Part shown: piece after piece, positions 1-31,794 of the stretch
Layout of the letters: the number at the start of each line of letters is the position of its first letter
How positions within the stretch are numbered: the stretch's first letter is position 1
Origin: a virus
Direction: 5' to 3' (one strand)
IMG/VR virus record: IMGVR_UViG_3300025096_000078
Coordinates: 1 to 31,794 of that record
DNA length: 31,794 nt
Notes under the pieces: generated by a model
What the model was told of the DNA's origin: nothing
Seen by the model: only the letters and a program-made list of their open reading frames with translations
Databases searched by the model: none
Position numbers and translations under genes: made by a program

Positions 1-121
1 CTTTCTTTGCTCCTGTTACTGCACCTGCAGCAATCATATCTGTATCGACTATTCCATCAGGTAAGCCGCCTACAGCTAACCCTCCGATTGTGTTCGCTGA
101 TCCGTTGAGAACTAAAGCCAT
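1..121 (-). CDS. Second tail-fibre-like protein, N-terminal fragment (cut by window edge)
   Basis: An open frame starts at ATG 121 and runs off the left edge, so only about 40 codons are visible. The N terminus reads MALVLNGSANTIGGLAVGGL and continues with a PDGIVDTDMIAAGAVTGAKK-type stretch. Such glycine/alanine-rich openings are common at the start of cyanophage fibre and structural proteins (my recollection of the family, not a search result). It lies 9 nt downstream of the gp17-like fibre stop on the same strand, so it is probably the next gene of the tail-fibre operon, perhaps a fibre accessory subunit or host-range protein. The function beyond virion fibre-related is inference. Confidence 0.6.
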   Translation of the reverse strand, partial: MALVLNGSANTIGGLAVGGLPDGIVDTDMIAAGAVTGAKK

Positions 122-130
122 GTTCAGAGT

Positions 131-2815
131 TTAGCTGATAACCCAGGTTCCGCTAACAGTAACGGTTCCATTGTTTGTAATAGGGCCGACGGAGTGCATG
201 CCCTTGTTTGCTGCAATACTATATGTTCCTGCTGCAATTGTCTGGTCGTTCTGGTAGCCACAGCCATCAAGGCTGGTAGAAGCTATTCCTGTTAGGTTTG
301 AACCATCTCCGTAAAGGTTGTCTGCATATACATTTGTCCAGCGTACAGAGTTAGTTCCTAAGCTATAAGTACTATCTGCTGAAGGATTGATATTTCCTGC
401 AGAGACATGTGTTCCTTGATAACCACCAAATGTCCAGACATTTCCAGTAGAGTTTCCATTGTTATAAGCTCCAGTAACTTCAAGGTTTGAGCTTCCATCT
501 AGTCGCAACCATGGCATTTGACCAGAAGATGCTCCAAATTTAATCTGTCCAGAAGCACCACTGCCTAACCAAAGTGTCGAAGTCTGACCACTTCTACCTA
601 TTACTGTTTCTGAATCTGAAACCTTGAAAGCTTCATTTGTTTCTCCGTCACATTTAACTTTAAATGCACCAGCTCCACCAGCTCCATCATCTATTTCAGC
701 AGTTGTATTACCTTCACTAATTTTATCTGTATCAGCAGCATCAGCCCAATACAACCCACCTGTCTGTCCTGACTGTGCTTGAAGGAATTTTCCATTGGTC
801 GGTGAGTTGCCAATACTTAGTTTCGCTTCAGTAACTGTTCCGTCAGATACAGTACCAACATTAACTGTTGACCCTAGGGTAATGATAAAGAAAGGAGCGT
901 TCTGAGCTGGTGGAGAACTGAAGAGTATCGAACTTCCATCTATTGCAAATCCTTCTGATGGTTGACTCGTGCCTGTATTAGGTTTTTGAACAACACCGTT
1001 AACAGAACAGATTAATTGTTGAGCAAAAGAAGGTGGATTGTTTAATACAAACCTATAGGCAGTTCCATCAAATGCTGCACTATTACCACCTGTTCCGTTA
1101 TAAGAACTAAGAGTATTAAAGTTAAAGCTACCGATTGATTGAACTTCTTTATATGCGCTAGTAGTTGCGTCATATACCATCATTTTGTCTGTTGACTTCA
1201 CATATACCAAATCTCCTTCGTGGTTATCAGAAGAAGGAACATTATCTAATACTCTGTATCTCTCATTGAAATCGTTAATATCATCACTTAGTGCTTTAAC
1301 GTCACTCTCTTTTGCTAGCTGCTTGTGATAAACATATCTATGAACAGCAGGTGTTCCACTTGTACTGTTCGTAATATCAGATGTGACCTGTAAGCCAGTG
1401 TCATCTGTCAGTGTCGCTGCTGCATATTCAGAAGGAAAGCCTGTAATTCTTACATTCTTATTTGTACCAGCTCCATTCGTAATGGTTATCTCATTAGAAC
1501 TGGTCGTAAATCCTGACCCAACATCTTTAATACTGACAACTACACCTTGAGCTGGTTGTGTAGCAGGGAAGTTAGTAGGCCCATTGACTGCAACGAAACC
1601 ACCAAGCGCATTAACAACACTGGTTACATGATCTGCTACTGCTTTTGATGTTGGTAATTCTGTGTCGCTATTACTTGTAAGAGAGGTGGCCTTGGTCATG
1701 CCACTCACTACGTTTAAGTTCGCAGTAGTGGAACTAACCCCATCTAACTTATTTAGTTCTGCTGCTGTTGAAGTGATTCCAGTTAAGGTATTCAGCTCAT
1801 TAGTAGAGAGAGTCGCACCATCAAGAACAGCGACCTCACCTGATGTAAGTAATGCAAGGTTGACTGCTGATCCTGACTGGCAACTAGAGAGAGAAGTTAG
1901 ATCTGCATCTAGTGGTTGCTTCCCATCTATCTGTGTCTGAATAGCAGAAGTAACTCCATCTACATAGTTCAGTTCAGTAGTAGTAAGAGTTGCACCATCA
2001 ATGATTCCTATCTCAGTAGAAGTCAGAGCTGCTAATGCTGCAGCACCTCCTGATTGACAACTAGCCAGACTTGTTAGATCTGCATCTAGCGGCTGCTTTG
2101 CATCTAGCTGAGTCTGGATATTAGAAGTAACACCATCGACGTAATTAATCTCTGCTGTTGTGGCAGTGACTCCATCAATAAGGTTTAGTTCAGCAGTACT
2201 AGCTGTTAGTCCATCTATTGCTTGTACTTCTGCTTGAGTTAGATCAGCCAATGCACTAGCAGTTGTGCTAGCCATCGTTGCTAATTCAGTTAGCTCTGCA
2301 TCTAATGGCTGCTTAGTTGCATCCTGTGTATCTACATAGTTCTTTGTCGCTGCATCCTGTGCTGCTGTTGGATCAGCAACATTAGTTAGTCTCTGGCTTC
2401 CTAGTGTTGGTTGACCAGTAGCAGCGTCAATAGCAACACCTTGATTCAGGGCATCATCAACTTCTTGTGAAACGTATAGGTGCTGAAGATTGCTGGTATC
2501 TAAGTCACTTGCAACGAGAGTTGATCCATCTGCATAGTCAACAAGAACACTTGCTAGAGAAGAGATCCTTCTAACTTCAACACGGGTATTAGCAGAACCG
2601 AGACCATTGGTATCGTTTAAGCGAGCGTATGTATTACCACCTGCGGTATAGACCTGGAAGCCAGCGACACCAGCACCTCTTGTAGCAACGGCGTAAGCAA
2701 TCTCCGTGTAATTAACGTAGAGCTTTACGTGCTCTGCCTTGATATACGGGAAAGTGAATTGGAAATCTACTTGTCCAGACGTAGTGCTGGTGTAGATATG
2801 TAATGCGTAGGCCAT
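131..2815 (-). CDS. Tail fibre protein with T7 gp17-like N-terminal domain
   Basis: This 894-residue protein has a T7 gp17-type N terminus (about residues 1-150, starting MAYALHIYTSTTSGQVDFQF) that in T7 anchors the trimeric fibre to the tail. Residues about 169-390 hold repeats with QPLDA(D/E)LT at residues 169, 241 and 300, each followed by ELN-IDGVT-type turns. These are typical of trimeric fibre shafts. The remainder is Gly/Ser/Thr-rich with beta-structure character and a YGDGSNLTGI segment near the C terminus, as in many cyanophage fibres. T7 gp17 is 553 residues, so this fibre is longer. It should bind the host surface receptor. The start is ATG, 3 nt after the stop of the giant ejection protein. 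The N-terminal assignment is firm. Receptor specificity cannot be read from the sequence. Confidence 0.85.
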   Translation of the reverse strand: MAYALHIYTSTTSGQVDFQFTFPYIKAEHVKLYVNYTEIAYAVATRGAGVAGFQVYTAGGNTYARLNDTNGLGSANTRVEVRRISSLASVLVDYADGSTLVASDLDTSNLQHLYVSQEVDDALNQGVAIDAATGQPTLGSQRLTNVADPTAAQDAATKNYVDTQDATKQPLDAELTELATMASTTASALADLTQAEVQAIDGLTASTAELNLIDGVTATTAEINYVDGVTSNIQTQLDAKQPLDADLTSLASCQSGGAAALAALTSTEIGIIDGATLTTTELNYVDGVTSAIQTQIDGKQPLDADLTSLSSCQSGSAVNLALLTSGEVAVLDGATLSTNELNTLTGITSTAAELNKLDGVSSTTANLNVVSGMTKATSLTSNSDTELPTSKAVADHVTSVVNALGGFVAVNGPTNFPATQPAQGVVVSIKDVGSGFTTSSNEITITNGAGTNKNVRITGFPSEYAAATLTDDTGLQVTSDITNSTSGTPAVHRYVYHKQLAKESDVKALSDDINDFNERYRVLDNVPSSDNHEGDLVYVKSTDKMMVYDATTSAYKEVQSIGSFNFNTLSSYNGTGGNSAAFDGTAYRFVLNNPPSFAQQLICSVNGVVQKPNTGTSQPSEGFAIDGSSILFSSPPAQNAPFFIITLGSTVNVGTVSDGTVTEAKLSIGNSPTNGKFLQAQSGQTGGLYWADAADTDKISEGNTTAEIDDGAGGAGAFKVKCDGETNEAFKVSDSETVIGRSGQTSTLWLGSGASGQIKFGASSGQMPWLRLDGSSNLEVTGAYNNGNSTGNVWTFGGYQGTHVSAGNINPSADSTYSLGTNSVRWTNVYADNLYGDGSNLTGIASTSLDGCGYQNDQTIAAGTYSIAANKGMHSVGPITNNGTVTVSGTWVIS

Positions 2816-2818
2816 GAA

Positions 2819-5800
2819 TTAGTTCAGGGTTGCGACGTACTCAGATGGACTTACTGTATCGTTACTACCTTTGACTTGCTCAACTGGTATCTGTTCACCT
2901 GTTTGTAGCATCCTGTCTCTTATGGCATCTCCTTTGTTTTGCTGATGTCTTAGTTCTAATACTTCTAATATATATGGATTGTTTTTGTCGTTAAGGAACA
3001 TAAAACGTCCTTGTTTTCTGTATTGCTCAAAGACAGGTTGAAGTAATGCCATTCTTGGAGAAACTTCATTGCTCTTGCCACGGGCCTCTGGCAATTGTCT
3101 TTGATAGGTAGGTGTTGCCATGATTCTATATAGCTCTTCATATAGCTTCCTTCCTGTTCTTGGATCTGGTGTATCTGCTATATATCTCAGATATTGTTCA
3201 TAGGCAGGAGCACTAAGGGTAACTCCCTTTTGTAAATCGGTTGGAGAAGGAGCTATAAATCTTGAACCAAAGCCATGAATCCTCATTAATTCGTTCATTA
3301 CATAATCTTTTTTACCTATATCTTTTCTACCTTTTCTTCCAACAACATCAGGATGAGCACCTACTAATGGGATAGCAGAGATCGGTGCAGGTAAGGCTGT
3401 TAATACAAATGCACTTGTTAACTGAGCAAGCATAGGCTCATCTTCTGTTGGTAAATAATTATCACCTAAAAATCCTGGGTTAAGAAGAGGATCGAAAGTA
3501 ATCCAATTTCTACGTGCTGGTAAATCTTTAGACCATAAGGGAGTAATTGCTTGAATCTCTTGTAATACATGATTAAAGATATTTACGAATGGATTATCTG
3601 AACCAGTCTCTGTATAAGGAATATCTCTTGCTGTTGTGTCTTTATCTCCAGGCCATTGGAAGACAGTATCACTATCTTGATCTACTACCTTTCTTCTTCC
3701 TCCTCTAGGATTAGTTCTCTTCTCTTCATCTAATGCTTGAGTTACTGTTCTTAAATGAGCAGATCTATATACAAAACTTGCAGCTAGTTTTGCAAGATAT
3801 CGTTGAACTTTATTGATTGAACCTGGTTGAGTTGGAAGTTTTCCTGCACCTCCTGTTGGTGCTATAGACATAATCACATCTACAAAATCAGCAATTCCTT
3901 CGTAATAGCTAGTTCTAAATCTTCCAGTAAAAGCTTGTGCTGCAATTTGCACTGGTAATAGTTGCGCAAGTGTTTCTCTTTGTTCTTTTGTTAGAGATGC
4001 TGCTATTTGCCAGTAGTCAGCAAAACCTCTAATGATTGATGAGGCTGGTTCATATGCTCTATAAGATGTCCATTCACCCCATGTAGCATTCCCTAGTCCA
4101 TCTATTCCAGTCTTAAATCTGATTGAGTCAGGTTGATTTTGTGTTCTCCATTTTGCATAGGCATCAGGGTTGGTTGGACCAGAACCTGTTATTTGAATAT
4201 TGTCATTAGCGTAGAGACTACTCATAGCCATCATGATTGTTGCCCCCGTAGCAACTTCTCCTTTCCAACGTTTAGCAAAGTAACTTGTCTCGTCTAGGAA
4301 ATCTCTATAGGCAGTATCAACATGTCTATTAGAGAAGGGCAACATTCTTATTGCTTGTTTTGTCATATCACCAGGGCTTCTATTAAATGGTTGAATCATT
4401 GTCGCAATCCATCCATATCTCTTTCTCTGAATCTCTGTCCATTTCTCAGGAAGGAAAGACCATGCAGCAGTAGAAGAAGGAGTTGGAGTGCCTGGTTCGT
4501 TTAATGGAGTTTCGTGAGTATTGCCATGACGATCTACATAACCTTCTTTGTATTTTTTAGCAAAGGCATTGATTTCTCCTTCATCTTTTATTCCTTTGTT
4601 TCTAGCCAAGTCTTGACCAAAATCAATTGTTCTTGCTGGCATTAAAGCCCGAACATCATCTGTAAAGGTCAACATCCGACCCATCTTCAAAGCAGCAGGA
4701 TGGGTGTTAATTGCATCATTAATCGTGACACCTCTTACTACAGCATCATGAGTAAAGAATTGAACTTTAGATTTTGCCCATTCTTCTGCAAAGTACCAAG
4801 CTTCTCCTCCTGACAATCCTTCTCTAGCTGCTTGTTCTAATCCTTCTTCTACACCTATGGCATAAAGGAAGCTGTTACCAGCTAAGGCTTTCTGTGTTGT
4901 TTCAATAGCTCCTTGCAGTCTTAAGTCAATTGTTGCAGCTTTCCACAAGAAATTCTTAAGTGCTATTTGAGCAGGACTTTTCCCTATTTCTTTTGCAAGA
5001 GGAAATTCATTTAAGTTATAGGCAGGATTTGTTTCATCAAGAATCATCCTTTCAGACATTCCTTCCGCTTCTTGAACAGCTCTATATGTATTGAGATCCC
5101 ATGCAGAAGAACGACGGTATGGATCATAAAGAGTATGTCCTTCCATAAAGGCTTTTTTCCCAAGTCTTAAAGCACCCATTGATTGCATCCACATTTGCTT
5201 GTACCAGACATAAGCAATTGGTAGTTTTTGTTGGAAAGCCTGTGCATCAAAAGGAATCCAACTACCTTCTGGTCTTGTAAGAGTTGCGTCGAGAACGTAG
5301 TAAGCAGGTTCTAATACCATCCTTGCGGTTGGAACACCTGTTTGAATTGCATAAGTTAATGGTGAGCTAAGAAGATTACTGATTCTGTAAGTAGAAAGAG
5401 TTCTTCCCCAGAGTTCTACGGTGTCTTGAATCCCTGCTGGCTCTGCACCTTTGGCTGCGGTTTCAATCTGATTAACACTTGGATTTGGTCCTCTCATCAA
5501 CTTATCAATGGTTCCTATTCCTACTCCTGGATTAGTAGCTTCGTCTGAAACGACTCTTGCAAATTCAGTCAGCATTGCTTTGGACTGAGGAGTCCATTCT
5601 TTAGTCTTGATCGCAGTTTGTAATTCGACTGGGAATACAGCTTTAAGAGAATCACCTTCTGGTAAGGCATTGTCTGCTGTTTCTATTTCTTTGATTAAAC
5701 CTTCTGCATCTATTTTGAAGCCAGGGACATCTCCTTCTGTGAATTTGACATTAGCAAGATCAGGGATCTGAGCTTGTGTACTTGCAAGTAATTGACCAGC

Positions 5801-8800
5801 GCCTCGTGTGATTGTTTGATAGAGACGGAAGGTTCTTACTCCGACAAGGACAGAATGCTGTAGCTCGGAGGCCGCTTCTTCCCAATTGATTCGACCATCC
5901 TTCATTGCGTTAAGGAGTTTCATTGCCTTAACACCAGCAACTTCACTTGTCTTAGTAACAAGAACTCTTAACTTAAGTAAGTTCTTGACGTTATCAACAT
6001 TATTAGAAAGATTAGCAGCGAGAACTTTATTTAGCCCTTCAATTTCTGCTGCATTAATTCCATACTTCTCTGCATTTAAAACGATTTGATCCATCAATGC
6101 TTGAGAATCTACAGACGGCATTCCTGTCGTTTGAATTCGATCAAGCCTCTTGCCTACGGCGTCCCATAGAAGGAGCATGTCTGTAGTTGCAGGGCCGTAA
6201 CTCCTTCTGCCGGAAGGGCTTTCGACTGCAATAACATCATTAAATAGTTCGTCTAAATCTATTTCGCCTCTACTAAACTTCTCTAAATCTTCGAGATAAG
6301 TATCAGTAACTTCAGCTGATTCTACTTCGTACTTAGATGTTCCTGGTACATCAGCTTGTTCTGCTTTTGTCTCTTCTAAGATTTCATCCCATTCTTCAAC
6401 AGTTTTTCCTTGGCCAGCATCTTGTGTTGCGTCTACAACTTCATCAAACCCCTCTTCAAAAGTAGAAGCTGGAACTTCAAGCTCAACACCTCTTGTATTT
6501 GGTCCAGCTTTGGCCGAACCAGTGGCACTTTCTATTCCAGTTTTAATTTGTTCGTGAATCTCATCACCTAAAGCACGAACATCTTCGATGTTATGTCCTT
6601 GTTCTTCTAAAGCATCTATAAGTTTCTGAGCTGATTTAGGGAGTTTTGCTTTTCCTTTTCTCAAGATCCATGCAACTCTATCTAAATCAGATTCGAAAGT
6701 AATCTTTGCTTGTCCGTAATTAGTTGGGTAGTTACCTGGAGGGAAGTTGAAATCTCCAGCAAAACGTTTACCACCACCTAGTTGATAGTTCTTACCTGCA
6801 CCTGGCCCTGTCCAAAAATCATATGGATCCCAGTCGTCTGGATCTCCTTTGAAATACCAAGGTGTTTCATAATCAGCTCCAGGTTCAATTCCATCTGCTT
6901 TCTTCATTTTATTTATTATCTGTTGCATTTTGTCAGCAATACTTCCTTTCTTGAAATCACTACCTTCCAGCCTTCTTATAATATTGTTTATAGCGTCAAC
7001 TTTTGCAGCTAAGAAATCTGATCTGGCTTTAGCTAAACGTTCTCCTGTATCTGCTTTTCCTCCTCCTCCGATAGCATCTAGCAATGCTTGTTGTGCACCA
7101 ACATCTGCTATAAAAGAATCGAAGGTTACATCTGGAAAATCTGGGTGAGAGTAATAGAACCTGAGAGCAGCTTCTGGAATACCGCTGTAATCAGGTGCTA
7201 TTTGATAATCAAGTTTTGAATCTAAGAACCCAACGCCTATTTCTGTCTGTTCTTTCTTTCCAAGGAAATCTAAAGCGTCAAATTGTTCTTTGCTTAATTT
7301 GCGATATCCTTCATCTCTAGTTCTCCAGATACCACCTGGTTGAACCATTTGCCTCCAAGGACTTTCAATAAATGATTCTGCGTTAGCAAGACCAATACCA
7401 GGGCCAGTATATCCACCAACTTGAGAAGGCCTAAGAGTTTTATAACTAGGAATGCCATAATATCCCCGTACATCACCAAGGCCAACATCACCAAGAATGT
7501 CATCTAGTGAGCCTTTCTGACTATCAAAATCACTTAGCTCTGGATTTTTCATCTGATCTTTTTCATATCTCGCTTCCCACCGTGTATCCATGAGCTCGTC
7601 TGCTTTTAGTTTTCCTTGAGCGAATTCCTCATAAATTGAACGCATTGATCTGAAGCCTTTACCCTTCGGATCTGTAAGGAAGTTATAGAATTTTTCTATT
7701 ACATCAAAGATATGATCTGCTGCTTCAGTAAAGGCTCTAATGAAAGGATCATCTGTCCATTCTTTTAGTGCCATTGCTACTGTTACTGATTTGCCTTCAC
7801 GCCTAGCCCATCCATATTCTTGAGCTATGTAACCTTGAATCTCAAGATAAGAAAGATTATCAACAGGAATACCTTCATCACGTAATCTAGAAATGATTCT
7901 TGATTTAGTAAAATTAGCTCTATATCTTGCAAATTTAGTATCTAATATTTTTATTTGATCGTCAGAAAGAATAAGTTGCTGAACTCTATGCCATAGTTCG
8001 TGATATGCAGTTTTTCCTAGTTGTTCTAGGGAACCTTCTGCTATACCATAAATATCAAGTACATCATCAAAGAAGTCATAACTTCCAAGTACAGGCTGTT
8101 CTCCACCTCCAAGTTTATAACCCTCAGCTGCTTCTGTTATTCCATAATCAGGATGTAATTTTAATCGTTCTAAAATATCCTTACCACCTATTTTTCTTAC
8201 TATATCTAAAACTAATTCAATCCTTTTTCTTGTCCAAGCATTGACTTGTTCGTTAGTAAATTCATCACCTGTGAAAGGAGAATCTGGAACACCATGTCTA
8301 TTTAATCTTCCAAACTTACGTTCTAATAATTGTTTCCTTAGAACTTCTACCTCTTCTCCTGAGATTGGTCTTCCATTTTTAGTGACACGTCTGACGATTT
8401 GATCGGCTTCTTCTATCTGTTCACGTGAATATGTTCTTACCCCTGGGTCAGGTGCAGGCCTTTCAATATTGTCGATCCTTGCTTGCTTGACTTCTCTTTG
8501 TCTTATTTGTGAGTTGTATTCACGTAGTTGTGCATCGTAAGAATCTCGTGCTGCATTCTGGGCAGGCGTACCTTCTCCTTTGAATCCTTCTGGGGGAGTA
8601 GGAAGTTCTGGTTCTGGTCCAAGATCTTTTATCTCTTGCCTAATGGATTCAGTTCTTGGATTAGTAGAAGGTGGTTCTTCTGGAATAAATTCATTTCTTT
8701 GTCCAATAACTCCTTCACGTCGTTTTGTAATCTCCTGATTTTTCTTTGACCATTTGGCATGATCTTTTGCAGCTTGTGTCTTCTTCTTCTTCCCGTCTAC

Positions 8801-10009
8801 AACTTCAAATGATCTACCTGGAGCTGGTTTAGGAGGTTCTGGCCCTAGCTTTTCTATTTCAAAATCAACTTCCTTAAGTTCATTGTCTATTTGTTTAACG
8901 TTGAAAGCTGTCTCAGCATCAGGCATTCCTTCTGGAACATTTTCTAGCTGACGAACTATCGGATTACGACTAACTTTCTTACTTAATCCATCAAGCTTTT
9001 CTCTAATCGCTTGAGCTTGAGGACTATCCTCCCCAAATTTTCTGACGTTTTCAAAGAGTTGTTGTGCATATCCTTGAGCTTTAGTGACTTGAGTTATTAA
9101 GTTTGCACTATCTTTTGGTCTTGCTTTATAACCCTGCCAAGCTGACCCTATACCAAAATCTATAGCCCATCCTTCAACCATATTTTTCAAACGACCTTCA
9201 ACTGCTGTGTCATCAGGATCACTAGCTAATTGATTAACGAGAGGAATATGTTGAACAAATCCAAACCATTCACTATTTGCTGCTAGGTCATATAACCTTC
9301 CATCCCATTGGTTGAATGCAGCGAAGTCAACAGCCAAGCCTTTAGGGTTAGCAGTTGCATTCCATGCGCCACGAGCAAGAGGTACTGCTAAATGTTTGCC
9401 GAATGGTGTGGAAGCAAAGGCTGTAGCTTTTTGTCCTACTGCTGTTCCTTTAATAGCTTGTTTTGTTTTAAGTGCCGTTGCTCCAATTTTTGTTCCAAGC
9501 TTCCCAACTTTGGTTCCTTGAGTGGCTCCCTTTAATGCCCAGTTGGCTCCACGCAAAGCTCTACTAAGGAGCATCCATTCAGCAACAAACTGAGTAATAC
9601 CTGTTGCAAAACTTTCAACGCCTTGGAAATTAGCTTCACTGTTATCAGCTTCAACAGGTTTCCAATCACCAAGACCAATGATTCCCTTGTCTTGTTCTTC
9701 GAAAGTAGTACCTGTTCCTTCTGGAGCAATTCCAAAATATTCACCTAAATCACGTATTGTGTCGCTTCCTTCCTGTAAGGTATTAACAGCTGCGTTATAA
9801 GGTATCCGTCCTGCAGTTTTTATAGTTCCTGTTAATAGATCATCATCTTCATCAGCTTTCAATCCTTCGGTTATAGGTGACAAGTCACTTAACGTTTCAC
9901 CAATAGAACGTGTAGAAACAGTTGGTACTACTGGTTTTTTCTGATCCTCTTCAAGGTACTCATACCTGGATTCACCAGTTTTCTCATCAGTAACAAGAGT
10001 TAGTCCCAT
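2819..10009 (-). CDS. Giant internal virion/ejection protein in the T7 gp16 position, with a metallopeptidase-like motif
   Basis: At 2396 residues this is the largest gene in the window and much longer than T7 gp16 (1318). By position, between the gp15-like and fibre genes, it is the gp16-type protein that is ejected into the host with the DNA. A motif HELWH lies at residues 670-674 with candidate third metal ligands E723 and E731, as in gluzincin-type zinc peptidases. I see no obvious lytic transglycosylase domain of the kind at the N terminus of T7 gp16. Residues about 380-560 are rich in E, K, R and P and probably extended or coiled. Residues about 1095-1165 contain TFESDLDRVAWILRKGK, resembling a module of large phage polyvalent proteins. 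A hydrophobic stretch near the C terminus (FVLTALPAPISAIPLVG) might contact membrane. The start is ATG. The structural role is confident; the peptidase activity is inference. Confidence 0.8.
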   Translation of the reverse strand: MGLTLVTDEKTGESRYEYLEEDQKKPVVPTVSTRSIGETLSDLSPITEGLKADEDDDLLTGTIKTAGRIPYNAAVNTLQEGSDTIRDLGEYFGIAPEGTGTTFEEQDKGIIGLGDWKPVEADNSEANFQGVESFATGITQFVAEWMLLSRALRGANWALKGATQGTKVGKLGTKIGATALKTKQAIKGTAVGQKATAFASTPFGKHLAVPLARGAWNATANPKGLAVDFAAFNQWDGRLYDLAANSEWFGFVQHIPLVNQLASDPDDTAVEGRLKNMVEGWAIDFGIGSAWQGYKARPKDSANLITQVTKAQGYAQQLFENVRKFGEDSPQAQAIREKLDGLSKKVSRNPIVRQLENVPEGMPDAETAFNVKQIDNELKEVDFEIEKLGPEPPKPAPGRSFEVVDGKKKKTQAAKDHAKWSKKNQEITKRREGVIGQRNEFIPEEPPSTNPRTESIRQEIKDLGPEPELPTPPEGFKGEGTPAQNAARDSYDAQLREYNSQIRQREVKQARIDNIERPAPDPGVRTYSREQIEEADQIVRRVTKNGRPISGEEVEVLRKQLLERKFGRLNRHGVPDSPFTGDEFTNEQVNAWTRKRIELVLDIVRKIGGKDILERLKLHPDYGITEAAEGYKLGGGEQPVLGSYDFFDDVLDIYGIAEGSLEQLGKTAYHELWHRVQQLILSDDQIKILDTKFARYRANFTKSRIISRLRDEGIPVDNLSYLEIQGYIAQEYGWARREGKSVTVAMALKEWTDDPFIRAFTEAADHIFDVIEKFYNFLTDPKGKGFRSMRSIYEEFAQGKLKADELMDTRWEARYEKDQMKNPELSDFDSQKGSLDDILGDVGLGDVRGYYGIPSYKTLRPSQVGGYTGPGIGLANAESFIESPWRQMVQPGGIWRTRDEGYRKLSKEQFDALDFLGKKEQTEIGVGFLDSKLDYQIAPDYSGIPEAALRFYYSHPDFPDVTFDSFIADVGAQQALLDAIGGGGKADTGERLAKARSDFLAAKVDAINNIIRRLEGSDFKKGSIADKMQQIINKMKKADGIEPGADYETPWYFKGDPDDWDPYDFWTGPGAGKNYQLGGGKRFAGDFNFPPGNYPTNYGQAKITFESDLDRVAWILRKGKAKLPKSAQKLIDALEEQGHNIEDVRALGDEIHEQIKTGIESATGSAKAGPNTRGVELEVPASTFEEGFDEVVDATQDAGQGKTVEEWDEILEETKAEQADVPGTSKYEVESAEVTDTYLEDLEKFSRGEIDLDELFNDVIAVESPSGRRSYGPATTDMLLLWDAVGKRLDRIQTTGMPSVDSQALMDQIVLNAEKYGINAAEIEGLNKVLAANLSNNVDNVKNLLKLRVLVTKTSEVAGVKAMKLLNAMKDGRINWEEAASELQHSVLVGVRTFRLYQTITRGAGQLLASTQAQIPDLANVKFTEGDVPGFKIDAEGLIKEIETADNALPEGDSLKAVFPVELQTAIKTKEWTPQSKAMLTEFARVVSDEATNPGVGIGTIDKLMRGPNPSVNQIETAAKGAEPAGIQDTVELWGRTLSTYRISNLLSSPLTYAIQTGVPTARMVLEPAYYVLDATLTRPEGSWIPFDAQAFQQKLPIAYVWYKQMWMQSMGALRLGKKAFMEGHTLYDPYRRSSAWDLNTYRAVQEAEGMSERMILDETNPAYNLNEFPLAKEIGKSPAQIALKNFLWKAATIDLRLQGAIETTQKALAGNSFLYAIGVEEGLEQAAREGLSGGEAWYFAEEWAKSKVQFFTHDAVVRGVTINDAINTHPAALKMGRMLTFTDDVRALMPARTIDFGQDLARNKGIKDEGEINAFAKKYKEGYVDRHGNTHETPLNEPGTPTPSSTAAWSFLPEKWTEIQRKRYGWIATMIQPFNRSPGDMTKQAIRMLPFSNRHVDTAYRDFLDETSYFAKRWKGEVATGATIMMAMSSLYANDNIQITGSGPTNPDAYAKWRTQNQPDSIRFKTGIDGLGNATWGEWTSYRAYEPASSIIRGFADYWQIAASLTKEQRETLAQLLPVQIAAQAFTGRFRTSYYEGIADFVDVIMSIAPTGGAGKLPTQPGSINKVQRYLAKLAASFVYRSAHLRTVTQALDEEKRTNPRGGRRKVVDQDSDTVFQWPGDKDTTARDIPYTETGSDNPFVNIFNHVLQEIQAITPLWSKDLPARRNWITFDPLLNPGFLGDNYLPTEDEPMLAQLTSAFVLTALPAPISAIPLVGAHPDVVGRKGRKDIGKKDYVMNELMRIHGFGSRFIAPSPTDLQKGVTLSAPAYEQYLRYIADTPDPRTGRKLYEELYRIMATPTYQRQLPEARGKSNEVSPRMALLQPVFEQYRKQGRFMFLNDKNNPYILEVLELRHQQNKGDAIRDRMLQTGEQIPVEQVKGSNDTVSPSEYVATLN

Positions 10010-10051
10010 AATTCAGTTGCCTATTGGTTGATAGTAATTGGGTTGTAAGCC

Positions 10052-13024
10052 TTAAACAATCTTTGGCTCTTCCCTAGGAGGTGCAGGAACATAAGGCCCT
10101 TGCTTGTCTGGTCTCTTGTAAACATCTCCAGGGCCAGCAGGATTTGGTGTTTCGTATGCGAGAGGCAATTGTGGACCAAGTAACTTCTTCAAGAGTTTAT
10201 CGGCATTATCAGATTCTCCACCTGTACCTCCCTCTTGAAGTTTGCGAATACCTCTGATCTTACGTGTCTTTCCAGTTTCATTAATATCAAAACTAGGGCC
10301 ACCAGCTACTAAGGTTCCATCGATAGCAGAAGAAATAATTATTTCCTTCCCTAATCTTTTATCTAATTTATCTCTTAAAGCTTGAGGCATGTCAGTACCA
10401 GTATGAACTTTGTATTGCTGTTCAAAAAATTCTATAGAGGTAATTCCCATTCGTTTCAAGATTTTATTTAAATCAGTGGAATAAGGGATAAAGTCATCAC
10501 CAGCTTCTATTGCATTGATTTGTTCAACAAAGACTGGTGTTGAATAGAAAGCTTCTTTGTTTACATTTTCTATTAGATAGAGATTCTCTTTCTTATCTCC
10601 TCTATTACCACCTGAAAGATTTTCTAATACTCCAGCTGGGGTATCTGCATAATGTAATCCTAGTTTTGTAGCTTTAGTTTCTCCTCTACCTCTAGCGTCT
10701 ACACCTGTAAGCATTTCATATTGAATTTCATTGAGGCGTTTCCTATACCAGTCACTAACAACTTTAGGTGTATAGCCAACGAACTTTGCACCAAGCTGTT
10801 GAAGAGGTTTGCCTTTAAGCATTCCAGCAAATCTTGCACGAGTTTCTAAAGTTGCTTGTCGTGCTGCATCAGTTCTTTGAACTGTTGTTAACTGAGCACC
10901 TTCAGGAATTGGAGGTAATTCTTTTATAGGTTGATTGTCACTTGATAGCCCATCATTTACTGATTCTTCTTCTACGACAGGAGATTGAGCCGTTTGATCT
11001 GTCGTAGTTGTTGGAGTTGTTGTTGTTGGGGATGGAGCAGTAACAGTTCCATTCCTTTGTAAATATCGATCATTAGCCAAACGGAAAGCCCCTGGTACTT
11101 TTAATCTCTCGTTGAAAGTGCCAAAAGCATTTGTATATAATTCATCTATTGCTCGTTTCTTTTCTGCCTGGCTAAGACTATCGTCTTTCATTATCTTTCT
11201 TGCTTCTATTCTTATAGGTCTTAGGAGATTTGTTGCTAAAGCAATTTCAGCAGCAGAGAACCTTTGGTCAGCATCTGACTCTGTAGGTAATAGGCCACCT
11301 GTTTTTCCAGACTTTTCATATTCTTTATATAAATTAGTTTCTTGTAATTCGATCTGATCTCTTAATTCTTTGTCTTCTGCTTTTACATCCTCGATGATTT
11401 GACTCGTGAGATTACTTGCTTGATCTTTAGTTATTAATTTTCTTCTTTCATAATATCTAATGGTTGAATATAACATTGCTGAATCATCACCAGCATCAAT
11501 TCTGTCCTGTAGATCATTGTAATTACTTTCTCTTAATTGAGCACCACGACCATTACGTAGGTTGGTTTCCATCTTGTTAAGTTCGTCTAGCCTTGCATTT
11601 CTTTTATGAATGTTGGTCTCGTTCCTATAAATATCAGAACGTTCATTTTGTATCCAGGTACTAAGTTGAAGAAGATTGACTGGAGTTGTAATTGTTTCTC
11701 CATCTGGAGTTGTGTATGTATAGTCTTGCCTCCCTTCTGTTCCTAGGTCGCTATCACTAGCTTGATCTATTGCTAGATTGTTTCGACTCTCTTGTATATT
11801 TGTACCGCTATCTGTATCAAATTGTTTGGAAGCATTCGATTGTTCTGTTGCTTTCTTATAAACCAAACGTCTTAATTCTCCTACAGAAGCATCACCTAAT
11901 AATTGATCTGTAAGAAGAGGAGGTTTATCACCTGGCCCAACTCGTGCAGCTGTTAGTTCTTTCTCTGCTTTATCAAGTAATTCAATTAACGTCGCTCTAT
12001 CACCACCTGATTTTTGAACAATTGAACCAGCCCAATCAGTTAAGAATGTAGATTTATTATCTTTAATTGCTTTTGTACTCATTCCTGAGTTACGGGCAGA
12101 TGTAAATACTGTTACCAAGGCTGTTCCATCGCCAGTCATTTCACTGACAGAGTTATCTAATCCTTGTGTATATCCTTGCTGGAGTTTTATATCTTGTGTC
12201 TTTGAATATTCGCTAGCCATCCATGATCTAGCGTTTGTTGTTTGAGCTAAAATCTGTGGTTGTAATTCAGCAAAGACATCAGGGTTCTGAATGTTTTGTC
12301 TTAAATAATTATTTACTTGCATATCAAATTGACTTGGCTGACCATCTACACCAACAGGATTAACAATTAAAGCACCACCTTCCTTTGTTTTTAATGATTG
12401 AATATAAGGCAACAATCCAGATACAGCCTTCAGTCCTTGCTGCTTTTCTATTTGATAACCTAAGTAATCATTAGTACGTGGATCTATATTCCTAAGCATG
12501 TCATATCTATCTTTCGCTAATGCTCTTTCTGCTGCTGAATAGTTAGCTGGTGTCTTACCGTCTGGCTTAAGATTATTAGCTATGTTCTCACTATCGTTTC
12601 TAATTTTATCTATAGGTCTTAGTAAGTTTCCACCTGATGCTGCAAGTTTGGCTGCTATACCAGCTGCCTCTTTCTTTGCTTCTTCATTCGCTTGTTTCTC
12701 ATAACCAAGATACGCAGAAGTAAATTGAGTTAAATTTGAATTTAAACTTTCTAAGGAATTAGCTAGGTTCTGAGCATCAGGCGAAGGTTCAGGTAATGGA
12801 GGTGGTGTTGGAATAGACGTAACACCAGGAGCTTGAGGTACACCTGTCTGTTGAAAAGCATCAATAGGTTGAGCTTGTGGAACTAAAGAAGGTGCTTGAA
12901 TTTTTGCAGTAGCAATAGCTCCAGGACTAGAACCAGTACCAACTAAGGTTTGTCCCCTAGAAGTTGAGCCTCTGGTAACACCAGTGTTGAGGCCAGCGGA
13001 TAGTCTTTTAGTAGAAGTTGCCAT
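10052..13024 (-). CDS. Internal virion protein, T7 gp15-like
   Basis: This 990-residue protein lies between the gp14-like and gp16-like genes, which is the place of T7 gp15 (747 residues), part of the inner core and of the ejected trans-envelope channel. The N-terminal 90 residues are rich in Ser, Thr, Pro and Gln, and the middle is mostly charged and helical. A Thr/Pro linker (SPTTTTPTTTTDQ) near residue 660 separates a C-terminal part with a Pro-rich end. No enzyme motif or membrane segment was seen. Its ATG overlaps the last base of the gp14-like gene, and 42 nt separate its stop from the next gene. Assignment is mainly by position and by overall character rather than a distinctive motif. 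Confidence 0.75.
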   Translation of the reverse strand: MATSTKRLSAGLNTGVTRGSTSRGQTLVGTGSSPGAIATAKIQAPSLVPQAQPIDAFQQTGVPQAPGVTSIPTPPPLPEPSPDAQNLANSLESLNSNLTQFTSAYLGYEKQANEEAKKEAAGIAAKLAASGGNLLRPIDKIRNDSENIANNLKPDGKTPANYSAAERALAKDRYDMLRNIDPRTNDYLGYQIEKQQGLKAVSGLLPYIQSLKTKEGGALIVNPVGVDGQPSQFDMQVNNYLRQNIQNPDVFAELQPQILAQTTNARSWMASEYSKTQDIKLQQGYTQGLDNSVSEMTGDGTALVTVFTSARNSGMSTKAIKDNKSTFLTDWAGSIVQKSGGDRATLIELLDKAEKELTAARVGPGDKPPLLTDQLLGDASVGELRRLVYKKATEQSNASKQFDTDSGTNIQESRNNLAIDQASDSDLGTEGRQDYTYTTPDGETITTPVNLLQLSTWIQNERSDIYRNETNIHKRNARLDELNKMETNLRNGRGAQLRESNYNDLQDRIDAGDDSAMLYSTIRYYERRKLITKDQASNLTSQIIEDVKAEDKELRDQIELQETNLYKEYEKSGKTGGLLPTESDADQRFSAAEIALATNLLRPIRIEARKIMKDDSLSQAEKKRAIDELYTNAFGTFNERLKVPGAFRLANDRYLQRNGTVTAPSPTTTTPTTTTDQTAQSPVVEEESVNDGLSSDNQPIKELPPIPEGAQLTTVQRTDAARQATLETRARFAGMLKGKPLQQLGAKFVGYTPKVVSDWYRKRLNEIQYEMLTGVDARGRGETKATKLGLHYADTPAGVLENLSGGNRGDKKENLYLIENVNKEAFYSTPVFVEQINAIEAGDDFIPYSTDLNKILKRMGITSIEFFEQQYKVHTGTDMPQALRDKLDKRLGKEIIISSAIDGTLVAGGPSFDINETGKTRKIRGIRKLQEGGTGGESDNADKLLKKLLGPQLPLAYETPNPAGPGDVYKRPDKQGPYVPAPPREEPKIV

Positions 13025-13731
13025 TACTGAATACGGGTATAACCAGTTTTAGTGGAGTACTTATAACCAGCGGATTTAATTCCACCAGCAACACCAAGTC
13101 CTGTTTGTGCTCCTCCTATGGCTGCACTCGCAATACCAACAAAGCCTACCCCTCGTGCTTTCTGTCTCATTAGTGGCTTAATCGGATCAAGAACAGTTCG
13201 TTCTAAGTATGGTTGCTGACTAGCGATACGACCACCACGTTCAATCTGTGAAGCACGTTTATTCTCTTTAACCTGTGCTCCAACAAAGGCAAGATTCTGT
13301 GAAGTAGCAAAGTCAAAGTATGCCTGTTGTCGTTTGTAATCAGCGAGAAGAGTAGTAACTGTATTACCAACACGACCAGCTGCTTTAACTTCACCTATTC
13401 GTTCTAACTTCTCACGTTGTGTTCGTCGTTTTTCTGTTCCAGCTTTCGCTTGTTCTTGAAGCATCTGTTGATTTAATAATGCGATATCACTTTCAAATGC
13501 AGCGTTAGCAAAGTATTCATTTTGCATCATCATATCCTCTTGTAATTGTCTTCTTTGATTTTCATTCGTTCTCTGTGCAGTCGCCTGCATTTGTTGGAAC
13601 GCAAAGTTCTGTTGTGCTTGTGCGTTCTGGAATGCGATCTGTTCATTCTGCGCCCTAACAGCTTGCTGCTGTTGCATGATCCCAAGACCACCTGAGATGA
13701 CACCTAACGTGATTGAGACTGGATCACACAT
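13024..13731 (-). CDS. Internal virion protein, T7 gp14-like
   Basis: This 235-residue protein matches T7 gp14 (196 residues) in position and style. Its N terminus is MCDPVSITLGVISGGLGIMQ, followed by a long helical region very rich in Gln, Asn and Ala (residues 20-95). The C terminus has a small-residue hydrophobic stretch (GVGFVGIASAAIGGAQTG) suited to membrane insertion. T7 gp14 forms the outer-membrane part of the ejection channel. The start is ATG and overlaps the end of the upstream gp13-like gene by 8 nt. It shares one base with the next gene, so the internal-protein genes are probably translated together. Confidence 0.8.
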   Translation of the reverse strand: MCDPVSITLGVISGGLGIMQQQQAVRAQNEQIAFQNAQAQQNFAFQQMQATAQRTNENQRRQLQEDMMMQNEYFANAAFESDIALLNQQMLQEQAKAGTEKRRTQREKLERIGEVKAAGRVGNTVTTLLADYKRQQAYFDFATSQNLAFVGAQVKENKRASQIERGGRIASQQPYLERTVLDPIKPLMRQKARGVGFVGIASAAIGGAQTGLGVAGGIKSAGYKYSTKTGYTRIQ

Positions 13732-14221
13732 GTTTGATTCTTACAAACTCATAGAAGAGGCGACCTTCTGGTCCCCATTGTGGATGCTTACGGATAAAAG
13801 TGAAACCCATCCATTGAATCCAACGGACATGAACTTCATTCCTGGCATCAACCACATTGAACAGAACAGGGTACTGTTCGTGAAGTTTTTCTAATTGTAT
13901 TTTCGATTCTCGCAGAAAGTAGTGCTTGTCGCTTGAATCTTCCAACATTGCTTGACGACCTAACATCCAAATACGACCAGCTGTTTCACTTTCAGGGACT
14001 ACTCCCCACATAGTGACAGGTTCACCATGCCTGCTAACCATAGTCATGCAGGGCTTTGACATGAAATAACAATAGAGAAGCCCACCTCTAGGTGAGCATC
14101 CAGACTGAGCTTGCACTTCGTCAATATCTTCCTGCCTCATTCCATCAGCAACTAATGCTGCGTCTTGAAGAACAGCAGGCCTTACATACGTTTCGCTCTT
14201 GAGTGTAGCCATCCCTCCCAT
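13724..14221 (-). CDS. T7 gp13-like internal virion protein (GNAT-like fold)
   Basis: The protein has about 165 residues and lies between tail tube B and the gp14-like gene, as T7 gene 13 does. It begins with YVRPAVLQDAALVADGM and ends with a segment (LFNVVDARNEVHVRWIQWMGF, then an aromatic-rich FYEFVRI) that parallels the C-terminal half of T7 gp13 and of GNAT acyltransferase-like proteins. T7 gp13 is needed for virion morphogenesis; no acetyltransferase activity is claimed here. The frame is open back to a TTG at 14242. I place the start at ATG 14221, with ATG 14212 (after a GGGAGGG run) as the alternative. The gene overlaps the end of tail tube B. Confidence 0.75.
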   Translation of the reverse strand: MGGMATLKSETYVRPAVLQDAALVADGMRQEDIDEVQAQSGCSPRGGLLYCYFMSKPCMTMVSRHGEPVTMWGVVPESETAGRIWMLGRQAMLEDSSDKHYFLRESKIQLEKLHEQYPVLFNVVDARNEVHVRWIQWMGFTFIRKHPQWGPEGRLFYEFVRIKHV

Positions 14222-16602
14222 TCTGCTGATTGGAATCGACAAGGTAAAGGACTAGTGCTAATTAGTTCTACTTTAGTATCTAAATTACTAGCCATCACAG
14301 GGACACGAAAAGAACCTGTATCTATTCCTGGGTTACCTAATAGTGGTGGACTTTGGCCAACAGTAATTCCGTTATATGGATATGTATTTACATCTCTACC
14401 AGCAGGAGTAATTTTTAATTCAAATGCAGAAGTCTCATCAAAGACAACAGTCCATGTCCTCATTTGTAATTTAGGTCCAGCGGCTACAGCCATGCCTCCT
14501 CCAGAGGGTGCTTCTTTTAGGTAAGGAGTACTGAATTCATAGGTCATGTCATATAGCTCACCGATGTAAAACTTAGCTGCACTTAGATCTCCTTTAACAA
14601 CCATCGTTCCCATTCCACCTGCACCACCTGTCAACGTTTCACTTGTTGGATTAATAACTTGGCCATGTTGAATCGTATTATTTGCAATGAATCTGCCTAC
14701 TACTGTCATAGTTCCTGTTGTCGCCATTGGGTACGGAAGAGTAATTGTTGTTTGAACTCCTAACCCACCAGGGTTTGTAACAGCTGTTGTGCAATCTGCT
14801 TCTGTTGTCTTCCTGTCTAATAGCAGTTCTATCTCTGTGTTTACATCAATGTTCTCTGGACGTAAAATTACATGTTCGAGGTAAACACCATCGCTATATT
14901 CAACAACAGCATATAAATCACTATCGACAATTACTGCGCCAAGTATGGATTTACTTCCTTTGGCTTCCCAATAAGACCATGCTGATTGAAGCTTGGTATC
15001 GTCTTCAAAGAAGAACTTATAGATATAAATCCTCTTGGGTTTATCTTTACTAACTGCAATAATTACATCTTCTGAAACTGAGGCTGTAAGTGTAGTTAGG
15101 TTCTTTGGAATAAAGCGAGGGACAGCTGATGTTACTTCTTCTGATAAGGGAACAGAACCAGTATTGTCAGGCAAGAAGAACTCACGTAGTCCAGTGAAAT
15201 CTCCTTTAGGAACAGGGAAATAAATATTCCGACCAACAGCTATAGGGTCTGTCCTACCATCCATATCGAAGGTAGTAATTGAAGTGATGTTTGCAGTCTT
15301 AGGTGTTAAAGCTTGACCAACATTCGTGCCAGCGTCTAATCGAAATTGTCCGTGTGAACTAAATAGTAATAAGGTATTAGCAAATGAAACGCTAGATAAA
15401 AGGAAGTTGATCTCAGTACCACCTGTGCTTAGATCTATCGGATCACTATCCACAACTGTTTGCACAGTCTCAGGCCAGAACCTGTCATAACTATCAGCCG
15501 CTGAAAGGATTGCACTTTCATCTGCCAGGAAGACAAGTCTATTTCTAAATAGGTTGAGGTTCTGAATAGTACTGCCAACAAAACTTGGTTGTACTGCTGT
15601 AGCTGCGTCACCTGCTACACGTCCTGACCAGTCAAACTTTTGAAAAGTAAACGTTCCGTTCGCATTACGAATCAACGTATGCGGCATGGTTGTTGCATCA
15701 AACTTATATACAATTCCTGGCCCTACTGTTTCTCTCCATATACCACCACCAAATCCACTACCTGCACTAGCTTCAAACTTTACATAATAATCATCTAATT
15801 GTGTTGAGACAGTACCCTGTACTTTTACAATAAAGCCATGCTCTGCAAGAACAGGCAAGTTATCTATCGTGTCAATAGTATCTTTAATGACAGCCGTATC
15901 CATTCCAGTTTTTGTATCACTACTTGTTACTGTGTAGTTAGTACCATCATCTTTAGTAATACGAATAATATAATCACTAGCTGTTACTGTATAGCCAGAG
16001 ATTGTATTAAGATCAGAGGCTAATTCACTAGCAATAGTAATGGTATCAGGCGTTCCACTACCTACTTCTGGAGTGGTATAACTCTTCTGTGTTCCTGCTA
16101 ATGTAACACGATAAGTTGTATCGTAATTAGCAGCCTTAATGAACACCATAGATTTAGTACCCCATGCTGTTGAGGTAGCACTATCCATTGCAACTGTCTT
16201 CTCACGATTGGTGATAAAGGTATAGTCAGCAACAGATGCAACTCTGAATTGTGAAGAAGGATCAGCACTGTTTGCTACATCTAAATATGTTTTACCATCT
16301 GGAAAAGTAATAGTCTTAGCTGTTCCATCTAAATCAAATACTTTCAAATCTCCATCAGTAATTACAACTAAGTATTGAATAGTTCCATCTCTATCTACTA
16401 CATGTATGAAAGGTCTAGTACTACCTGCGCTACCAGTAAACAATCGTGCAACGTGATTCATCGGAGGTCGTTTCTTTAAACCTTCGACTGCACTCGACAT
16501 ACAGTTAATAACTGACTCAGCCTGAGAACCCAGCCTTAATGCAGCTGGCTGTTGACTGACCCCATTGATGAGGTTGGGAATAGATGTGCTAACTAAAGAC
16601 AT
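14182..16602 (-). CDS. Tail tubular protein B (T7 gp12-like)
   Basis: This 806-residue protein is close in length to T7 gp12 (794). It opens with SLVSTSIPNLINGVSQQPAALRLGSQAESVINCMSS, which is the characteristic gp12 opening (IPNLxxGVSQQP). The protein forms the nozzle of the short tail. It begins at an ATG only 2 nt after the tail tube A stop. The body is beta-rich with repeated aromatic and glycine patterns as expected. The 3' end overlaps the gp13-like gene by up to 40 nt. The assignment is secure. Confidence 0.93.
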   Translation of the reverse strand: MSLVSTSIPNLINGVSQQPAALRLGSQAESVINCMSSAVEGLKKRPPMNHVARLFTGSAGSTRPFIHVVDRDGTIQYLVVITDGDLKVFDLDGTAKTITFPDGKTYLDVANSADPSSQFRVASVADYTFITNREKTVAMDSATSTAWGTKSMVFIKAANYDTTYRVTLAGTQKSYTTPEVGSGTPDTITIASELASDLNTISGYTVTASDYIIRITKDDGTNYTVTSSDTKTGMDTAVIKDTIDTIDNLPVLAEHGFIVKVQGTVSTQLDDYYVKFEASAGSGFGGGIWRETVGPGIVYKFDATTMPHTLIRNANGTFTFQKFDWSGRVAGDAATAVQPSFVGSTIQNLNLFRNRLVFLADESAILSAADSYDRFWPETVQTVVDSDPIDLSTGGTEINFLLSSVSFANTLLLFSSHGQFRLDAGTNVGQALTPKTANITSITTFDMDGRTDPIAVGRNIYFPVPKGDFTGLREFFLPDNTGSVPLSEEVTSAVPRFIPKNLTTLTASVSEDVIIAVSKDKPKRIYIYKFFFEDDTKLQSAWSYWEAKGSKSILGAVIVDSDLYAVVEYSDGVYLEHVILRPENIDVNTEIELLLDRKTTEADCTTAVTNPGGLGVQTTITLPYPMATTGTMTVVGRFIANNTIQHGQVINPTSETLTGGAGGMGTMVVKGDLSAAKFYIGELYDMTYEFSTPYLKEAPSGGGMAVAAGPKLQMRTWTVVFDETSAFELKITPAGRDVNTYPYNGITVGQSPPLLGNPGIDTGSFRVPVMASNLDTKVELISTSPLPCRFQSAEWEGWLHSRAKRM

Positions 16603-16604
16603 AG

Positions 16605-17210
16605 TTACCTAACGACGGCACGGCTTGGTCTATAAGTTGGGAAGATCCCAGTGTGATTCGGATTTCCACGCAGCATATTGTGCTCACTCTTTGTTGTCTC
16701 TTCCTCTAAGAATTGAACACGCGCTTCCTGTTCTGCTGTGATATTAATCTTAGTCAGGTCTGCACTACCAAGAATCGCATCTTGTAACTGTCTTCCTGCC
16801 CTAGTCATGATGTATTGATGGGCATGTTCAGGTAGATCATCCCAATCAAACATGTATGTGATATCTCCTTTTAGATCTTGAGTGAAGACGAAAGTCTGAT
16901 TCTTTCTGTCATATAGCTTGTTACCTCTTTGTGTTATGTCGTAGTCAGGGTAAAGCTGCTGATCTACTACGACTCTGCTAACGCTTGGATTAATCAGAAT
17001 CTCATTACTACTATCACGAGCTAGTGCTGCTTCGAAGTCTGTATTGAATGACCAGCCTTCTGATTGGACACTACGACTGACTGCTTTCAATGTGTCGTTA
17101 GCTTGTTTGGCTAATCCAAGCTGACCCGTCAAGCTATTGACAGGTGCTTCACCCATCATTTGCAGTACACGGTTCGTTGCTTCTAGTTCAGTAGTTCGCG
17201 CAAGTGCCAT
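16605..17210 (-). CDS. Tail tubular protein A (T7 gp11-like)
   Basis: This 201-residue protein is nearly the same size as T7 gp11 (196). The N terminus (MALARTTELEATNRVLQMMGEAPVNSL, with the LEAxNxxLxxxGexPVxxL pattern) is diagnostic for the gp11 gatekeeper family, which forms the ring joining portal and nozzle. It is the first gene after the capsid gene and its terminator, and it is followed after 2 nt by tail tube B. The start is ATG. No anomaly was seen. Confidence 0.92.
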   Translation of the reverse strand: MALARTTELEATNRVLQMMGEAPVNSLTGQLGLAKQANDTLKAVSRSVQSEGWSFNTDFEAALARDSSNEILINPSVSRVVVDQQLYPDYDITQRGNKLYDRKNQTFVFTQDLKGDITYMFDWDDLPEHAHQYIMTRAGRQLQDAILGSADLTKINITAEQEARVQFLEEETTKSEHNMLRGNPNHTGIFPTYRPSRAVVR

Positions 17211-17242
17211 AGCAAATAAGAGAAGAGGGGGCCGAAGCCCCC
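17211..17242 (-). terminator. Intrinsic terminator after the major capsid gene (T7 T-phi position)
   Basis: On the minus strand a 6-bp GC stem GGGGGC/GCCCCC (17,227-17,242) closes on a UUCG tetraloop and is followed by a pyrimidine-rich TCTTCTCTTATTT tract. It starts 10 nt after the capsid stop and ends at the tail tube A start. T7 has its only late terminator, T-phi, just after gene 10. Partial termination here would make capsid transcripts more abundant than tail transcripts. The structure is seen directly; the function is inferred. Confidence 0.85.
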
Positions 17243-17252
17243 ATAACAGAAG

Positions 17253-18218
17253 TCAGCTAGTTGCCCAGTAGATCTCGATTGCACAGTCAGGACGAAGAAC
17301 GCCTGTACCGTGAGCCATGGAACCGACCATGAATGTTCCCTGCCATAGGGCATGAACATCAGATCCTGTTTGTTCCATCTTCAGATCCATTAACTTCACA
17401 GTACCAACGGCTTGCTTGTTAAAGACAAGACCAACGTTATCTGTGTAGTTAGCGTGATAGGTGTTGTTCTCACCTGTTACGGCTGACCTGTTTGTAGTTG
17501 GTAGATGGTTGGACTTGACGATGCTGATGCCAGCAACCTTCAAGACTGTTCCATCTGCATATGCTCCAGATCCACCCCAGTCTCTGTTGAGAACATCAGT
17601 GGTTTGAGCCAACTTGTAATACTCTGTTGGGCCTAATACAAGAGTACGGTTCTCAGCTGGAACATTGTTAATGTCCATCTGTTCTGCCGCTGACCACATA
17701 GCAGTAACAAGGTTTGCACCTGTTACAGCTGCTTTGGTTGCAGCAACAATCTTGATACGAGTACCACCTGGAAGGTCAGTATTAGCGTTAGTGCTAGTAC
17801 GTGCAGCTTGAGCAATAGTTGCAGCTACGTTCTGGTCAAATTTATACGCAAGAGCATTGCCCATCTCAGCAGAATACTGAGATCTAACATCGTAATGATT
17901 CTTGGCCTCATCAATATCTGCAAGAAAAACTTGAGAAACAAGCTTATCATCAATATTGATGGTAGCTTCAGCATGCTTGATAGCATTACCTGTTAGCTGG
18001 GTGCCAGGTGTGTGATAGGCAGTTGAGCTGAGTCCAATAATTGGAAACTGTGCTGATTTGCCTGATGAGATAGTTCTTACTGTATGTAAGTTCTCGAACA
18101 CCGTAGCTTTACGGAACGCAGACAGTACCTCTCCACTGAAGACCTTGAGGAACAAGGCATCATAAGAAGTACCAGTCGCGTTCACCAGGCCCAGCCTGGA
18201 AACGGTCATGTTGGCCAT
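17253..18218 (-). CDS. Major capsid protein (T7 gp10A-like)
   Basis: This 321-residue protein lies between scaffold and tail tube A and has the features of T7-type HK97-fold capsids. It has an extended N arm, TSYDALFLKVFSGEVLSAFRKATVFENLHTVRTISSGKSAQFP, where the E-loop region begins; an IDDKLVSQVFLADIDEAKNHYDVRS segment; and a C-terminal domain ending ALWQGTFMVGSMAHGTGVLRP. T7 gp10A is 345 residues. The start is ATG at 18,218. A 111-nt gap upstream separates it from the scaffold gene, and a strong hairpin terminator follows. No gp10B-type frameshift extension is apparent, because the stop is followed at once by the terminator. Confidence 0.93.
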   Translation of the reverse strand: MANMTVSRLGLVNATGTSYDALFLKVFSGEVLSAFRKATVFENLHTVRTISSGKSAQFPIIGLSSTAYHTPGTQLTGNAIKHAEATINIDDKLVSQVFLADIDEAKNHYDVRSQYSAEMGNALAYKFDQNVAATIAQAARTSTNANTDLPGGTRIKIVAATKAAVTGANLVTAMWSAAEQMDINNVPAENRTLVLGPTEYYKLAQTTDVLNRDWGGSGAYADGTVLKVAGISIVKSNHLPTTNRSAVTGENNTYHANYTDNVGLVFNKQAVGTVKLMDLKMEQTGSDVHALWQGTFMVGSMAHGTGVLRPDCAIEIYWATS

Positions 18219-18329
18219 AAGTTAAACCTAGAAGAAAGGGAGTCCCTGACCTCGCTTCCTTCCACTTAGGGTGTCCGTCGCAACGGGCCAGAGTTTCAGT
18301 GACAGGTCTAGGTAATTAGATAATAGCTC
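18219..18329 (-). other. Non-coding gap between scaffold and capsid genes (possible late promoter site)
   Basis: This 111-nt gap is one of the few non-coding stretches among the virion genes. In T7 the strong phi10 promoter lies at the equivalent place. I see a small inverted repeat (CCGT/ACGG, 18,275-18,286) and no clear CCTATAGGGG-type core. A promoter here is inference from position only. Confidence 0.3.
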
Positions 18330-19130
18330 CTACATAACATTTGATCTAGCAAGCTTGGCTTCTACTTTCTTTCTGAATGCAGAATCAGTTTCATAAAGAG
18401 GATCATTCATTGCTGCAACAACCTGTGCAGTTGATTCAAATTTCTCGTTTGAATTCTTAGCAGTTTTACCTCCTATTAGTTTTGGTTCACGAGCTGCATT
18501 AGCTGCATAAGTACTTTGTAATCCAGCTATTGCAATTCGGATCTGATCTTTATTAGGAGTACGAATCATATTATTAAAGGCATCGATCTCACCTTGTTCG
18601 AGGTTGTTACCTGCCCACTCAATCATGTTGTTGTACTCAGCTTCTCCTCCAAACTCTTGTTTGATTTCCATGATTTGCTGAGTAGCAAGCTGGGTATCTT
18701 GAGTCTGTCTGAATTGCAATCCAGAAAGATAAGAGTCAACCATGTCACGAGAGAAGCCTGCACCTTCTAGCTCTCCATAGTCTTCAGTTGTTAACTCACC
18801 CGTTTCTTGCCAACGGGTATTCATGTCTTGGAAATTAATTCCGTTCTCTTCAAATCGACCACCAATGAAATCACCATAGATTTCTTTGGGATTAGTTTCT
18901 TCTCCTTCTGATTCAGACTCACTGACTTCAGACTCTTCAGCAGATTCACCTTTGCTTAGTTTCTGTTGAAGTTCTTGGTAGCCCTTCTCTAAATCCTCAA
19001 CTGATTTGTATTTACCAGCGAGGAGTTCAGGACTTTCAGTTTCAACTTTGTCAGATTCTTGGAGTGACGCTTGATCTTCGGGCGAGAGAGCCGGAGTGAC
19101 TTCCTCTTTAATGGTGATTGCTTCAGGCAT
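18330..19130 (-). CDS. Capsid assembly scaffolding protein (T7 gp9-like)
   Basis: This 266-residue, strongly acidic and predicted helical protein is rich in Glu, Gln and Ser (for example GESAEESEVSESESEGEE near residues 60-77). It sits directly before the capsid gene, as T7 gp9 (307 residues) does. Its C terminus is basic (AFRKKVEAKLARSNVM), the usual capsid-binding end of scaffolds. Scaffolds guide procapsid assembly and then leave. The start is ATG at 19,130, 8 nt after the small Pro-rich gene. Assignment rests on position, composition and size. Confidence 0.85.
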   Translation of the reverse strand: MPEAITIKEEVTPALSPEDQASLQESDKVETESPELLAGKYKSVEDLEKGYQELQQKLSKGESAEESEVSESESEGEETNPKEIYGDFIGGRFEENGINFQDMNTRWQETGELTTEDYGELEGAGFSRDMVDSYLSGLQFRQTQDTQLATQQIMEIKQEFGGEAEYNNMIEWAGNNLEQGEIDAFNNMIRTPNKDQIRIAIAGLQSTYAANAAREPKLIGGKTAKNSNEKFESTAQVVAAMNDPLYETDSAFRKKVEAKLARSNVM

Positions 19131-19138
19131 GGGTCTGT

Positions 19139-19384
19139 TTATTTAATGGTGATGTGATTAGGGTTGTCTTTAATGACAGTAGGTTTCCACTCTGGAGGAG
19201 TCTTAGGCTTCTTAGCTTTAGGAGATTTAATAGCAGGTAGTTCTTTGACTCCTTCTTCTGGAGGTGGAACTTCTTTAGGGGGTGGGGATTGCTCCACTTG
19301 GGAGTCCGTCGCCTGCGGCTTGGGCGTCGGGGAGGACGTTGGCAACGGCTCCTTCGTTGGTTCCTTCTGAGAACTGGGGTCCAT
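19139..19384 (-). CDS. Small proline/lysine-rich protein overlapping the portal 3' end
   Basis: This 81-residue protein contains repeated Pro and Lys (PPPKEVPPPEEG, then SPKAKKPKTPPEWKP) and no hydrophobic core, so it is probably disordered. The start ATG at 19,384 has a textbook AAGGAG seven bases upstream, inside the portal gene. The gene overlaps the portal C terminus by 110 nt in the +1 frame and ends 8 nt before the scaffold gene. Without it, the 136 nt between the portal stop and the scaffold start would be empty. The function is unknown; the context suggests a role in head assembly. It could alternatively be expressed as a frameshifted portal tail (see findings). Confidence 0.6.
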   Translation of the reverse strand: MDPSSQKEPTKEPLPTSSPTPKPQATDSQVEQSPPPKEVPPPEEGVKELPAIKSPKAKKPKTPPEWKPTVIKDNPNHITIK

Positions 19385-21011
19385 AAGGTGCTCCTTCTGA
19401 TGTGTAGTTACTTGCTATTTGTGCAGCAGCTGGTGACTTGGCAAGTTCAAGCATTTGTTGTTGCTGCTGTTGTGTTTGCTGCTCTGCTTGTGCAGCTTGA
19501 GCCTCCTGTTGTAATTGCTCTGGTGTTTTAACCAGGTTGGTGGTGTCAATAGAAGCACTCGCAGCCAGTCTACGCAGGGCTTCTTCCATGTTCAAGTATT
19601 GCGCCATCACTTCTGGCCCTAAAGATTGTTGAGCAATTGCAATAAATTCTGTCAACTTATTCATGTCATCTCCTCTACCTATTGCTTCTAATCCTGTTAC
19701 TGGTTTAGGTGCAACTAATGGTTCGCCTGTTTCTTGTGACGTAGGGAAGGTTGGCAACTTTCCTTTACGTTGAAGGATGTACATCAGCCTTCTAACTAGA
19801 GGTAGTTGTAGTTCCTGAGTCAAGATGGAATACAACCCACCAATGGAGGCTTCTAACTCTTGGGCCATATAACGAATTTCTTCTGCTGTTACCCTCTCCC
19901 CTGGTCGTTGTACTGCTGTATTGAGAAGGAAGGCAAACTGCAATCGACCTTCGATTCTGTCAGCCAGGTTGCTAGCTATCTGTAAGTCCTGTCCTTTCTG
20001 ACTTTGAATGACAGTGACATCAGCTGCATTACCTTGAACGATTGCACCATTCGCTGCTGACGACAGGGTTCTTGGACGTGTAGTTCCGTTGGGATTAACC
20101 AAGAAAATAATCTTGGCAGCGGCTGCACTACCTTCAAGGATTGATTGATAAAGAGATTCGAGTGCAGTTAAATCTCCGTAATAGGCTTCAACGTGTGAGC
20201 GCCCGTATTCTTCTGTATCAATCCGTTCAAAACGTAATGGAATCCATGGGCTACATCCCTCTGGACACCTGCCATATGTGCCTGGTATTTCTTTACCTTT
20301 CGCTTCCTGATACCAGGATGCTTGCCCATCTTTAAACTTTACACATGTATATATTTTGATTGTCTTCTTGATAGGGCCAAGACTTGTCTTCTCTTCTGGC
20401 TCATCATCAAGGAAATCTTCTGGCAATGCTTCTGGATAAACTTCTTCTTCAGTAATAATTTCAGTGACCGTACCCATTGGGTCACGAACACAGCAATATC
20501 TATCGAGATGTATAACCTTGACTCCTTCTGCACCTACATAAAGAAGAACATTACCCGCTACTAATAGTTGTTTAAACGCTTCGTGCATAGAAGCACGAGC
20601 ACTCATAACTTCTAGCATCTGCATTACAGCCAGCTCTACCTTGACTAGTGCAGTGTCGAGTTCAGTCTTTAACTCTGGCCCTTGCTCTTCTATTCGTAAA
20701 GCAAGTGAATCTATCTCAAGCTTGAAGAAGCTGGAGTTAGGAGGGAAGAGTGAAAGACCAAGTTTGTTTGCAAGATTGCTTAGACCTCTAGCTCCTATGG
20801 ATTGATAAGGAGTTTTCAATCGACCATGATCTCCCATATGAGAGTCAGGTACAAGAGAAGGAATAGTTACCTTTGCGCAATCTCTTGCCCTTTGAAGGAA
20901 AGGATCACGAGTAGTAACTAGCTGTTGATAGCGAGCCGCAACAGTTCCATCATCCTTATCGTCATAAGTTCCACCTTGACGATCAACATCACCAGTCAGA
21001 GTTAGTTCCAT
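19275..21011 (-). CDS. Portal (head-tail connector) protein, T7 gp8-like
   Basis: The 578-residue protein (T7 gp8 is 536) has a T7-type connector signature: YQSIGARGLSNLANKLGLSLFPPNSSFFKLEID at residues about 70-100, then LLVAGNVLLYV. A helical region with RPGERVTAEEIRYMAQELEASIGGLYSILTQELQLPLVRR follows near residues 365-410, and the C-terminal tail is Gln- and Ala-rich. Portals form the dodecameric ring through which DNA is packaged and ejected. The start is ATG at 21,011, 4 nt after the gp7.3-like gene. The stop TAA at 19,275 follows a proline-codon run. Confidence 0.93.
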   Translation of the reverse strand: MELTLTGDVDRQGGTYDDKDDGTVAARYQQLVTTRDPFLQRARDCAKVTIPSLVPDSHMGDHGRLKTPYQSIGARGLSNLANKLGLSLFPPNSSFFKLEIDSLALRIEEQGPELKTELDTALVKVELAVMQMLEVMSARASMHEAFKQLLVAGNVLLYVGAEGVKVIHLDRYCCVRDPMGTVTEIITEEEVYPEALPEDFLDDEPEEKTSLGPIKKTIKIYTCVKFKDGQASWYQEAKGKEIPGTYGRCPEGCSPWIPLRFERIDTEEYGRSHVEAYYGDLTALESLYQSILEGSAAAAKIIFLVNPNGTTRPRTLSSAANGAIVQGNAADVTVIQSQKGQDLQIASNLADRIEGRLQFAFLLNTAVQRPGERVTAEEIRYMAQELEASIGGLYSILTQELQLPLVRRLMYILQRKGKLPTFPTSQETGEPLVAPKPVTGLEAIGRGDDMNKLTEFIAIAQQSLGPEVMAQYLNMEEALRRLAASASIDTTNLVKTPEQLQQEAQAAQAEQQTQQQQQQMLELAKSPAAAQIASNYTSEGAPYGPQFSEGTNEGAVANVLPDAQAAGDGLPSGAIPTP

Positions 21012-21015
21012 TTAA

Positions 21016-21342
21016 TCAGGGGATTTGTAAGCCAGCGCCACCACCACCACCAATACCTATATCTGTCCGAAGTCTCCTTCTTCCATAACCTTTACTCCTT
21101 CTTTGAGGGGCAGCGGGCGTTGGTGTTATTTCCAATGATGATCCTGCTACTTCAGCAGTAGGACTGGGAGGTGGAGGAGGTGGAGAGTTTTGAATTGCTT
21201 TCTGTTCCTCAAAGCGAGCACGACTTTCCGCCTGTTGTATTTCAAACTGACGTTTTTGTTCAGCCATTTGCTCTCGTTGGAGAGCTAACTGAGCACTGTT
21301 ATCAGGAGCAGGGCTTGATCTCCTTCCACCTCCACCACACAT
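21016..21342 (-). CDS. T7 gp7.3-like small virion/tail assembly protein
   Basis: This 108-residue protein opens MCGGGGRRS, has a Gln/Glu-rich helix (about residues 18-52), a run of six prolines, and ends RRRLRTDIGIGGGGGAGLQIP. A C terminus of the form basic residues then Gly-rich then (L/I)(N/Q)IP is shared by gp7.3-type podovirus proteins (T7 gp7.3 ends GGGINI) that sit just before the portal gene and are needed for infectious tails. The position here, directly upstream of the portal, is the same. The assignment is based on position and the C-terminal signature; the catalytic-free, low-complexity sequence allows no more. Confidence 0.65.
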   Translation of the reverse strand: MCGGGGRRSSPAPDNSAQLALQREQMAEQKRQFEIQQAESRARFEEQKAIQNSPPPPPPSPTAEVAGSSLEITPTPAAPQRRSKGYGRRRLRTDIGIGGGGGAGLQIP

Positions 21343-21344
21343 AG

Positions 21345-21530
21345 CTAAGAATTAAGATTGTTTTGGTCAGTGTAAACGGAATGCAGCATACGTACCACAC
21401 TGCGGCATCCTACATAGTGCCATATTTCTCTATCTTCTTGATCAGTAGAGGGACATTGTTCAGGATAAATCTCATCTAACTTACGAATAAGTGCCTCATC
21501 AATAGGAGGGAAAAGCTCATCGTCATTCAT
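21345..21530 (-). CDS. Small conserved-type hypothetical protein between exonuclease and gp7.3-like gene
   Basis: This 61-residue acidic protein begins MNDDELFPPIDEALIRKLDE and includes a PEQCPSTDQEDREIWHYVGCRS segment. The frame is open back to a TTG at 21,545, but ATG 21,530 overlaps the exonuclease stop as ATGA, the coupling pattern used throughout this block, so I chose it. No known domain is recognised. It could be a replication accessory or an early morphogenesis protein. Confidence 0.7.
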   Translation of the reverse strand: MNDDELFPPIDEALIRKLDEIYPEQCPSTDQEDREIWHYVGCRSVVRMLHSVYTDQNNLNS

Positions 21531-22264
21531 AGTACTGGCTCCCAAAGTTGTACTTCACCAGAGGTGTGGTTATATTCTCCATCACGGAGTATGCGTGTTA
21601 AACGTGCAGTCATAATTGCATCCGCATAACTCTTCTTCTTTTTTTTGTAGGCCTGTAATACTTTCTCCCACATATCTTCAAGTGTTTGTGAATCACCAAG
21701 AATTTTCTCTGCGGTAACTGGGCCTACTCCTATTAGTCCTTCAATATTATCTGTTTTGTCTCCACTTAATGTCTGGATCATCCAGTGTCTATCAGCTTTC
21801 TTTCTCGTTATGAGTTCGAGATCATCTGATTGCAGCAGTGTGCAAGGTACACCTCTCATGTCTTTATCAGGCGACACGATGATTGGATCTTTGTACTTCC
21901 CACCTGTTGCGAGTAACCCCATCACATCATCACCTTCCAATCCATCGAAACTAATGGAGTGAAAGTCTTTAGCAATCTGTTCTCGTATATCACTAAGGCC
22001 AAGGGGTCTACGTTTCCCTGATCTATTAGCTTTGTACTCTTGATAGATCCCATGCCTGAAGGTGGGATAGTCAGAGAAGCACATGATGACTGGGCCACTA
22101 GCCTCACCTATCAGTTGATACTGAGCTACTCGATCTTCAATTAGTTGAATAGCATCACGTCTATCTAGGTGAAGGGTGTGGATGTTTTCATCCCATCTAG
22201 TGTCCTGTTCACATGCACAGCATGAGGAATAGATCAGCCAGTCGGCATCAATTAGGAGTGTCAT
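21527..22264 (-). CDS. 5'-3' exonuclease, T7 gp6 / FEN-type nuclease
   Basis: This 245-residue protein carries the metal-binding acidic residues of the flap/5' nuclease family: D6 and D8 (LLIDADWL), D65, E110/D112/D113 (DGLEGDDVMG), D133/D135 (VSPDKDM) and D169/D172 (LSGDKTDN). A helix-three-turn-helix (GLIGVGPVTAEKIL) follows at about residues 177-189. In T7 this enzyme removes RNA primers and degrades host DNA. The start ATG overlaps the primase-helicase stop as TAATG. In T7 the DNA polymerase gene lies between these two genes; here no base is available for one. Confidence 0.92.
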   Translation of the reverse strand: MTLLIDADWLIYSSCCACEQDTRWDENIHTLHLDRRDAIQLIEDRVAQYQLIGEASGPVIMCFSDYPTFRHGIYQEYKANRSGKRRPLGLSDIREQIAKDFHSISFDGLEGDDVMGLLATGGKYKDPIIVSPDKDMRGVPCTLLQSDDLELITRKKADRHWMIQTLSGDKTDNIEGLIGVGPVTAEKILGDSQTLEDMWEKVLQAYKKKKKSYADAIMTARLTRILRDGEYNHTSGEVQLWEPVL

Positions 22265-23877
22265 TAGAAGTAAGAAGACATTGGAATTGTGAGTCGACCT
22301 GTGTCCTGGTCGTAAAGGAGTTTGTCAACAGGGCCAGTAAAACCAGCGAACCTATTTTTCAAACAACGCAGCTGTAGTTCACTACGTTCTGCTGCATCTC
22401 CTTGTTGATTGCGTTCACAAGAGATGACTGCATCTGATAATTGGGCTATTGAATGAGAACCCCTGAGATGGCCAAGCGAGACTTGAGCACCCTCCTCATG
22501 GCCTCGCCCTTCGGGGCGCTTGAGGTGGCTAACAAGGAAAAGACCAACACCCGTAGATTCAACTACTTGTCGAAGCTTGGTGCACGTAACATCAAGCGCA
22601 CGTCTCTCGTCACAGTCAGTGAGACCAGAGACAACTATGGTGAGGTGGTCAACAAAGACAACATCTACCCCCTCAACATTGGCAAGGTATTGGATCTGTT
22701 CTACAAGGCGATCAGGATCCATCGACCCAAAATGGTCATAAAGGAAGAGACGCTGCGTTGCGCAAAGACGATCAAAGGCTGATCGAGTTGTCTCTTCATC
22801 TGCAAGTGCAGGGTCAAGGTGGATAGGTAGACCTAGTTCCACTCCAACTATCCCTTGCAATGTGCGTTGGATACTTTCTTCGAGTGCGATGTACCCAACC
22901 TTCAGTCCTTGAATGAGGAAGTAGTGAGCCAGCTCCCTGCATAGTGAACTCTTCCCTGTCCCGCTACCAGCTGTGATGGTAATCATCTCGCCTTTACGGA
23001 ATCCTTGTAGATATTTATCTAGTTGAGGCCAGGGGTATTTACATATAGCTGTAGCACCAGGCTTGATTAGTTCATCCCATAGATCCGCTGCATTAATGAT
23101 GCCGTCGGGTCTGACTGGCGTGGCTTTCCATAGCAGATCGTGCAACAACTCTCCTTCGCCTGCGAGGAGCATTTCATTAGCGTCCTTTCTTGGTAGTCGG
23201 CAGATAGCTGCCTTGCCAGCAGGTAATACTTCAACTGCCTTCTCGGCAGCTGCCATTCCAGGTTCATCTGAGTCGAAGCAAAGGACAATCCGAATGAAGT
23301 TGGATAGCCATTTGAGATTTGCAGCTATGTATTTGCTAGCAGATTGAGCACCGTTTGGTAGTGAAACTACAGGAAACTTGTTGCCTTGAACTTGAGAGAC
23401 CGACATGCAATCAACCTCCCCTTCAGTAATAACAACGAATAGATTTTGTGTGCCGTGCTGTCTCCAAAGATGTTGACCCCAGAGTTGCATGTCAGAGCAA
23501 TCACCAATCCAACTAAACCTTTTGTCCTTAGTTCTTATGTGTTGAGCACAAGGTTTACCCAACTGATCTCTGAAGGTAGAGACCTGAACAGGTTGGCCGT
23601 GGCGTTCAGCTGTTCCATACCCATAGAGCTTGGTCGTTTCTTCTGTTAGTGCTCTCTTGTTGAGAGCCTTCGAGATGATGCGACATGGATCTATTAGGTC
23701 TGGCTTTTTCATAGGCAGTACAGGCATGGGTTTCTTCTCTTCCTTGGTGGGTTGATACTGATAGTCGCAGCCAAAGCAAGTGGCATGGCCGTCATCGAAC
23801 CAAGCCAAGTTGTCTTTGCTTTTGCATTCAGGGCAGGGCCCGTGCTTAACGAACTTGCTTTTGCTTTTCTCTTTCAT
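22264..23877 (-). CDS. Primase-helicase (T7 gp4-like)
   Basis: This 537-residue protein (T7 gp4 is 566) has all parts in order. The N-terminal zinc-binding module has C15, C18, C34 and C37. The TOPRIM domain has E152 in VITEGEVDCM and the downstream acidic CFDSDEPG. The RecA-type helicase has Walker A GSGTGKS at residues 304-310, a Walker B-like VFVDHLTIVV and FLVSHLKRP. It should unwind the fork and lay down primers. The start ATG has GGGAG five bases upstream. It follows a 36-codon small ORF that overlaps its start. Primase and helicase both look intact, so the replisome is missing only its polymerase in this window. Confidence 0.95.
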   Translation of the reverse strand: MKEKSKSKFVKHGPCPECKSKDNLAWFDDGHATCFGCDYQYQPTKEEKKPMPVLPMKKPDLIDPCRIISKALNKRALTEETTKLYGYGTAERHGQPVQVSTFRDQLGKPCAQHIRTKDKRFSWIGDCSDMQLWGQHLWRQHGTQNLFVVITEGEVDCMSVSQVQGNKFPVVSLPNGAQSASKYIAANLKWLSNFIRIVLCFDSDEPGMAAAEKAVEVLPAGKAAICRLPRKDANEMLLAGEGELLHDLLWKATPVRPDGIINAADLWDELIKPGATAICKYPWPQLDKYLQGFRKGEMITITAGSGTGKSSLCRELAHYFLIQGLKVGYIALEESIQRTLQGIVGVELGLPIHLDPALADEETTRSAFDRLCATQRLFLYDHFGSMDPDRLVEQIQYLANVEGVDVVFVDHLTIVVSGLTDCDERRALDVTCTKLRQVVESTGVGLFLVSHLKRPEGRGHEEGAQVSLGHLRGSHSIAQLSDAVISCERNQQGDAAERSELQLRCLKNRFAGFTGPVDKLLYDQDTGRLTIPMSSYF

Positions 23878-23956
23878 GATTCTCCCAGTGGTGGATCAGG
23901 AGTTTTAATTCCTCGATTCTTTTTTTTGCATATTGAATACGATCAGATGCGTTCAT
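23846..23956 (-). CDS. Small helical protein (36 aa), upstream of primase-helicase
   Basis: A 36-codon frame starts at ATG 23,956 behind GGAGAAAAG, a good ribosome-binding site, and encodes a charged amphipathic helix (about residues 6-34, RIQYAKKRIEELKLLIHHWE). It overlaps the upstream gene end by 14 nt and the primase-helicase start by 32 nt, filling what would otherwise be a 65-nt gap. No family is recognised. Its small size makes it uncertain, but the ribosome-binding site and tiling favour a real gene. Confidence 0.55.
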   Translation of the reverse strand: MNASDRIQYAKKRIEELKLLIHHWENHEREKQKQVR

Positions 23957-24185
23957 CTTTTCTCCAAGGCAGTGCGTCTTGACTGTTAATCACCAAGATC
24001 TTGCAATCAGGGAAAGCTTCTTTAACTCTTGATGCAGCGACTGATGGATTCGGAGCACGTTGAATAACATACTGTCCTTTTCCATCGGGATCTTTAACCT
24101 TGATGGTGTAATCCTTTTGGCCTGCTGTGATTGAGTTGTACACAGGGAAATCCTCCTGAGAGATTGAGCGTTGTCGTTTAGTCAT
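23943..24185 (-). CDS. Small hypothetical protein in the replication block (80 aa)
   Basis: The 80-residue product begins MTKRQRSISQEDFPVYN and contains IKVKDPDGKGQYVIQRAPNP followed by a helix and a short strand (CKILVINSQD). This suggests a small alpha/beta protein. The frame extends back to a TTG at 24,200, but ATG 24,185 overlaps the preceding stop as ATGA. No family recognised. It lies between the zinc-ribbon gene and the 36-residue ORF, in the stretch where T7 carries its gp3.5 lysozyme; it has no lysozyme features. Confidence 0.7.
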   Translation of the reverse strand: MTKRQRSISQEDFPVYNSITAGQKDYTIKVKDPDGKGQYVIQRAPNPSVAASRVKEAFPDCKILVINSQDALPWRKDERI

Positions 24186-24439
24186 CGTGGTGTCATCCAA
24201 GTATCAAGCTGATCAATCAACCAACCGTTGTACTTAGGGATGGACTGCTTGCATCCATGACAAGAACACTTTGACCATGACAAGTGGTATGTCCTTTGAA
24301 CATGTCCACATTCAGGACACTTGATGTTCTTACCATTGCCACCAGCACGATCTTTCTTTTGGATCTGTGCATAGTCATCGATGAGAGTTTGCTCCCCATC
24401 TCTGACTGAGATGTGTTTGCTATGTGTTGTTGGTGTCAT
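24182..24439 (-). CDS. Zinc-ribbon-like small protein
   Basis: The 85-residue protein has CPEC (C41, C44) and CSCHGC (C58, C60, C63) separated by 13 residues, a plausible four-cysteine zinc ribbon after a helical N-terminal half. Such ribbons often bind nucleic acid or a polymerase, but no specific family is recognised. ATG 24,439 overlaps the endonuclease stop as ATGA; an ATG three codons upstream is also possible. It lies in the replication block between endonuclease I and the primase-helicase, so a role in DNA or RNA metabolism is likely by context only. Confidence 0.75.
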   Translation of the reverse strand: MTPTTHSKHISVRDGEQTLIDDYAQIQKKDRAGGNGKNIKCPECGHVQRTYHLSWSKCSCHGCKQSIPKYNGWLIDQLDTWMTPR

Positions 24440-24879
24440 GAGTACCATGAGTTGGGGACAAATCTGCTACTCCATTGGAAGCCATGTCTTGTAGCCCATT
24501 GGCCATAAGTAATTGACTTCTTAGCGCGGCTGATCTTTTCATTGCCGTTTAAAAAACACAGCCGGATATCTAAATCAGGATGTTGTCTCTTTACAGCTAA
24601 CATCTTGCGTCTATCTTCTGGTCTGAAGAAACCCTTAGCCTCAACGATCACTCCATTAGGGAGGATGAAGTCAGGTTTGTACTTGGCTTCAATGATGTAG
24701 TCAAGGGTTAATCCTTCATACTTAAAGGGAACGCGGCGTTGATTAAGGCTGGCCGCAATACCAGCCTCAAACTTACTGCGGTATTTAAAAGTCCCCTGAC
24801 TCTTCGGTGTTGGCACTGCTTTCAGGTGTCGTTGTTTCCGACGTACCTTGGAAGTTCCCTTCTGCTGCTTCGAAGCCAT
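24436..24879 (-). CDS. Endonuclease I, Holliday-junction resolvase (T7 gp3-like)
   Basis: The 147-residue protein (T7 gp3 is 149) contains the catalytic set of T7 endonuclease I. E38 lies in RSKFEAG, D70 in YKPDFILPNG, and E80 and K82 in VIVEAKG; the spacing D-x9-E-x-K matches T7 D55, E65 and K67. It resolves branched DNA and helps degrade host DNA. The first 25 residues are very basic. They overlap the last 95 nt of the SSB gene out of frame. The start is the only ATG before the core. Confidence 0.93.
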   Translation of the reverse strand: MASKQQKGTSKVRRKQRHLKAVPTPKSQGTFKYRSKFEAGIAASLNQRRVPFKYEGLTLDYIIEAKYKPDFILPNGVIVEAKGFFRPEDRRKMLAVKRQHPDLDIRLCFLNGNEKISRAKKSITYGQWATRHGFQWSSRFVPNSWYS

Positions 24880-25429
24880 AGCTAGTTGCGGTCTTTGAAT
24901 ACTCCTTCAGATCAATGATCTGTGCGGCTAAAGGTTGAACTTTGATACCAACTCCTGTTGATGGGTGGCTATAAGGAGAAGCTTCGAATGAGATACGACC
25001 AATAGAGCCAGGCCCTATCTTGTCTACCTTCTGCTTCATGTCTTCTGACAGTGGCTTACCCATTGCATCGAAGAGTGCAGGTGGTGTATTAGTCCAGGTG
25101 CTGCCATCTTTTCTGACACCTGATACCTTTCTCTTCATCTTGATATAGAAGACAGCTTCACCTTCTATGTCGTCGTAACCAAAGGAAGTAGGGGCTGACT
25201 TCCAATTCTTTTTATTGGGTTCAGCTTCCTTGCATTGCTTTTGGAAACGAGTAAGTAATCCACTGAGCTGTTCTTCCATCTCGCTAGCTTGGTCAGCTGC
25301 GATGAGTGCTATCACTTTCCATACTGCTTGTTCGTACTTGGTGTCAGGTGTGACAAGCCATGCGTACTGAAATTTACAAGGTGGTGTGGTGAGTTTGAGT
25401 CTTTCGAATTGTGGTACTGATGAAGTCAT
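24785..25429 (-). CDS. Single-stranded DNA-binding protein (T7 gp2.5-like)
   Basis: The 214-residue protein (T7 gp2.5 is 232) lies between the RNA polymerase and endonuclease genes as in T7. It has an OB-fold-type beta-rich body with PPCKFQYAWLVTPD near residues 16-30 and ends with an acidic tail closing in an aromatic residue (NTEESGDF). In T7 the acidic tail and its terminal Phe bind the DNA polymerase and primase-helicase. ATG 25,429 overlaps the RNA polymerase stop as ATGA. The tail is kept although no phage polymerase gene is visible. Confidence 0.88.
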   Translation of the reverse strand: MTSSVPQFERLKLTTPPCKFQYAWLVTPDTKYEQAVWKVIALIAADQASEMEEQLSGLLTRFQKQCKEAEPNKKNWKSAPTSFGYDDIEGEAVFYIKMKRKVSGVRKDGSTWTNTPPALFDAMGKPLSEDMKQKVDKIGPGSIGRISFEASPYSHPSTGVGIKVQPLAAQIIDLKEYSKTATSYGFEAAEGNFQGTSETTTPESSANTEESGDF

Positions 25430-27783
25430 GTGATGAAGTAGTTAGAAGTTTGTACGGACGTGAGATCTAGTTCACCAAGCTCAGGCTTGGGTGGTAAATC
25501 ATCTGCCCTTTCAATCTGTTGAGTGAGCTGTGTTGTGACTGCTGTGAACCAATCATCTGAATACATATCAGAGAATGATTGCCTTACTGCATCCCTTAGC
25601 TTGCTCATTTCTGAGGGAGTAGTGGCAAAGCAGTCATGAACTCCGCCGATATTCTGAACGCCATTCATCATGGCTCGAATAGTGGCGAAGGACATATGAC
25701 TTGAGTCAAATGAGTGGACAACGTTAGGACTGAGAGCATTAGCCATTCGAGTTGAATCAAGAGAGTCTTGATCGATGTTCGTTCTGATATCCATGTGAAC
25801 ATCAGATAGATACTTCAATCGAATGCGTGTTTGCTTGGTGTCCTTGTACTCCTGGTGAACTAACAATCCTGATGGTGTTGTCCACTCAAGAGGGATGTTG
25901 TCCTTACCAGCAAGGCGACCAAGTTTTCTGAACCATTCCATTGCCTTAACAGCTGGGCCAATCAAAGCTGTTGTCTCTTTATGCAAGAGCTGCGCCATGA
26001 AGTGCATGGTGCTCATGGATCCACGTTGGGTAGTCCATGTCTTGCCTGAGAACATATCCTTTGATCTCTTTTGTGCCCAGTCGTAGCAGTAGTAGTAGAA
26101 GGCAGTGGATGTAGCTGAGTAAGGGCTAGTCATCACGCATGGTTTAGCGAGTGACCTGTCTGGCTCAAGCATCAACCACTTCCTTGCTCTTGGGTCATCA
26201 CTCTTTCTTAATTTCTCAAGGACACGAGTCATTACTTGTGAGTAAATGTCTTGTGGTGTGTCACTTGAGATGAGATTGACTGATCTACCCATGCCCTCTG
26301 ATCTAAGGAGAGCGGCATAGTGTTGGATACCTGAGCACGTGCAGTCCAACATGATGGGAAGGGTGCATTGATAGCCCCATCCTTGATGTTTGAACTGTCG
26401 GTACTCATGACAGAAAGCAAGGAAAGCCCAAGGCTTATCGGCTCTCATCCAGAACTCAGCGTTTAACCACGGGTCGTTGCCAGCTCCCATGATTAGCTGT
26501 TCTCTTTGATGTACCCAATCAATCCGAGTCTGCCAATCTGATTTGCCTAGTCCATAGAGGTTGGCTCCATGTACTCGCAACCAATTGACATCCTCTTCTG
26601 TATTGAGGGGAGTGCCGTTAGCAAATAAGAGAAGCGACCTCGACACATCATTCCCTTGCGGGTTGAGATAAGGAGGGCGGTAGTAGTAGCGACCTCTGAA
26701 ATCAAGGGACATAGGGAAATAAAATTCCTCTTCATCCTTGAAGCGACGAGCTACCCATAAGGTCTTGGCTTGACCTATACGTGCACCCTTAGTCTTGTCA
26801 TTCTTCTCATAGATTTGCTTAGCTCTTTTCCTCCACCGATATACACCTGGATCCTCTTCATCTAAATGTTTAGGGAAGGGAGGGACAGGCCATCCCTCTC
26901 TTGGGAAGAGGCAACCAATCTCTAGGTTGAGGTCATACGCATGGTCAACTTGTTCAAGCATCCATGTGTTGATCTTCCATGGGACTGACTGATGAATGTT
27001 GGCTGCCTTAATGAAGGGCTCATCACCCTTACTATTCTTGCCAACTAGTTCATCATTACTCTTCATCAATTTGAGAGGGAGCATGTGATAGCCACCGTTA
27101 GGCCAAGGTCGAGGCTCGATGACCGTCGGTAGATAGTTCGGTGTCATCAACTCTTGCTGTGCTTTGACGTCGTTGATCCATGCCATGCACTGATCGGTTG
27201 GTTTAACCACACGACGGGCAGGTTTATAACCGTGATCCATAACGATCTCGATTAAGCCTGTCTCTTTAGCAACTAGTTCAATAAGAAAGACACCTGATGC
27301 CATCTTCTCCTTGACCTGCCAGTTATCTGTCCACTGCATGTGCCTAATGGCTGCCATTTGATGAGCTCTTTTACTGCGACCACGTTTGAACTTGATGAGT
27401 TCATCCTTGGTTGCACGATCAAGCATGGTTTCTATCCATAACTTGTCGGCTACATCCATTGCGACTGAGTGCAATGTTGGGCATGCACTAAGACTGTCGA
27501 TGACAGTACGCAGTGCGCATGCTGCTACTTGTTGTGGTGGTAGGTGAGTGATAGGTGAGAGGAGAGCAAATGATTTACCTGCTACTCCCTTCTCTATCTT
27601 TTTTCTGATAGCCCGAAGATGGATGACTATCTGATCTATGCCATGTGCAGTGAGAGCTTCACCCCACTTTGATAAGGACTCCATCTGTCCTTGCTTGCGT
27701 CGGTTGGAAAGTAATCTCACTCGGTCTGAACCAAGCGTGAGCATCTCTCTTTCCAAGGCAAGTTGATCGTCGAGTGTCTTCAC
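25426..27783 (-). CDS. Single-subunit RNA polymerase (T7 gp1-like)
   Basis: The 785-residue protein (T7 is 883) has the catalytic set of T7-type polymerases. D480 lies in MLDCTCSGIQHYAALL. R543, K547 and Y555 lie in RSLAKPCVMTSPY, matching T7 R627, K631 and Y639. D717 lies in VHDCFATTP. The ALSPNVVHSFDSSHM segment is also conserved. It should transcribe the middle and late genes from phage promoters. The start is GTG at 27,783: no in-frame ATG, GTG or TTG occurs between the upstream stop and this codon. The N terminus (LDDQLALEREML) lines up some way into the T7 protein, so the N-terminal domain is shorter. Confidence 0.95.
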   Translation of the reverse strand: MKTLDDQLALEREMLTLGSDRVRLLSNRRKQGQMESLSKWGEALTAHGIDQIVIHLRAIRKKIEKGVAGKSFALLSPITHLPPQQVAACALRTVIDSLSACPTLHSVAMDVADKLWIETMLDRATKDELIKFKRGRSKRAHQMAAIRHMQWTDNWQVKEKMASGVFLIELVAKETGLIEIVMDHGYKPARRVVKPTDQCMAWINDVKAQQELMTPNYLPTVIEPRPWPNGGYHMLPLKLMKSNDELVGKNSKGDEPFIKAANIHQSVPWKINTWMLEQVDHAYDLNLEIGCLFPREGWPVPPFPKHLDEEDPGVYRWRKRAKQIYEKNDKTKGARIGQAKTLWVARRFKDEEEFYFPMSLDFRGRYYYRPPYLNPQGNDVSRSLLLFANGTPLNTEEDVNWLRVHGANLYGLGKSDWQTRIDWVHQREQLIMGAGNDPWLNAEFWMRADKPWAFLAFCHEYRQFKHQGWGYQCTLPIMLDCTCSGIQHYAALLRSEGMGRSVNLISSDTPQDIYSQVMTRVLEKLRKSDDPRARKWLMLEPDRSLAKPCVMTSPYSATSTAFYYYCYDWAQKRSKDMFSGKTWTTQRGSMSTMHFMAQLLHKETTALIGPAVKAMEWFRKLGRLAGKDNIPLEWTTPSGLLVHQEYKDTKQTRIRLKYLSDVHMDIRTNIDQDSLDSTRMANALSPNVVHSFDSSHMSFATIRAMMNGVQNIGGVHDCFATTPSEMSKLRDAVRQSFSDMYSDDWFTAVTTQLTQQIERADDLPPKPELGELDLTSVQTSNYFIT

Positions 27784-27822
27784 GGGAGTACCAAAGTAAT
27801 TCTCTGAAGATGACTGACATAC

Positions 27823-28038
27823 TTACGTGAGATCAGAGGCCCAAAAGGCAAGCTGTTCGCAGTAGTTAGCTTCGACCCACTCAGTTAGAGCACGAGTGCC
27901 TATCTCTGAGACGGGTAAGCCTTGCGCTTTGGCTAGGTTCTCTAGTCTGCGCTCAACAGATGGAGGTATAGAGATTTGCATCCTGTTTTTAACAGGTGCT
28001 TTGGTCTCGCATCTTTCTGTTGTTGTCTGTTCAGTCAT
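27823..28038 (-). CDS. Ribbon-helix-helix DNA-binding protein
   Basis: The 71-residue product has a ribbon-helix-helix pattern: a beta strand RMQISIP (about residues 19-25), helix SVERRLENLAKAQG (27-40), turn LPVSEIG, and helix TRALTEWVEA (48-57). This is typical of CopG/Arc-type dimeric repressors. It sits 39 nt upstream of the RNA polymerase start in the same direction and may regulate early transcription. The frame is open to a TTG at 28,068, but ATG 28,038 overlaps the previous stop and precedes the fold cleanly. The target site is not known. Confidence 0.75.
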   Translation of the reverse strand: MTEQTTTERCETKAPVKNRMQISIPPSVERRLENLAKAQGLPVSEIGTRALTEWVEANYCEQLAFWASDLT

Positions 28039-28333
28039 GGAAATAAAACTTGCGTAAGGTGGCTTCAATTAAGAGATTAGGAACTGTTGGTTCAGGGAAC
28101 TCCTGTTTCAACAGTGCTTTGAAGCGTCGTTCCTTTATCTCTTCCCATCTGGCAGCTGCATCAGTTGGTGGTGAGTCAACCATCATCTGCCAGTGTGTCG
28201 ATTCATCTGGGATGTGATCCCATCGAGCCGACATAGACCAATTACGCATTCGATAGAGCACATGCTTGTCATTGTTGGCATGCTTTTCTGTTGGTTTTGA
28301 TTCGGTTAAAGGAATCCAAGGATGGTCTGACAT
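28031..28333 (-). CDS. Early hypothetical protein (DUF551-like)
   Basis: The 100-residue protein opens HPWIPLTESKPTE and contains VLYRMRNWSMSARWD and STHWQMMVDSPP. This W-I-P ... V-L ... THW ... PP pattern resembles the DUF551 family of small phage proteins of unknown function (recollection, not a search). The C-terminal half is helical and charged. The start is ATG, with no clear ribosome-binding site. Its stop overlaps the ribbon-helix-helix gene start. Confidence 0.7.
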   Translation of the reverse strand: MSDHPWIPLTESKPTEKHANNDKHVLYRMRNWSMSARWDHIPDESTHWQMMVDSPPTDAAARWEEIKERRFKALLKQEFPEPTVPNLLIEATLRKFYFHD

Positions 28334-28427
28334 GGTGGGTTTTGTACTTGATGTGAAGGCCAGTCATGAGGCCATGTTGAGGGTGATCTTTGCGCCATCG
28401 TTGGTCGATGTAGTAAAGACAGTTCAT
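28269..28427 (-). CDS. Possible small protein (52 aa) between two early genes
   Basis: An ATG at 28,427, two bases after the upstream stop, opens a 52-codon frame beginning MNCLYYIDQRWRKDHPQHG. It would fill the 96-nt gap between its neighbours but overlaps the next gene by 65 nt. The ribosome-binding site (AAGG touching the ATG) is poorly placed. No family is recognised. It may be chance. Confidence 0.35.
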   Translation of the reverse strand: MNCLYYIDQRWRKDHPQHGLMTGLHIKYKTHHVRPSLDSFNRIKTNRKACQQ

Positions 28428-28429
28428 CC

Positions 28430-28654
28430 TTAAGACACGCCATTGATTGCGCTTGACCCATTCGATTCCTTGGCCCATAACTCCATGAGATGTATAGCCC
28501 AGTCGCAACACAATAAAGATTGCTGAGTGGTGGGCTCTGTTCCGTAGCGATCCTGATGCCAGCTCCAATAGGCCTCGAAGAGTTCTCGATCACGCTGGTA
28601 ACGGCTCGGTATGAACTCTTGAACGGGTTGCATGGTGGTGGTGGTGTCGCTCAT
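28430..28654 (-). CDS. Early hypothetical protein (74 aa)
   Basis: The product has 74 residues: a Thr-rich start, then an aromatic helical stretch (RDRELFEAYWSWHQDRYG) and a CCDWAIHLMELWAKES helix. No family recognised. ATG 28,654 follows a short perfect hairpin (CACACT/AGTGTG, 28,663-28,682) and the duplicated terminator/promoter-like element further upstream, so it is the first gene of a small transcription unit leading to the RNA polymerase. A second in-frame ATG lies at codon 8. Confidence 0.65.
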   Translation of the reverse strand: MSDTTTTMQPVQEFIPSRYQRDRELFEAYWSWHQDRYGTEPTTQQSLLCCDWAIHLMELWAKESNGSSAINGVS

Positions 28655-28701
28655 CTACAATACACACTACATTCAGAGTGTGAATAGAGTTGTAACAGAA
28701 C

Positions 28702-28740
28702 AAAAAAATAGGAGACCTATTGGTCCCCTATAGGAGTCTC
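28702..28740 (-). terminator. Candidate intrinsic terminator upstream of the 74-aa gene
   Basis: On the minus strand GAGAC and CTAT-type arms (28,712-28,720 with 28,730-28,740) pair over about nine base pairs with a two-base bulge and a nine-base loop. The hairpin is followed by CTATTTTTTT. It would end transcripts of the preceding early genes. It lies within copy A of the duplicated element, so termination and promotion may be combined here. Confidence 0.5.
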
Positions 28741-28760
28741 TTCATATGTGGACAGCTAGT
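28703..28760 (-). repeat. Duplicated composite element, copy A (CCTATAGGGG core, hairpin, T-run)
   Basis: Read on the minus strand, the block contains in order: a conserved 20-mer (plus-strand form TTCATATRTGGACAGYTAGT), CCTATAGGGG, GGTCTC and CCTA followed by seven Ts. The same elements in the same order occur at 30,301-30,379. The CCTATAGGGG core resembles the CTATAGGG start region of T7 promoters. The last bases of the upstream 47-codon gene, including its stop, lie in the 20-mer. Confidence 0.6.
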
Positions 28761-28899
28761 CAGTCAGGCCGATTGCTCCGCCCTCTTCCTCATACTCATG
28801 GAAGAACCAATCATCTAGTTGTTTGCCTTTAATAGCAGACTCCCAGTCGAAGGTGTCATAGTTCAGCCCATAGGACTCAAAGATTTCTCGTTCAGTCAT
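28756..28899 (-). CDS. Acidic small protein (47 aa)
   Basis: A 47-codon frame starts at ATG 28,899, overlapping the preceding stop as ATGA, and encodes MTEREIFESYGLNYDTFDWE continuing to an acidic end (EYEEEGGAIGLTD). It is strongly acidic, which is common for early phage proteins that bind host enzymes, but no family is recognised. Its tight coupling to the neighbours supports reality. Confidence 0.6.
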   Translation of the reverse strand: MTEREIFESYGLNYDTFDWESAIKGKQLDDWFFHEYEEEGGAIGLTD

Positions 28900-29039
28900 T
28901 GGCTTAGTTGCTCCATTAGTAGACGACGTTGCTCTAGCTTCTGTCCTAGAGGTGACTCTTTAACTCCACTTGAGATGGAGAAGAAAGCCCAGCTCCCCGC
29001 CAAGATGGCGAGGGCTGAGTAAATCAGGATGCGATTCAT
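28896..29039 (-). CDS. Small single-span membrane protein (47 aa)
   Basis: A 47-codon frame begins at ATG 29,039, overlapping the upstream stop as ATGA. Residues about 4-22 (ILIYSALAILAGSWAFFSI) form one hydrophobic segment, followed by a charged helix (GQKLEQRRLLMEQLSQ). It is either a membrane anchor or an uncleaved signal. No cysteine lipobox is seen. The function is unknown; an early membrane-acting protein is possible. Confidence 0.6.
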   Translation of the reverse strand: MNRILIYSALAILAGSWAFFSISSGVKESPLGQKLEQRRLLMEQLSQ

Positions 29040-29284
29040 TTAAGAACAGGAAGTAAAAGCCTGACTTCCTCTCTTGCCTGGCTCATCCATCTAGTGAGGT
29101 TGTTCCAGTATTGAGGGCAGTCAACGTTATACAAAGCATGCCATTCGTCAGCATGCAGCGCCCATCTGTTTTCAAAGTCCCGTCGATAGGTGGCCCAACT
29201 AATTAGCTCGGCGTCTCTATCTTCAAGGGCTTGTCTTAACTGTCTCACTTCATCAGTGAGTTGAGCGTTGGTTTTCCTAGTCAT
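29036..29284 (-). CDS. Early coiled-coil hypothetical protein (82 aa)
   Basis: The product begins MTRKTNAQLTDEVRQLRQAL, with heptad-like leucines suggesting a coiled coil to about residue 30. A Trp-rich region (SWATYRRDFENRWALHADEWHALYNV) and a helical end follow. The frame is open further upstream to 29,440, but ATG 29,284 lies immediately after leader copy 1, just as the next gene upstream begins right after leader copy 2. That fixes the start. No family recognised. Confidence 0.75.
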   Translation of the reverse strand: MTRKTNAQLTDEVRQLRQALEDRDAELISWATYRRDFENRWALHADEWHALYNVDCPQYWNNLTRWMSQAREEVRLLLPVLK

Positions 29285-29376
29285 GTCGGTAGTACCTGAC
29301 GTGTGTGGATAAATCCCTCTTAGTTGAGGGAAAGACGAGGGCAGGAGTTGAACCTGCCCGAAGAGCCTTACTCTTC
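29285..29376 (-). promoter_or_regulatory. Structured three-hairpin RNA leader, copy 1
   Basis: Read on the minus strand, three hairpins end exactly at the ATG of the 82-residue gene. H1 has stem GGGCAGG/CCTGCCC with loop TTCAACT (29,339-29,359). H2 has stem TCCCTC/GAGGGA with loop AACTAA (29,314-29,331). H3 is GTC-A-GGT/ACC-GAC with loop ACT (29,285-29,300). A further hairpin GAAGAG/CTCTTC (29,360-29,376) holds the upstream gene's stop codon in its loop. Stems are identical to copy 2 while loops differ. The function is unknown. Confidence 0.75.
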
Positions 29377-29607
29377 GTCGTCGTTCTCCATGTTGAGAGT
29401 GCATTCTAGATCCATACATGTATCTAGAAGATCTCCCCATTCACTCCCTTCATACTTGTCCCAATCGTCTTCTGTCCGATTACGAAAGGCATGAAAGGCG
29501 AGGATCATCTCTTGAGCTTTCCGCCAGAGCTTGGCTTTAGCTGCGATCTGTTCCTCAAACTCACGATCAAACGTGGGCCGTGGTGGTAGAACTGGTGAAA
29601 TTGACAT
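29368..29607 (-). CDS. Acidic early hypothetical protein (79 aa)
   Basis: The 79-residue protein has a helical middle (FDREFEEQIAAKAKLWRKAQEMILAFHAF) and a very acidic C-terminal half ending NMENDDEE. ATG 29,607 abuts the third hairpin of leader copy 2. The stop codon sits in the loop of a hairpin leading into leader copy 1. No family is recognised; acidic early phage proteins often mimic DNA or bind host proteins, but nothing specific can be shown here. Confidence 0.75.
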   Translation of the reverse strand: MSISPVLPPRPTFDREFEEQIAAKAKLWRKAQEMILAFHAFRNRTEDDWDKYEGSEWGDLLDTCMDLECTLNMENDDEE

Positions 29608-29678
29608 GTCGGTAAGACCTGACGATGTGGTTAATCCCTCTTTCGAGGGAATGACTGGGGCAGGGTTCGCACCTGCCC
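29608..29678 (-). promoter_or_regulatory. Structured three-hairpin RNA leader, copy 2
   Basis: The same layout as copy 1. H1 is GGGCAGG/CCTGCCC with loop TGCGAAC (29,658-29,678). H2 is TCCCTC/GAGGGA with a GAAA tetraloop (29,635-29,650). H3 is GTC-A-GGT/ACC-GAC with loop CTT (29,608-29,623), ending at the ATG of the acidic 79-residue gene. The H1-H2 linker is seven nt in both copies (sequence different); the H2-H3 linker is 11 nt here and 13 nt in copy 1. Confidence 0.75.
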
Positions 29679-29686
29679 TCTCGCTT

Positions 29687-30058
29687 TCACGAATCAGTCC
29701 ATTGGATCTCGTAATAGTTCCAACCTGATGAACTTAAAACGTAAACAAACTCTGCCCAACATTCCTGCGCCTTCATCAAGATGTCTGCAAGATTTTCATA
29801 GGTCTGTGGACCTGTGTCCTTCTCGCCTCTCTCGTGATGGTACAAAGGCTGAGCTGCTCGCTTCTCGTCGTAGTCCCAAGTGTGTTCTACTTCGAGTCCA
29901 CTCATGCTTCCTGGCTTGATTAGTCCCAAGGCCTTCACCTTGTTCCCGTACTTGCCTTGAAGTATCGGTAGCTGATGACTTGGGTAGCCATCGTAGTGAC
30001 AGTAGCTAGCAACAATGCCTTCTCCTGTCTCGACTCCGATCAATGAACGTGTGCCCAT
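29687..30058 (-). CDS. Early hypothetical protein of the MGTRSLIG...HYDGYPS family
   Basis: The 123-residue protein opens MGTRSLIGVETGEGIVASYC and continues HYDGYPSHQLPIL. This start-plus-DGYPS pattern is a recurring small phage protein family of unknown function. The C-terminal part has a WAEFVYVLSSSGWNYYEIQW strand-rich segment. GGAG lies six bases upstream of ATG 30,058. It is the first gene of the leftward array, directly after the non-coding divergent region, so it is probably among the first genes expressed. Confidence 0.8.
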   Translation of the reverse strand: MGTRSLIGVETGEGIVASYCHYDGYPSHQLPILQGKYGNKVKALGLIKPGSMSGLEVEHTWDYDEKRAAQPLYHHERGEKDTGPQTYENLADILMKAQECWAEFVYVLSSSGWNYYEIQWTDS

Positions 30059-30300
30059 TGGTAACTCCTTATGTGGTGGATGTATGAGGCTGAGTCATTA
30101 CTGAATCGGCCCACATTCAATCTAGCATCTTTGTCAACTCTCTGCTGTCCTGGGCGGCCACAAACTAACAAGCACAGCCGCTCTAGGCCCCCAATAGATA
30201 GATATAGCCCCCGCCCCCCTCCTTCAGGACTCAATAGGAGACCCACTGGGGGGTGAAGGGGCCTCCCCCCCTATGGCGCTACCCCCTCAGATTTTTGTAT

Positions 30301-30379
30301 CAAAAAAGTAGGTCATATATGAGACCAGTAGACCCCTATAGGGGGGTATTGTATTGTTCTTCATATATGGACAGTTAGT
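30301..30379 (-). repeat. Duplicated composite element, copy B
   Basis: Read on the minus strand: the conserved 20-mer (30,360-30,379), CCTATAGGGG within the perfect palindrome CCCCTATAGGGG (30,333-30,344), GGTCTC, then CCTAC followed by six Ts. Order and parts match copy A at 28,703-28,760, with 18 of 20 bases identical in the 20-mer. The gap between the 20-mer and the core is 10 nt longer than in copy A, about one helical turn. It may be a promoter, an origin-linked site or a processed terminator. Confidence 0.6.
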
Positions 30380-30454
30380 TGTATCAAGGGATTTGGGGTG
30401 TTAGGTTTTAGTTATTGACCTGGTAAGTCCTAAATCCCCAAAGGAATGGTCAAT

Positions 30455-30488
30455 AGAAGAGGCTTCCTGTGGTGGGTGGGCCTCTTCT
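30455..30488 (+). terminator. Strong hairpin with T-rich tail upstream of small terminase
   Basis: The arms AGAAGAGGC (30,455-30,463) and GCCTCTTCT (30,480-30,488) pair perfectly over nine bases with a 16-base loop. A TGTTTAATATTT tail follows on the plus strand. It lies 31 nt before the small terminase ATG. It may act as an attenuator or 5' UTR structure for the terminase operon, or stop incoming plus-strand transcription. Confidence 0.5.
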
Positions 30489-30519
30489 TGTTTAATATTT
30501 AGGGAGTAGTATTGAGCTT

Positions 30520-30756
30520 ATGGCGAAGGATTCAACGACTGAGGTATTAAGTGAGCTGCATGCTGGCTTAGCTCATCTCTTTATGGAGAGATTGAGGGAA
30601 GGGACGTTAGGTACGGCGGAATTGAATATCTTGAGGCAGTTTCTGAAAGATAATCAGATCAGTTCACAACCAGCAGAGGGAAGTGAGTTTGGAGAATTAG
30701 CGAAGGCGTTGCCAGATATAGAGAATGTGGTTGCGTTTAAGAAGAAAAGGGCTTGA
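30520..30756 (+). CDS. terS: Terminase small subunit (T7 gp18-like)
   Basis: The 78-residue protein (T7 gp18 is 89) begins AKDSTTEVLSELHAGLAHLF and continues with a helical segment LGTAELNILRQFLKDNQIS, the pattern of T7-type small terminases, which bind the concatemer and load the large subunit. It is followed by the membrane microprotein and large terminase with overlapping stop/start codons, the T7 gene 18 - 18.5/18.7 - 19 arrangement. The operon runs opposite to all other genes in the window. GGGAG lies about 13 nt before the ATG, which is far for a ribosome-binding site. Confidence 0.85.
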   Translation: MAKDSTTEVLSELHAGLAHLFMERLREGTLGTAELNILRQFLKDNQISSQPAEGSEFGELAKALPDIENVVAFKKKRA

Positions 30757-30863
30757 TGATGACTAAAGCAGACCTTTGGAAAGAGGACATCGTTGTAATA
30801 ACGATTGTTCTATCTTTAGTTTTCTATGATTTTATTAGGAAAGAGTGGAGAGAATTTAGGTGA
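30756..30863 (+). CDS. Membrane microprotein (35 aa) between terminase genes
   Basis: A 35-codon frame opens at ATG 30,756 (overlapping the small terminase stop as ATGA) with a second ATG next to it. The sequence MMTKADLWKEDIVVITIVLS then LVFYDFIRKEWREFR contains one hydrophobic span (about residues 11-26) flanked by charged ends. In T7, lysis-related gp18.5 (an Rz-type spanin) sits at this place. This protein is far shorter and shows no Rz features, so it could be a tiny holin-like or spanin-accessory protein. Coupling to both neighbours supports reality. Confidence 0.6.
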   Translation: MMTKADLWKEDIVVITIVLSLVFYDFIRKEWREFR

Positions 30864-31794
30864 AGAGTCAGTGGCAGAAGTTACCTGAACCGTATAGCGA
30901 AGACTTCAGGTATTTCTTGGTCATTGTTTGGAGGCATCTTCAACTGCCAGATCCGACACCGATTCAGTTGGATATTGGTGAATATATGCAGGATGGTCCT
31001 AAGAGAAGGATCATCGAAGCTTTTCGAGGAGTAGGGAAGAGTTGGATGGCAGCAGCTTATGTACTTTGGCTGCTAAGGAATGACCCACAGAAGAAAATAA
31101 TGGTGGTGTCGGCCTCAAAAACTAGGGCGGATGACTTTGCCCAGTTCTGTTTGAGGTTAATTAGAGAGATGAAGCTGCTTCAATGCTTAGATCCTGATCG
31201 GGATGAGCAAAGAAGTGCATCAAATAGATTTGATGTGAGACCGTCGATCCCAGATCAAAGCCCTTCTGTGAAATCAGTGGGTGTTTTTGGACAGTTAACG
31301 GGTTCGAGGGCAGATTTAATCCTTGCTGATGACGTAGAAGTCCCAAATACTGCGTGGACAATAGGAATGAGAGAGAAATTATTACACTCAGTCGGAGAAT
31401 TTAATGCAATTTTGAAGCCTGGTGGGGAGATTATGTTCCTCGGAACGCCCCAAACAGAGGAAAGTATCTATAACAAGCTTCGGATGAGGAGTTATGAGTG
31501 TCGTATTTGGCCTGCTAGGTATCCAGCGAAACCAGAAAAGTATGGAGAAGCGCTTGCGCCAGTGATTCAAACAGAATGTATAGAGCAGAAAGGGCGTCCA
31601 ACAGATCCAGGTCGTTTCTCCGATTTGGATTTATTGGAAAGAGAAGCAAGTTATGGTCGTTCACAGTTCACTTTGCAGTTCCAACTTGATACCACTCTGT
31701 CGGATTTAGAGAGATTCCCCTTAAGACTTACCGATTTAGTTGTAATGGAACTAAAAGATCATGCACCGCAAAAGGTCGTATGGTCTTCTGGAGC
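30860..31794 (+). CDS. terL: Terminase large subunit (T7 gp19-like), 3' end beyond window
   Basis: A frame opens at GTG 30,860, overlapping the microprotein stop, with GGAGAG upstream, and stays open to the window edge (about 311 codons). It carries the packaging ATPase motifs: Walker A FRGVGKS at residues 55-61 and Walker B DLILADDVE at 152-160, followed by FLGTPQTEESIYNKL (coupling motif region). The start KSQWQKLPEPYSEDFRYFLVI resembles T7 gp19. T7 gp19 is 586 residues, so the nuclease domain lies outside. GTG start is chosen because no ATG occurs before residue 43. Confidence 0.92.
   Translation, partial: MKSQWQKLPEPYSEDFRYFLVIVWRHLQLPDPTPIQLDIGEYMQDGPKRRIIEAFRGVGKSWMAAAYVLWLLRNDPQKKIMVVSASKTRADDFAQFCLRLIREMKLLQCLDPDRDEQRSASNRFDVRPSIPDQSPSVKSVGVFGQLTGSRADLILADDVEVPNTAWTIGMREKLLHSVGEFNAILKPGGEIMFLGTPQTEESIYNKLRMRSYECRIWPARYPAKPEKYGEALAPVIQTECIEQKGRPTDPGRFSDLDLLEREASYGRSQFTLQFQLDTTLSDLERFPLRLTDLVVMELKDHAPQKVVWSSG

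Follow-up and report, generated by a model that had tools for sequence, protein, structure and literature searches.

The window, the whole stretch of DNA analyzed here, is a piece of a T7-like virus whose host is probably a marine cyanobacterium; the virus record is linear and 31,794 b long. It encodes a single-subunit RNA polymerase (RNAP) and has the T7-type order of virion and replication genes, which together mark the T7-like phages (Autographiviridae). All main genes except terminase lie on the minus strand, running from the early ORFs through RNAP, single-stranded DNA-binding protein (SSB), endonuclease I, primase-helicase (gp4) and exonuclease (gp6) to the virion genes. Enterobacteria phage T7 has the same order from RNAP to the virion genes but carries gene 5 between gp4 and gp6.

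A replication module with a closed junction

The replication module, on the minus strand throughout, starts with a P-SCSP1-type, T7-type RNAP of 785 aa (25426-27783; Pfam RNA_pol, E 2e-83). It is followed by a gp2.5-type SSB of 214 aa whose acidic tail ends in ESGDF (24785-25429; phrog_112, E 3e-17) and a gp3-type endonuclease I of 147 aa (24436-24879; Pfam Phage_endo_I, E 5e-34). Two small ORFs, one of 88 aa with zinc-ribbon-like cysteines and one of 85 aa, separate endonuclease I from gp4 (23943-24448). The T7 gp4-type primase-helicase is intact at 537 aa (22264-23877), with Zn, TOPRIM and helicase parts all present (Pfam DnaB_C, Helic-prim_T7_N and Toprim_2, and a weak Zn_Ribbon_Prim match). 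The T7 gp6-type 5'-3' exonuclease has 245 aa (21527-22264; Pfam 5_3_exonuc_N and 5_3_exonuc). After it comes a 66-aa ORF (21345-21545; phrog_4970), which ORF clustering found in 23 of 23 genomes compared, with or without polymerase.

The original prediction was that DNA polymerase is missing from its expected place between gp4 and gp6, and a direct reading of the sequence bears this out. The two genes (23877-22264 and 22264-21527) overlap by one base within TAATG (22262-22266, minus strand), at the site of the DNA polymerase gene in T7-like phages. The remainder of the module, from RNAP to gp6, looks intact, also as predicted. Both gp4 and gp6 are under purifying selection, with dN/dS of 0.07 and 0.08 between the window and its relative G002. 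Selection maintains the replication module, which is intact but for the polymerase.

The virion module spans 131-21342 on the minus strand and has a P-SCSP1-type backbone: a 108-aa ORF, portal, scaffold, capsid, tube A, nozzle, gp13- to gp16-type proteins and tail fibre, identified by Pfam, with the gp15-type protein assigned by profile comparison. Its gp16-type ORF (2819-10009) is very long at 2,396 aa, is only weakly similar (23-29%) among close relatives, and far exceeds those of pelagiphages in length. The small and truncated large terminase subunits occupy 30520-31794 on the plus strand (Pfam DNA_Packaging_2, PHROG terminase families and the P-SCSP1u map). The strand of the terminase genes is opposite to that of the other main genes in P-SCSP1u as well, and not in P-SCSP2. 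Among the early genes, an 81-aa ORF directly before RNAP (27823-28068) is weakly similar to Arc/CopG ribbon-helix-helix repressors, and a 123-aa ORF at 29687-30058 matches phrog_1987 (E 7e-25).

The nearest isolates are P-SCSP1 and P-SCSP2, Prochlorococcus phages of clade MPP-C, which a 2022 paper described as cyanopodoviruses without a DNA polymerase (Cai et al., PMC9860041). The polymerase-less lineage mentioned with the original prediction exists, and by sequence the window groups with it. Compared with P-SCSP1u, the window lacks about 5.6 kb: roughly half of the large terminase subunit (TerL) and the stretch between it and the tail fibre, a stretch that in P-SCSP1u spans 29890-34646. If the absent part equals that of P-SCSP1u, the 31.8-kb window would belong to a genome of about 37.4 kb; MPP-C genomes measure 37.3-37.9 kb.

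A deletion or assembly artefact at 22264 would also produce a closed junction, and had been named as a way in which the prediction could fail. We scanned IMG/VR with gp4 of the window, P-SCSP2, P-SCSP1u, CRP-125 and Syn5, added references and excluded loci ending before gp6. The junction is closed in 180 polymerase-less loci, comprising the window, isolates and IMG/VR contigs, with gp4-gp6 gaps of -4 to 884 b. In 146 related polymerase-bearing loci the gap is 1569-4238 b, and nothing is intermediate. Beyond the fact that the window is a metagenomic contig, nothing speaks for an artefact, and 179 other loci, including P-SCSP1u, P-SCSP2 and the fosmid phage MedDCM-OCT-S08-C159, have a like junction, making its probability practically negligible. 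The polymerase-less junction of that uncultured fosmid phage (Jalkavirus) was already deposited in GenBank (GU943031). Like the window, it runs directly from gp4 to gp6 with no polymerase between; unlike the window, it is a 10 kb fragment with a P-SCSP2-type RNAP (76% to P-SCSP2).

Absence of a recognisable DNA polymerase gene

Profile searches of the window with family A (PF00476), family C (PF07733) and family B_2 (PF03175) polymerase models gave no match. The family A positive controls Syn5, CRP-125 and HTVC119P all matched PF00476, and the B_2 profile is a weak control. PF00476 has no match in P-SCSP1u or P-SCSP2 either, and PF07733 and PF03175 likewise found nothing in 12 other polymerase-less genomes. 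A tblastn search with seven T7-type polymerases matched all polymerase-bearing references and nothing notable in the polymerase-less loci (one 50-aa piece at E 0.72). Scanning the plausible genes of the window against Pfam and PHROG also yielded no polymerase. In line with the earlier claim, the window encodes no recognisable DNA polymerase.

Could the phage encode a polymerase diverged beyond recognition, as was also proposed by Cai et al. (PMC9860041)? Several small ORFs have no assigned function and leave some room for one. However, all ORFs above 150 aa on the window's coding strands have known T7-type roles. Among ORFs lacking a Pfam name, the two largest were considered as hidden polymerases and rejected, being internal virion proteins by position and profile. 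The gp15-type ORF matches the LUZ100 gp15 family with 96.8% probability and polymerases with 0.4%, and the gp16-type ORF matches polymerases with 0.1%. We consider a diverged phage polymerase highly improbable.

The gene could instead lie in the roughly 5.6 kb absent from the contig, which is a fragment with tail fibre at one end and half of TerL at the other. The equivalent P-SCSP1u genes, however, contain no polymerase domain, their best match being an intein domain model at a chance-level E of 0.19. Full-size relatives such as G006, G021, G024 and G026-G029 carry no family A polymerase at any position, and this explanation is scarcely credible. More broadly, PF00476 is absent from 26 polymerase-less IMG/VR records; these measure 29-56 kb, and several, among them G024 with its exact terminal repeat of 62 b, reach full genome size. 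With controls working and PF00476 negative over these long relatives, we rejected a move of the gene from its usual place.

The original prediction had offered either a host polymerase or a gene outside the window. The former is favored, and with long relatives negative, as well as complete isolate genomes that cover the part absent from the window, a relocated gene is very unlikely. The lineage has no recognisable polymerase gene, and the gap reflects neither decay nor relocation nor assembly loss. T7-like viruses in the sea are widely counted with DNA polymerase as the marker, and Cai et al. argue that this misses an entire abundant lineage (PMC9860041).

Relatives, backbones and the replication cassette

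The best isolate matches of the window are P-SCSP1 phages (gp4 59.5%, RNAP 67%, TerL 83%). For P-SCSP1u the identities are TerL 83%, RNAP 67%, capsid 79% and gp4 59%, and against phages other than P-SCSP1 the window's RNAP reaches 31% at most. The RNAP and TerL trees, a placement suggested with the original prediction, group the window with P-SCSP1u and its close relative G006 (starred), and the corresponding gp4 tree unites all polymerase-less phages in one clade (100/100). On this sequence evidence, the window is an uncultured new member adjoining P-SCSP1 in the already published polymerase-less lineage.

Like the window, the MPP-C isolates P-SCSP1a-u and P-SCSP2 (Prochlorococcus MED4; OM416763-OM416780; PMC9860041) have no DNA polymerase, adjacent or overlapping gp4 and gp6, and a T7-like gene order. 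The window differs in belonging to a separate uncultured group, in its GC content (43% versus 39% and 34%), in the two extra small ORFs before gp4 and in its gp4 tail, PMSSYF. The close relatives G006 and G021 have 59% and 61% GC, compared with 34-39% in Prochlorococcus isolates, and their high GC suggests other hosts. No auxiliary metabolic gene (psbA, hli, mazG, rnr, talC or thyX) appeared among the Pfam matches of the ORFs in the 31.8-kb window. The isolates capture only part of the diversity of the lineage, which has two backbones and 34-61% GC among the genomes compared and whose uncultured groups are closer to one another in gp4 than to P-SCSP1u.

In a gp4 tree of 140 rows, a single switch of polymerase status is seen, with all 45 polymerase-less rows united in a clade (support 100). 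The closest polymerase-bearing rows are pelagiphage-like (support 90, not firm), and the MPP-A/B cyanophages fall elsewhere. The nearest polymerase-bearing relatives may therefore be pelagiphage-like, and not MPP-A/B. These Autographiviridae pelagiphages and roseophages (HTVC119P, HTVC011P, CRP-125 and kin) share 44-47% identity in gp4 and up to 60% in TerL with the window. Unlike the window, they have DNA polymerase between gp4 and gp6, and their module often contains or adjoins a gene for lysozyme or thymidylate synthase. MPP-A and MPP-B phages (Syn5, P60 and P-SSP7) share the T7-like gene order and picocyanobacterial hosts but encode polymerase, ribonucleotide reductase and further metabolic functions.

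As described, the core-gene trees in the literature cover cyanopodoviruses alone (PMC9860041). Once pelagiphages and roseophages are included, the MPP-C clade is only partly confirmed, because P-SCSP2 does not join firmly in the RNAP, TerL or virion trees; a single polymerase-less clade for the virion genes is not rejected (AU p 0.30). In the RNAP tree and the concatenated virion genes, polymerase-less phages split into two well-supported backbones, P-SCSP1-type (including the window) and P-SCSP2-type.

A tree of SSB, endonuclease I, gp4 and gp6 has a different shape. Here the P-SCSP1-type phages are not a clade: P-SCSP1u branches with P-SCSP2-type genomes (support 99), and to these the group of the window is added at a support of 100. 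Forcing the P-SCSP1-type phages together for these four genes is rejected (AU p 0.009). The cassette of P-SCSP1u is not the nearest to that of the window, which is 68.5% identical to G008 in gp4 but 26% in RNAP, 58% in TerL and 49% in capsid. The pattern suggests exchange of the replication cassette between the two virion/RNAP backbones. The main support is one fast-search tree of 16 rows, with groups defined after the RNAP and virion trees. We did not accept exchange from the gp4 tree alone; its basal branches are unresolved, so the claim rests on the concatenated test.

That polymerase is missing from such phages was already published; the gp4 tail loss described below, the cassette exchange and the pelagiphage-side placement go beyond it. 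Searching two papers on the lineage by term returned none of these three.

In one 39,697-b contig (G012), the genes from RNAP to exonuclease lie on the strand opposite to the virion genes. Either this contig is chimeric or its virion module has been inverted with respect to the early one.

The helicase tail and the copying of the genome

In T7, gp5 has two basic patches to which gp4 binds with its acidic C-terminal tails, and a replisome with gp4 deltaC17, which lacks the C-terminal tail, has a processivity of about 5 kb compared with 17 kb (PMC12593628; PMC5997990). The T7 tail is acidic and ends in DF; that of the window, TGRL-TIPMSSYF, has zero acidic residues. The T7 arrangement, in which the phage's own family A polymerase is held by an acidic gp4 tail, is not found in the window. 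Across the census, gp4 ends in Phe in 136 of 145 polymerase-bearing loci but in only 13 of 172 polymerase-less ones. The window's group is among these 13. In the lineage gp4 ends in a short, mostly uncharged, aromatic tail, PMSxYF in the window's group, and P-SCSP2-type tails retain up to about three acidic residues. After TGRL, the medians are 18 residues with 4 acidic in polymerase-bearing loci and 10 residues with 1 acidic in polymerase-less loci. The tail changed in one evolutionary event, so the p value of a Mann-Whitney test on the tails overstates independence. The SSB tail of polymerase-less loci ends in Phe in 145/145 and in DF or EF in 144/145.

The acidic, usually Phe-ended gp4 tail that docks the T7 polymerase has been lost in the lineage, and the acidic SSB tail has been retained. 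Pelagiphages with polymerase also have short gp4 tails without a terminal Phe. Because of this, and because the change is a single event, tail loss may precede polymerase loss or be independent of it.

Loss of the acidic gp4 tail suggests that these phages borrow a host polymerase. We put the probability at about 0.85 that the window covers most of a polymerase-less, T7-like MPP-C cyanopodovirus genome whose synthesis would fall to a host DNA polymerase. Phage primase-helicase, SSB, exonuclease and endonuclease would open the fork, prime it and cut up host DNA, and the host DNA polymerase would elongate behind the phage helicase. It would probably be recruited through the new helicase tail, the SSB tail or both.

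The borrowed enzyme could be host Pol I, one of three options of the discoverers (PMC9860041) and, like T7 gp5, a member of family A. Pol I would work with a separate gp6-type 5' nuclease and a helicase brought by the phage, as gp5 does. Its role is chiefly in repair, however (PMC9860041), and the acidic tail by which T7 gp4 grips a family A enzyme is gone; we regard Pol I as the main alternative, though rather unlikely. We lean slightly toward the replicative Pol III holoenzyme, because SPP1, another phage without polymerase, recruits Pol III (as cited in PMC9860041) and the gp4 tail suited to family A has disappeared.

A more specific version of host borrowing, which we hold only tentatively, is that the gp4 C-terminus was rewired after gene 5 was lost. 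The short aromatic peptide and the SSB tail would dock the host polymerase (Pol III holoenzyme or clamp) to build a hybrid fork of phage helicase and host replicase, with the cassette passed between backbones as a unit. By eye, the gp4, gp6 and SSB tails contain nothing convincing as a clamp-binding motif (QxxLxF-like). Since the change in the helicase tail is conserved, the search for the polymerase that copies these genomes can be framed as a protein-protein interaction amenable to testing.

A polymerase-recruiting gene unique to polymerase-less phages was also sought by ORF clustering and rejected, as no ORF family is in all polymerase-less genomes and absent from all polymerase-bearing ones. 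Families at 21016-21342, 28031-28333 and 28430-28654 are restricted to the P-SCSP1-type backbone; the first two are in 7/7 P-SCSP1-type genomes and 0/13 polymerase-bearing phages. A 68-aa ORF is common to G021 and P-SCSP2-type genomes. P-SCSP2 is stated to have no recognisable endonuclease gene (PMC9860041); at 5209-5628 of its genome (OM416780) lies an unannotated 139-aa ORF that is 54% identical to endonuclease I of the window.
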